From contig RPFO01000175.1 of assembly GCA_009746045.1 (NCBI GenBank), positions 2,539,634 through 2,603,633 on the forward strand: a stretch of DNA of 64,000 nucleotides, read 5' to 3'. Origin of the DNA: Mesostigma viride (lineage: Eukaryota > Streptophyta > Mesostigmatophyceae > Mesostigmatales > Mesostigmataceae). This document shows, one piece after another, positions 1-64,000 of the stretch. Below the pieces are notes generated by a model. It was not told the DNA's origin. It did not search any database and saw nothing but the letters and a program-made list of their open reading frames with translations. Each line of letters begins with the position of its first letter. The stretch's first letter is position 1. A program made the position numbers and the translations under genes.

Positions 1-555
1 GGCGGCTCAATGGCAGGGCCGCTGGGTACGATCGACAGCACATTACCTGGGGTAGCAAGCAAGGGTATCTTCTCTCAATTTACGCCCCCACCGACCCAGC
101 TGCATGAACAACATAAATTTTTCAAAGACATATGTTTCAGATGATCCAGGCCATTATTTCCCACGACATGGAGGTCATATTTATGGGTGAATATTTATGG
201 GTCATATTTATGGGTCATATTTATGGGTAGACTGGACATTTCGGCGCATCCTCAATCACGTACAACCCCCTTTCACGAACAGCTACTAGAGCTTAACCTG
301 CACGACCTACTGCAAGGGACAACGACCACACTTGGCTTGCAACACGCGACGGTCACCGCATTAATTACACACCGTCTTGACAGAATCTATGCCACGCACG
401 CTTGGGCGGACCTCGTATGTCATACTAGGGTAGATCGCTCTATCATCACATTTTCTGACCACTACCCTTGCATTATCACCCTAACGCACCACACCTCACC
501 CACGCGGGGTCCCGCCTCAACAAAGTATTCCCTGCCTCAACAAAGCCTTATTGAG
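1..555 (+). pseudogene. LINE apurinic-type endonuclease (APE) remnant
   Basis: Translating 1-555 across two in-frame stops gives the landmarks of a LINE exonuclease-endonuclease-phosphatase domain: LLSIYAPTD (about 69-95), VIFMG (about 175-190), HRLDRIYAT (about 370-400) and SDHYPCIITL (about 457-485). These match the APE motifs that nick target DNA for target-primed reverse transcription. The RLDRIY and SDHYP blocks are the most telling. The copy has stops near 110-120, a local tandem duplication at 178-229, and no RT downstream. It begins outside the window and is cut at 555 by the 3' LTR of gypsy element G1. It could belong to the same LINE family as the C-terminal fragments at 33231-33633 and 55871-57012, but nothing links them directly. 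Confidence 0.7.
178..229 (+). repeat. short tandem duplication inside the endonuclease remnant
   Basis: Four near-perfect copies of a 13-15 bp unit around ATATTTATGGGT lie head to tail. They replace the expected GD(F/W)N block of the endonuclease. This is a local replication-slippage duplication that inactivates the domain. Confidence 0.8.
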
Positions 556-1114
556 TGTTACGACTCAGTCCTCTACCTCCGCCTCTACTGTACCGGCTCT
601 AACAGGTCTAATGCTACCTAAATTAGTGAGGCCGCCTCCAGTCAAACCCCGCGCGAAAGACGAACGTGAGGATCCAGATCTCAGTGCATTTACGTAAGTA
701 CGACTGTAATACGCCATAAGCCATTTACACGAACCCCGTTTATTCCAGGAATAGAGGAAGGAAACACTACTACACTGCCATGACCCTAGCTATATGTGTC
801 AATTCATTAACACACGCCGAGTGCCAACACGAGGGGTAGGACGTGCATAAATGATCACCAACGGTCCAGCATGCTCGGGCCGACATGGCCCTCGCCTACA
901 AATGCACAGATGCACGCTGGTCCACTACATTCTACCCAAAGGATAAGTACCACTACTAAAGTACGCGGCGCGACGCCAAAAGCATCCAATGCACCACGGT
1001 ACTGGGACAACAGTGTCCACCAGTACAAGCTACACGTAAACCTAGGGACGACTGAGGCAAATTAAGGACCTAATTTACGTCCGTAACTGCGACAGATTGT
1101 TACGCGACGTAACA
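556..1114 (-). repeat. G1 3' LTR (solo remaining LTR)
   Basis: Plus-strand sequence begins TGTTACG and ends CGTAACA, a perfect 7-bp terminal inverted repeat with TG...CA ends, 559 bp. It is immediately followed (plus strand) by a C-rich run that on the minus strand is a polypurine tract. This matches the arrangement at G2, where GGGGGGGGAGGAG precedes TGTTGCG. No second copy is present in the window, so the left boundary rests on the inverted repeat alone. Confidence 0.7.
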
Positions 1115-1481
1115 CCTCCCCCCCCCCAAAGGTAGGGAGCCCTCTCCCTACGCACAAGGATCGAGGAAACCAAGGGGTAGGAATATCCTAACGCACCCAA
1201 CACAAATCCAGCACAATCGACAGGCCATCCAAGGTACAAAGCACAAACATGTTAACTCGGTTCCACCCCGAGTGGTGTAGGGTTAGCCAACACCAAGCCT
1301 GGTGGGAGGATCCCCTAACTGCCTGGCACGGAGGCCTTGCCGGGAGGGACGGCACTGGGCAGGACACACAGAGTGAACAATGTCAACACCAGGGACCAAG
1401 AACGACCAACCAACTGCCCAGAATATGAGGGCGACTCTATATACCGGAGGGACAACACCCTCAGGTCGGGCCTAAGGCCCT
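1115..1481 (-). other. G1 3' UTR with polypurine tract
   Basis: On the minus strand the last bases before the LTR read CCTTTGGGGGGGGGGAGG, a polypurine tract for plus-strand priming (1115-1132). The rest of the stretch, between the ORFX stop and this tract, has no supported coding potential. Confidence 0.65.
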
Positions 1482-3323
1482 CTATCTAGTTGCCATCAGT
1501 CTGGTAAGTACCACGCGACTGGCCATCAGGACATCCATATATGCATGGTAGTGAGCCACATCATCCGCGTTATCATGCCTATCTACCGTGAGGAACACAT
1601 CGGCCCAAACGCCGTCAGGAAAGAGGCCCAGGAAGGCCCAGTAGTACCTATGCTGAGTCAAGGACCACCTGGCCCCGAGCCCAGTCCAAGAAGCCACATG
1701 CAGGCAAAAAGCCGAAGGAAAGGCTCTACAGCGATCAAACAGAGGGCCCGAAGGAGTAGGCGCTGATACCGGATCCGGTTACGCAGACCCGACGGGAAGA
1801 ACAGATCTAACAGAGGCTCCATGTTGGCCGGCCACAATCGGATGTGCCGGATCTCACGAGAACGCCACTGGCGCGCACACTGTCGCGACCCGAAAGTCTC
1901 TAAATACTCACTAGCCCGAGGGGGAGGGTGATCGCGGGAGTCCAGGCCCTGGCCTGGAAGAGGCACTGCCAGGGCGGCGGGCATCCCACTCCAGGGTGGG
2001 CTTCAGGTGCACCGCAGCATACGTAGCACCGGGCGCGGCAGGGTACTCGACCGTGAGGGCATCCGAAGCCATGATGCCCAGAGGCCGGGAGGGTAAGCCC
2101 ACTGGTAACCACGGCCGTAGGTGTCCAAGTCGTTATGACGCCTCTCCCAGCGGTAGAGGACGCGACGAACCAGAATCTCACCCTGGTACACGTCGGGATC
2201 AGCTACAATAACCATGACAAAAGGAGGCCGATCAGTATCAATGGGTAGGTTACGGTCCCTTGGCGCCCGACACACCTGGGAAAACCCATAGGACATGGGT
2301 GAAATGGACAGCTCCGGGGCGACGCGCGAGAGGTCACACTGACGGCACGCAATCGCTGACATTCCATATCCGGGAACAGCCAAATCTCGCGACTCCGGCG
2401 TAAGATGTACCACAGAAGGGGCACGTTCCCGGTCACCCTGGGACAACTCCCGGAGGGAGTCGGCAGCGCGGAGGGCGCGCTGATCAACCCCGCTGGCCCT
2501 AACAACAGTGGCCAGCGAGCGAGTGGCCGAAGGGGCAGGAACCGTCCGAACAGGGGTAGGATCCTGTGCAGGCGCAGAGGGGGCCGGCACCACAGGAGGC
2601 CGCGACGGACCTGCAACCACAGATGACGGCGTGGCCTCCGCTGGAGGCGCACCCTCGGGCCACATGTTGAAAATTGGGCCCGTAGGGACAGGCACCTTGC
2701 CATAAAACTGGCTGCCGTCAAGACTCCAGTCTGGCACTGGAATCCTCTGAGGGGGACCCCCCTCCCACAGCCTAGGCAGCCCACTCGTGTCGCCAAAGAA
2801 GCCCCGCAACGGCTGAGACGGAGCCTGGGAAGGCCCGGAAGCAGCGATGGCGGGCGAAATCGCCGCGGCAGGAGGCTCACGCGGAGGCACAGGCAAGGCG
2901 ACCGCAGGCACGGAGGCAGCAGGAGGCGTAGGAGCCGCCGCACCAGACGAAACCGCAGCGACCGAGGGCTCGCACTGGGGCGCAGGCGAAGCCGCAGTCG
3001 CTGGGGCAACAGGAGGGGTAGGCGAGGCAGCAGCAACAGCGGCCGGCGCCACGCTAGGCGCGACGACAGAGGGACCCACGCCAGAGGACGACTGTGCCGC
3101 CATGAACGTCCCGAATGCCGAAACTAAGGACTGAATCTGTGCCTGCATGGCATGCAGACACGGTAACCGCCAAGTTGGCAGTCGCCGGGTCCGCACTCTG
3201 AGGGGTAGGAATCATCCAGCCCGACTGACCCGTGCCGTGACGAAAGGACCGACTTAGGAGAAGAAGGGACCAGGGACGGGGCCGGCAGACCCTCAGACTC
3301 CGAGGAGGCGGCGACGGAGGGAG
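1482..3323 (-). pseudogene. G1 ORFX, C-terminal two thirds (frameshifted)
   Basis: Continuation of the ORFX started at 20995-20468 on the far side of element A; the junction reads through in frame for about 60 codons. It begins with a Pro/Ser/Ala-rich stretch, then a segment starting MQAQIQ that parallels MQNQQELL in G2. Next is a block with PFVMVIVADPDVY and VLYRW that aligns loosely with the LPFTAGHIVKFG and WQYYADG region of G2. The C-terminus (about 1697-1482) contains LTQHRYYWAFLGLFPDGVW, aligning with THPQYLAGFLAMWPAGTW in G2. At least three frameshifts break it. Function unknown; conservation between two divergent chromoviruses shows it was a real gene in the envelope position. Confidence 0.7.
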
Positions 3324-3328
3324 GATAC

Positions 3329-3801
3329 AGTTAGTCTCCATGCTTTGCTGTAGACTAAGTCTCAAAGGCATTGTGAATACAACGTATGAATAAGCCTTGT
3401 AAACCTACGTTGGTATGTGAATATAAATACCACGTGGGCTATGCAGATAGGAATGCTAGTCGAGTCGCATACGTTTCCCTAGATAGGTACTTTGGGTACT
3501 GGGGTACGTGACAGATGTCAGTACCCAGTATACGTAGTGTCCTGTCATTGGACGGTACTAGAGTATCCTAGATAGGGACCGTACTGCAGCGTGCATTGAT
3601 CTGTGATCACACGATGCAGTGACTAGACTGCTACCTGTCATCGTGCGGCCTCAGGCCAACGGTCTGCACCCAACGGTCACTGGCGGCGCAGCCAGTGAGA
3701 GGAACGTTGATAAAGGGTAAACCTATTTTCTAATGAACCAAGCAATTCATTGCTCACAGCATACAGTGTTCTCAAGCAATATATCCCGTCGCATTCTAAC
3801 T
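3329..3801 (+). repeat. A 5' LTR
   Basis: 473 bp, AGTTAG...CTAACT ends. Contains a TATA-like ATATAAATA near 3420, which would place the transcription start inside the LTR as expected. Only 18 bp separate its end from the gag ATG at 3820, leaving little room for a standard tRNA primer-binding site; no TGG follows the LTR. Confidence 0.92.
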
Positions 3802-3819
3802 TGAATTTTATTTGCTACC

Positions 3820-6272
3820 ATGGCTATCACGAACAAGAATGTCGCTAAGAAGCTTAACTTCAACGAGGATGATGATGGGCAGGATCGGCGGATGCCCAAC
3901 GACAACAGTCAGAAGCCGGCTGGCGATGCGGCCATTTCAAAGAAAAAGAAGAAAAACAAAAAGAACAACAATGTCTGCCAGGACGAGGGGACGGCGGCTG
4001 CAAGGCCGACCGACCTACCCCCCTCCCCTGAGAAGCCGGAGGACGAGACGGCTCCCCCCCGGGGGACCGGCTTACCCTCGACTCCGGCGGCTGCAACAGC
4101 CGAAACCACGGCTGGAGCAGCCATGGCTGCGGAGCCCTCGGCGGTCAACCCCACTGAGGCTCCCCAGTTCGGCCCTCCGTTGCCGACTATTCGGGAGCTC
4201 ATGCCCCGTCAGACGGCTTCGGTGGCGCCGGACGGGGCGATCACGTTTCGCCCCGCCACATCTGATCTTCGTGTTCCCTTTGCTCAGGGACACAATCACA
4301 TCGAGCTTCAGCTTGGGCGACCATCGTCCCTTCTTCGCAAGAAGAAGGACATGGAAAGCATTAAGCTCGCGCGGGTGGTGCGTAGACCCGTGGAGCCCAT
4401 CGGAGGACAACAAATGTCCGATGATGAGGTCTCCGATACTGCCAGTCTTCCCGACGGGGAGACTGAGATAACTCTTACCCCAGCGCTCCTGGCGGTCGAG
4501 CAGGCCGCGCTGGTGGCTAACGAAGAACGCCGAGCGAGGCAGCGAGACCGGGAGGTCCGTCGAGAGACGGCTTTTCGGCTCGCCGCTAAGCGGCAGGAAT
4601 ATGAGGAGGAGGCCGCCCGTCGTCTGGCAACCCACCAGGCGATGGCGGCGGCGTACCGCGAGGCGACTCAGCGGCTACGTGACCTTCTCACCAATGCTGA
4701 TTATCCGATGGAATACTCGGATGGTCAAGACCTGGCCGAGCTTGCTCGGTCAGCCCATTTTAAAGCTATGTCCTCCCTAACCCAAGCCAGGGTAACGGAG
4801 GCCATCTTGGCCAAGCATGGGGTGGTAGCTGAAGCTGCCCCCCCGCTGGAAACCACCAAGAAATCCTCACCTCCCCAACCCTTGCAGTTCAAGGAGGGCC
4901 TTCTGGTCTTGGCCCAGGGGAAGGGCAAGGCCCAAGAGTTCAATGTCAAGGAGGCCATGATCATGGGCAACCCCCTCCCTGACATTCCTACGGATGAGGC
5001 GGCCTTTCAGGCTGCCCTCCGCGAACATGAGGTACGCAAGGAGATGAAAAGGCTCCTCAAGGAGGAGGCAGCGAGGAGAGCGGCGGCAGACACCCCTGCC
5101 CGCCCCTCCACCGCTGGGGCTGGACCCAGTGGGGTCACCCGGACCCCCCCGGACTCCCCCCGGGCCACCACGGCCCCCCCTCCCCCTCCCCCACCACCCC
5201 AGGTTCGCCCTGTGGGTTGGGGCCCCCTCCCCAACCAGGGGGGGTGGCCAGGACCCCAGGAGGCCCTGGGGGGAGGTCAAGAGGTGCCCAGGGCACCCAC
5301 CCAACCTGCTGAGGCCCCCCCAAGGACGGGGGATATCCAGGAACAGCTCGCCATTCTCCAGGCTCAGCTGGCCTCGTTGCAAGACCAGCAGTTAACAGCT
5401 AACCAGCTGCAAACTGTCGAGGGCCTGCGCGCCCTGATGTCGCGGTATGAGCGGGGGACCATCAACCTGGACCCCACCCGCCTCCAACAGGCAACCGACG
5501 TCTTCTTGAGGGCCAACCCCCCTCTCACAGGTGTGTTTAACCCTCATAAAAAGGAATCCAAAATCAATATTGCTGGCTTGCCTGAGGGTCACACTGTTGA
5601 ACAAGCCAAACAGTTTGTCTTTGCTCTGGAGTATGGGATGGAAGGCCTAAACCTTAGACATCAGTTTAAGGCTCTCAGGGCCTCATCCACATTCCACCAA
5701 TCATCTCCTGCAATTAGAGCATTGATTGAAACCTATCAGGAACGCACCCTGACACCTGAAGCAGCCATTGAACAGTGGCCTACCTTTATCACTGATCTGA
5801 AACAGCTAGTGCTTACCAATAACCACATGGAAGCAGTAGAACGTTTCAACTGGCTTGCTGCATATAAGGTGAACAAGAATAACCTCTCTGGGGATGCAAA
5901 AACATACAGGGTAATGATAGAGAAAGACCTTGAGCTTCTCAAGCTCCAACCAAGGTATCTCATCCACACCTGGCTAACAAAAGCTAATTTGCAACCTTCT
6001 GTCCTGGCTACCCTGCTTACAGGCCTCAAGTCCCTCTGGGACAACTTCAGAGCTGCCATGCTCTATATCGAGGAGGCAGTGGACCCCCTGGGTACTGGCA
6101 ACCCCCAGGCCCAGGACCCCAAGGTCCAGGGTGTCCAAGGCCACAAGCGCAAGGGGGGGGCCAGCCAGGGGGGGGCACCCAAGACCCACAAGTCCTCCCA
6201 CCAAGGGGGCAGTGGCTCTCAGGGGCGTGGCAACACGTGGCACCGTGTGCCCCTGCATGGCAACCCCAACCC

Positions 6273-6303
<31 letters not shown>

Positions 6304-6808
6304 AACAACAACAGGTCCCAGCAGGGCAATAATAACAACAGGTCCCAACAGGGCCCGAAAACAACAACAACAACAGGTCCCAGCAGGGCCAGAACCACAA
6401 CAACAATCGGTCCCAGCAGGGAAATAACAACAACAACAACAACAACAACCAACCTGGAAACCCTGGCCCACGGTGCCTGAGGTGCTTCCAGAGGGGGCAT
6501 ATTCGGGACAACTGCCCCAACAACGACTCCCTGAACACCAACGTGGATCTCTGCCCGGGTTGCTGGCACGCACGTCATCCCCTGGGACCTCCAGGCAGCC
6601 GGTGCAACAGGACTCGCTACCAAAAACAATGTGAGTTCTCTCACCTTGCTTACTCTGAGGATGATGATCTCATTACCATTGGGGATGGCAGCCAGGGCAT
6701 AATTGATTTTGAGGCAGCAACCTTACTGTCCTCCCAACACCCTGTTATGGAACCTTACATAAAAGCACTAACCCCTACTGTTGACAACTCCATAGATATT
6801 AAGGAGCT
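3820..6808 (+). CDS. A gag polyprotein (one frameshift), leading into pol
   Basis: Starts at ACCATGG (3820), 18 bp after the LTR. N-terminus is Lys/Asn-rich, followed by Pro/Ala-rich linker, a charged coiled-coil-like region (about residues 230-300 and 385-420), a Pro-rich stretch, then a helical capsid-like region (about 590-780) and a low-complexity Asn/Gln tail from a CAA/AAC repeat. At about 6357 the frame shifts by one base and continues with a CCHC-type zinc knuckle (CLRCFQRGHIRDNC, about 6468-6512) and a second Cys/His cluster (CPGCWHARH, CNRTR, about 6550-6620). The frame then runs open into the integrase, interrupted by the LINE at 6809. Gag packages RNA; the knuckle binds nucleic acid. 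The frameshift may be decay, recoding or a base-calling error. Confidence 0.8.
6262..6455 (+). repeat. AAC/CAA trinucleotide-rich tract in gag A
   Basis: Runs of AAC/CAA interspersed with RSQQG-encoding repeats give poly-Asn/Gln. The gag frameshift lies inside this tract at about 6357, where slippage is likely. Confidence 0.85.
6792..6808. other. LINE target site duplication, left copy
   Basis: ATAGATATTAAGGAGCT is repeated exactly at 9433-9449. The 17-bp duplication encloses the LINE at 6809-9432 and encodes part of the A polyprotein (IDIKEL), which resumes in frame after the right copy. Confidence 0.93.
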
Positions 6809-9299
6809 GGCCCCCGCCAATGCGGCTACCCTGGCGGCCTTGGAGGCTCTTCACCCTGCGGAGCCCGGATTCCAGCTGCCCGTGCCGGACCCCCTGCCGG
6901 CCCCCCTCCGGCTGGACCGCGACTGCTTCCTGGAGGTGATGCGTGCGGTCCCGCGGGCTTCCTCTACCGGGCCGTCGGGCTGGCGCTACGAGCACTTGGA
7001 GGTCCTGGTGGGGCATGGGGGCGAGGACATTCTCTTTGACACCCTCATTGACCTGGCGGCTGGTCGCGTTCCTCCCGCTGCGCGCGAGTGGTTAGCGGGC
7101 GCTCGCCTCCTCGCTCTGCTCAAGGGTGTCATGCCCCCCCCCGAGGGCAAGGTGCGCCCGATCGCCTGCGGTGAGGTGCTCCGCAAGCTCGTGGGCAAAG
7201 TGATCTGCCGCCAAAAGGCGCCCGAGCTCCGTGCCTTTTTCTGCCCGCCCCTCGCAGCGGGTGAGACCTCGGTGGCGGCCCAGCTGGGGGTGACGACTCC
7301 AGGCGGGGCGGATATCCTCATCCATTCGGTGCAGGCCTACCTCGAGGCCCACCCCACCCACGCTGTCGTCAAGGTCGACTGCCACAACGCGTTCAACAGT
7401 CTGTCCCGCGCCAGCATGTTTGCGGCCGTCATGGAGTCCTTCGAGGACTTGTACGCTTGGACAGCCGTGTGCTACGGCCAGCCCGGCCAACTGGTTCACA
7501 TCATGGAGGACGGCACTCGCGGCGGCCTGCTGTCGCGGTCGGGCACCCAGCAAGGGGACCCCCTGGGACCCCTGTACTTTGCCGCCCCCCTCCAGGGTTG
7601 CCTCCAAGCGGTCCATGCTGCCCACCCGGCAGTCGCTATTCAGGCCTACTTGGATGATATCTACCTTCTGGGCCCTGTGCCGGACACCACCGCGGCTCTG
7701 CTGGCACTGCAGACCGCGGTGGCCGACATCAACCTCCAGTTGACCCTGGCCAAGTGCGCGGTGTACTCGCCCCAAGGTGATTGCTCCGGCTTTCCGCCCC
7801 AGCTCTTGGGCCGGGACGAGCGCCTCCATGGGTTGGATGTCCTCGGCGTTCCGGTTGGCGACCCCGCGTTTGTCATCGATGCTCTGCGGGCCGCCCTCGA
7901 GGCACGCACTGAGGTACTGCCCTTGATTGCGCGCCTTCATGATTCGCAGACCAAGGGTCTGCTTCTGTGGTTTTGCGCTCACCCTCGCGTCGTTCACAGG
8001 CTCCGGGGCGCTCTTCCGGCTCAGGTCCGGCTGGCCGCCGAGGGCCACGACGAACGCATCCAGTCGGCCTTGGCGCAGCTGGTCCCGGGCCCCGACCTCC
8101 CGCCACATGCTATTCGCATTGCCACCCTGCCTGCACGGATGGGTGGCTGCGGTCTGACTCGTGCCGCCCGGCTGGCCCCAGCAGCATTTTTGGGCTCCGT
8201 CGCTCAGTCGTGGGCGGAAAGCTGCCGGCTCCTGCCCCTTTTGGCAACGGCAGCGCCTGACCTCCTGGACCCCAGCAGCCCTTTGCCCTTCGTCACCGCC
8301 ATCCAGGAGGCCTATGCTGAGATCCAGCAGGCCTGTTCTCCCGTCCGTGCCGCTCAGGCGGTACAGCGCCACCTCCCTCGCGGCACTCCCTCGGTCGCCT
8401 CCGTTCAATCTCCCGCCGCATTCCCTGCTCGCGTCATCGATAAACACCAGAAAACCTACGCGGGTATTCTGCACACGGCTGATTGGATTGCTCTTTTCGC
8501 GGACCTCAACGCCCAGGGACGTGCGTGGCTGTTCTCGCTTTCCTTGCGGAGTGTGGGCTCGGCGTACCTTCGTGCTCTTCCCATGGCCCCCCCATTCGCC
8601 TTGGCTCCCAGCCACTACTCGGTGGCGCTCCGGCACCAGCTATTTGCCCCGCAGCCTCTTGTTCCGGCCGGGCGGCCTTGTGGTAGCTGTGGGCAGCCGC
8701 TGGATCCCACGGGGACTCACTACCTTGCCTGCATGGGGGGCCAACAGAATCAGAATTGGTATTTGTATTTGCACACTGTCCTCCTGACGGTGGTGCTCGC
8801 CATGATTCGGTCGGTTTTCCCCCACGCGAACATCCGGTCCGAGGATGCGGATGGCGCTGCCTTCTATTCCCCCAACCACCGGCCTGACATCGTGGTGCTG
8901 GACTTTGAGGGGGGTGGCCGGCATCTGCTTATTGACGTTTCGGTGGCGCGGCCCTTGGCTCTTAGCCACGTGGCTGGGGCCTCCCTCACGGCAGGTTACA
9001 CGGCGGACCGGGCGGAGCGGGCCAAGCTCCTGGCCTACGGCGACGTCGGGCACCATCGTGTGGTGCCCTTTGTCCTGGAGGAGTTTGGGGCCATGGGGCC
9101 CCTGACCTCCGCCTTCTTCAAGGAGTGTTGCCGGCTCCGGGAGGACCGGCTGGACCTGGAGGGCCAGCGGGCCCCATGGTCGGCGCGGACCTGGACGTCA
9201 TATTGGCGTCAGCGCTTGTCGGTGGCGCTGACTCGGGCCATGGCTGACATCATGCTCCGCCGTACGCGGGCTGATTTTGCGGTGCAGCAGGGCTATTAG
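6809..9299 (+). CDS. LINE reverse transcriptase with restriction-like endonuclease
   Basis: Open from the insertion point to TAG at 9297-9299 (about 829 residues). RT blocks: GPSGWRYEHL (about 6975), KVRPIACGEVLRKL (about 7150), VVKVDCHNAFNS (about 7367, catalytic Asp), GTQQGDPLGPLYF (about 7543) and YLDDIYLL (about 7648, catalytic DD). Downstream is a CCHC motif CGSCGQPLDPTGTHYLAC (about 8678-8732), then HRPDIVVLDF and HLLIDVSVARP (about 8878-8958) with following Lys residues. That order is typical of the PD-(D/E)xK endonuclease of site-specific-type LINEs (R2/NeSL/Dualen-like groups). The exact clade cannot be assigned by eye. The frame is intact, unlike most genes around it. Confidence 0.85.
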
Positions 9300-9432
9300 G
9301 TTCCTCCCGTTAGGCGTTTCCATTGGTCTTATCGTAGTATAGAGCTTTGACATGGCTCTGTACATAGGTTTATAGCTGGGCGTTTGCTTTGGTTTGAGTG
9401 ATTTCACTCTGCTGTAAGTAATTATATTTTTA
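6809..9432 (+). mobile_element. RLE-type non-LTR retrotransposon inserted in A
   Basis: 2624 bp between exact 17-bp target duplications, ending in an A/T-rich tail just before the right duplication. Encodes RT plus restriction-like endonuclease but no N-terminal zinc-finger region, so it is probably 5'-truncated, the usual result of incomplete target-primed reverse transcription. Its ORF happens to be in frame with gag A upstream. Confidence 0.88.
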
Positions 9433-9449
9433 ATAGATATTAAGGAGCT

Positions 9450-10709
9450 TGCTCATCAGCTGCACCTAGCCATGGGTCATGAAACAGTGGCTGAGGAACT
9501 GGCCAAACGGCTGGGGGGTAGTAGCATGGGAAAACAACTCAGGAATGCAGTAAAACTGGCTAGACAACACTGTCAAGAATGTCAGTTCAATAGCCCCAAA
9601 CCTCAAAAATGGCATACTGCAACTCCTTCCACCACTAGGGGCATGATAGTGGGGGATGTAATGCACATCAACAAAGATGTCCAACCCTACCTGATCCTAA
9701 AAGACTCATGGTCCAGGTTCACAGTAATGGAACCCCTACCTGGCATGTCTGCAGGGCAGCTACGTGTTGCACTCATGATTGCTTTACCCAGATTCTACCC
9801 AGTTGACAGAATTTTGCTTGATCAACAATTTTCTTGTCTGACTGACCTGGAAGGGTGTGAAGCAATAGAGATTGCTGGGCTGGAAGATCATGAGGGTCAG
9901 GGGGTCATTGAAAGAACCATCAGATCTGTCAAAACCCTACTAGCCAAAAATCCTTCCAAGGATGCTACTTCAGGGGTCTATTGTGACAGGGCACTCTGGT
10001 GTCATGAAATGTGCACAACCCTAAACATGAGACCTGTCTTGCATGCCAAGTGGGGTGAAGTAATCCCAGCAGGCCTGCAGGCAGGTGTATATCCCCCAGA
10101 GGTGATAGCACTGTACAACACTGCACGTGCACAAACCTCAGCAAAACTGGCAGAAAAAGATAAAACCCATCCCAGGCCAGTATTCCAAAAAGGTGATCAA
10201 GTTCTCTATTACAAGGAAAACAGCTTTGGTAAGGTTGGAACTTGGCTAGGTCCAGTTACCATCCGTGGATTTACCAAAAACAGCAAGACCGTGGAGGTCA
10301 AGCACAATATCAATGGGAAGCGTCACAGGGTGAGCTGTCATAGAATTAAGAAGTATTATTCTCCCATGGCAGACGTGCCTGGGGAAGAGTCTTTAAGCAT
10401 GGACTCACTACTTCTATCTGGCAACTCCAGCATGCCCAGCAGTAGCCCTGAGCCACCAATTACTGCTGTTGACAGCACCACAGCACCCTCTGTGAACCCT
10501 TCCACCCTCAGTGAAGCCAGGCCCACTTCACAACCTGGGGATTGCTTAACCAGGCACGAGGTAGCTGGGTTGGAAGCATTAGCTCAGCCCCAAGGCACCA
10601 AATTGTCTGCCAACCCTCCCGCTCTGAGGTCAAGATTGGCAGTCGCCTTGCAAGCATTACACAGGTCACATAAGCAACAAGCTGCTGTGGCCGAAGGGTT
10701 GGCAAAAGT
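9450..10709 (+). CDS. A integrase segment
   Basis: Resumes the A polyprotein after the LINE. HHCC zinc-binding domain (HQLHLAMGH ... HCQECQ, about 9457-9585), then the catalytic core with candidate D-D-E residues in VGDVMHI (about 9652), ILLDQQF (about 9811) and GQGVIERT (about 9898). A C-terminal SH3-like segment follows (GDQVLYYK ... GTWLGPVTIRGF, about 10192-10272). Inserts the cDNA into host DNA. No aspartic protease precedes it; the protease-like motif comes after it (18582), which is not the usual copia order. A Ser/Pro-rich linker leads to the B1 insertion at 10710, after which the frame continues at 18539. Confidence 0.85.
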
Positions 10710-11325
10710 AGTTAACGTAAAGGATTTACGTTAGATGGATAGAGATTGTTACGCTCTTTCCAACGGCACCTTGAACGCCTCATTTGGTTACGGGACGTAA
10801 AAGTTATGACGTTTCCTAGGCTGTGCCGACAGTACCCGGCGCGCCACTGTGGGCGCGTACGGACACAGGATGTACAAGTGTCACTTTGATAGTCCGCAGG
10901 ACGTTGACAGGACTTGTACAGGACTTGATGGTCAATTGATAGGTAGGCGTGCTGTAGCGCGCCAGGACCTACGAGACAATTGATGCTGAGCAGTGTACGG
11001 ATAGGTCCACAGGACTAGCCGTATGGACAATTGATAGATCTGCGCGCCAAAGGCGTGCCAGAGTCTGTGTAATCAATTGATTGACAGTTCAGCTGTGACA
11101 GTGCAGCTGAATACTTGGACGCGTCCCTAACAACCTATATGTGTGACTTGGTCGCACCGGGACGCTAGTTCTTGCGTGCACGTTCTCTTGGCACTGCGAC
11201 CCTGTCGCCTGTGCTGCGTGCAGTCTTGGAAGTGACGTGACTTACGTCTGTGTTCCTTGTTATTAATAAAGGCAACTTCCTGCAAGAACCATGGCGGAAT
11301 TCTTGGCATTCACTCTCATACAACT
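10710..11325 (+). repeat. B1 5' LTR
   Basis: 616 bp; begins AGTTAACGTAAAGG and ends CTCATACAACT. Contains several CAATTGAT repeats, a TATAT stretch near 11140, ATTAATAAAGG at about 11262 (possible poly(A) signal/R region), and an ATG in good context (ACCATGG at about 11290) close to the LTR end. Confidence 0.94.
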
Positions 11326-11334
11326 CGTATTACA
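11326..11334 (+). promoter_or_regulatory. B1 primer-binding position (CGTATTACA)
   Basis: The nine bases immediately after the 5' LTR. They do not start with TGG, so they do not match a tRNA 3' CCA end. They are exactly complementary to TGTAATACG at 17466-17474 in the 3' UTR of this element. The same pair exists in B2, and a different but equally complementary pair in C. Confidence 0.6.
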
Positions 11335-11349
11335 CGCCTCGTTCCAAAT

Positions 11350-12066
11350 ATGCCAAATTCTGAAGAATTCCGAATTCCCGGCGATGAGGAGATAGCCGCT
11401 CCGCCGGCTGATCCTTTACCAAGACCGGCTGCGCCATCGTGGCAGCAATTGCTTGACGAGGTCACGATATCGCTGGACGAACTTCATCGTCGGCAGCGCG
11501 CAGCTCTTCCATTGCTCGGGGATTTCCCCGAGGACCCCCGTTTGCCGCAGCTGGTGCCGGCTATACGCGCGCCGTTGGACCAAATTCGCAACATTTTGTC
11601 GCAATTTACGGTCCAGGTGCGTGGTGGTTTGCGGTCGGTGACCGAGGTCACTACTGCCATCGAGGAGCTGGACAACGCCATCTCTTCGCTGACCGGCTAC
11701 CAGAGAAATTTACAAAACTGGGCATCGGTACGCACGGGGGGCGCGCCGGTGGTCTCGACAAACTTATTTCAAGACCTCGCATTGCTGTCGCTGCTCACAC
11801 GCGGCGTACGCAGTCGCGAACGCCAGGTTCTCATTAACCTGGTGGCTTTTCTCGCAGCTTTGCGAGAGTGGATTCCCGCAGGTTGGGAATTGTTGTCAAT
11901 TTTTACTCATCCTCTGCGCCTCGTCGCGCGTCGGCGCATCGCAACTTTCGCGCCGGGGAGCACACCGGTTTTAATACATACCGGCGCAGGTCCGGCACAC
12001 ACGCCGGATATGGAGGATCCTGAGTTTACCTATGAGTACTGCGATTTCCGGGGCCTCGACTACTGA
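11350..12066 (+). CDS. B1 ORF1, accessory protein of unknown function
   Basis: 238 codons from ATG at 11350 (MPNSEEFRIP), 24 bp after the LTR, to TGA at 12066. An in-frame reading also extends back into the LTR, but the ATG after the LTR is more plausible. Acidic Pro-rich N-terminus, then a largely helical body with a heptad-like stretch (about residues 75-120), a hydrophobic region (about 150-200) and an acidic aromatic C-terminus ending CDFRGLDY. No family recognised. B2 keeps the same protein in broken form, and C has a different ORF in the same place, so an ORF upstream of gag appears characteristic of this lineage. Confidence 0.75.
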   Translation: MPNSEEFRIPGDEEIAAPPADPLPRPAAPSWQQLLDEVTISLDELHRRQRAALPLLGDFPEDPRLPQLVPAIRAPLDQIRNILSQFTVQVRGGLRSVTEVTTAIEELDNAISSLTGYQRNLQNWASVRTGGAPVVSTNLFQDLALLSLLTRGVRSRERQVLINLVAFLAALREWIPAGWELLSIFTHPLRLVARRRIATFAPGSTPVLIHTGAGPAHTPDMEDPEFTYEYCDFRGLDY

Positions 12067-12229
12067 GTCGGCCATTTTTTTCCAGTGCTCGTCGACATTT
12101 AGTCGATTTTTCAGCGGCGATTCGCGGGGGCGGCGGCGACACCGGCGCAGGCGGCAGTTGCGACAATTTTTTGTACATACTTTATTCTGCTGCTTTGCTG
12201 AGGTGTTTTTGAATAGCTTGTAGTGCAGA

Positions 12230-13343
12230 ATGGCAGACGGGCGCCGTAGCAAAGGTGCCCCAGCCAGTGGGAATAATGGTGGTGCTGGTAGTGGGACAGC
12301 TCACGTAGATGACGTGGGTGTCACCGGGGAAATTACCAATTTCATCACAATAATAATACACAAGCTGTTCTTGGTTATGATCTCACTACCCAGGGTTTGC
12401 TTATTGTGAATCAACTGCAACCTGTCACGTCAGACACAAAGCCCAAGCAGGCTGAGGAGTTTGTGGAGGGGCTAGAGGGGTTTCCAAGTTTGTACGGTGG
12501 TACAAACTATTACCAGATCTGGATAGGTAGCCAGACTTTTGGCAAGTGTACAGATCAGATAAAGGACCTCACTAGAGAGTGTAAGAAGGCCAACAAGGCC
12601 TGGTCCAGCTACGTGGCAGAGTTAAAGGAGCTGCTAGAGGATCAGAGGAAGAAAGTGGGGATCCATTGGCAGGATAAATACCAGGGGTGGGAGGTCAAGG
12701 GGACCTGATCCAGAACTTCCTTAACTATTGTAAAATGGTTGAGGAGGGCAGGGCTCACGGCTTTAATGTTGCTGACAACATAGCCCTGACAAACTGGCTC
12801 AAGGTTTCTGGGCTGGACAAGGCTACACGTGGCTCCTTAAAGGTCATGTGTGCCCCACACTCAACCCTCAAGGCCTACAAGGTCATAATCAAACAAGCAC
12901 TCGAGGCAGAGGAGCTGTTTGAGGGTGGAGTGCCAGCAGTGAAGGCTACCCAGGCAGGTGGGCGTACCCAGGGTGGCTCCAAATCGTCTGAGGCTGACCG
13001 AAGCCAAGGAGGGCGTAGGGGCAACCACAACAAGCGGAAGGCCAATCATTCACCCGACCCTGACGGGAGGTCACACTCCAAGTCGGTGTTCAGGCGGGTG
13101 GGTGGTCAGCCCAAGCAGGGCAACGCGTCTGACAACGGGGGCAGTGGCCAGGGCAAGTCAAAGATACAATGCTACCTGTGCAAGGGGTGGGGGCACATCA
13201 AGAAGGAGTGTCCCAGCTTCAAGAAGTCCCAGGGCCAGGGCAGCAACAAGAATAACAACAACAACAAGAAGAAGAACAACAACAAGTCCCAGGCAGGCCA
13301 GCCTTCAAAGGGCAGTCAGCAAGAAGACAACAAGGAGCAGTGA
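12230..13343 (+). pseudogene. B1 gag (two frameshifts)
   Basis: Starts ATGGCAGACGG at 12230, matching B2 gag at 47550. Contains a conserved capsid-like region (EEFVEGLEGFPSLYGGTNYYQIW, in two parts about 12450-12530; AHGFNVADNIALTNWLKVSG, about 12750-12810). A basic Gly/Asn-rich tail with zinc knuckle CYLCKGWGHIKKEC (about 13172-13213) follows. Frameshifts at about 12345 and about 12700 (one G missing relative to B2) split it. Ends with TGA at 13341-13343, followed by CTG and by coding sequence: probable readthrough to pol. Confidence 0.85.
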
Positions 13344-16300
13344 CTGTCTGAGGCAACCCCTACACACCTTAATTCACCCAGGGGGAGGCCAGGTGCTCCA
13401 ATGCAGATTTTATATCTGGGCAACAAGAGGGTGATCTCCAGGTTCAGGGTGGCCCCAGGTCACCTGGAGAGGTACAGGTTCCTATGAAGACGTCCTTGAC
13501 AGCTGATGCAGCTGTAAGAATGTCTGACCCCATGCATCCTCGTGCTGGGCACGAGGGTGGACCTCTCATTTTGAGAGAAACCAATGTACAACCACAGAGG
13601 GGTGTGAAGGCCTCTGGTGGTATGCATGTGGTCCCTGCTGGCGGTCCAGGTGTTGGGCATGAGCAGGGTGACTCAGGCTCTGAGTCAGAACAGGATGGAA
13701 GTCAGCATGGTGATGCTGGACAACCTGACAGCACAGTCCTGACTGTGCCAGGGACTGCTTCCTCTGTGTACCAGGAGTTGGGTGCCCGAATCCACAACAT
13801 GTTTGGGCATGCCACTTCTCTGTCAAACAACTTTGCCTTCCGTATGGGCAGGGCACCCCTTCTCAAGGCGTGTCAGCAAGCTGCCTCACGGTGTAAGTGC
13901 CAGTTGTCCTCCAACAAGCCCAGGAAATCACATGCCAAAGCTCTACCTCAGAGCATTGGTGATCTGCAGTGTGATATCCAACACATCAGGGGCATGCAAC
14001 TGTTGGTGTGCGTGGACAGGTACACAAAATACAAGGTGCTGGAGCATTTACCTTCTATGAAGAACAGGTACTTGCTGGCTGCCCTGCAGAATGTAAGAGC
14101 CAAGTTTCCTACCACAAGGATCCAGGTGGACATGCAGTTTCAGCATCTCAAGGGTGATCCTACCCTTCCTGAGTTGCTGGTTACACCTAGGGAGGCTCAT
14201 GGGCAGCAGGGTGCTATCGAGAGGGCAATCCAGGAGGTCAAGAAATTGATCATCTCTGAAGACTGGGTACCCTTGTCTGCACCTGCACTTGTCAGGAGTG
14301 CATGGCTGAGGAACGTGGAGCAGCAGCTGAACAGCAGGGTTAACTTCTACTATGATGGAGTTGCTGTCAGCCCAATGGGTCTATATCATGGCCTGTGCCC
14401 ACCACATGTGCTGGAGGGCTGGAAACATGCTGCACATGTCACCTTTGCCAAGCTGAGGGAGAAGGACCGGGGTTGGAAGATGCTGGAGCCACAAGTGGGT
14501 CAGAAGGTCCTAGCTTGGAAGGAACCTAGCCTTTATGGCAAACGTGGTAGCTGGAGTCCTGGGGTGGTTACCCAGGTTGATGAAGCTAGCCACGCATGCT
14601 TGGTCAGCATGGAGGACGAACCAAAGCATGTGCACCGGCTGAGTTGGTCATATGTCAAGCCTAACCTGATGAATGAGGGCAGTCAGGCACAAGGCTCACA
14701 GGATCTGCAGGATTTTCAGGTCCCAAGTGACATCACTGACGCAACGACCACATCTGTTGCAGGGGAATCTGTCAGCCCTGGCCAGGTTGCAGAGGTACTT
14801 GTTGAACAGGCTGCAAGGTCAACAGCTGGGGAGTCAACTGTCAAGCCCAAGGCACTAACCAAGCCCAGGGGGACAAGTTTGGCTGGATTGATTGGGGCTC
14901 TACAAAGAGCCAAGAAGCAGCCCAAGGTAGCCAAGCTCAGGTGGCATGGCAATCTGGGGCTGGACACTGCCTTAGAGGTAGACACTAATTCTCAGGTTTC
15001 CATCATTGGGACCAGGGCTGCAGCAGGGTACAGCATGACTGAACCCAGCTATCAGTTTGTGTCTGACTTCAGTGGCGGGGTACACGTGAAGGTACTGGGT
15101 GAGGTATTCATTCCTATCCTTGGACAGGACACTGCTTTTGTGTCTTGGAGGGCTATCAAGGACCTGCTCTTCTGGGGCAGAATTTCCTATGCCAGGATGG
15201 GGTAGTGATCACGTCCTCTCTCCTGACTAAGGAAGGGGCTGGTCAGGTCCCACTGATTAATTTCAGGACCACTCACCTATCACGTGCAGTAACCAGGACG
15301 GTTAAGCGTGTGCAAGTGTGCCAGGGGCAGGAGCCCTTGGTTGATGACCTCATATTGCCAGCTGCTAGTCATCCAAGCAGTTTGGGCATTGGTCCTCACT
15401 CACTTGCTGGACACAGCCCTATCAACTACCAAGGCCTGGTGAAGCTCATGTCCTCTCCCATTATGTGTCCCCAGGTCACACTGGGTCTGATTAAATCTGG
15501 GGAGGACTGGATCTCCAAGAAATGCGTGGAACCTGTCAATGACCTGCCTCCTGCACGACGTCTACTCAAGCTCAAGTTTGTCATCAAGATGAAGGAGGTG
15601 GACGGGGTCAAGGTACCACATGTCAGGCCAGTGCTGAATGAGTTCAAGGGTACTGGTGAGTGCACTGCTGAGGAGTTGTATACCCCTGGCATGCTGCATG
15701 ACACTTGGAGGCTGCTGCTGTGTGTATTTCTAGGCCTTCTCAACAAGGGCTTGGACTATGGCTCAGTGGTGGTAGACTTCAAGAGGGCATTTCTGGAGGG
15801 GGATGCAGATGTGGCACAGGAAAAGTGGGAGGGCAAGACGCCTTTCTATGTCAGGGTGCCTGCTGTATGGAAAAGGGACATTCACACTGAGTTCCTTAAA
15901 ATCCTCAAGGGCCTGGAGGGCCTGAGGTCAAGTCCAATAATCTGGAGGGAGACTCTCAACCGTTTCCTGAAGGAGCATTGCAACTTGAAGGTCTCTCCTG
16001 TAGACCCCTGTCTGTTTCTGGGGCAATGGGAAGGCCTACCAGTGTATGCTTCGCTGCACGGGGATGACCTACATCTGATAGCTCCCACGTCGTGGCTTAA
16101 GGAGCTGATCTCCATCATTAAGTCCAAGTTTCCTCTGGGTAGGGAGCAATGGCAGGTGGAGAATGAGCCTCTGCTGTTTGTGGGCATGGAGGCCACACTG
16201 GTGAAGAAGGGGGGGAGTGGCGTATGCTGCTGGTGGGGGGCAATGATTATCAAGAGACCCTCATTAGCAAGCTTCCTCCAACCATCACACAGGCACTGTG

Positions 16301-16967
16301 TCCTATGGTGAGGGGCATGGTTGCTTGGGTGGCAGGCATTTCCAGGCCAGACCTTATGGTCATAGCCAGGTTGCCTGATGACATGCTGGTGGAGCTAGGG
16401 TCTGCCAAGGTGGCTGATCAGGTCAGGGCTTCATCTGGCATTCTGTTGTCTGCAGTGGATTTATCACAACCCATTTGCATGGAGCTGTATGTGGATAGCT
16501 CAATGGACAGCAGGCAGGTCTCCAAGGTCAGGGGCAGGGCTGCAGGGCTCTTTGTGCTCAGACAGGAAGGCCTGGGGAGTTTGGTGAGCTGGTTTAGTCG
16601 CCTGCACAAACGGGTGGCTGTCAGCAGTGATGTGGCAGAATGCAGGGCTATTTGTGAAGGCATTCACACAAGCCTTTATCTGAAGGAGTTGCTTCATCAG
16701 ATGACTTCTAACACTCCTTGGCCACTTCAGGTTACCACTCTTCTAAAAACAGACTCCATGGGGATGGTGCAGTTTGTGCACAGGCAGATGGCCAGAAGTA
16801 GGGACTTGGATTATCTCCTTCTTAAGGAGTTGTCCTCCTTGGCCAATATTGAGCATATCCCTGGGGTTGACAATCCTGCTGATGCTTTGACCAAGCTAGT
16901 GCAGAAGGCAGCAGTGCAATACAAGGTTCTTCAGTCTCTGATGGACCCATCTCAGCAAGCTGTCTAA
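13344..16967 (+). pseudogene. B1 pol: integrase, protease, RT, RNase H (frameshifted)
   Basis: Order as read: HHCC integrase finger (HNMFGH ... CKCQ, about 13795-13910), core with LQCDIQHI (about 13967), VDMQFQHL (about 14127) and GAIERAIQ (about 14212), C-terminal SH3-like region (QKVLAWKEPSLYGKRGSW, about 14500-14560). Next a retropepsin-like motif DTNSQVSII (from 14981) with ALLGQNFL in the next frame (about 15170). RT: YTPGMLHDTW, VDFKRAFLEGD (about 15773), LKGLEGLRSSPIIW and HGDD (16057-16068). RNase H with YVDSSMD, SSDVAECRAI and KTDSMGM (about 16487-16760). Frameshifts at about 13376, about 15140 (one T missing versus B2) and at the G run 16209-16215. Ends TAA at 16965-16967. Confidence 0.88.
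16209..16215 (+). promoter_or_regulatory. G GGG GGG heptamer at RT/RNase H frame change
   Basis: In the RT frame the sequence reads AAG GGG GGG AGT. A -1 slip yields GAG TGG CGT and enters the RNase H frame exactly. Identical in B2 (51527-51533). It fits the X XXY YYZ slippery pattern but could also be a lost G or a homopolymer miscall. Confidence 0.4.
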
Positions 16968-17249
16968 GCTGGTGCCTGGTTATAGGGCATTGGAGAGCAG
17001 ATTGTGTGGTAGTGTCAGCATTGTGACTGGCATAATACCTGTATTTTAGTCTGTACTAAGGCTCATGGACCATGGTACACTCACTCTGATTTTAATCAGG
17101 ATACAGCCAGGTTTTGGCTGGGGTTCATGCTGTTGACTACACAAGGTTGACAGGTCCATTACAGACCATGTATTCTATTTTAAAAGAAATGTATATTTGT
17201 ACATACTTCTCACAATGGTCTGGGAACCTTTATTCTGGGGTTTATAGGG

Positions 17250-17266
17250 CGGGGTTCGATTCCCTG
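17250..17266 (+). promoter_or_regulatory. T-arm / B-box-like hairpin in B1 3' UTR
   Basis: CGGGGTTCGATTCCCTG: a 5-bp stem (one G-T pair) and the seven-base loop TTCGATT. The inner GGTTCGATTCC matches the RNA polymerase III B-box consensus. No complete tRNA cloverleaf is evident around it. Repeated at 52568-52584 (B2), and as TGGGGTTCAATTCCCCA on the minus strand at 25515-25499 (C). Confidence 0.6.
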
Positions 17267-17406
17267 GTATTATGTTTCTACAAGCTGGCCTGTTCAGGTG
17301 TTTGCCTGTTCAGACTTCCCTAGTTCCCCAGGGCAGGATTTAATTGTTGCCTATGTGTTTCATTTTGTCATTTGTTTGCTGTGGCAGTTTACCATCTGGC
17401 AAGTAG

Positions 17407-17429
17407 ACGGGCGCCGTAAGACGGGCGCC
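17407..17429 (+). repeat. tandem ACGGGCGCC pair, B1 3' UTR
   Basis: ACGGGCGCC-GTAAG-ACGGGCGCC. C has GCGGGCGCC-ATAAGA-ACGGGCGCC at the equivalent place. The 14-mer AGACGGGCGCCGTA at 17405-17418 also occurs at the gag start of B1 (12235-12248). Confidence 0.75.
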
Positions 17430-17465
17430 AATAGACCCCTGTTGAGAGAATGACAGGCAAACTAT

Positions 17466-17474
17466 TGTAATACG
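17466..17474 (+). promoter_or_regulatory. anti-PBS: complement of the B1 leader
   Basis: TGTAATACG is the exact reverse complement of 11326-11334. A primer ending in ...ATACG-OH here would pair flush with the LTR boundary, as a minus-strand primer must. Confidence 0.55.
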
Positions 17475-17898
17475 CCTTACTTTGTCAAGTGGTATTTTAA
17501 TTGTCATGGATTTATTGTACTTATATTGAATATGTACTGGGTTTTATGGGATTAGTATCTGGGATTAATGTAACTCACCGCCAGAAGGTCATTGTACTGG
17601 AGGCTCTACCGAGGTGATGGGATTAATTCCTGGAGAAGACCTCATAGAATTAACCTGTATGTATTTAATTTTGTGTGCTTCTAATATCTGGTGGTACTCT
17701 GTAATGCCACTTCCATAGGTTTTTATCCATTTCTCATGGAATGGTTTTCCCTGTGGCAGATCTGTTTCTTTTCCAGTTCCTTAAAAGAAAAGGCTGGGGG
17801 AATGGCAATGGCCATTAAAGACATCTGTTCAAGCTTCAAGCTGGAGTGAAGGACATTTCAAGCTACTTCAAGGGTCCCTGGCAGGGGATGTGATCCCT

Positions 17899-17917
17899 AA
17901 AGAAAAGAAGGGATTGG
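17899..17917 (+). promoter_or_regulatory. B1 polypurine tract
   Basis: AAAGAAAAGAAGGGATTGG abuts the 3' LTR. It resembles AAAAGAAGAAAGGGTTGG at the same place in C. Confidence 0.85.
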
Positions 17918-18533
17918 AGTTAACGTAAAGGATTTACGTTAGATGGATAGAGATTGTTACGCTCTTTCCAACGGCACCTTGAACGCCTCATTTGGTTAAG
18001 GAACGTAAAAGTTATGACGTTTCCTAGGCTGTGCCGACAGTACCCGGCGCGCCACTGTGGGCGCGTACGGACACAGGATGTACAAGTGTCACTTTGATAG
18101 TCCGCAGGACGTTGACAGGACTTGTACAGGACTTGATGGTCAATTGATAGGTAGGCGTGCTGTAGCGCGCCAGGACCTATGAGACAATTGATGCTGAGCA
18201 GTGTACGGATAGGTCCACAGGACTAGCCGTATGGACAATTGATAGATCTGCGCGCCAAAGGCGTGCCAGAGTCTGTGTAATCAATTGATTGACAGTTCAG
18301 CTGTGACAGTGCAGCTGAATACTTGGACGCGTCCCTAACAACCTATATGTGTGACTTGGTCGCACCGGGACGCTAGTTCTTGCGTGCACGTTCTCTTGGC
18401 ACTGCGACCCTGTCGCCTGTGCTGCGTGCAGTCTTGGAAGTGACGTGACTTACGTCTGTGTTCCTTGTTATTAATAAAGGCAACTTCCTGCAAGAACCAT
18501 GGCGGAATTCTTGGCATTCACTCTCATACAACT
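17918..18533 (+). repeat. B1 3' LTR
   Basis: 616 bp, matches 10710-11325 with about three substitutions, followed by the AAAGT duplication at 18534-18538. Confidence 0.95.
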
Positions 18534-18538
18534 AAAGT

Positions 18539-19690
18539 CTCAGCTGTGTGCACTAGTCAGGACCCCTGGACCCTGGCAATAGACACTCAGGCACAGGTCA
18601 GTGTGATCAGTGCACAAGCCATCCCTGGTCTTGAGATTGCACCTTCATTTTGGGCACGGGTGCAGGATTTCTCAGGCCAATGCTCACTGGATGTAGTGGG
18701 ACAGGTGATGCTCCCTATACTTGGTATTCAGACACCCTTCCAGGTGGTGGAGGGGTACTCTGGTAACACCTTGTTGGGGGAACCTTTTGTATCCTATCCT
18801 GGGGTGCTTATCTCAGCTAATGAGCTCAGTGTCACAGGGGTGGGTGCAGTTCCTCTGGACCACTTTAAAATCCCTCTCTCCAGTATTGTCCCTGGTATGG
18901 ATGCTGTCATCAAGGCAGTCAACACTCAGTATGCACCAGGGGAGATCCCTGATCTGGACAAGTTAGTGCACAGCCAGTTCCTCCATCCCTCAGCCTTTGG
19001 GCTGGGCAAGTGGGACATAGCCATGCACTCACCCCACCAAATCTCCCACGTCATACAAGAATGCAAAACACAAAAAGGGTTTACCAAGTGGCTGATGGCC
19101 ATTGTCCACCAAGCCAGGCAGGAATGGGTCCTGCCCAACCCCAAAAACCCTCAATACAAACCTCCTGTCACCCCTTCATGGGACGTGCCAGAGGGAGCCA
19201 AAAAGCTCAGATTAAAATTTGTTCTCAAACAAAAACCACAAAAAGTGGGCTCCCCAATCTTCCATGCCAGACGGCCATGTGTCACAGAATTAAAGGGGAC
19301 ATCCACACTGCCAAAAGGGGAAACCTACACACCTGGGTTGCAACAAACCTCACTCAGGATCATGCTCTCCCTATTCCTACACAACCTCAATACAGGCCAA
19401 GACTATGTCTGCAAAGCCACTGATATTAAAAGGGCCTTCCTCAGGGGGGACCCAGAAAAGGCTGAATCTGTGTGGAAAGGGAAGGTGTACGTGGTAGACA
19501 CCCCAGCTGTGTGGAAACCTTATATTGATGAGCCCCACCTTATCATCAACATTGGGGTGGAAGGGCTTGTCAGTGCCCCAAAAATTTTCAGAGACTCAGC
19601 AGAGGAAGTATTCAAAAAGCTCAAGGCCACGTATGATGACCTGGACCCATGCTTTTTTGTTGTACCCACCCCCTCTGGACTGCTGTTCTT
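18539..19690 (+). CDS. A protease and truncated reverse transcriptase
   Basis: Continues the A frame directly from 10709 once B1 and one AAAGT are removed. Retropepsin-like motif DTQAQVSVI (from 18582) with NTLLGEPF (about 18767) as the second conserved block. Then RT: KLRLKFVLKQK, YTPGLQQTSLRIML, ATDIKRAFLRGD (about 19418, catalytic Asp), GVEGLVSAPKIF (about 19553) and DPCFFV (about 19645). The sequence diverges right after LLFFVWH, where B and C have SLHGDD. The catalytic Asp pair and all of RNase H are therefore lost. The reading frame stays open to 19874 through non-homologous sequence. The copy cannot make active RT. Confidence 0.85.
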
Positions 19691-19989
19691 TGTGTGGCAT
19701 TTCGTTGTGGGGTGTGAGTGCTGGCTAGGTCAGATTTGTATCCATTTGCAGCTTGAGGACACAAGCTTTGTATACACTTACTTAATGTGTGCTCCAATAA
19801 CTGGCCAAACCAGCCAGCTGTGTACACCTTATTTAATGTGCAATATAACACCTGGCCAGAACAGCCAGCTGTAACCAACCTGGCTCAACCAGCCATGTCT
19901 CTTTTGTACCCCTAATCAACTTACAAACAATAACAATAATGTTGGGGGTGCAGCCCTGCATTAAGAAATGAATAATAAAACAATACTGG
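19691..19989 (+). other. A 3' region after internal deletion
   Basis: Replaces the rest of RT, RNase H and most of the 3' UTR. Contains an imperfect tandem repeat of about 50 bp (about 19775-19822 and 19827-19872) built on TTAATGTG ... ACTGGCC/CCTGGCC ... AGCCAGCTGT. No clear polypurine tract before the LTR (AATAAAACAATACTGG). Confidence 0.65.
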
Positions 19990-20462
19990 AGTTAGTCTCC
20001 ATGCTTTGCTGTAGACTAAGTCTCAAAGGCATTGTGAATACAACGTATGAATAAGCCTTGTAAACCTACGTTGGTATGTGAATATAAATACCACGTGGGC
20101 TATGCAGATAGGAATGCTAGTCGAGTCGCATACGTTTCCCTAGATAGGTACTTTGGGTACTGGGGTACGTGACAGATGTCAGTACCCAGTATACGTAGTG
20201 TCCTGTCATTGGACGGTACTAGAGTATCCTAGATAGGGACCGTACTGCAGCGTGCATTGATCTGTGATCACACGATGCAGTGACTAGACTGCTACCTGTC
20301 ATCGTGCGGCCTCAGGCCAACGGTCTGCACCCAACGGTCACTGGCGGCGCAGCCAGTGAGAGGAACGTTGATAAAGGGTAAACCTATTTTCTAATGAACC
20401 AAGCAATTCATTGCTCACAGCATACAGTGTTCTCAAGCAATATATCCCGTCGCATTCTAACT
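19990..20462 (+). repeat. A 3' LTR
   Basis: 473 bp, no difference from 3329-3801 noticed, followed by the GATAC duplication at 20463-20467. Confidence 0.93.
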
Positions 20463-20467
20463 GATAC

Positions 20468-20995
20468 GTCGGGGTGTAGGGCACATCCAGAGGCGCGCAA
20501 ACCGAGGAGGAGCCGGCGTAGGGGGAGGACTCCGATGACTGATCCGCTATCTCCATAAATTCTACGGCCCGAAGGAGGTCGCAGGGATTGTCATCTAACT
20601 CTGCATCACCCTCGACCGGGAGCCACTGGAAAATCTCCCTGAGGCAAGAGCGCCCCACAGGGGTAGAAAGGTAGGAAAAGACCCTGGGGCGTTGGAGTAC
20701 GGCATCTATCTGTCCGATGGCGGGGCAGCGGGGCCCACACCCAAGGACGCAGTGCCCAGCATCGTCGAAGCTGTGGACGACCAACTGCTGGCCCTGTGGG
20801 TCCGGACCAAACCAGGAGACCCCGAAAAGAGCTGCCCGAACCAGAGCTGCACGGTCCGCCGGCAGGGCAGAGTGGATACGGCCACCCGGGTAGCTGGCCC
20901 TGGAGACCCAACGACCCGGAAGGACCTCATAATACAGCTCGGGATCAGGAGCCGTCGGCAGGGACTCCACCGAAGGGGAGGCTCTGACATGACGG
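20468..20995 (-). pseudogene. G1 ORFX, N-terminal part
   Basis: Open minus-strand frame encoding PELYYEVLPGRW, a Cys-containing stretch (HCVLGCGPRCPAIGQIDAVL), PRVFSYLSTPVGRSCLREIF, and an acidic tail (VEFMEIADQSSESS). It aligns with ORFX of G2: CPCNQCIATVEASL, PRLLLLLVPAPVRDLLRNWF and DRIVEMDNEDQDSGS. Position directly after pol is the same in both. A polypyrimidine run ending CCGCAG (about 21013-20996 on the minus strand) precedes it and looks like a 3' splice site. Interrupted by A at 20462; continues at 3323. Confidence 0.75.
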
Positions 20996-21067
20996 CTGCG
21001 GAAGGGGGGGGGACAACCAACCACCCGTCGACAGCAGACATAATATAAGAGAGGAGAAGGTCTACAA

Positions 21068-23665
21068 CTAGAGCTTATGCAGGGTTTTGTACTCCTGCAA
21101 AAGGCGACTACACCCATCCAGTTCCCTCTCCATATACCACACTTTATCTACCTCACTACGGGCGTACATCATCCATTTAACCTTATACTGGCGCTGAGTA
21201 CCGCGACCCTTTTTAAGGTCTCTATGTGCCACGATACTCTCTATTCAAACGTTCTACTAAATGAGAAGAGGAGGAGTGGTAGGCAGTACCGAAGGTGACC
21301 TTAGTACCGATAGCAGCAAAGAACTGCTGCCAAAAATCTGAGGTAAATAATTTATCTTTGTCAGAAATAAACTGCCTACTCAAACCATGGTATCTATAAA
21401 CATTATTGAGGTATAGGCGGGCACAATCGCGTGCGGTGAGGTCAAGGGGACAAGGCACTAGATGGCACATACGCGTAAAACGATCTACAAACACAAGGAT
21501 CTGAGCATTACCCTTATCATTCTTTTTAAAAGGTCCTACAAAATCCATCATAAGGGAATCCCATGGCATGATGGGATCAGGAAGGGTTCTAGGCTCGGCT
21601 ATCTGCCCTACGTTGCTAGGTTTCATTTCCTGACAGGATTGGCAGGTCCTAACATATTCATCTACATCCTTTAAGAGGGAGGGCCAGTAGTAGGAACGGG
21701 TTACTAGATCCCGTACCCGTTTACCGCCCTGATGAGCAGCAAAATCATGCAACTCAAAAAGCAATGAAGAGCGACAGATAGGAGGGACATACAGGCGCCA
21801 TTGAGGGGGAGAATCTTTTAACTGCACATATAGAAATCCACCTACAAACTTACAGGGGTATTTACCTAACTGTTGGGGATGGGAGGCAATAGCAGCTAAA
21901 GCTTCTGGCTCAGTGGCCGTAAATCTACTGATAAGGCGTTCGAGATCAGAGGTAGGCATCGCTACAGAAGTATCTATATCAGGTTTAAAGAGGTCGCCTA
22001 CCGCCTTGCCAAAGAGAAGGGGAGGTCCTGGAGGGACTATATTATCATAGGACGTTCCTGACCTAGTCGCGATATGGCTAAGCGGTATAGAAATTTTATT
22101 TTTCCCCTCCCCCCCCACCGGGACCACAGGAAGGGCCTCACAAGGGAGAGAGAGTCCTACGTGAGAAAGGAGGTCAGGCATACGGACAGCAGTATGAAAG
22201 AGGTAGGCATATTGTTCATCATCCGGCAGTTCACCATAAGGAGAGACACCAAGAGTGGTAGGCACTAGAGTAGTATTGAGAACATCCAAGTCCTCGAAAA
22301 AGGAGAAATCTGCGCGGCGGGAGAGGGCATCAGGCACTATGTTATCTACACCTTTAACATACTGAAGTTTAAAAGGGGAAAATTGTGCTAAGAACTCCAT
22401 CCAGCGCGCTTGACGAGGGGTAAGGTTAGGTTGGGAGAGGAGATGGGTAAGGGGACGATGCTCCGTTTGTATAACTAATCTATAAGGATCTATCTCACAA
22501 GGTTCGCTCAGGCAAACATCGAACTGAGCACCTTTAAGGAAGTGCTGCCACGCGTGGCAACAATACACCACAGCTAATAACTCTTGCTGGTGGACAGGGT
22601 ATACGTTGCGCTCCGCAGGGAGCATAGTCCTAGAAATGTACTCTATCGGTTGTAAGCCCTGACCCTGATCCTGAAGGAGAACACCACCTATGGCTACCTT
22701 ACTAGCATCTGTAGCTACCACGAAGGGTTTTGTAGTATCTGGCAGGATGAGAACGGGAGGAGTGAGGAGTAGGGATTTTAATAAACAAACAAAGGCAGAC
22801 TGACACTCATCACTCCAAAGGAAAGGAATATCTTTTTTTAATAAATGATTTATAGGGGCCGCTATAGTGGCGAAACGAGGAATAAAACGCCTAATAGTAG
22901 GAGGCAATCCCTAGGAAACTACGTACACTCTTAATAACATCAGTAGGGGTAGGCCAATCCTGAATCGACTTGGTTTTATCCGGGTCGGTAGCGACACCGG
23001 CATCTGACAAAACATGTCCTAAAAGGGGTACACTCCTACCAGAACGCACTTTATAGCACGGCGAGCCCACAAAGAATTTTCAGACATTATTTCTAAAACC
23101 TTCTTTAAATCACGGAGGTGTGTTTCAAAATCTGGAGAGTAAATAAGGATGTCATCTAAGTAAGCCTGGGCACAGGAACGATCGTGCTTGGCCAAAGAAA
23201 CAGAGGAGAAGGAAGGATCTTTTAAATCAGAGGACACTTGGGGAAGGTGGGAATTGCCCATAACAGGCCTAAGCACTTCATTCATTCATCAACATCTGGA
23301 AGGAAGCAGGAGAATTACAGAGTCCCATAGCAGCTACTCTAAACTGATAATGACCAAAAGGGGTAGCAAAAGCAGTTTTATGACAATCCTCAGGCGCTAT
23401 TCGCAGTTGCCAAAAACCATCTGCACAATCCAACACGGTGAAACATGTAGAACCTTTAACCTTATTAAATATATCATCAATACGAGTTAGAGGATACTGT
23501 ATTTAGACTTCCCAATGATATCATTTAACTTCCTATAATCGGTAACTAAACGAAACTTGCCATTTGGCTTAGGCACTAAAAGGACACCAGCTGAGTAGGG
23601 GGAGTTACTAGGCTCTATTAATCCTGCTTCTAATAGTGACACTAAAATCTGTTTTAAGGGGATGT
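21068..23665 (-). pseudogene. G1 pol remnant: RT, RNase H, IN, chromodomain
   Basis: RT begins truncated at LKQILVSLLEAGLIEPSNSP (about 23665), with VTDYRKLN (about 23550) and AYLDDILIYS (about 23165-23135), broken by several stops. RNase H (FVVATDASK, YPVHQQELLAVVY, TEHRPLTHLL) and IN zinc finger (HDFAAHQGGKR ... CQSCQ) are in a long open frame 22907-21222. The IN core has MMDFVGPF, FISDKDKLF and SSSHLVERLN. At about 21250 VERLN is joined directly to the chromodomain (ESIVAHRDLKKGRG), deleting more than 200 codons of the IN C-terminus present in G2. Stop TAG at 21070-21068. Confidence 0.88.
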
Positions 23666-24347
23666 GGCACCTGAAAACACACATACAGGCAATTGTTTGC
23701 AAACTCACTCTAATCAATGGTACAATGCAAAATCATGATTGGGGACCCAAATAAACATGTTTGGTGAGTTTTCCATGTTGTTGGGGGTACTACCCCCATC
23801 TATACACCGCTACTGAGCTGAATACGAGCAAAGGCGCTACCTAGGGTTGGTTATGCCCCAGCCAATCCACAAAACAGGTGGACCCAAAAAGCACAAGCCA
23901 CGTAGTAATGTCTGGGCACATCGCAAACAGCAACTTAGATGGGGCATATGGACACCGCCGTTCAAAAAATAGCCCGCGGCGCCAAAAACGCGATTTTTTT
24001 CACTTTAAAATATAATAAAACAAATCATAAACTTGTCAAACCAAGCCAAAAAGCACTAGTCAAATTCTGCACTAGCGGTCCAAGCCACGGTCCAAGTTTG
24101 AGGTCAATCGGACAACCCTAGCTCATTAAGTTATTGCGTTTGGCAGATGCCACTCTCACGACCGCTAAAGAAGTTTTTCTTTGTACAAGGCCACTTAGGG
24201 CGTGAAGACCCTCCTGTTTTATCGGCTGAGCGGGCACTTTTAGGGTCAGGCGATGCCGATGGCGAGGCATTGAGCCCGGGAGGTTGCTGGGCGACCACGA
24301 CTAGTGTCACCGCTGCCTGCCGGAGCTGGCAAAGCTGCAGCCGCAGC
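23666..24347. other. unassigned sequence between G1 and C
   Basis: No recognisable gene. Starts where G1 RT similarity ends. Contains GGGGGTACTACCCCC (palindromic, about 23784-23798) and an A/T-rich patch at 23990-24030. A 110-codon frame would continue from 24147 across the C insertion to 32930, but its composition is not convincing as a gene. Confidence 0.5.
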
Positions 24348-24994
24348 AGTTAGCGAGCAGCCAGAACTGTGAGTTCCTGGTCTCTCACGCCACACAACGG
24401 GATGAGCCAAAGTTGCAAGGCAGCAACCTTTTAACCCGTGCACCAAGCCACGACCACGGTGAGCGTTTCCACGTCCAATGTGGGCGCCTCGGTTCGTGCT
24501 TGCCAAGATAGCTGGTCATCCCCCATGACCAAGCTATATCCTTTGCGTTGTTCCTCGTTCCCATCGGCGTGACGAGGCACGTGCAGGCAGGCAAGCAAAT
24601 CCTCAACGTCCACTGGCATCAGTGCAGAGCCAGGACGAACTAGATTTGCCTAGACTCTGTAACCTAGGAAGTACAGGACCTGTCACAAGCCTGCAAGGCC
24701 TAGTATTCTTGCAGACCTGTGCCAGTCCTGTATTCCACCAGCCACAGGCTGCTGCTCCTCTGGTCTACGTGGACCACAGTCACGTGATAGTCAGGCTAAG
24801 CCTGTGCAGGCACGGCCTGCCACGTGTCCTGTCCACTATACCAGAGGACTGTACCCTAGTCGGCCACGGACGGCTAGGACTTCGGGACCTCATATCTTTC
24901 TCGTCCCTTGTCTGTTTCAGGCGGTCAGCACGGCGTTGGAAAGGTCTTTCCAAACTGCATCCACTTAGCATATTGGTTGCCCAAAATGCTAACT
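24348..24994 (-). repeat. C 3' LTR
   Basis: 647 bp, nearly identical to 32150-32796 (a T/C difference near 24710/32510 noted). In sense orientation preceded by the polypurine tract at 25014-24995. Confidence 0.93.
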
Positions 24995-25014
24995 CCAACC
25001 CTTTCTTCTTTTGG
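24995..25014 (-). promoter_or_regulatory. C polypurine tract
   Basis: Sense CCAAAAGAAGAAAGGGTTGG directly adjoins the 3' LTR, matching the tract of B in composition and in its GGRTTGG end. Confidence 0.85.
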
Positions 25015-26005
25015 AGCTGGACCAGCTTGAAACAAGCCTAACCTTGCTTGTGCCCACTCAGCCACAGACCGCTTGGTCCCTTGAGGTTGATCAGACCTTT
25101 GAGGGCCCAGGTTCCTGCCTCCTTTGGGTAACAACATATCTGCCCTTGGACCAGGCTAGGTGTACTGGCCAGTGAATCAGAGGTCACCCCAGGTTATCCC
25201 CTGACCCCTTGGTCAGCTCCCAACCTTTCCTTGGGAACTTGGTGCTAGATTAAAGTCAAGGCACATTACCTAGTCCAATGGCTGGGATTACAGGATGCCA
25301 AGAACGTACTATTGTGAGTTCCTGATCTTTCACAGTTATCACAGGCGCCCGTTCTTATGGCGCCCGCCTTGGCCAGCCTTTCCCTTTTATGCTCAAAGAG
25401 ACTCAGGTAGCACCTACACAAATACTGCCTTATTGGGGAGCCCATGTCTTCACTGGGTGTTAAGCCCAGGAATCACTCATGCCAGGCTGTGGCTCTGCTG
25501 GGGAATTGAACCCCACCCCAACCTCCAGGTTTATAGGTGACCTGGAACTTTACACAAGAGAAACATTACAACCATGAGAACAACATGAGAATGACATGAC
25601 ATGATTATGTTTTATTCAAGCATTATATAACCCAGAATGTGGCCCCCTGGCAACCATGTTCCACATGGTCACACAACCAGGTTCTTTATTAGCAACAGGT
25701 TGGAAACAAGCACTAGAAAACATATATACAGCAACCTGTAAGAACCAACATTCGGGTTGCCCTTGCATGGCCTAACTGTTTGAGGCCAAAGGCGTCGACT
25801 TAAGTCCTGGCGACTCTTCTGAACCCCATGGGGAGGGCCAGGCATGATTCTCAGCTGGTAGGAGTGACATTCCACACCAACTCCTGTCCAGGAGGGTGTA
25901 CCTAACCCTGAAGGACCGGCTGTCAACCAGTAAGCACCAGTCACCACTTGGTACTTTGGTCAAGCAGCCCACTGGGGACACCCAAGCTGAAGCAAGGCCT
26001 GGTCT
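25015..26005 (-). other. C 3' UTR
   Basis: About 1 kb non-coding. Sense order: T-arm-like hairpin TGGGGTTCAATTCCCCA (25515-25499), tandem GCGGGCGCC/ACGGGCGCC (25367-25344), then CAATAGTACG (25314-25305). Just upstream of the last site, GTGAAAGATCAGGAACTCAC nearly repeats a U5 segment of the LTR (GTGAGAGACCAGGAACTCAC). Confidence 0.75.
25305..25314 (-). promoter_or_regulatory. anti-PBS of C (sense CAATAGTACG)
   Basis: Exact 10-base complement of the first ten leader bases CGTACTATTG (32149-32140, sense). Occupies the same relative position as TGTAATACG in B. Confidence 0.55.
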
Positions 26006-29000
26006 CTATGGCCGCCCGTGTAAGGGGTCCATGAGCCCACGGAGCAGGGGGTACTGCCTCTCCGCCTTCTCCTCCAGCTTGGTGAGGGCATCTGCAGGGT
26101 TGTCCACACCAGGCACATGTTCAATGTGAGCTAGGTAGGACATCTCCTTGAGCAACAAGTAGTCAAGGTCCCTGCTCCTGGCCAGCTGCCTGTGCACAAA
26201 TTGCACCATGCCCATGCTATCAGTCCTCACCAGTGTGTGCAGCTGCAACCTACAGGAAGCCACTTGACATAGCTGGTAGAAGAGCTCCCTCAAGTAAAGA
26301 GCAGTATGCAGCCCTTCACAGATTGCCCTGCACTCAGCAATATCACTGCTGGGTGTAACCCTGTTCTGCAACCGACTGTACCAGGTAACAAGTGAGGTGT
26401 GATCTTGCTCCAGGGTAACTAATGCTGCTGCCCTGCCCCTGACCTCTGTGACCTTCCTATTATCCATAGAACTGTCCACATAGAGAACCATGTCAAGGGG
26501 CTTGTACAAATCCACAGGACCCAGTATGAGAGGGGGAGACATCATGACAGCCTGCACCACACTCTCAGCACCCACCTCAACCAGCTGGGAATCAGTAAGT
26601 CGACTCAGAACCAGCAAGTCAGGGGCACATATACTTGCAAGCCATGCCAGCATGCCCCTGATGGTAGCACACCTAGCCTGCGTGATGGGCTCCTGCAATG
26701 CATCTACAATCTGCTGTGGGTAGTCCTTACCACCCTCCATCCTGATGAACCACGAGCCCTTGGCTTGGAACAACGTAGCCTGCATGCCACAGAAGACCAT
26801 AGGCTCATTCTCCACCATGTGCTGTATCTTACCCAGCTCAAACCGCTTCTGGATCTTAGCCAAGACAGCCTCAACCCAGTCTGGTGGACCTATGAGATGC
26901 AGGTCATCACCATGCAGTGAGGCAAAGACAGGAAGGCCATTGTGGGACCCTTGGAACAAACAGGGATCCACTGGAGACACAGAAAACCCACAAGTATCTT
27001 CAAGAACTTCTCTAGGCTCTTTCTCCAGATAATGGGACTGGACCTGAGACCTTCCAACCCTTTCAGAATTCTCAGGTACCTGGCCTTTATCTCTGCTCTC
27101 CATACAGCAGGTACAGTCACAAAGAAAGGAGGGATATCTCTCCAAGTCTGCCTAGCCTGATCTTGGTCACCCTTGAGAAAAGCCCTCTTGAAATCAATCA
27201 GCACAGAGCTATAGGGCACACCCTTAACCAGAAAAGACAGAAATATACACAGCAGAATCCTCCACGTGTCATGCAGCATCCCTGGAGTATAGAGCTCCTC
27301 ATCTAACAACTGGCCAGTGCCATGATACTCGGTTACAACTGGTCTGACATGTGGCACCTGGACACCATCAACCTCCTTGAGCTTGAGGACAAACATCAAT
27401 CTGAGCAGCTGGTGAACTTCTGGCAGCTCATCCACAGGTTCTGCACAGTTGGAAACTATCCACTCATGCCCAGAAGCAACAAAGCCAAGAGTCCATGCCT
27501 TAGCCATCTTGGGGCTTTGCATCATCTCGACTAGCTGGCGCCAGGGAATAGGACTGTGAGCAGCTATCTGGTACCTGTTTACCCCTAACTGCCTTGGATC
27601 AAAGGTGGTTGGGATTATCAACAAGTCCTCAGCTATGGGCTCCTGACCTTGAGGACCCTCAGCTGGCTGACTCCTAACAGCCTTCACCGCCACTGCAAGA
27701 CCCTGGGAATAGTGATATCTTTCAAGGGGGAGGCTGCCCCTGCCTTCTAGTGCCAACTCATCAGAGGTCAAAGTAACCCCTGGCATGCACAAGAAGTTCT
27801 GACCCAGAATGGCAGGCCCCTGATAGCCCTCTACCACACAGAACGTGGTGGGCACCCCTAAGATAGGCACACTCACTTCCCCAAGGATCTTCATGGACAC
27901 CTTTCCTGAGAAATCAGACACAGCAAGGCAACTGGGATGGGACATCTGTAAGCCTACAGCATCCTCTTCCCTGATGACAGACACCTGTGAGTTGGTATCT
28001 ACCTCCATTGTAGCTGCCCAGCACGACCCCCACCCCGTGAGCTTGGATACCTTGGGATCATGTTTGCTGCGCATGAGTGCTCGGATGACGTCCGCCATGA
28101 GAGGCCCCCGGGCCTTAGGTGGCTGCCCCGTCCCCTCTGGCCTTGTGACAGTTGCTTCAGCAGCCTCCTGCTCGTCATCTTCCAGCAGGGACAGACCATC
28201 ATCCACCACCAGAGGATTGTTAGCTGCTGCTGCCTGGCTCTGGCCTGGCTCCTCAACCCAGCTGGGAGGGCCTGGCCCGTCTGCAGGCCAGATTGCATGT
28301 GGCCTTCTTTCCTTGACATGAGCCCAGGACAACCTGTACACGTGCCTTGGATCCTTTTCCAAAGCCACCAGGCAAGATCTGTTAGCTTCTTCCACACGAG
28401 TGACAACCCCATCCTGCCACTTCCCCCGCTTGCCTGGAATAGATGGTTCCTTCCACATCCTGACCTTCAGCCCCACCTGAGGCCTCAGCACATTCCAGTT
28501 CTTGTCCTTACGTCTCAGCTGGGCAAATAACCTATCTGCCTTCCTAAGACTGGCCTGCACCACGTTCTCAGGCAACAAGCTATACTGCAGGGCCAGGGGA
28601 GAGACAGCCACACCATCAAAGTAATAGTTAACCCTGTGGTTCAGCTGCTCTTCTATCCCCTTACACCAGGCTGCCCTCTCTAAGGCAGATGCCACAAGTG
28701 GCACTGACTCTGCTGCTAGCACCACTGTCTTCACTTCACGTATGGATCTCTCTACAGCCCCTTGCTGCCCATGACTCTCCCTGGGGACTACTACCAGCTT
28801 ACAAGGCAGCTGGTCCTGATGCTTGAGCAAACAGTCAAACTGCAAGTCTGCCTGCACACTCTTGCACACCCCAAAGCCTGGGATCAGGGCCTTCATACCC
28901 AACAACAAGTGGTGCTCCTGCATACCAGGCAGAACGTCTATCAGCCTGTATCTGCTGAACCTGTCCACCCCCACCAATATATACAAGCCCCTGATATGCT

Positions 29001-29569
29001 GGATATCCATCTGGATGTCGCCACGCTCCCTAGCAGGCTCCCTAGCATGGGACTGAGGTGGGTGAACAGCATTCTCCTGGCAACCACAGTTCTCAGCAGC
29101 AGCCTGGCAGCCTCCCACAAAGGCTCCCTACCTAGCTTCCAAGCAAACATTGCTGCCTGCCCAGAATGCCCAAACATGTGATGCAACTATGGCCAGCCTC
29201 AGCATAGCTCAGCACTCTGTCAGTACTGACCTGGCGAGACGTCTGAACCGTGTGTGGGGACACATGATCCACTCCTGAGGTTCCAGGGCTTCCCTGCAGG
29301 CCATCCTGACGCCCCAAGTCAGGTCCTGCACCCTGGACCGCTCCAGGCCCTTCCAGCAAGGTCCCTTGGCCCTCCAGGCCAGCACCTGCTGGAGACCCAC
29401 CACCTGCATGAGGCATAGGGAATTCAGCTGCAGCATTGTTATTGCAATCCAGTGGAAGAACAACATCTTTACACCCTTGGTGCTGCACAAGGGGCACACC
29501 CCCATCCTTATGTACATCCAGCACACCTTCCCCAAGGGGTGATTGACTATTTACAGGGGATGATGCTAG
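26006..29569 (-). pseudogene. C pol: integrase, protease, RT, RNase H (frameshifted)
   Basis: After the gag UGA the frame continues (LASSPVNSQSPLGEG). IN finger HHMFGHSG near 29180; core with IQMDIQHI (about 29020), VQADLQFD (about 28850) and GAVERSIR (about 28755); C-terminal RMWKEPSIPGKRGKW (about 28460). Retropepsin-like DTNSQVSVI (about 28000) and AILGQNFL (about 27810). RT with VLIDFKRAFLKGD (about 27190), LKGLEGLRSSPIIW (about 27060) and HGDD (about 26910). RNase H: LYVDSSMDNR, SSDIAECRAI, RTDSMGM. Frameshifts lie near 29120 and near 27000. Unlike B, there is no frame change between RT and RNase H. Ends at 26006. Confidence 0.88.
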
Positions 29570-30914
29570 TCACTGCTGCCCAGACTGGCCCCCTGCCCCA
29601 GCAGGCTTGGCCTTCCTGTCAGGACACTCACGACGCCAGTGACCTTCCTTGCCACACACAAAGCATGCCCACCCTTCTTCCCAGACCCAGCCCCACCCTT
29701 GCCAGGCTTCCCTGGCCTCCCTGAGACTGTCCACCCTGCTTGCCCTGGTTGCCTTGAGCTTGGCCCTTGCCTTGCCCTTGGCCACCCTTACCCTGCTGAC
29801 CACCAGCTTGCTGGCTCCCAACCCCTCCTTGGGAACCTGCACCCTTGCCACCCTGAGCCCCCTGCCTCTGGCGCCTGAAGCGCTTACGCTTGTTGGGCCT
29901 TGCCCCATCACGGGCTGGGTACCCGGGGACATCACCTTGGCCCTGCACAGCGGAGGTGGCATTGCTGCCATGGGACTGGATAGCTTTGCAGGCAGGATCT
30001 GGCTTCCTTATGCTGAGGATTACAAGCTCCAGAGCACGCAAGGAGCCATCAGTCTGGTTAAGAAACATGCGGGCACCGTTCCTCCCATCCACACTCAAAC
30101 CCATACGGTCCAGGAAATAGTCTGCCAAGGCCCTATCTGTGACCAGGAAGCCATACTTGGCCCCCTTGTCTCTGATACGGTTGAGCCTAGCCCATTCCTC
30201 TGCCACAGGGCCCACTATCTCAAAGGTGTCATACTGATGCTTTAATAGTTGGTGAGGTTGAGAACCTTGTCAGAGAACTCCTCCCTCAACCCATCCAGGA
30301 ACTGTGCCCAGGTTAGCTTATCCTTGACAGCAGTCCTAGCCTTTCCCTGACACGCTCTGACGAGTCCCTGTTGCACGTGGACGAGTGAAACACTTGCACT
30401 AGGTTGACAGTGGGGTCCACGGAGACACAACAAGCTCCATGTCCTCTAGCCACTTGTCAAAGCTTCCTGTGCTAGTGGTGGGTTAAGAGGCTTTTGTCCA
30501 TTCATAACAGTGACAGCACTCATGTGAGGTCTCGACCCTGGCAGCGCCCACTGGCTCCACCACAGCGGGTGTCACAACAACAGCACCACTTGGTCCAGCA
30601 GGCACAGGGGAGAGCACATCCACGTGAGGCCTCTTACCATTGCCGTCAGCGGAGGGTCCCTCTTACGCTTCTCCACGGCAGGTTGCCCATTCGCCACCGT
30701 TATTGCATCAGTTGGCCTGTGCCCGCACCTTGCGCGCCTCCTCCACCGAGTCTTCATGCCGTCTCTTGCTGCCTGGTCTCTTTCCCCCATCGCCGTCGCT
30801 GGCTGGGATCGCCTCTCCCACCAGCTGCTCCTTGTCTTGCCGAGGCTCCTGGCTTGCTCCAGCCGGTGCCTCCATCTCGCCCTTGTCGCCGTCTCCCGGT
30901 TTGCCACGAGGCAT
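29570..30914 (-). pseudogene. C gag (frameshifted)
   Basis: Begins near ATG at 30914 (MPRGKPGDGDKGEMEAP). Pieces in different frames include LTWAQFLDGLREEF (about 30330-30270), EEWARLNRIRDKGAKYGF and DYFLDRMGLSVDG (about 30200-30080), a Gln/Gly-rich basic tail, and zinc knuckle CFVCGKEGHWRREC (about 29670-29630). Ends UGA at 29572-29570, followed in frame by CUA and the pol sequence. Confidence 0.8.
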
Positions 30915-31011
30915 TATATACAGTGGGATGGCAAAACAAAACAGGCGACAGACAAGGAAGAACTGGCTCAAGCGCTGGTGCTGCCTGAAGAAGCCGCTGG
31001 CTGCTCTCCAG

Positions 31012-32115
31012 CTATGCCTCCTCCTCACGCTCCTGCGCTGTGCGTGCCACCGGTGTCCCCACGCGTGGAACTGAGCGGACCTCCTCCGCGTTGTAAGGAC
31101 CTAGCACACGGCTCACCGGCCTCCCGGCTGGTGTCTGCTCTACCGGCAGTCTAGGCGCACTGCCACGGCGATACCACTGAAGATTTCTGACCCACCGGCT
31201 GCCACCACCCCGACGATCGTTCCGAGACCCCCGACCAATCTCAGCGAAATCGTGTTCCGGCTCAAACGGTATATGCAACTCTGCCCTACGCCGAGCTGAG
31301 TAGCCTTCGTTTGTGCCGTCGCCTGCGTCAATCTCCTGCGACGACCGAGCAATGATGCCCGCTGGTCGGTCCACGAACTCGCTGTGAAAATCCTCGTCGG
31401 TGATGTCCCGACCGGTGATGACTGTCACCGTTGGCCCACACGCCCCTGGCCTGCTCTGCAACCTCGGAGTGTCCAAGGTCGACCAAATGCCTGGTGGACG
31501 TGTAGTGATCACCCAGTGATCAGCGTGACCACGCGCCTCTTGGATCAGAATGTTGACCAGGTGCTCACACGTTTGAGCCACCACTTCAGCCGAATCCCAC
31601 GGGCTATCGGCCTCGCGCGTCTGCGCGTCCCGTATGATATGTGACGCGTCGGTCCCCTCCCCCAGCGAGCTTGTCGCCACCCAGTGATTATAAAGCCTGA
31701 TTCCACCTAAACAGATGGCCACCAGTTGGCCCAGCGTCTCACGCGCTAAGTCAAGCGCCTGGATGGTTACGTGCCCGCCCTGGTACGCAACTTCTAAGCT
31801 GTAGATCAACGAAGCAATTTCGTCGCGAATGGCGACGAGGCGCTCCGTGCAGACCCGCCCTGTTTCCCCTGGCGACGTCGTCGCCCGAATCCTCATTACC
31901 ACAGGGTCGTTCGCCGACGGCCCCGCTGCGTTACCGAACACAGCGACCCAACCTCCTTCCGCAAGGCCCCTCGCAACGTAGGCGGCTTGCACAAATGTAG
32001 AAGCGTTGGATTGGTGAGTATAGGGGTAGAATGCGTTTTCGCGCGCCGGCAACTCTGGAGCTGCTTCGTGCCTGGGAGATGACTCAGGTGTCTCAACCCG
32101 AGCCTCGGCCGACAT
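31012..32115 (-). CDS. C ORF1, accessory protein of unknown function
   Basis: 367 codons from ATG at 32115 (MSAEARVETPE), 34 bp after the 5' LTR, open to 31012. Contains a predicted helical middle (ERLVAIRDEIASLIYSLEV; LARETLGQLVAICLGG) and a charged Arg/Glu-rich C-terminus. Same position as B ORF1, but I see no convincing sequence similarity to it. No known domain recognised. The frame is intact although gag and pol are broken. Confidence 0.7.
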   Translation of the reverse strand: MSAEARVETPESSPRHEAAPELPARENAFYPYTHQSNASTFVQAAYVARGLAEGGWVAVFGNAAGPSANDPVVMRIRATTSPGETGRVCTERLVAIRDEIASLIYSLEVAYQGGHVTIQALDLARETLGQLVAICLGGIRLYNHWVATSSLGEGTDASHIIRDAQTREADSPWDSAEVVAQTCEHLVNILIQEARGHADHWVITTRPPGIWSTLDTPRLQSRPGACGPTVTVITGRDITDEDFHSEFVDRPAGIIARSSQEIDAGDGTNEGYSARRRAELHIPFEPEHDFAEIGRGSRNDRRGGGSRWVRNLQWYRRGSAPRLPVEQTPAGRPVSRVLGPYNAEEVRSVPRVGTPVARTAQEREEEA

Positions 32116-32139
32116 GAAAAAACCTTGCAAACAGAAATG

Positions 32140-32149
32140 CAATAGTACG
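32140..32149 (-). promoter_or_regulatory. C primer-binding position (sense CGTACTATTG)
   Basis: First ten bases after the 5' LTR in sense orientation. No TGG. Perfect complement of 25314-25305 in the 3' UTR. Confidence 0.6.
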
Positions 32150-32796
32150 AGTTAGCGAGCAGCCAGAACTGTGAGTTCCTGGTCTCTCACGCCACACAAC
32201 GGGATGAGCCAAAGTTGCAAGGCAGCAACCTTTTAACCCGTGCACCAAGCCACGACCACGGTGAGCGTTTCCACGTCCAATGTGGGCGCCTCGGTTCGTG
32301 CTTGCCAAGATAGCTGGTCATCCCCCATGACCAAGCTATATCCTTTGCGTTGTTCCTCGTTCCCATCGGCGTGACGAGGCACGTGCAGGCAGGCAAGCAA
32401 ATCCTCAACGTCCACTGGCATCAGTGCAGAGCCAGGACGAACTAGATTTGCCTAGACTCTGTAACCTAGGAAGTACAGGACCTGTCACAAGCCTGCAAGG
32501 CCTAGTATCCTTGCAGACCTGTGCCAGTCCTGTATTCCACCAGCCACAGGCTGCTGCTCCTCTGGTCTACGTGGACCACAGTCACGTGATAGTCAGGCTA
32601 AGCCTGTGCAGGCACGGCCTGCCACGTGTCCTGTCCACTATACCAGAGGACTGTACCCTAGTCGGCCACGGACGGCTAGGACTTCGGGACCTCATATCTT
32701 TCTCGTCCCTTGTCTGTTTCAGGCGGTCAGCACGGCGTTGGAAAGGTCTTTCCAAACTGCATCCACTTAGCATATTGGTTGCCCAAAATGCTAACT
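32150..32796 (-). repeat. C 5' LTR
   Basis: 647 bp; sense start AGTTAGCATTTTGGG, sense end GCTCGCTAACT; flanked by GCAGC at 32797-32801. Confidence 0.93.
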
Positions 32797-32801
32797 GCAG
32801 C

Positions 32802-33230
32802 TGCCGCATTTTCATGGGCGAGCGCATCCGCCAAACTGCGTTGCGTCGACAGGCGTTCGCTCGTCATTTATTGTGTTTTAGATTCGGAAAATTATATCAG
32901 CATGTGCGTCTTAGAAAGACGAAGCGATAGTGATATTCACGGCTAAATTCGGTGCTCAAACGTGAAAGTTATGAGCTCCGCCGTCAGCCATGGCTATCCT
33001 CGTGGCTCGTGGCTCGTCTGAAGAATCATGACTTGTGGGCAGCATTTGCATCGTAGAAAGACGCATCGATTGTGATATCCACGGCTAAATTCGGTGCTCA
33101 AACGTGAAAGTTATGAGCTCCGCCGTCAGCCATGGCTACTTTGTGGCTCGTGACCCTCACCCTTAAGGCTTATCATGGTACTGGGCACGTATGTGGAAGG
33201 GTTATAATAAGAACCTAAAACCGGACAAGA
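32802..33230. repeat. spacer with an approximately 110-bp direct repeat
   Basis: Two copies, about 32908-33020 and about 33049-33160, share TTCGGTGCTCAAACGTGAAA and a GAGCTCCGCCGTCAGCCATGG block with diverged edges. Otherwise no gene seen. Confidence 0.7.
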
Positions 33231-33633
33231 TTGCTCACCCCACCACACGGGAAGAGGCCGGTACGCCAACCATTATATTTCAATGATTTGTTACGCGATA
33301 GTGAGCATAATGTGTTTGGTGTTTTAAGCGGCCGCAACCCATATAAGGGCTTTTTGACGGCCACCCCTCCGGTTACGCGAATCATCGATTTATACGCGGC
33401 TGACGCTGACCGATATCGCCCTCTGGCATACACGGAAATTCGCTCGTGGATCGCAAACATGCCCAGCTGACCAGCCTGGGACAACCTTCTCCAAGCAATC
33501 CCCGCAGGATGGCATACCCTCATGACAAACCCGCGCAAACCCCTACAAATCGGGGAATGGGTGAGCTATTACCCTGACAACGTTCGATACGTCTACACAT
33601 AAGGGCTGCATCGTTGCGGTCGCGCCGACGGGC
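33231..33633 (+). pseudogene. LINE C-terminal region, left half
   Basis: Reads FNDLLRDSEHNVFG, RIIDLYAADADRYRPL, then after a stop AWDNLLQAIPAGWHTLM and IGEWVSYYPDNVRYVY. The pattern resembles the linker between RT and the C-terminal zinc-binding region of plant/algal LINE ORF2 proteins. Removing G2 and one GTACC joins it in frame to 55871 onward. It has several stops. Confidence 0.5.
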
Positions 33634-33638
33634 GTACC

Positions 33639-34303
33639 TGTTGCGTGCCGGCCCTTTAGCACGGACGCAACAATGGAATAAATTATGTACTTTGGCTTGT
33701 TGTCATAGTCCGTAGGACTTTGGGACTTATTTCGGGACTTAATTTGGGAATCGTCCCTTAGTCAGGACTTTTGTATGGAACTATGATAGTTTGTGTGATT
33801 CGGGCCAGTTATTTTGGGCCTAGGCTGTTGTATGCGATCTTCTAGGGGCCGGTGCAGTAGCGCCGCGCTGCGTACTTTATAGCTGGTTGAGATATTGTAC
33901 TCATGCGTGGATTCTGTAGGTGAGGGTCGATGTCGACCCGAGATTTTGTGTGGACTGCATGCTTAGGAAGGTCGGCGCCATGTCGGCGCCCTTTGCCAGC
34001 TTGGTGGCGGACCTAGGTGAAATTGGTCCGAGGACGAGAGTCTCGTCCTCTTGGTTTGATGAATGATTTAAGTGCGATGACGCCTACACATTAAACCTGG
34101 GGGCAACTATCCATTTGTAATTGGTCTTGCTAGCCATTATAAGTGTGTATCAATTAGCCTGGCGTCAAGCCGCGATGCCAGATATCTCACGACCCCAGTC
34201 GTGAAGCGCAATCTGCATTAGGTTACCTTGATTATTCCTAATTCCGGCATGGAGGATCTTTCGCTACGTCACTCAGGCTAGGGACCTGGGTTGGCACGTA
34301 ACA
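33639..34303 (+). repeat. G2 5' LTR
   Basis: 665 bp with TG...CA ends; contains GAATAAATTATG near 33680 and TTTATAG near 33877. Confidence 0.94.
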
Positions 34304-35078
34304 CTGGTTATCGGAGGTAAAATGTGCTGGAGAGGTTAGCTAACTCTCGCGGAGAGAGCTAGTGTAGCCAGTTAGGATAGCAAGGCGGTGCTTAGTGTAG
34401 ATAGAGGTTCCGGAATTCAACGATTGCTGACAGGTCGGCGGCCAGCCCGTAAAGGGATTCAACGACGACCTAGGCAGCAAGCGGCCAGTCCGGGATACTC
34501 GGCGGGGCTAGTAATAGCCCTGTGGTGAGGTGCCATAGGCAGTAGCGGCCATTACCCCTGCTTTCAACGACTTCTAGTGGCGGTAGAGCTCCGGCTCTCA
34601 ACGACACTCGACGGCGGCCAGCCCAGGGGTTATCAACGACATTGGTTATGGTACGTCCCCTAGTTTAGTGCTCTTTACTTAAACGCTTGCTTTCTTCCCG
34701 GGACTGCACGCGTAGAGGGGGTTTATGTTTAATGTTGTGCTCTCTGTAGGCGTTTCCATGTTGTTTGAGAGATGTGGGGGCCGCGGAGGCACCCATCGTT
34801 GTGTGACCTGCAACGGGTCTTGGGGTAGGTACCGTCGGGCTGTGGCCGATTATGTATGACGGTGCTTACCTCTGTGAGCCCCGCGGAGGGGACCAGTGTA
34901 CTGTGCCCTTGTTCGCGTAGAGCTTGGGCGTGTGTTGTGTTAGAGTCTGTCCTCCTCCCTCGTTGCGTTTATCACTGCACTTAGAGGTATCCTTGGGGAT
35001 CCCTTTTCTTTTCTGTCTTGCAAGCTTCTGCCAGCCCTTTTCTTCTTCTCGCCAGCGTATGATAGACTACTACGCAAT
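34304..35078 (+). other. G2 leader with candidate PBS and TCAACGA repeats
   Basis: TGGTTATCGGAGG starts one base after the LTR (34305), a plausible tRNA-type primer-binding site. Five TCAACGA(C) copies at 34417, 34459, 34564, 34598 and 34633 are scattered in GC-rich, structure-prone sequence with GGCGGCCAGCCC also repeated (about 34436 and 34614). A pyrimidine-rich stretch ending GCCAG at 35055 precedes the first ORF and resembles a splice acceptor. No coding potential. Confidence 0.65.
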
Positions 35079-35438
35079 ATGTCTTTGAAAGGGAAGCGAA
35101 GGATAAATAAGGGTGGACAGTCTGGATTTCCCTACTATGCAGTAGCCCATGACGGGGGTGAGGGTAGACCAGCCATATTTTGTAGTTGGAAGACGTGTGA
35201 AGAGCATATCAAAGATAAGATAATGTCTAGGGACTCTAATGCTAGATGGAAGGGGTTTGATAACATCATAGATGCAGATAGGTTTGTTAGGGAGCACATG
35301 CCATTGCCAGAGGGTCTGCACACCACCCGTGAATGCCCTAAGCCACCCACGCACAGCAAGGGAGACAACAGTCAGGAGGTGGGGACAGCAGTTACAGTTA
35401 CCTTCTCCCAGCTGACCATTGGCTCTAGCAGACAATAG
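35079..35438 (+). CDS. G2 small ORF with viroplasmin / RNase H1-type hybrid-binding domain
   Basis: 119 residues from ATG 35079 to TAG 35438. Residues about 15-70 read FPYYAVAHDGGEGRPAIF, SWKTCEEHI, WKGFDNIIDADRFVREHM. This follows the pattern of the N-terminal RNA/DNA hybrid-binding domain of RNase H1, shared with the viroplasmin family (PF01693): YYAV, G.P.IF.SW..C and .K.F...DA..FV. The C-terminus is Thr/Ser-rich. The frame is intact and lies between the leader and gag, separate from the RNase H inside pol. Likely role: binding the RNA/DNA hybrid during reverse transcription or assembly. Location outside pol is unusual for Ty3/gypsy elements. Confidence 0.75.
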   Translation: MSLKGKRRINKGGQSGFPYYAVAHDGGEGRPAIFCSWKTCEEHIKDKIMSRDSNARWKGFDNIIDADRFVREHMPLPEGLHTTRECPKPPTHSKGDNSQEVGTAVTVTFSQLTIGSSRQ

Positions 35439-35471
35439 AGGGGATTACTACTAGGGAATAGTACTAGGTCC

Positions 35472-35482
35472 TATATAAATAG
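35472..35482 (+). promoter_or_regulatory. internal TATA-like box before gag
   Basis: TATATAAATAG, 105 bp upstream of the gag ATG, followed by a CT-rich tract (35503-35534) and GCCTGCAG (ends 35553), which also resembles a 3' splice site. It could drive a separate gag transcript or be chance in an A/T-rich patch. Confidence 0.35.
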
Positions 35483-35576
35483 ATCTATAGTACGTGGTTG
35501 CTCTCTCTCTCTCCTTCTCTCTCTCTCTCTTTCTGGGGAGGTGTTGCCTGCAGTGTAAGGTACCGGTACGAGCACC

Positions 35577-35697
35577 ATGCCGACGCCGCGTCGACGCCGG
35601 AACCAAACACGGAATGCCAGAGAGACAGATGACGGGAACAGAGCAAGAGAAACAGAGGATAGAGATATAGAACCGGTAGACAACCACGAGCAAGGTG
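35577..35697 (+). CDS. G2 gag, first exon-like fragment before the D insertion
   Basis: ATG at 35577 (MPTPRRRRNQ) begins a basic N-terminus. The frame is cut by D after AGGTG (35693-35697) and resumes exactly in frame at 38312. The joined gag is 769 residues. Splitting by D is the only interruption seen. Confidence 0.82.
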
Positions 35698-36296
35698 TGT
35701 CAAAAATCCTAATAATGCGTCAACGAATGAGCTCAAATGTTGCGGCACAACTCATTTCATTAATACAATAAAAGACGCATATATAGAATTTAAGGACCGT
35801 GACCGGTGTCCATTGCCAAGCCACAAGGCAACTGGCCCACCATCAGGTAACGTGAAAAGGTGCACGCCGACCTCTTAAACAATGTCCAATGTCGGCTGCA
35901 CACATTATCCCTACGTTAACTTAACACATAAAGTGTCTCGACTTGAACAACTGGCACACAAAATCCACTAGGCAATGATGCGAATATTCGGCACCAATAT
36001 TCGACCCCACTATTGCGCGGCGCTAGGAGTTAGCCACCGCCAAATGGCACGAGATACTCACGCCCTACAAACCGTACCATGCAACCACAAGGTAGAGCCG
36101 AATTAATCCTAACTTCGGCACCTAATATCTTTGTGCATACTCAACTGTCCGTCATAAGAAAAGTACCGCCGGAAAGAACACGGCAAGCCCTACTCAGCCC
36201 TAATAATATCCTTGGCCAGAAAATACAGAAGATTGGCCACAACATAACATAGGCTGGCAAACGGGCACATCCAGGGTTTATACTAAAACCCTGACA
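35698..36296 (-). repeat. D 3' LTR (sense)
   Basis: 599 bp, TGTC...GACA in either orientation; adjoins the minus-strand polypurine tract. Confidence 0.92.
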
Positions 36297-37707
36297 CCCC
36301 CCTTGCACGTTGCCAGTGCAGGGTCCAATGAACGTCAAGTCCCCCCTCAACTAGGGTAGGGCTTGCCGGGTACAACATACCCCAGCAACCCCCCCTTACC
36401 CGGGAAGCCCCTCCCAAGGAACCATCCAGCAACACATTCACTGAAAAAATGCCATCCTGGTCATAACAACAAAGGTGCTACATGCCTGCGTCTCTTCCAA
36501 AATACATCCAGGCGTCCCTAGAGGTATAAACTGACAGCCCCAGCGTCCCAGGTCTGATGCAGAAACACAGCAATAAGTCACAACAACTACACTTGCCAGG
36601 AATAGCACACATGGGCAAACACTGCCCCATCAGGCTACCAATAGCCCTAAAATGGACCACCACGGTCCCAAGGCCTCCACGGCCCCACGCTGGCACGCCG
36701 TCGTGCCAACAAACTCCCGGGAGTGATCAGGTCCCGAGCATGGAAAGTCAACCAAGAACTTCCCCCAGAGCGCTCCCATAACAGGTTGGACTGATCCCAA
36801 CCTCCAGACTGGCCAAAACACTAGGCTGCACATGCTAGTTTGCCTCGTCCATTCAAAAACACAGCTGACCACCAAGTTTGCATGCAAAGCAGGCGCGTAC
36901 ATCCCAAAGTAGGTCAATACAGACCACAGGCCACGTTAGGCCCCACAAATGTCGTCGCGAGCCAGTCTCATGTCAACCCCCCCCCTCAAGAAATAAGTGG
37001 GGGCAAATATTTTTGTCAGCTTTAAAATGTCACAAGCTCCCTTGGCTTAGAGCTTCTAAAATAACATGCAGCTCACTGGTACTCCTGACCAGCTTCAAAA
37101 TCAAAAACCCACTGGCATAGCCAGCTTCAAAAGAGAGACCATGCTGGCACTCCTGGCCAACATCTTCATCGCCAACAAAAAGCCGGTAGGCAGGCAGTCC
37201 TCGTCGACAAAAAATGCTGGAAATTCCGCAGGCTGCGCCACCAAAAATGGCGATAATCCGTTGCGCAGGTCGCTCGCAAAATTCCAGCCGACGTCCGCTC
37301 CGAGCCACATGTTGATGCGCAGGTCACTGGTACAGAAAAAGAGAAAAAAGTCTGCACCCAGCTGGAACCAGAGCCTTGACCTCGCCATGCGGGGCTCAAC
37401 GCCAGGCGGCGCCAGCCCACAGCAAACCCGAAACATGAAAGTTCCGCTGGCTTTGACACATATAACAACTCGCCTGCGTGGCTGCGCTGGCCCAGGCCTG
37501 TCGACCCATGAAATTTCTGCCCGTTCCGCCGAACTTCAAATTCAAAATGCTGCGACGTATGAATCCTCACGACATTGCTCACGAAATTACGTAACAACAC
37601 TGCCGCCATCAATTATATGCGCCGGCAGGGTAAAATGGCTTCATCATGGTCACAAGAATGTCGTTCAAAGTCGTCTCAAAGGTGTGGAACTTTCCCTCCC
37701 GATACCA
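36297..37707 (-). other. D internal region
   Basis: No retroelement domains on either strand. The longest frames are 218 codons on plus (37066-37722) and 148 on minus (37612-37166), with unbiased composition and no family resemblance. The two ends carry PBS and PPT. Confidence 0.75.
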
Positions 37708-38306
37708 TGTCAAAAATCCTAATAATGCGTCAACGAATGAGCTCAAATGTTGCGGCACAACTCATTTCATTAATACAATAAAAGACGCATATATAGAATT
37801 TAAGGACCGTGACCGGTGTCCATTGCCAAGCCACAAGGCAACTGGCCCACCATCAGGTAACGTGAAAAGGTGCACGCCGACCTCTTAAACAATGTCCAAT
37901 GTCGGCTGCATACATTATCCCTACGTTAACTTAACACATAAAGTGTCTCGACTTGAACAACTGGCACACAAAATCCACTAGGCAATGATGCGAATATTCG
38001 GCACCAATATTCGACCCCACTATTGCGCGGCGCTAGGAGTTAGCCACCGCCAAATGGCACGAGATACTCACGCCCTACAAACCGTACCATGCAACCACAA
38101 GGTAGAGCCGAATTAATCCTAACTTCGGCACCTAATATCTTTGTGCATACTCAACTGTCCGTCATAAGAAAAGTACCGCCGGAAAGAACACGGCAAGCCC
38201 TACTCAGCCCTAATAATATCCTTGGCCAGAAAATACAGAAGATTGGCCACAACATAACATAGGCTGGCAAACGGGCACATCCAGGGTTTATACTAAAACC
38301 CTGACA
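37708..38306 (-). repeat. D 5' LTR (sense)
   Basis: 599 bp, matches 35698-36296. Its inner edge adjoins the PBS TGGTATCGGGAGGG. Confidence 0.92.
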
Positions 38307-38311
38307 AGGTG

Positions 38312-38538
38312 TAGAGGTGCTAGAGGTGCCACCGCACGTCCAAGTAGGGACAAATAGAGGTGAGGACATGGAGAGACCTGCGGAAGGCTCACCACGGTCC
38401 AGCTTAGAAGATACCAGAGGGTACCAGGATCCTAGAGATTCATCAGATGATGACAGTCGAGACTCCAGGTTGGAACAAGGGGGAGACGGGCGCAGCCAGG
38501 AGATACTCCAGGGGGGTTCCCAGCAGCAGCAGCGGCAG

Positions 38539-38576
<38 letters not shown>

Positions 38577-40500
38577 GCAGCGGCGGCGGCAGCAGCAGCA
38601 ACGACAGCAGCAGCAGCACCCGCAGCAGCAGCAGCAGCTACCGCAGCAGCAACAACCCCAGACGAGGTCACAGCGGCTGCCACGGTACCCTGAGCAGCCC
38701 GGGTACGAGAATGAAGACACGCTGCACTACAGTTATCGGCAGCCAGTCACGGAGCGACCATCGCATCCCTGGGCAGGGCGGGGTCGCCCCCTGGGACCGC
38801 CGCCGGCCCCAGCACATCGGGGCAGACGTAGAGTGTCTTTTGGCAGCACTTCCCTGTTACCCACGGTGTTGTGGAACTCGGATGATGACGGGGAGGACAC
38901 CGGGGCAGATGGCGAGTTCGGTGATTTGGAGGGGGCCGTGACGGATATTGAGGGACCAGGGGCGCAGGGCCCGTCCTTTGGAGCTCATAGGCCCCGGGTT
39001 CGGCTAGGGGATGACAGATTCGCTACCGCACACGACGAGGAGACTCAGACACCCGTCCAGCGACCCGCCCCCCAGCCGCCGCGTCCTAGGACACATGACA
39101 GCAGCATCGTCCACTCGCCTGCGGTCGTCAGCAACCTGAATTTCAGCAGGGTGGCCTTGGATGACCCGGGGTACGAACACCCATCGTCTGTACAGGTGCG
39201 GCGAACGCACGGCACGCCGGCCAGCTCCGGATCTCTCCCCCGGTCGCAGCCCCCAGCCTTCGGCTCCATTGCCTATCGTGAGGTCGGTGGACCCAAGCCT
39301 AATACGGTGAAGGCCCCACCGATGCCTACTTTCAAGAATGTTCCCAAGCTGCACGCGGACATGAAACCGCGGGAGATTGACGAATGGGGGCGCATGTGGC
39401 AACAGCAGTATACCGTCTGGTGTAACCACCACAGTTGGGAACTGGCCACCTGCGATCTCATCCCGCATGTTGTCAACACCTGCATGGACCCCTCGGTGGT
39501 GAGCATCCTGAATTGTGAGAGCATCGCATCCCAGTCATACCCGCAAACCGTGGAGGAGCTGATGGACCGGGTGCGCCGCAAGCTGATACCCCCAGACGCG
39601 GAGCTCCACGAGCGGATCGCTTTCGGCAAGCTGCGCCAGGGGACCACCCCATATCGCGAGTTTCTGTCCAAGTTTGAGGCCAGCGCCGCTTATCTAACCG
39701 ACATGACCTGGTACGAGTACAAGTTCAGATTCATCGAGGCGCTCAGCCCCGAGCTACAGGACGAGGTATTCAAACACTACGCTGAGGTCCCCTGGAAGGA
39801 GTGGGACATCCTGAATATCCAGAGATACCTTCTGCAGGTGGCCGACGTGGTGACTCGCGGGCGCGCACCCTCGGTGCGTCGTTTCTTCAGGCCAGCTCCC
39901 CCGCGGCGGGTGAACCAGTTGTACTCCACTGAGTCCGCCGGCGAGGAGGAGGAAGACTATATCGACGACCCCGACGACGGCTACGCTGACCAGGGTATCA
40001 ACGCCATCGACGCCAGCAAGGCGCGTTGCTTCATGTGCAGTGAGGTGGGACACCTCAAGCGCGACTGCCCCAAGCTCAGAGGCAAGCACACCGGTCGCGG
40101 CGCAGGGGAGATTGAGCCCAGCGTTCGTTTCTCCGGCCCAGCGTTCGGCAGCCGCCCCGACTCCTCCGGTCCCCGGGACAGACCCCGCAATGCGGGCGAG
40201 CGGGCGGCTCGCCTGCAGCATGCCAGACAATCCCCGACCCAGTACCAGCAGCCGCGACCGCCCGCGACCAACTCTACCAAGGGTGTGTTGCGCGCGGTTA
40301 ATGAGATCGAGGCTCGGCGGCAATCCTCCTCTTCCGGTCAGACGCAAGCAGTGGCTGGGTACGAGTATGAGGATGAGGAGGAGGCTGACGAGGAGGAGGA
40401 GGGGGGGAAGAGGGCGGGCGGTCGGGCGAGGCGGCCTCCCGTCCCACCGCTCCTCGGGAGTAGTAGCCTTACCCGTGGGGTTGGGCCCCGGGGTAGATGA
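38312..40500 (+). CDS. G2 gag, main part
   Basis: Continues from 35697. A polyglutamine stretch from CAG repeats (38521-38670), acidic and Pro/Arg-rich linkers, then a Ty3-type capsid region: FKNVPKLHADMKPREIDEW (about 39330), LRQGTTPYREFLSKFE (about 39635), MTWYEYKFRFIEAL (about 39705). C-terminus has zinc knuckle CFMCSEVGHLKRDC (about 40028-40069) and an acidic/basic tail. TGA at 40498-40500. Gag forms the particle and binds genomic RNA. The pol frame is the same as gag, but several stops from a 12-bp repeat separate them. Confidence 0.88.
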
Positions 40501-40552
40501 TAGGGTAGATGATAGGAGAGATGATAGGGTAGATGATAGGGTAGAGAGATCA
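40491..40552 (+). repeat. 12-bp minisatellite at the gag/pol junction
   Basis: About four imperfect GTAGATGATAGG units straddle the gag stop. In the pol/gag frame each unit contains stop codons; in the +1 frame it encodes VDDR repeats that continue as an open frame to 40723. Confidence 0.8.
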
Positions 40553-40680
40553 GACAGTAGCCCTGAAGTGGAGCCGAGTAGAATAGAGGTAGACGTCAAT
40601 CACGTGGCTTCCGGCTCAGACGCGGCCTCCCAACCGGCGCGTGTGTCTCCCGGAGGTCCGCGACATTTGTTTCTTTTCAG

Positions 40681-43600
40681 TGGGGGTTACTTGTTCCTCC
40701 CACCGTCCTGGACCCGTATTTGAAAGAGAAAACGGTCATGGACGTGAAGTTTTTGGTCGACACCGGCGCCTCCACGTCTTTCATCAACGAGGCCCTGGTG
40801 CGCCGACTGGGTCTGACCCCTCGCCCGCACACCACGGCCGTGCATGTGACCTATTCGGACGGTCGCCAACACCGGTCGCCCGGCTTGGCAGATATCAAGG
40901 GTGTGCTGCAAGGCACGCCGGTTGACTTGGCGGCGACTATCGCGCCGCTGGGAGCCGCAGACATCATTATCGGGCTAGACTGGTTGGACAAGCAGGATGT
41001 GGACATCAGTGTGCGCCGACGAGTAGTTTGGTTTCCGGATGGATCCTTTTGGTGTCCCGACAGCGAGTACAGGGCACAGGCCGCTGAGGTCCATAACATT
41101 ACACACGAGCGCTCGGCGGACGGGCCTCGACCAGCGTCCCAGATCCTGATGAGCAGCAAGACGCTGGCACGCCAACTTCGGAAGGGCAAGGAATACACGA
41201 TGTACCGCATCGACCTGGACAGCACTCAGGCCATGCTCAACGAGATCGGCGTCGGCTTCACCCCGGACGAGCTGGCGCGGTTCAACGCTGTCTTGGAGAA
41301 GCGCGCCACTCTCTTCGCGGACCGCACGCCCCAGTTCCCTCCCCATCGTTCGGTGCTACATCGCATCCAGGTCCAGGAGGGTTCCGGGCCTACCGCGTCC
41401 CCCATGTACCGCATGGGTCCGGTCGAGCTGGTGGAGCTCAAGAAGATTCTCATTTCGCTGCTCGATGCCGGGCTCATCGAGCCCAGCAACAGTCCCTTCT
41501 CCGCAGGCGTGCTGCTCGTCCCCAAGCCAGGGGGCAAGTGGCGGCTGGTGACTGACTACCGGAAGCTGAACGCCATCACGGTCAAGTCCAAGTATCCCCT
41601 GCCGAGGATCGACGACATCTTCAACCGCGTCCAAGGGGCTATGTGCTTTACGGTCATTGACTGCGCGGACGGGTTCTGGCAGCTGCGCATCGCGCCCGAG
41701 GACTGCCACAAGACTGCGTTCGCCACGCCCTTCGGTCACTACCAGTTTCGGGTGGCAGCGATGGGCCTGTGTAATTCGCCCGCGTCCTTCCAGATGCTGA
41801 TGAATGACATCCTCCGTCCGGTGATGGGCACGGCCCACCTGCCGCAGGTCTCCCGGGATCTGACGGACCCGCACAAGGGAGCGCGCCCACCATGGACCTA
41901 CAAGCGCACGTGTGCGCTGGCGTACCTGGACGACATTCTGGTGTATTCCAAGACGTTCGAGGAGCACCTGGAGGATGTTGACGCGGTGCTACAGATCATG
42001 GAAGACGAGCACCTGTCGGCGCGGAAAGCCAAGGTGCGCGCCGGTCGCTGTGTGCCCTTCCTGGGCCACACCCTGTCTGCGGACGGCATCGCGACCGACC
42101 CTGAGAAGATCGAGTCCGTCCAGCAGTGGCCGGTTCCCACGGACGTGAAGGGGGTGCGCAGTTTTCTGGGGTTGGCTTCCTACTACCGACGGTTCATCCC
42201 GCGGTTCGCCACCATCGCTGCCCCGATCAACGCTCTTCTCAAGAAGGGTACTCCGTTCCTGTGGGCTGAGCAGTGCCAGCAGGCCTTTGAGGCTCTCAAG
42301 CGCCACCTCACCACAGCCCCTGTCCTCGTCCTGCCGGACCCGTCCCTTCCTTTCGTTGTGGCTACTGACGCCAGCAAGGTGGTCATCGGGGGCGTTCTCC
42401 TGCAGGATCAAGGCAAGGGTCTGCAGCCCATTGAGTACATCTCACGTACGATGATTCCGGCGGAACGGAATTATCCAGTACACCAACAGGAACTCTTGGC
42501 GGTAGTTTACTGCTGCCACACGTGGCGTCACCATCTTCTGGGCGCACAGTTCGCGGTGGCCATTAGTGAGCAGGGGGATCTTGACCCCCACCGCCTGGTG
42601 ATCCACACCGACCACCGGCCTCTCACCCACCTCCTGGTGCAGCCCAACCTGACGCCCCGTCAAGCGCGGTGGATGGAGTACTTGTCGCAATTCGCCCCGT
42701 TTAAGATCCAATACGTCAAGGGCGCGGACAACGTTGTGCCCGACGCCCTCTCGCGACGGGCTGACTATTGGTTCTACGAGGACATGGACGTGCTGCATAC
42801 CACCTGCGTCCCAGTGGCCGCCCCGGGGACCGCCTACGGCGCGGAGCCACGGTCTCCTCGGGCCCGCCATCTTTTTCATCTCGGGCACACCACCATGGAT
42901 GACTTGTCTCCCACCCTGGATGAGCCTTTCCGTCAGGGTTCCCACGAGGACGTGGAGACCCCCGGGGGAGGGGAGGGGTCGCACACGCGCGTGCCACTCA
43001 GTCATGTGGTGCCGCCCCAGGGAATTTTTCAGCTTCATCCGCTCGGCCCTCCCACAGTCTTTTCAGAGTTTGTCAACCAGGTGATGGCGGACGCAGAGGA
43101 CTCGGCAGAGGATGTGTTCACGGTCACATCTGACCTAGAGACGATGATAAGTCGTTTCACGGTCACGGAAGAAGCGGCCCTCGAGGCCATCAGGGCACAC
43201 CCGCAGCAGATGGGCGCTTTCCCGTGCAAGTTCCAGGAAGGGCGCCTGCTCGTGTGTGTCCAGCCGGAGGAATGGCGGCTGTACGTCCCCGAGCTGTGTA
43301 GAGCAGCCTTGCTCCACGAGCTCCATGACTCCCTCCTAGGCGGTCACCAAGGAATACATCGCCTTCTCCCACGGGCCCGTAAGCATTTCTATTGGCCAGG
43401 GATGACGGAGTATATCAAGACGTACGTGCGCCAGTGCCCCTCGTGCCAGATCATGAAGTCCAGGAACACGGGCTCTCAAGCCGTCCCAAAGACGTTACCG
43501 GATCCGATGGGTCCGTGGGACTCCATCATGATGGATTTCATCGGTCCATTCAAGAAGACGAAGAGCGGCAACAGCATGGTCTTGGTGTTTGTGGACCGAC

Positions 43601-44649
43601 TGACGCGTATGTGTCATCTGGCCCCCTGTCCTGCCGACCTCACGGCGGAAGGGTGTGCCAAGCTATACCTTACCCACGTGTTCCGGTTCCACGGGCTCAG
43701 CCGACAGTTCATCTCTGACCGCGACAAGCTCTTCACGGCCAAATTCTGGCAGGAGTTCTTCGAGCGGTTGGGCACCAAGGTGTCACTGGGCACGGCCTAC
43801 CACAGCTCTTCGTCGCACATGGTGGAGCGGCTGAACCGTACGGTGCAAGAGACCATGCGCCACTACACCGACGCGGTGGGTAGCAATTGGGAGGAACTCC
43901 TAGGCTTGGTGGAATTTTCTCTGAATAATGCCCCCCAGGCCGCTCACGGATTCACTCCCTTTTTCCTCAACTCCGGCCGACATCCCCTCACGCCGCCCGA
44001 TTTGCTCCTGAGTCCAGAACGTGGTGAGGATCAGATCAAACGGGATACCCTGCAAGGGGTCGAGCGGCTGCTGCAGCAGATGCACCAGGCGCATAACAGC
44101 GCCGTCCAGGGTTATCGCGCAGCGGCAGAGCGGTACATGGCCAGGACAGCAGGGAAGCGGGATGCTCGGACGCCACCCATCGAGGTGGGCGACTGGGTCC
44201 TGGTGGAGGGTCCGCAGATCGGACGTTTCGCTCACAAGGTGGAGAAGGAGCTGAAGACGAAGCTCCGTCCCATGTTCTTGGGCCCCTACAAGGTCCTCGA
44301 CAAGTTCGACGAGGTCATGTTCCAGGTGGACATCCCCGTGTCATGGAACCTCACGTCCAACCGGTTCCATCGTGACCAGCTCAAGCTGTATCACCAGAAC
44401 ACCATCCAGGGCCGGGTAAATCCCCCAGCCCCGTTGGAGTTCAATCCGGACACGGGGGAACAAGAGGATGAGGTGGCGGAGATTGTGGGACACCGGGACG
44501 TCAAGCGAGGACGCGGAGTCCAACGACAATACCGCGTGCGATGGCGATTTGCACAGCATGAGTCAGAGGACTCCTGGCGCACCGCGACTGAGCTAGCCGG
44601 GTGCGCTCGTTTACTAGAGGCATACAAGAAGACGCACCACTTACGATAG
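40681..44649 (+). CDS. G2 pol: protease, RT, RNase H, integrase, chromodomain
   Basis: Frame open from 40582 to TAG 44649. First ATG (40738) is only seven codons before the protease Asp, so translation must enter upstream; TTTCTTTTCAG at 40670-40680 could be a splice acceptor. Protease VDTGAS (about 40756). RT: VTDYRKLN (about 41550), FTVIDCADGFW, AYLDDILVYS (about 41919). RNase H: VVATDASK (about 42355), HQQELLAVVY, HTDHRPLTHL. IN: zinc finger HELHD..GGHQG ... CPSC (about 43315-43450), D in MMDFIGPF (about 43531), D in FISDRDKLF (about 43711), E in MVERLNRT (about 43819). GPYKVLDKF block (about 44284). Chromodomain at the C-terminus (IVGHRDVKRGRG ... YRVRW ... SEDSWRTATEL, about 44482-44600), which directs integration to marked chromatin. 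Frame intact. Confidence 0.93.
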   Translation, partial: WGLLVPPTVLDPYLKEKTVMDVKFLVDTGASTSFINEALVRRLGLTPRPHTTAVHVTYSDGRQHRSPGLADIKGVLQGTPVDLAATIAPLGAADIIIGLDWLDKQDVDISVRRRVVWFPDGSFWCPDSEYRAQAAEVHNITHERSADGPRPASQILMSSKTLARQLRKGKEYTMYRIDLDSTQAMLNEIGVGFTPDELARFNAVLEKRATLFADRTPQFPPHRSVLHRIQVQEGSGPTASPMYRMGPVELVELKKILISLLDAGLIEPSNSPFSAGVLLVPKPGGKWRLVTDYRKLNAITVKSKYPLPRIDDIFNRVQGAMCFTVIDCADGFWQLRIAPEDCHKTAFATPFGHYQFRVAAMGLCNSPASFQMLMNDILRPVMGTAHLPQVSRDLTDPHKGARPPWTYKRTCALAYLDDILVYSKTFEEHLEDVDAVLQIMEDEHLSARKAKVRAGRCVPFLGHTLSADGIATDPEKIESVQQWPVPTDVKGVRSFLGLASYYRRFIPRFATIAAPINALLKKGTPFLWAEQCQQAFEALKRHLTTAPVLVLPDPSLPFVVATDASKVVIGGVLLQDQGKGLQPIEYISRTMIPAERNYPVHQQELLAVVYCCHTWRHHLLGAQFAVAISEQGDLDPHRLVIHTDHRPLTHLLVQPNLTPRQARWMEYLSQFAPFKIQYVKGADNVVPDALSRRADYWFYEDMDVLHTTCVPVAAPGTAYGAEPRSPRARHLFHLGHTTMDDLSPTLDEPFRQGSHEDVETPGGGEGSHTRVPLSHVVPPQGIFQLHPLGPPTVFSEFVNQVMADAEDSAEDVFTVTSDLETMISRFTVTEEAALEAIRAHPQQMGAFPCKFQEGRLLVCVQPEEWRLYVPELCRAALLHELHDSLLGGHQGIHRLLPRARKHFYWPGMTEYIKTYVRQCPSCQIMKSRNTGSQAVPKTLPDPMGPWDSIMMDFIGPFKKTKSGNSMVLVFVDRLTRMCHLAPCPADLTAEGCAKLYLTHVFRFHGLSRQFISDRDKLFTAKFWQEFFERLGTKVSLGTAYHSSSSHMVERLNRTVQETMRHYTDAVGSNWEELLGLVEFSLNNAPQAAHGFTPFFLNSGRHPLTPPDLLLSPERGEDQIKRDTLQGVERLLQQMHQAHNSAVQGYRAAAERYMARTAGKRDARTPPIEVGDWVLVEGPQIGRFAHKVEKELKTKLRPMFLGPYKVLDKFDEVMFQVDIPVSWNLTSNRFHRDQLKLYHQNTIQGRVNPPAPLEFNPDTGEQEDEVAEIVGHRDVKRGRGVQRQYRVRWRFAQHESEDSWRTATELAGCARLLEAYKKTHHLR

Positions 44650-44743
44650 AGGACTCCACACAATGCAGGAAGTGAGGTTGTGTGAGTCAGGTATCAAGGT
44701 GCACGTTGACTGATACCTCTGTTGTCGTGTGTTGCTTTTGCAG
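44650..44743 (+). promoter_or_regulatory. G2 pol/ORFX spacer with splice-acceptor-like end
   Basis: Contains GTGAGT near 44685 and ends TGTGTTGCTTTTGCAG at 44743. G1 has a similar pyrimidine-AG site in the same spacer (21013-20996, minus). Suggests ORFX is reached by splicing. Confidence 0.4.
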
Positions 44744-46025
44744 GGGGACGCCGCGGAGGCGCATCCCAGAGACACGACTTCCAATGCCGCGGAGGCAGCG
44801 GATACCGACATTCCTGATGCAGCAGACGGGGTCCAGAGCGAGGATGATTTAGTCGACCTGGAGATGCCAGATCCAGAGTCCCCCGAGCCGCCCAGTCAGC
44901 AGTTTGGGCCGGTACCTGCTCGTGGTCAGCCTCCGGCATCAGAGGCAAGGACGCAGCCAGCTCGCGGAGAGCCTGCGGTCCGAGGAGATATTTCAGGAGC
45001 TGGGGGTCAGGAGGCGGGGCCCGCCGACCGGTGGCACCAGACGCGCGCACCTTGCAGTTGGTGAAAGAGATGAACGAGGAGACCTTCAACCCTCGTATGT
45101 TTCTGCGTGACTACGGCAAGGAGGGTGAGACCCTACTCGAGCGGCGGCGGCGGCGTCATAATCGGATGCCGTCCGACCACCGGGCCGATTCCATTTTGTC
45201 CCGTGTCGCCCCCGGTCCGCTGGAGAAATTCCAGCTGCACATTCGAAGGAATGTGGGGTTCAAGGTAGAGACCAGCACCGCGGTGCGCAACGGCGTGGTA
45301 ACCGGCACGGCTTGGGCTACCCATGAGAGGGAGTGTCCGTGTAACCAGTGCATCGCCACTGTCGAGGCCAGCCTGGTTTATCCGCGCCTCTTGCTGCTCC
45401 TAGTCCCAGCGCCAGTGCGGGACCTTCTTCGGAACTGGTTTCCCCGGTACCTCCCTTTGGAGGGGGCATTGCGGGGTGAGAAGTGCCTACGGGAGGGGCA
45501 GTACTCTCTCCGGATGGCCTTGGATCGCATCGTTGAGATGGATAACGAAGACCAAGACAGCGGGAGTGATGGCTATGATTCAGACTACCCTCCCCCACGT
45601 TCTCCCCCGCGCGACCCGCGCCCCCGGAACCCTCGTGACCCGCGTGACCCTCCTCCCTTGGTGGGCGGACCGGGATACCGTCCCGCCGTGCGTTATGACG
45701 CACCCCCGCCTGCGACCGGTTGGGGACGGCACTCCAGCAGGGAACCCCGGTCTACCCCGGCGGTGGCAGGAAGGGGTGAGCGGAGCCGGCCAGCTACACG
45801 GCGCGAGCCCGAGCGACCTGTTCCCCGCCGTTCACCTTCGTGGCGGTCGCGTTCCCAACCCGGCTCCAGGGACGAGTCGTCACCGCCCCCAGCCAGCCAT
45901 CGGAACGATCAGCAATGGAAGCGGACGTGGGATGCCGCGCGTGAGCTTGAGCGGGAGACAGAGCGGCGGCGGCGACAGGCGACGATGGAAATCCAGGAGC
46001 AGACAGCGCGGCCGCCTGGGGGCGA
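44744..46025 (+). CDS. G2 ORFX, N-terminal part
   Basis: From 44744 an acidic Ala/Asp/Pro-rich frame runs to about 45064. The main conserved frame is open from before 45031, with first ATG at 45070 (MNEETFNPRMFLRDYG). It has CPCNQCIATVEASL (about 45337), PRLLLLLVPAPVRDLLRNWF (about 45382) and an acidic Ser/Asp segment (about 45535-45590), then Arg/Pro/Ser-rich disorder. Homologous to G1 20995-20468. Two frame changes between 44744 and 45031 are unexplained (decay, intron or miscalls). Interrupted by B2 after GGCGA; continues in frame at 53857. Function unknown. No signal peptide or convincing membrane span, so not a typical envelope. Confidence 0.72.
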
Positions 46026-46642
46026 AGTTAACGTAAAGGATTTACGTTAGATGGATAGAGATTGTTACGCTCTTTCCAACGGCACCTTGAACGCCTCATT
46101 TGGTTAAGGAACGTAAAAGTTATGACGTTTCCTAGGCTGTGCCGACAGTACCCGGCGCGCCACTGTGGGCGCGTACGGACACAGGATGTACAAGTGTCAC
46201 TTTGATAGTCCGCAGGACGTTGACAGGACTTGTACAGGACTTGATGGTCAATTGATAGGTAGGCGCACTGTAGCGCGCCAGGACCTATGAGACAATTGAT
46301 GCTGACTAGTGTACGGATAGGTCCACAGGACTAGCCGTATGGACAATTGATAGATCTGCGCGCCAAAGGCGTGCCAGAGTCTGTGTAATCAATTGATTGA
46401 CAGTTCAGCTGTGACAGTGCAGCTGAATACTTGGACGCGTCCCTAGCAAGCTATATGAGTGACTTGGTCACACCGGGACGCTAGTTCTTGCGTGCACGTT
46501 CTCTTGGCACTGCGACCCTGTCGTCTGTGCTGCGTGCAGTCTTGGAAGTGACGTGACTTACGTCTGTGTTTCCTGATTATTAATAAAGGCAACTTCCTGC
46601 AAGAACCATGGCGGAATTCGTGGCATTCTTACCCTCACAACT
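46026..46642 (+). repeat. B2 5' LTR
   Basis: 617 bp, AGTTAACG...TCACAACT. Followed by CGTATTACAACT, which is partly duplicated (CGTATTACAACTCGTATTAC) in this copy. Confidence 0.94.
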
Positions 46643-46678
46643 CGTATTACAACTCGTATTACACGCTCTGTCAAAAAG

Positions 46679-47381
46679 ATGCCAAATTCGGAAGAATTTC
46701 GGATTCCGGACGATGAGGAAATAGCCGCTCCGCCGGCTGGTTCTTCGTCAAGACCACTGTGCCGTCGTGGCAACAATTGCTCGACGAAGTTACAGTTTCG
46801 CTCGACGAGCTTCATCGTCAGCAGCGTGCAGCTCACGCATTGCTCGGGGATAACCCCGAGGACCCCGATTTGCCAGCACTGGTGCCGGCTCCGCATGTTG
46901 GACCAGATCGAAACATTTTATCGACATTTACGGTCCAGGTGCGGGGAGGTTTGCGGTCGGTGACCGAAGTCACGACTGCCATTGAGGAGTTGGACAACGT
47001 CCTCTCTTCACTCACCGGTTACCAGAGAAACCTGCAAAACTGGGCATCGCTACGCACGGGGGGCGCGCCGGCGGTGTCAACAAATTTGTTTCAGGATCTC
47101 GCGCTGTATCGCTGCTCACTCGCGGCGTACGCAGTCGTGAGCGCCAGGTTTTAATTAACCTGGTGGCATTTCTCGCCTCTGTGCGAGAGTGGATTCCCGC
47201 GGGGTGGGAATTATTGACGATCTTTACACATCCTCTGCGCCTCGTCGCGCGTCGGCGCGTCGCAACTTACGCGGCGGGGAGCACGCCGGTTTTAATTCAT
47301 ACCGGTGCAGGTCCGGAGCTGGATATGGAGGATCGTGAGTTCGTATACACGTACTGCGACTTCAGGGGCCTTGACTACTAG
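46679..47381 (+). pseudogene. B2 ORF1 (two frameshifts)
   Basis: Same protein as B1 ORF1: starts MPNSEEFRIP at 46679, shifts frame near 46755 and again near 47106, ends CDFRGLDY and TAG at 47381. Amino-acid identity in the intact blocks is high (for example VRGGLRSVTEVTTAIEELDN), with many synonymous changes, which suggests the protein was under constraint before these indels. Confidence 0.85.
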
Positions 47382-47549
47382 TCGGCCTAATTTTCTTCTG
47401 CAGTACTTGTCGACATTTTTTTGTCGAATTTCGGCGGCAATTCGCGGGGCGGCAGCGACACCGGCGCAGGCGGCAGAGGCGACACAAAAATTTTGTACAT
47501 ATTTTCTGCTGCTTCGTTAAGGTGTTCTTTGAATAGCTGGTAGTGCAGG

Positions 47550-48660
47550 ATGGCTGAGGGACGCCGTAGCAAGGGTCCAGCCAGTGGGAATAATAATGGG
47601 GGTGCTGGTAGTGGAACCGCTCACGTAGATGACGTGGGGCTTACCGGAGAGATTACCAACCTTCCTCACAATAATAATAATGCACAAGCTATTCATGGCT
47701 TTGATCTTACCACACAGGGTCTTTTAATTGTCAATCAGTTGCAGCCTGTAACCTCAGACTCCAAGCCTAAGCAGGCTGAAGAGTTTGTGGAGGGATTGGA
47801 AGGGTTCCCTAGCTTGTACGGTGGTACAAATTACTATCAAATCTGGATAGGCAGTAGCACTTTTGGCAAGTGTACTGACCAGATTAAGGACCTAACCAGG
47901 GAGTGCAAAAAGGCCAATAAGGCCTGGGCACTGTACGTGGCTGAGCTGAAGGAGCTGCTGGAGGACAAGAAGAAGTGGCATCCATTGGCAGGACAAGTAC
48001 CAAGGGTGGGAGGTCAAGGGGGACCTGATCCAGAACTTTCTCAACTATTGTAAGATGGTTGAGGAGGGCAGGGCTCACGGCTTTAATGTCGCTGATAACA
48101 TAGCCCTAACCAACTGGCTCAAGGTTTCTGGGCTGGATAAGGCGACACGTGGCTCCTTAAAAGTCATGTGTGCCCCACACTCTACCCTGAAGGCCTACAA
48201 GGTCATCATTAAACAAGCACTCGAGGCAGAGGAGCTGTTTGAGGGTGGAGTGCCAGCAGTGAAGGCTACCCAGGCAGGCGGGCGTACCCAGGGTGGCTCC
48301 AAGACGTCTGAGGCTGACCGAAGCCAAGGAGGGCGTAGGGGCAACCATCACAAGCGCAAGGGAGATCATTCACCTGATTCTGACAGGAGGTCACACTCCA
48401 AGTCGGTGTTCAGGCGGGTGGGTGGTCAGCCCAAGCAGGGCAACGCGTCTGACAATGGGGGCAGTGGCCAGGGCAAGTCCAAGATACAATGCTACCTGTG
48501 CAAGGGGTGGGGGCACATCAAGAAGGAGTGTCCCAGCTTCAAGAAGTCCCAGGGCCAGGGCAGCAACAAGAATAACAACAACAACAAGAAGAACAACAAC
48601 AAGTCCCAGGCAGGCCAGCCTTCAAAGGGCAGTCAGCAAGAAGACAACAAGGAGCAGTGA
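47550..48660 (+). pseudogene. B2 gag (one frameshift)
   Basis: ATG at 47550 (MAEGRRSKGPASG). Intact through KKANKAW and AELKELLED, frameshift near 47970-48050, then FNVADNIALTNWLKVSG and zinc knuckle CYLCKGWGHIKKEC (about 48490-48531). Ends GAG CAG TGA CTG; the downstream pol is in the same frame with no further stop, the pattern of a readthrough gag-pol. Confidence 0.87.
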
Positions 48661-51600
48661 CTGTCTGAGGCAACCCCTACACACCTTAATTCACCCAAGG
48701 GGGAGGCCAGGTGCTCCAATGCAGATTTTATATCTGGGCAACAAGAGGGTGATCTCCAGGTTCAGTGTGGCCCCAGGTCACCTGGAGAGGTACAGGTTCC
48801 TATGAAGACGTCCTTGACAGCTGATGCAGCTGTAAGTATGTCTGACCCTATGCATCCTCGTGCTGGGCACGAGGGTGGACCTCTCATTTTGAGAGAAACC
48901 AATGTACAACCACAGAGGGGTGTGAAGGCCTCTGGTGGTATGCATGTGGTCCCTGCTGGCGGTCCAGGTGTTGGGCATGAGCAGGGTGACTCAGGCTCTG
49001 AGTCAGAACAGGATGGAAGTCAGCATGGTGATGCTGGACAACCTGACAGCACAGTCCTGACTGTGCCAGGGACTGCTTCCTCTGTGTACCAGGAGTTGGG
49101 TGCCCGAATCCACAACATGTTTGGGCATGCCACTTCTCTGTCAAACAACTTTGCCTTCCGTATGGGCAGGGCACCCCTTCTTAAGGCGTGTCAGCAAGCT
49201 GCCTCACGGTGTAAGTGCCAGTTGTCCTCCAACAAGCCCAGGAAATCACATGCCAAAGCTCTACCTCAGAGCATTGGTGATCTGCAGTGTGATATCCAAC
49301 ACATCAGGGGCATGCAACTGTTGGTGTGCGTGGACAGGTACACGAAATACAAGGTGCTGAGCATTTACCTTCTATGAAGAACAGGTACTTGCTGGCTGCC
49401 CTGCAGAATGTAAGAGCCAAGTTTCCTACCACAAGGATCCAGGTGGACATGCAGTTTCAGCATCTCAAGGGTGATCCTACCCTTCCTGAGTTGCTGGTTA
49501 CACCTAGGGAGGCTCATGGGCAGCAGGGTGCTATCGAGAGGGCAATCCAGGAGGTCAAGAAATTGATCATCTCTGAAGACTGGGTACCCTTGTCTGCACC
49601 TGCACTTGTCAGGAGTGCATGGCTGAGGAACGTGGAGCAGCAGCTGAACAGCAGGGTTAACTTCTACTATGATGGAGTTGCTGTCAGCCCAATGGGTCTA
49701 TATCATGGCCTGTGCCCACCACATGTGCTGGAGGGCTGGAAACATGCTGCACATGTCACCTTTGCCAAGCTGAGGGAGAAGGACCGGGGTTGGAAGATGC
49801 TGGAGCCACAAGTGGGTCAGAAGGTCCTAGCTTGGAAGGAACCTAGCCTTTATGGCAAACGTGGTAGCTGGAGTCCTGGGGTGGTTACCCAGGTTGATGA
49901 AGCTAGCCACGCATGCTTGGTCAGCATGGAGGACGAACCAAAGCATGTACACCGGCTGAGTTGGTCATATGTCAAGCCTAACCTGATGAATGAGGGCAGT
50001 CAGGCACAAGGCTCACAGGATCTGCAGGATTTTCAGGTCCCAGGTGACATCACTGACGCAACGACCACATCTGTTGCAGGGGAATCTGTCAGCCCTGGCC
50101 AGGTTGCAGAGGTACTTGTTGAACAGGCTGCAAGGTCAACAGCTGGGGAGTCAACTGTCAAGCCCAAGGCACTAACCAAGCCCAGGGGGACAAGTTTGGC
50201 TGGATTGATTGGGGCTCTACAAAGGGCCAAGAAGCAGCCCAAGGTAGCCAAGCTCAGGTGGCATGGCAATCTGGGGCTGGACACTGCCTTAGAGGTAGAC
50301 ACTAATTCTCAGGTCTCCATTATTGGGACCAGGGCTGCAGCAGGGTACAGCATGTCTGAACCCAGCTATCAGTTTGTGTCTGACTTCAGTGGCGGGGTAC
50401 ACGTGAAGGTACTGGGTGAGGTATTCATTCCTATCCTTGGACAGGACACTGCTTTTTGTGTCTTGGAGGGCTATCAAGGACCTGCTCTTCTGGGGCAGAA
50501 TTTCCTATGCCAGGATGGGGTAGTGATCACGTCCTCTCTCCTGACTAAGGAAGGGGCTGGTCAGGTCCCACTGATTAATTTCAGGACCACTCACCTATCA
50601 CGTGCAGTAACCAGGACGGTTAAGCGTGTGCAAGTGTGCCAGGGGCAGGAGCCCTTGGTTGATGACCTCATACTGCCAGCTGCTAGTCATCCAAGCAGTT
50701 TGGGCATTGGTCCTCACTCACTTGCTGGACACAGCCCTATCAACTACCAAGGCCTGGTGAAGCTCATGTCCTCTCCCATTATGTGTCCCCAGGTCACACT
50801 GGGTCTGATTAAATCTGGGGAGGACTGGATCTCCAAGAAATGCGTGGAACCTGTCAATGACCTGCCTCCTGCACGACGTCTACTCAAGCTCAAGTTTGTC
50901 ATCAAGATGAAGGAGGTGGACGGGGTCAAGGTACCACATGTCAGGCCAGTGCTGAATGAGTTCAAGGGTACTGGTGAGTGCACTGCTGAGGAGTTGTATA
51001 CCCCTGGCATGCTGCATGATACTTGGAGGCTGCTGCTGTGTGTCTTTCTAGGCCTTCTCAACAAGGGCTTGGACTATGGCTCAGTGGTGATAGACTTCAA
51101 GAGGGCATTTCTGGAGGGTGATGCAGATGTGGCACAGGAAAAGTGGGAGGGCAAGACGCCTTTCTATGTTAGGGTGCCTGCTGTATGGAAAAGGGACATC
51201 CACACGGAGTTCCTTAAAATCCTCAAGGGCCTGGAGGGCCTGAGGTCAAGTCCAATAATCTGGAGGGAGACTCTCAACCGTTTCCTGAAGGAGCATTGCA
51301 ACTTGAAGGTCTCTCCTGTAGACCCCTGTCTGTTTCTGGGGCAATGGGAAGGCCTGCCAGTGTATGCTTCGCTGCACGGGGATGACCTACATCTGATAGC
51401 TCCCACGTCGTGGCTTAAGGAGCTGATCTCCATCATTAAGTCCAAGTTTCCTCTGGGTAGGGAGCAATGGCAGGTGGAGAATGAGCCTCTGCTGTTTGTG
51501 GGCATGGAGGCCACACTGGTGAAGAAGGGGGGGAGTGGCGTATGCTGCTGGTGGGGGGCAATGACTATCAAGAGACCCTCATTAGCAAGCTTCCTCCAAC

Positions 51601-52285
51601 CATCACACAGGCACTGTGTCCCATGGTGAGGGGCATGGTTGCTTGGGTGGCAGGCATTTCCAGGCCAGACCTTATGGTCATAGCCAGGTTGCCTGATGAC
51701 ATGCTGGTGGAGCTAGGGTCTGCCAAGGTGGCTGATCAGGTCAGGGCTTCATCTGGCATTCTGTTGTCTGCAGTGGATTTATCACAACCCATTTGCATGG
51801 AGCTGTATGTGGATAGCTCAATGGACAGCAGGCAGGTCTCCAAGGTCAGGGGCAGGGCTGCAGGGCTCTTTGTGCTCAGACAGGAAGGCCTGGGGAGTTT
51901 GGTGAGCTGGTTTAGTCGCCTGCACAAACGGGTGGCTGTCAGCAGTGATGTGGCAGAATGCAGGGCTATTTGTGAAGGCATTCACACAAGCCTTTATCTG
52001 AAGGAGTTGCTTCATCAGATGACTTCTAACACTCCTTGGCCACTTCAGGTTACCACTCTTCTAAAAACAGACTCCATGGGGATGGTGCAGTTTGTGCACA
52101 GGCAGATGGCCAGAAGTAGGGACTTGGATTATCTCCTTCTTAAGGAGTTGTCCTCCTTGGCCAATATTGAGCATATCCCTGGGGTTGACAATCCTGCTGA
52201 TGCTTTGACCAAGCTAGTGCAGAAGGCAGCAGTGCAATACAAGGTTCTTCAGTCTCTGATGGACCCATCTCAGCAAGCTGTCTAA
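48661..52285 (+). pseudogene. B2 pol: integrase, protease, RT, RNase H
   Basis: Same domains as B1 pol, in frame with gag after the UGA at 48658-48660. One G missing near 49369 relative to B1 breaks the integrase between VDRYTKYKVL and EHLPSMK. The protease motif DTNSQVSII (50298) and ALLGQNFL are in one frame with RT (VIDFKRAFLEGD; HGDD near 51376). The RT-to-RNase H frame change at G GGG GGG (51527-51533) is identical to B1. RNase H ends with LTKLVQKAAVQYKVLQ and TAA at 52283-52285. Only two frame problems separate it from an intact polyprotein. Confidence 0.88.
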
Positions 52286-53215
52286 GCTGGTGCATGGTTA
52301 TAGGGCATTGGAGAGCAGATTGTGTGGTAGTGTCAGCATTGTGACTGGCATAATACCTGTATTTTAGTCTGTACTAAGGCTCATGGACCATGGTACACTC
52401 ACTCTGATTTTAATCAGGATACAGCCAGGTTTTGGCTGGGGTTCATGCTGTTGACTACACAAGGTTGACAGGTCCATTACAGACCATGTATTCTATTTTA
52501 AAAGAAATGTATATTTGTACATACTTCTCACAATGGTCTGGGAACCTTTATTCTGGGGTTTATAGGGCGGGGTTCGATTCCCTGGTATTATGTTTCTACA
52601 AGCTGGCCTGTTCAGGTGTTTGCCTGTTCAGACTTCCCTAGTTCCCCAGGGCAGGATTTAATTGTTGCCTATGTGTTTCATTTTGTCATTTGTTTGCTGT
52701 GGCAGTTTACCATCTGGCAAGTAGACGGGCGCCGTAAGACGGGCGCCAATAGACCCCTGTTGAGAGAATGACAGGCAAACTATTGTAATACGCCTTACTT
52801 TGTCAAGTGGTATTTTAATTGTCATGGATTTATTGTACTTATATTGAATATGTACTGGGTTTTATGGGATTAGTATCTGGGATTAATGTAACTCACCGCC
52901 AGAAGGTCATTGTACTGGAGGCTCTACCGAGGTGATGGGATTAATTCCTGGAGAAGACCTCATAGAATTAACCTGTATGTATTTAATTTTGTGTGCTTCT
53001 AATATCTGGTGGTACTCTGTAATGCCACTTCCATAGGTTTTCTCCATTTCTCATGAAATGGTTTTCCCTGTGGCAGATCTGTTTCTTTTCCAGTTCCTTA
53101 AAAGAAAGGGCTGGGGGAATGGCAATGGCCATTAAAGACATCTGTTCAAGCTTCAAGCTGGAGTGAAGGACATTTCAAGCTACTTCAAGGGTCCCTGGCA
53201 GGGGATGTGATCCCT
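52286..53215 (+). other. B2 3' UTR
   Basis: T-arm-like hairpin 52568-52584, tandem ACGGGCGCC 52725-52747 and anti-PBS TGTAATACG 52784-52792, all identical in sequence to B1. No genes. Confidence 0.8.
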
Positions 53216-53234
53216 AAAGAAAAGAAGGGATTGG
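53216..53234 (+). promoter_or_regulatory. B2 polypurine tract
   Basis: AAAGAAAAGAAGGGATTGG abuts the 3' LTR. Confidence 0.85.
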
Positions 53235-53851
53235 AGTTAACGTAAAGGATTTACGTTAGATGGATAGAGATTGTTACGCTCTTTCCAACGGCACCTTGAA
53301 CGCCTCATTTGGTTAAGGAACGTAAAAGTTATGACGTTTCCTAGGCTGTGCCGACAGTACCCGGCGCGCCACTGTGGGCGCGTACGGACACAGGATGTAC
53401 AAGTGTCACTTTGATAGTCCGCAGGACGTTGACAGGACTTGTACAGGACTTGATGGTCAATTGATAGGTAGGCGCACTGTAGCGCGCCAGGACCTATGAG
53501 ACAATTGATGCTGACTAGTGTACGGATAGGTCCACAGGACTTGCCGTATGGACAATTGATAGATCTGCGCGCCAAAGGCGTGCCAGAGTCTGTGTAATCA
53601 ATTGATTGACAGTTCAGCTGTGACAGTGCAGCTGAATACTTGGACGCGTCCCTAGCAAGCTATATGAGTGACTTGTTAGCTCTAGGACGCTAGTTCTTGC
53701 GTGCACGTTCTCTTGGCACTGCGACCCTGTCGTCTGTGCTGCGTGCAGTCTTGGAAGTGACGTGACTTACGTCTGTGTTTCCTGATTATTAATAAAGGCA
53801 ACTTCCTGCAAGAACCATGGCGGAATTCGTGGCATTCTTACCCTCACAACT
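53235..53851 (+). repeat. B2 3' LTR
   Basis: 617 bp; differs from the 5' copy at a cluster near 53673-53683 and a few single sites. Followed by GGCGA. Confidence 0.94.
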
Positions 53852-53856
53852 GGCGA

Positions 53857-54976
53857 GCCCTCTGGAGAGGCCTCGGGCGGGCCCCCGGCTGCGGGCCAAC
53901 TGGAACCAACCTTCATCGTAGAGTTGGAACCCCGCCCCCGGCCTGGCCGAGCTGGCCCATCTTGTTCCGGGGAGGCACGCAACGACCCTCCCGGAGCCGA
54001 GGCGCCGCCACGCGCCGTGCAGGGACTCAGCGAGACAGGCGTGTTGGTGCCAGCAGAGCCCTCGGTGCCCATAGAGACGCTCGTGGCCGCCATGCAGAAT
54101 CAGCAAGAGCTTCTTCAACGGTTGCTGGCTCAGCAGGGTCGCCAGACCGACCAGTCGGCCGACACGTCAGTGGGCAATGCTGTGGCATCCGGAGCCCCCG
54201 GGTTATCTTCTGAGGAATGGACGTTGGGGGATTTTATGCGGACTCAGCCGGGCAGAGCGGTGAGATATGGTGGTCCGGGGCCGCGCACCGAGAAACTGTG
54301 TGTGCATTTCGAGGGACCGTCGCTCCAAGCCCCCATTGGAATGTATATGCCCGAGCCTTTGGTCTTTCAAGCCGGGCCCTGGTGTGCTGTGGACCGTGGG
54401 GCATACTGGGAACAGCTGGAGATGACCTTCTCACCACAGATTCCGGTGCCCCTGCCGCAGCCCTCCAGCCCGCTTCTCCCCTTCACTGCGGGGCACATCG
54501 TGAAGTTTGGCACAGAGGACTGGTGGGACTGGCAGTATTATGCGGACGGGATAGGGCACACGGTGGCGCCTCCCAAGGTGGCCCCAGTGGATGGGCGTGC
54601 TTTCCTGGACAAGACGGCGCCAGACTTCGCGTGGACCCTGAAGACTACCTATGATGAGGACCACGTGCGCACCGAGGTATTCAAGATGGGGGTGGACTTC
54701 GTTAGTGTTCATCGTTGTGGGGTGGTGGACAAGTCGGCTTTGACCCTGATGTTCACTCACCCTCAGTACCTCGCTGGATTCCTGGCCATGTGGCCAGCGG
54801 GCACGTGGGTGGAGCTCTCTCGGGTCGGCCGACAGAAGGTGTCACCCTATCAGGTGGCCTTCGAGCGGGACCTGCGCTCGTATCCCGGTAGTCTGATTCA
54901 GCATATGACGCCCCTGGGTCGTCAGGCCCTTATCGCGGCCCAGCAACAACGGCGCGCCCACAATGGCGGTCGCTGA
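53857..54976 (+). CDS. G2 ORFX, C-terminal part
   Basis: Joined in frame to 46025 after removing B2 and one GGCGA, giving about 704 residues from 45031. Pro/Gly-rich linker, a Gln-rich helix (IETLVAAMQNQQELLQRLL, about 54070-54125), then a Trp-rich folded-looking region: WTLGDFMRTQPG, YMPEPLVFQAGPWCAV, DWWDWQYYADGIGH, and near the end YLAGFLAMWPAGTWVEL and LIQHMTPLGRQALI. The same blocks, diverged, are in G1 (3196-1482). No catalytic motif or known fold recognised. Stop TGA at 54976. Confidence 0.8.
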
Positions 54977-55203
54977 GATGGTTGAGAGAGTTTTATGACG
55001 GATAGCGGATTGATCCTGTCATCCTGTTTCATGCTACTACGTCAGGGTTGGTCCTGTGTATCAATCTCTAGAGGAACTGGTATTACTAACCCGCGGGTGA
55101 ACCGGGGTTGGGACATAGTACTCTTATAGTAGCGTAGCATACTTGTTTCTTTTCCCACTCCTGTACGGTAGGGACTACCGACCGGGCCGTGGGGGGGGAG
55201 GAG
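54977..55203 (+). other. G2 3' UTR and polypurine tract
   Basis: About 210 bp non-coding ending GTGGGGGGGGAGGAG (55189-55203), the polypurine tract directly before the 3' LTR. Confidence 0.85.
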
Positions 55204-55865
55204 TGTTGCGTGCCGGCCCTTTAGCACGGACGCAACAATGGAATAAATTATGTACTTTGGCTTGTTGTCATAGTCCGTAGGACTTTGGGACTTATTTCGG
55301 GACTTAATTTGGGAATCGTCCCTTAGTCAGGACTTTTGTATGGAACTATGATAGTTTGTGTGATTCGGACCAGTTATTTTGGGCCTAGGCTGTTGTATGC
55401 GATCTTCTAGGGGCCGGTGCAGTCGCGCCGCGCTGCGTACTTTATAGCTGGTTGAGATATTGTACTCATGCGTGGATTCTGTAGGTGAGGGTCGATGTCG
55501 ACCCGAGATTTTGTGTGGACTGCATGCTTAGGAAGGTCGGCGCCATGTCGGCGCCCTTTGCCAGCTTGGTGGCGGACCTAGGTGAAATTGGTCCGAGGAC
55601 GAGAGTCTCGTACTCTTGGTTTGATGAATGATAAGTGCGATGACGCCTACACATTAAACCTGGGGCAACTATCCATTTGTAATTGGTCTTGCTAGCCATT
55701 ATAAGTGTGTATCAATTAGCTTGGCGTCAAGCCGCGATGCCAGATATCTCACGACCCCAGTCGTGAAGCGCAATCTGCATTAGGTTACCTTGATTATTCC
55801 TAATTCCGGCATGGAGGATCTTTCGCTACGTCACTCAGGCTAGGGACCTGGGTTGGCACGTAACA
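55204..55865 (+). repeat. G2 3' LTR
   Basis: 662 bp; differs from the 5' LTR by about five substitutions and two small deletions. Followed by GTACC. Confidence 0.94.
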
Positions 55866-55870
55866 GTACC

Positions 55871-57012
55871 ATACAATTGCTCCAGGTGACACCCGGCGGT
55901 CAAGGACTACTGGGCAGATTGATTACATCGTACGCCTACGTTCCAGCATGTCAATGTCACCGCATTCGAGTGGTCCCGTGCATGTCACTGTCACAGGCGT
56001 GCATGTTACCCCTGGACCGGTACCCCACCATATAGTGATACGCGACACCACATGGCTGCATGTTGGCAAGGGGCGCCTTGACACGCTCGCTCTGGACCCG
56101 CTAGAGTTAATTGGGTGGGTCCTCACAACTGGCAGCACCCCAATGACGAAGTGCCTTTTTGGGTACATGCACATTGCACGGCAGATTGGGAATACCGGCT
56201 TCTTCTACATAAACATCACCGGATGCACCCGGGTCGCCTCCGATGGCACCCCGAGTGGCCGGGCTACACCTGGATCAAGAACATTACCTTGGCAGTGGAT
56301 CACCCATTGGTCGACAAACGGGCCACCGACGTCCAGCACCTGCTAATGCATCACGCCATCGGGGTCAACTCCCAACTGCACCATTGGTATTCCCACGCGG
56401 CAGCGTGCTAGTATGCAGCTTTCCAGATGAAACAATTAAGCACAGATTTCTGGACTGCCAACTCGCAGGGGTTTGGCAATGGCTGCTGGGTATATGGGCA
56501 AAGTGGATGGCTATTACATCACCACCCACCGTCACACTATCTACGATTATTTTTGGCATCATGCACGGTAGTACGGGACGCGAGCCTCACAGCCAACCAG
56601 ATGGCATGGATATGGCTACGCACAACGATGCTCCACACCATATGGCAAGTACGCAACGAGACCGTCTTCATGCTACATGCCGAGTACACTAGAGGTGCCG
56701 TGGTCCGCCGGTTTATATCCTCTTGGAACCTGGCCATGCGTCGTTACTGGCTCCTGGCGACCGAACAACACAAAGTATGGGACCCGGGCCCTAACAATGA
56801 TGCCCCCAGCCCACTGGAAGTCTTCCATGCACTCATGGGGATGAATAAGGTCTACACTCATGCCGGACGCCGATATATCTTCAGTACAATGGCTACCATG
56901 GTCGCAGGGCGCGCCTTATTAATGCGGGCACCCTAATTTAGGCACGACTAGGTGTTTGGCTATATTTGTGGCATACCTGGGTTAACTTAACTGGTATATG
57001 GAAATAAAAAAA
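55871..57012 (+). pseudogene. LINE C-terminal region, right half, with A-rich tail
   Basis: In shifting frames: IQLLQVTPGGQGLLGRL, then PDETIKHRFLDC...WQWLLGIWAKW (about 56420-56515). This resembles the zf-RVT motif near the end of LINE ORF2 (ET..H...C....W). MAWIWLRTTMLHTIWQVRNETVF (two blocks near 56600-56675) and RRFISSWNLAMRRYW follow, typical of the extreme C-terminus. Last stop near 56936, then a short 3' UTR ending AAATAAAAAAAA near 57012. The left half is at 33231-33633. Confidence 0.6.
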
Positions 57013-58692
57013 ACACCCATTTCACCGGAAATTCGAGGCTATGGCGGTGCAGAAAAATTGATTGGTGTAGGAGCATCGATGTACGGATCCGTTCCAAATT
57101 TTGTAGGCATGATTTATACGTTATAAAACTGCTATAGCCGCAGTCACGCAACATCTAATGATGCGCGCAGTTATCTCGGGCTGGATTTTATTGCGGCAGG
57201 GCGCGTTTTTTGTCTGGGCGATGATGATGGAGCTAGATCTTGTTGTTTGACGTCGTATCATGGGATGTTTCGCCACGAATAGTTTTTATATATATTGTGT
57301 CTCGCATATTCCATTAGCGCTCATCATGGGCCGGGAAAGTCGCGAGGCACCTTCTTGCCTCCGGCGTGCTAACTCCCGCAAGACCCATAATTTGCGGTTT
57401 CGACCTGGCGCAGTTTAGTATCCCAGCGTCAGCCATCGACAAGGTAAAGCTGTTCTATCGTTCGGTAAGTATTCTTGGACCTGTAATCGAAAATTTGATA
57501 GGGCCGCTAAAAGTCACTATTTTACTACTCTATGGATTGGTCAATGGTGGCTGTTGCACACAAGTTACCACTGCGATCAGTTTTTCACCCGTTTTCTTCA
57601 TGATTAGCCGTGTTTACACCAAATATACTAAAATAACGATTGATATAACATTTAGAAAAGTGTTTTATGGTATCACGATGGTTTTTACTGCCTATAAGAA
57701 CTTCAAGACATGCAGTTGGTATTCTGACCTGTTTTAGGTTGGCCTTTTTGCTTTGCTAGTATGGGAAGCCTGCGCCATTGTGCAGTCACTCCATGTAACA
57801 AGCATGGAAGCCCCAGTGCCTTGCTGGCATAAAATACAATGCCAGTGCATTGTCTCTATATTCTTTCACTTTGGCCATCATTGCACGTGGAGATCGTTTC
57901 TCATGTTTTGGATGCATGTATAGCACAGCCCCTTGCACCCCCTTGCTACGTGTGCACTTGGGCCTTGGCATAGTGTCGTACTTACTATTAGCCCTTGCTA
58001 GCTACCATATGATTTTATTTCTTCACACCAACATGAAATATAGTTGAAGCCGCACGTTAGTGATGATTTTGAGCTTTACATGGCAACATGTAAACTACAA
58101 GCTCAAAGATCACCACTACCGTGACATGCAATGCCTCTTGTTGCTTGTTGTTTCTTCGTACGATTAGCAGCTAATATAGCAAGCCCAGCATAAAATGAGC
58201 TTCAACTAGTACTGTCACCATGCTAGGCCTTTTGGAACACGCTTATTAGAGCATCGCCATGTGAAAAAAAATTAGCATGTGGTAGTTAGTGTGTTGGCTG
58301 TAGTCTTCGCCCTTGTACCATGCCATGATACGCGTAGGAGTGCAGCTGTGCATTGGCGTTGTTAATGTTTAGGTGCTATGTCTATAGTGCATGTTCTGTA
58401 GGCTGGGATTGATGAAACTATGCATGCCTTGCCATCTATGATGTTTTTTGACAATATGGACTAGGAAACTTGTCTTGTAATGATAGCAATGGTACCAAGG
58501 AAACTGGTCCCTACTATTTTGAGTGACCAGTTATTTTTAGATCTGCCTGATGGGTCCCTGGGACAACCTCCCGTGTCAGTGTTCAGTAGCAATGCCCAGC
58601 TACCTGTGCAATGGCCTTTACGAGGCCAGGGTCAACTTCACCGTCTAAACGTCCAATAATGCATGATAAGTGTGTCATGTCTCGCACCCAGC

Positions 58693-58721
58693 GCCCCCCC
58701 CGGGAGGCGCCCGGGGGGGGC
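58693..58721. other. perfect 12-bp G/C hairpin
   Basis: GCCCCCCCCGGG and CCCGGGGGGGGC separated by AGGCG. A very stable inverted repeat in otherwise A/T-leaning DNA; could be structural or a replication pause site. Confidence 0.75.
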
Positions 58722-59611
58722 CTGTACCCATAGGACAGTGCAACATGACCACTGGCATGACCCCCAAGTAACTATATATATGTGAGTGCTTTGGTCCCAA
58801 TATGGATACTAAAATTGTTATTAGGTTCAGGTTTGTGGACCTTATAATGCAAAGTGCAACTGCATGGTAACTATGTACTTTGAGGAACCAGTTGAGTGGA
58901 CACCATCCAAGAGAGACGAATTAATTAATTAACTATTATGTCGTAGCGCTGCTGCAGCGTCAACTTGCCCCGGCCTTCCACGGCCTGCCTTGTCGCCAGA
59001 CTGTGGTGTCCCGTTAAGCTTTCTTCCCGGATGGCGGGCCGGCCGTCCCCAGCGACTCTGCCTCTTCGCCTACACCATCGTCCCCTTCCTCTTCCTCCTC
59101 CTCGTCCACGTCCTTAATTGTCCTCGTCCTCGATCATCCTTGGCGCGCCCTGCGTTTTGCCTTGTTAATTGGGGCCTTACTTGTATCAGCCATGACGGAC
59201 TCAGCAGCACATGATAAACGGCCTGCAAAATCTGTTTTAAGTGTCGAATTCTATCAATGCACTGCGTCATGACCTCAAACTTTAAACAGCTCCCAAGCAA
59301 GTTCAGGCCCTGATTTGACACTAATTTGAATACGTTCGAAATGTCGGCAGCCATCGTGGAGAGGAAAGAAAAATGGCATGCTCGCGGTCAAGTTAATGAA
59401 CATGCCTCACGGCCCAAGTTACAATCGGCTGAAAGGACAGGACACCCTAACCTTCGGCGGTAAAATTAAACTTCAGGCGAAAAATAAACTTCAGGCGGGA
59501 GCGCTTATGTATGTAGGGCGCGCTGACAGCAACGTGAGTCTTGGAGTCTTGACTCTGGACGTCTGGACGTCTGGACTCAGGGCTCTGTATGTGTGCGCAG
59601 ACATGGAGACG

Positions 59612-59812
59612 TTGAGTTTGAGTTGAGTTTATTCCCGCGCCGGCGTACCGGCAGGGTTATTAATAGTGGATCCAATGGCTGGTCCTGCCTGTTGTTGTTG
59701 GCAAACAAGGTTGAGTTGAGTTGAGTTGAGTTTATTCCCGCGCCGGTGTACCGACAGGGTTAGTAATAGTGGATCCAACGGCTGGTCCTGCCTTATGGGG
59801 TGGCAAACAAGG
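59612..59812 (-). repeat. two-copy tandem repeat with TTGAG pentamers
   Basis: Two units of about 100 bp, each starting with TTGAG repeats then TTTATTCCCGCGCCGG and ending GGCAAACAAGGT, with about six differences. On the minus strand each unit ends GGGAATAAA(CTCAA)n, like a non-LTR element 3' end with a short-repeat tail. Could be two stacked 5'-truncated insertions. Confidence 0.7.
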
Positions 59813-61749
59813 TGAGAGCGGTGAGATACTTGACTCCTACATAGACTAGTCCGAGCTACGTGGCTACCGCCCTCGCTGCCGGGCCTACTAGCTACTTCAG
59901 AGCCAGGTATTAATGAGTTGAAACATCAGAGCAGCTGCAGACAGTACAACAGGATTGCCCCCAAGGGGCCGGTGAAGTGCTGGATTCTCCAATTGCTGGT
60001 CGCTGGGAGCTCGCCGTGTCAACAGGGACTGTACTGTATGCCGACCTATCTACATGCGGGCTGTGCGCAAGAAGGGAAAACCTGCCGGGATAGGGCCCAG
60101 TGCAGGGGGAAAAACTCATTGTTGCGGGGTTACCCAATGGGGTGGGCCTTGGGGAAGGCTTGGTCCAATTAATGGGTATAGCCTGGAGGGATGGCTTCCC
60201 CGGTGGCCAGACTGGCCGGCCGGGGCCTCGCGCCAGATTGTCGCATGATCTAGAACCACCTATCACTGTTCTATGGAGGCAGATGGTGCGCAAGGATAGA
60301 TGGCAAGTAGTGATGAAGGAGACCACCCCCAAGTCTGTGGGGGCTCCGCGTGTGACCGCGTATGGCCTTCATAGCGATTCGGGCCGCGGTGCCCACACCC
60401 CTGTAACTAGGACCTAGATAGCTTACACCATCCATTCCATCCCATGTTCCCCTCCCACTGAGGACTTATGCTCACGTGACGCAGTCACGTGTCTATTAAT
60501 TAATTAATCACTGTTCTAGTTGACGTTGCCGGCAACTAGTCGTCCGGGCTGATTCCGCGTGTAGTGATCGGCGACGGCAGGCAGCTTGACTCAAGAAGGT
60601 GCCCACAGATCTGGTGCATGAGTCATTGAGTCTGGTCTTGGTGTCGGGCGGCTCCGATTCCGATGTCCGGATGCACATCGACGTGGCCCCCGACCTCCGC
60701 CTGGTCGGGAGCGCAACGCGGAACGGCAGTAGTCTCCTCGAACGCTTGGTGTACCTGGACGTGTGGGGGTCATGGGCCGGTGGGGGCGTGGGTCTGGTTG
60801 GTGGCTTGTGGTCGTGGTCAGTCAGGTCGGTCACAGCCGGTGCGGCCGGCGCTAGACTACCGACAATACTGGTCCGAGGTAGTGTACACCCCCCCACACA
60901 CGTTTAAGATTGGGGTCCAACCAATCCAGGGCTCACGATCTTTCAAAAAGCTTACTATTGTGATTCGATTCTACTTAGTTCTACTACACTATACTACAAT
61001 TATACTACATAGTAGTAGAGGTCAAATCCAGAGTCTCATGATCTTAAACCTGAGAAGTGTGTGTGTGTGGGGGGGGGTGTTTGGGGAGATGATTAGGAAC
61101 TACAGTACACACATTGGGTAACCAGCTGGTCGCTACGTGGTACCCCTTCACCTAACGATACTCCCATTGGTTAATAAAAATACCCATTTACCCGGAAATT
61201 TAAGATTAGGAATTGGCGGGGATCTCTGACGCAGCCGCCATTTGGCTACAGCTGCTGACATCTTAATTAAGCTCCTAATTCCGAGTTTTTCGTTCACTGT
61301 TCAGGGCACTGTTCAGTACATATGTACGTTGTGTCCAGCTGCGATTTTAGGGTGATCAATTAGGGACGATTTTGTCACTTTCGCCTGCGCGATCGAGGCA
61401 TGCTTGATGCTTCCCGCATATCTTACCAAAACGACCTTGAGGCTTAGGATTACGGTGGGGACGCACGGGACCACTGCATTTCTCGATAGAAATACTATCA
61501 GCAAGGTACTATGTATATGAACAGACGTTCGACAAACCTGCCCATTTTTTTCTCATGGATTCATGAAAGGCCATCTCCATTCATGCGTTCGCGCCATGCC
61601 GCTAAGAGTTGCATGTATCACCGCACAGAGCTCACGACATTGGAGGAGCGTAATTGATCAGCTGCACGCAATATGATGTATTGATACGTACGAAATAGCG
61701 CATGAATAGCTTATTGTCGTTTGCTAATTGACTACCGGCACCAGACCAG

Positions 61750-62138
61750 ATGTTCCCTCGTGCTATTGGCGTCTGGCCGATCTGGCGCAACTTGACCCAT
61801 GCCGGCATTCTGGCATACATGAGCATGGTATTAATACTAGCAGGTTCGCTTTCTCTTGCCAATTCTTCACGGGAGCTGGGCATGCAGGGAGATCTTTCGC
61901 TGATCCCGGGATGGGATGCGCTTGTCCATGAATTTTGGGCACAGCCTCATCCTATTCCTGCCAGCGTGTCGGATGGCCGAAGCCGCCATCCCTTAAGCAG
62001 GCCTTGTGCAGGAGACTGCAACGCTGCTAATGGGCGCGGGACCTGCGACTGGTTCACCGGACGTTGCAGCTGCACGTTGGGTTGGAAAGGCGAGAATTGC
62101 GACGAGGTCGACCCCTTCACCTGCAACAACCATGACGG
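61750..62138 (+). CDS. probable host gene first exon: signal/anchor segment plus EGF-like module
   Basis: ATG at 61750. N-terminal 15-40 residues include a hydrophobic stretch (GILAYMSMVLILAG) fitting a signal peptide or type II anchor. Then a six-cysteine EGF-like module, CAGDC..., RGTCDWFTGRCSCTLGWKG, ENCD (about 62005-62105), followed by DPFTCNNHDG. The frame meets GACGG|GTACGT, a good splice donor at 62138/62139; the unspliced frame continues to a stop at 62190. Algal exostosin-like (GT47) glycosyltransferases often have this anchor-plus-EGF layout, but the catalytic domain is not in the window, so the family is only a suggestion. Not a retroelement gene by any motif. Confidence 0.6.
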
Positions 62139-62864
62139 GTACGTACGACTTAGAACTGGTGACGGCTCTGCCGCCATTAGTCCCCAGTAGTTTTCTGTCA
62201 CACTATGCTGGCATGCCGCATGCCTACTGGACCGCTTCTGCATGGCATCGTGGGACGTACCGTGGTGCTACGATTTCATGTTTTTATTTCCGCAAACCCC
62301 ATTCGTACTAGATAAATAACCAAAGTAAGAAAAGCTGAGTAGAGGTCAAGGTATTGCCCCTGATAGCCTAGTTATTGAGTATAGGCCAAGTTTCTTGCCC
62401 CTGATGGCCTAAATGGTTTTTCAGTAGTAGAGGCTATAGATTATAGTACTTAGGCCTAACACTTATTGCCCCTGACGTTAGCGCTATACATGATGTTATG
62501 TGCCTCGGAAGCATTCATATGGTGGTCGGTGCATGACAGGCCCAACAGGAACACGCCCCCCTTGACATATGGGGGGGAGATCCACGATGGGAGGCACGAA
62601 ACAGCTGCTCCTAGGACGATATGTGTACAGGTCACTTAAGGCACTTAAGTTATGGTGACTCAAGTTTACAAATAGAAACAGGCACTCCTAAGACGATATT
62701 TCCTAATTAAAGGAGCTGGTTGGATCCATCGAATGGCATCAAAGAGGTTTTGGATGAGGACTCGTGGGCATGCCGTTTGCAGGCATGCAGACAGCTACCT
62801 GCTACTTACACACGCACCCACGCACTAGCTCGCTCGCTCAACCACCCTCCAAAAAGCACCCAAC
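62139..62864 (+). other. probable intron sequence of the EGF gene
   Basis: No convincing second exon. Contains three scattered copies of TTGCCCCTGAT (about 62355, 62395, 62467). If the donor at 62138 is used the intron extends at least through this stretch. Confidence 0.4.
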
Positions 62865-63090
<226 letters not shown>

Positions 63091-63401
63091 CACTGACTTA
63101 CCCATGAAGTCAAGGAGTTTTGTGTTGAGAGAAAAAACTGAAGTATTCTAGAAGCTAGGTACCTGACCCCTGTCGTGGTTTCTCCTAGTATTCATAGCTT
63201 GTTAGTACTTATCTCTTTAGCATGGCTTCGAAACTGCGTGGCTGAGCCCACCGGGCTAGGGGTCACTCCCGTCGTTTCTAGATCGACCCCTGTAGTAAGA
63301 AATGGAGGAGTGCCTTGGTGCTGTGCGCTAGTGGTTAACTTCTAGTAGTGAAATATTTTGGTACCATACTGGATTATGCACACGGTGGTCATGCGATGCC
63401 A
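63091..63401. other. spacer between microsatellites
   Basis: Unique sequence with no gene seen; probably intronic or intergenic. Confidence 0.4.

Positions 63402-64000
<599 letters not shown>

Follow-up and report, generated by a model that had tools for sequence, protein, structure and literature searches.

A covarying complementarity between the leader and 3' UTR of LTR retrotransposons in Mesostigma viride: a candidate element-encoded primer for minus-strand synthesis

LTR retrotransposons in the window and their paired sites

The stretch of DNA analyzed here, hereafter the window (64,000 nucleotides of Mesostigma viride contig RPFO01000175.1), carries the LTR retrotransposons B1, B2 and L2, whose features are collected in Table 1. 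B1 and B2 are LTR retrotransposons with edges set by 5-bp target duplications (TSDs), namely AAAGT (10705-10709 and 18534-18538) and GGCGA (46021-46025 and 53852-53856), respectively, and their LTR pairs are 99.5% and 98.9% identical. L2 is bounded by GCAGC (24343-24347 and 32797-32801). Because the TSD-supported LTR edges are secure, 11326 in B1 and 46643 in B2 are the first bases following the 5' LTR.

Table 1. Coordinates of LTRs, putative pairing sites and 3' UTR motifs in the window
Element	Feature	Position	Strand	Remarks
B1	5' LTR	10710..11325	+	616 bp, AGTT...AACT
B1	Leader site CGTATTACA	11326..11334	+	Flush with 5' LTR; putative primer binding site
B1	T-arm-like hairpin	17250..17266	+	3' UTR, tRNA-like; 5-bp stem, loop TTCGATT
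B1	Paired GGGCGCC repeats	17406..17429	+	3' UTR; local hairpin predicted
B1	3' UTR partner TGTAATACG	17466..17474	+	Putative primer 3' end at 17474
B1	3' LTR	17918..18533	+	Preceded by purine-rich ...AAAGAAAAGAAGGGATTGG
B2	5' LTR	46026..46642	+	
B2	Leader, duplicated site (CGTATTACAACT + CGTATTACA)	46643..46663	+	First copy pairs 10 nt
B2	T-arm-like hairpin	52568..52584	+	3' UTR
B2	Paired GGGCGCC repeats	52724..52747	+	3' UTR
B2	3' UTR partner TTGTAATACG	52783..52792	+	
B2	3' LTR	53235..53851	+	
L2	Element	24348-32796	-	
L2	5' LTR	32150..32796	-	
L2	Leader site CGTACTATTG	32140..32149	-	Flush with 5' LTR
L2	T-arm-like hairpin	25499..25515	-	3' UTR; 5-bp stem, loop TTCAATT
L2	Paired GGGCGCC repeats	25344..25368	-	3' UTR; hairpin in 45-nt fold, not longer fold
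L2	3' UTR partner CAATAGTACG	25305..25314	-	Putative primer 3' end at 25305
L2	3' LTR	24348..24994	-	

Sequence comparisons suggested that B1/B2 and L2 form a divergent copia-like group. The reverse transcriptase (RT) of B1 matched Pfam RVT_2 with an E-value of 7.7e-7 (29.4 bits, slightly below the curated cut-off of 31.6) and that of L2 with 0.039, and upstream of the RT the integrase gave weak, sub-cut-off rve matches (B1, E=0.015; L2, E=0.1). The canonical Ty1/copia order is protease, integrase, RT and RNase H. The label copia-like, rather than a firmer one, was chosen because in L2 the integrase and the RT flank a weak protease match (E=0.2); the matching stretch is conserved in B2 (EVDTNSQVS...LGQNFL), and a structure model of the protease was unusable (pLDDT 36). 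An apparent RNase H-like region is conserved, with 60% identity between B2 and L2, and in Pfam RVT_3 it was matched by L2 at E=0.16 only and by B2 not at all. Relatives were found neither in protein searches, among about 8,000 candidates scored in each, nor with two short peptide patterns in viral contigs and in prokaryote genome contigs, and the sole DNA-pattern match in viral contigs (L001), a GC-rich stretch, was taken as chance.

A prior sequence-only reading of the window had reported that, in B1 and B2, the first nine leader bases form the exact complement of a 3' UTR segment, that this pairing is flush with the LTR edge, and that the leader lacks TGG. The complementarity was confirmed in both elements, the TSDs fix the LTR edges immediately before 11326 and 46643, and no TGG occurs within the first 40 leader nucleotides of B1 or B2, nor within those of L2. 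A leader with TGG (CTGGTTATCGGAGG) is present in L3, a gypsy element also located in the window. The B1 site ends 443 nt upstream of the 3' LTR, and leader and partner are about 6.1-6.8 kb apart. With both strands of the window searched, CGTATTACA and TGTAATACG occurred at six places, which include 46643-46651 (+) in the B2 leader and 52784-52792 in the B2 3' UTR. Two of the six had escaped the earlier reading: the second copy in the B2 leader (46655-46663) and an occurrence of TGTAATACG at 705-713, which falls outside the elements.

Position and covariation of the pairing

For every leader offset between -12 and +20, the longest exact 3' UTR complement was determined. It peaked at offset 0 in all three elements (9 nt in B1, 10 nt in B2 and 10 nt in L2) and dropped to 3 nt at offset -1 in both families; B2 gave a second peak of 9 nt at offset +12, derived from its duplicated leader copy. 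At least 9 nt of 3' UTR complement was found at 0.30% of the 5,622 internal positions of B1, and the 10-nt match of L2 was equalled at 0.16% of 6,124 positions. For B1, 18 of 20,000 shuffled 3' UTRs gave a match as long; for L2, 2 of 20,000 did. When exact flush matches were scanned over the whole element, with 3' ends within the first 20 leader bases excluded, the runners-up were 5 nt in B1, 4 nt in B2 and 4 nt in L2, and the control elements L1, L3 and L4, searched over the element body, yielded 6, 7 and 5 nt.

With G-U pairs allowed, element position 4188 of L2, a long way upstream of its 3' UTR, equalled the site with a flush match of 10, and the other flush matches of B1 and B2 reached 8. 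With both G-U pairs and bulges allowed for a 12-nt leader, the site ranked first in B2 and L2, and three other places outscored it in B1, where it was thus not singled out.

As for the presence of the pair in both B1 and B2, which the sequence-only reading had pointed out, both elements indeed match, but they amount to one observation and not two, because their 3' UTRs are near-identical. Along roughly 1.2 kb spanning the leader and first frames, B1 and B2 share 78.7% identity and 9% of 12-base windows are the same, yet bases 1-12 of the B1 leader reappear unaltered in the second copy within the B2 leader (from 46655), which was counted in favor of the self-priming reading.

L2, a second family that has diverged from B and was absent from the original finding, provided the one independent relative, so that the covariation rests on two independent families. 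Leader positions 1-4, 6 and 7 are identical in B and L2, and the differences within positions 1-9 are confined to 5, 8 and 9, all three being compensated in the partner: T-A in B became C-G in L2 at position 5, C-G became T-A at position 8, and A-T became T-A at position 9. Cross-pairing between B and L2 is limited to 4 nt in either direction. A relative with a changed leader and an unmatched 3' UTR had been named beforehand as the observation that would speak against the pairing; in L2, both halves were found to have changed position by position. The surroundings of the partner are similar as well, in that it sits 45 nt (B) or 39 nt (L2) past the GGGCGCC repeats and 224 nt (B) or 210 nt (L2) past the start of the T-arm motif.

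The leader/3' UTR pairing is very likely functional. Chance, or a functionless inverted repeat shared by ancestry, would fit the shortness of the match (9 to 10 nt) and the fact that the first finding was picked from a long read-through, and yet such an origin is very improbable in view of the two families, the shuffling results (18/20,000 and 2/20,000), the peak at the LTR edge and the three compensated changes out of three; an ancestral repeat is further disfavored because the match would not persist once both halves had changed. The terminal inverted repeats of the LTRs were likewise dismissed as the source of the pair, the TSDs placing both sites outside the LTRs.

These same sequences had been inspected before the T-arm and GGGCGCC patterns were defined; searched with up to two mismatches, the T-arm pattern occurred at only three places in the window, which were the three 3' UTRs, each with an exact match. 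Known RNA families gave no gathering-level match in the window and none at E<=1 in the B1 3' UTR, and four weak sub-cut-off matches in the L2 3' UTR were taken as chance. The two-sequence consensus fold was weak (-20.25 kcal/mol), and the GGGCGCC hairpin was missing from it. In local predicted folds the leader or the site was partly buried, and the predicted gains from co-folding were modest (-4.3, -6.9 and -10.6 kcal/mol). Pretzel-like flanking helices, predicted in B1 and L2, were not the same in B2 and were set aside.

Source of the minus-strand primer

LTR elements and retroviruses usually depend on host tRNAs for priming. In the present elements, our best reading, toward which the sequences incline us slightly, is that the minus-strand primer would derive from the 3' UTR segment of the element itself that is complementary to the primer binding site (PBS). 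This reading was preferred because the pairing ends exactly at the point where minus-strand synthesis is required to start. According to the mechanism proposed, the RNA would be cut just past the partner, that is, after 17474, 52792 or 25305 (minus strand), and the resulting end, ...UACG-OH, annealed to the leader, would serve at the LTR edge as the starting point of minus-strand DNA. The element RNase H may cut the RNA duplex, as in Tf1, and the upstream T-arm-like hairpin and GGGCGCC repeats may aid recognition of the primer by RT, Gag or a processing enzyme. As donor, the template is less likely than either a small fragment of the 3' UTR or another packaged RNA, because cutting the template severs its 3' LTR. 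Counted against self-priming from the 3' UTR were this loss of the 3' LTR, the breakage of pol across several frames in B1, B2 and L2, a duplex of only 9 to 10 nt, a number of independent families limited to two, the competing matches under looser pairing rules, and the folding predictions given above.

The main rival is an end-to-end pairing resembling CYC5:CYC3 of Ty1, which would circularize the RNA and aid reverse transcription or packaging while a separate primer starts the minus strand. Identical covariation is expected in that case, and in Ty1, as the cited accounts describe, a 14-nt complementarity between the 5' and 3' UTRs promotes reverse transcription, with pairing-restoring mutations rescuing the defects (PMC5454406, PMC4974528). 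Moreover, the predicted co-fold of B2 favors pairing of the site with the downstream leader copy, which stands 12 nt from the LTR edge, over pairing with the flush one. On the other hand, in both families the exact pairing starts at the base adjoining the LTR and does not run on into the LTR, a separate primer would be forced onto the same bases, and the Ty1 cyclization site is, in the portions cited, downstream of the PBS (nt 155-168 versus 95-104). We infer that the 3' UTR RNA would serve as primer rather than as the circularizing partner that the sequence-only reading had also named, and consider cyclization with another primer a serious but unlikely explanation.

It is more doubtful still that a host RNA, such as a tRNA cut in the anticodon arm, is the primer and that the 3' UTR is a mimic of it, for example for packaging or competition. 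The T-arm-like motif of the 3' UTRs would suit this, and the cited part of PMC6317226 reports copia elements primed by half tRNAs, Osser (1/2 tRNA-Met) among them. Two different host RNAs, ending in ...UGUAAUACG and ...CAAUAGUACG, would nevertheless be needed, each having been copied into the matching element. A G or A at tRNA position 32, or an end inside the anticodon, is judged unusual. When eight registers per leader were examined for a half tRNA with its 3' end at nt 35-42, those compatible with U33 (three for B, two for L2) all ended inside the anticodon or gave G or A at 32. Half tRNA-Ile and tRNA-iMet pieces paired only with gaps or mismatches and were rejected as primers: on the B leader they gave -7.1 and -10.8 kcal/mol versus -11.3 for its own 3' UTR, the margin over tRNA-iMet being small, and on the L2 leader -5.3 and -4.9 versus -12.6 kcal/mol. 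No tRNA gene was detected in the window by ARAGORN (bacterial code).

Self-priming from the transcript 5' end, within the 5' LTR, is known in Tf1/sushi elements and predicted for copia TAR elements in the cited account (PMC6317226), and is scarcely credible here: exact flush complements in the LTRs do not exceed 4 nt in B1, B2 or L2, and therefore the known 5'-LTR self-primer was not seen. A local leader hairpin of the GalEa type was also rejected, as the flush scan, in which such a pair would appear as 6 nt before its mismatch, gave at most 5 nt in B1 and 4 nt in each of B2 and L2 apart from the 3' UTR partner.

Comparison with known priming systems

In the cited account (PMC6317226), elements escape the usual tRNA priming by using halves of tRNAs or by cutting a self-primer out of the 5' LTR, and no 3' UTR-derived primer was seen among the published primer classes consulted. 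Whether the present elements represent a fourth class of LTR-retrotransposon primer, encoded in the 3' UTR within a structured RNA bearing a T-arm mimic, co-evolving with the PBS and independent of host tRNAs, is in our estimate evenly balanced. If so, the primer site would be free to evolve together with its partner, giving each family a private primer, and it would have to be explained how such elements generate an internal 3' end and still keep the 3' LTR. Were the role of the pairing limited to circularizing the RNA, cyclization and priming would still be coupled more tightly than in Ty1, because the covarying contact between the 5' and 3' regions lies exactly on the initiation site.

Tf1/sushi elements (Tf1, Tj1, Tosmo) are similar in that the primer comes from their own RNA, is released by cleavage and uses a site adjoining the LTR, as the sources cited describe (PMC4600332, PMC10085805); their primer is, however, the transcript 5' end in the 5' LTR, whereas the partner of B and L2 lies in the 3' UTR, and they are chromoviruses, whereas B1, B2 and L2 appear copia-like. 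The copia TAR lineage (Houba, Osr-1) consists of Ty1/copia elements that are predicted to self-prime, but the TAR self-primer is freed by cleavage of the transcript in its 5' LTR, according to the cited account (PMC6317226). The perfect long-range 5'-3' complementarity of Ty1 CYC5:CYC3 has its counterpart in B1, B2 and L2; as far as the cited descriptions of Ty1 go, the CYC site is separate from the PBS paired with tRNA-iMet, whereas in B and L2 the complement occupies the PBS position itself. Ty3, with its bipartite PBS, also joins a 5' with a 3' region of its RNA at initiation, although in the cited description a tRNA bridges them, while those of B and L2 would pair directly (PMC5371799). 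Finally, the fungal GalEa elements are copia elements without a tRNA PBS that carry, right after the 5' LTR, a 9-bp motif with a complementary partner; according to the cited passages, the leader holds this partner 12-41 bp further downstream, the pair includes a conserved A/A mismatch and CHSeq1 forms a palindrome (PMC5445492), whereas the partner in B and L2 lies about 6.1-6.8 kb away and is perfect and non-palindromic.

Organization of the B elements and their neighbors

The window (64 kb, 54.5% GC) was shown to contain many nested LTR retrotransposons. B1 and B2, two closely related copia-like elements, have LTRs 616-617 bp long whose ends (AGTT...AACT) are unusual; both elements are flanked by 5-bp target duplications and have a purine tract ending in ...GGGATTGG in front of the 3' LTR. 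Their insertions are recent, as judged from the identity within each LTR pair. The internal part encodes a Gag-like frame with a zinc knuckle, regions resembling integrase and RNase H, and an RVT_2 reverse transcriptase; all of these are divergent, and pol is spread across several frames. A protease-like stretch (EVDTNSQVS...LGQNFL), for which the Pfam match was weak (E=0.2 in L2) and the structure model unusable, appears to sit between integrase and reverse transcriptase in B and in L2, their diverged relative, an order unusual for copia-like elements. The B1 reading frame between leader and Gag-like frame matched nothing in Pfam at E<=0.001. B1 and B2 are mosaics: their identity per 200 bases is approximately 78-86% in the leader and first frames, and 92-100% from position 12680 on, through pol and the 3' UTR. 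This pattern of sequence identity suggests recombination between subfamilies.

Features of the window
Feature	Position	Strand	Description
B1	10710-18533	+	structurally complete; TSD AAAGT; LTR pair 99.5% identical
B2	46026-53851	+	structurally complete; TSD GGCGA; LTR pair 98.9% identical
L2	24348-32796	minus	LTRs 647 bp, ends AGTTAG...CTAACT; TSD GCAGC
L1	3329-20462		LTRs 473 bp, 100% identical; RVT_1 domain; B1 nested within
Repeat-flanked unit nested in L3	35698-38306		599-bp direct repeats (99.8%), ends TGTC...GACA, enclosing 1,411 bp; looks like a non-autonomous LTR element
B1 divergent part	~11309-12680		leader through first frames; with the matching part of B2
B1 reading frame	11350-12066		between leader and Gag-like frame
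B2 leader duplication	46643-46654		12-bp tandem duplication
Region of the protease-like stretch, B1	13484-16967
Region of the protease-like stretch, B2	49326-52285
Region of the protease-like stretch, L2	26006-29118	minus
TGTAATACGCC	705-715		outside the elements; matches the B 3' UTR site over 11 bases; flanks, compared by eye, without resemblance to the B 3' UTR
Right end of window	62808-64000		dense tandem repeats (self-comparison)

Complementarity between leader and 3' UTR

The sequence-only reading had claimed that CGTATTACA, the nine bases directly following the 5' LTR of the B elements, is matched by its exact reverse complement within the 3' UTR, and this was confirmed, positions included. 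In a scan of all offsets against the 3' UTR, reaching from 12 bases within the LTR to 20 bases past its edge in the leader, B1 (9 nt) and B2 (10 nt) both had their longest complement at offset 0, flush with the LTR edge, with a second B2 peak of 9 nt at +12 derived from a duplicated leader copy. Since their 3' UTRs are nearly identical, the two copies count as one observation. In B1, 0.30% of 5,622 internal positions matched the 3' UTR equally well, and the match was reached in 18 of 20,000 dinucleotide-preserving 3' UTR shuffles.

Independent evidence was provided by L2, whose pol is approximately 66% identical to that of B in DNA (best 1.36 kb) and 50% identical at the protein level in the part compared. 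Its leader starts with CGTACTATTG and has an exact 10-nt complement, CAATAGTACG, in its own 3' UTR, ending 310 nt from the 3' LTR. The runner-up exact flush match anywhere in L2 was 4 nt; with G-U pairs allowed, one other 10-nt flush match was found far upstream of the 3' UTR. A length of 10 nt was reached by 0.16% of 6,124 positions and in 2 of 20,000 3' UTR shuffles. Cross-pairing of either leader with the other family's 3' UTR gave 4 nt. Within the first nine leader bases, B and L2 differ at positions 5, 8 and 9, and the 3' UTR partner has changed to match at all three. The complementarity is real and repeated, with matched changes, in an independent family. Relatives outside the window were found neither among the protein candidates scored nor by short-pattern searches of viral and prokaryote contigs.

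In three other LTR elements of the window, taken as controls, the longest complements in the element body searched were 6 nt for L1 (whole element in one scan, left part only in the offset scan), 7 nt for L3 and 5 nt for L4. L1 has L2-like LTR ends (AGTTAG...CTAACT), yet its leader starts with TGAATTTTATTTGC, with no TGG at the start and no flush complement longer than 6 nt. L3 is a gypsy chromovirus with an ordinary-looking leader, CTGGTTATCGGAGG; its best five pol matches were 66-87% identical, and the 19 species-named among the 120 matches listed comprised 12 Haematococcus, 3 Closterium, 3 Cordylochernes (including the top-scoring species-named match listed) and 1 Tanacetum, which is no more than a hint of a green-algal host.

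Structural context of the partner site

Despite noncoding regions that are hardly alignable and gave no blastn match, the 3' UTRs of B and L2 have a common succession of features: a hairpin shaped like a tRNA T-arm (CGGGG TTCGATT CCCTG in B; TGGGG TTCAATT CCCCA in L2, one stem pair being altered on both sides), a GGGCGCC repeat pair, and the partner site. This site lies 45 (B) or 39 (L2) nt past the repeats; counted from where the T-arm motif starts, the distance is 224 (B) or 210 (L2) nt. In the window, the T-arm pattern, drawn up post hoc like the GGGCGCC pattern from these same sequences, was detected in B1, B2 and L2 only, even with two mismatches allowed. Together, these features have the appearance of a structured RNA module. 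Its T-arm motif may also be similar to a pol III box B; no box A was recognized by eye.

In 45-nt pieces of B and of L2, the two repeats were predicted to pair into a hairpin, which is missing from the longer L2 fold and from the consensus fold, which was built from two sequences. With G-U pairs and bulges allowed, three other places in B1 outpaired the site for the 12-nt leader; the site ranked first in B2 and L2. Predicted local folds bury parts of leader or site, predicted co-folding gains were modest, B1 and B2 differ in their predicted flanking helices, and for the B2 site the predicted partner is the second leader copy, not the flush one.

Proposed priming mechanism and comparison with known systems

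With three functional readings summed, the complementarity is very probably functional. The minus-strand primer of an LTR element determines, by its 3' end, where U5 ends. Complementarity that starts on the first base past U5 and stops at that edge, in two families, is the pattern a primer would show, whereas a signal for end-to-end pairing of the genome would have no need to begin and stop at the U5 edge. As for a host-RNA primer that the 3' UTR mimics, neither the B nor the L2 leader would, by the usual tRNA rules, be complementary to an ordinary anticodon arm. We lean somewhat toward the 3' UTR segment itself as the minus-strand primer.

Under this preferred reading, an RNA ending in ...UACG would be cleaved from the 3' UTR, pair with the leader and then be extended. 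The RNase H of Tf1 reverse transcriptase reportedly cleaves an RNA duplex in self-priming (title of a reference cited in PMC4600332), providing a precedent for primer cleavage. Because cleaving the template itself would cost it the 3' LTR, the primer would more workably come from another packaged genome or from a 3' UTR fragment existing separately.

The CGTATTACAACT duplication lies exactly at the B2 leader and is a possible scar of reverse transcription: plus-strand strong-stop DNA may have stopped inside the copied primer (CGTATTACAA) and re-annealed via ACAA at the LTR end. CGTATTACAA, predicted from a primer copy of the 3' UTR, is present in B2 and absent from B1 (CGTATTACAC). Simple slippage also explains the duplication, to which little weight is thus given.

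For plant LTR elements, three primer types are listed: a complete tRNA, a half tRNA, or a self primer that is freed from the 5' LTR, with the last predicted for copia TAR elements (PMC6317226). By published description, fungal GalEa copia elements lack a PBS and carry a hairpin directly after the LTR, their mechanism being described as unknown (PMC5445492). The ends of Ty1 pair at CYC5:CYC3, downstream of the PBS (PMC5454406, PMC4974528), and those of Ty3 are joined through tRNA (PMC5371799). Among the matches listed from the open-licence PubMed Central literature, no LTR element was found whose primer comes from the element's 3' UTR. A 3' UTR primer, if true, would represent self-priming in a new form.
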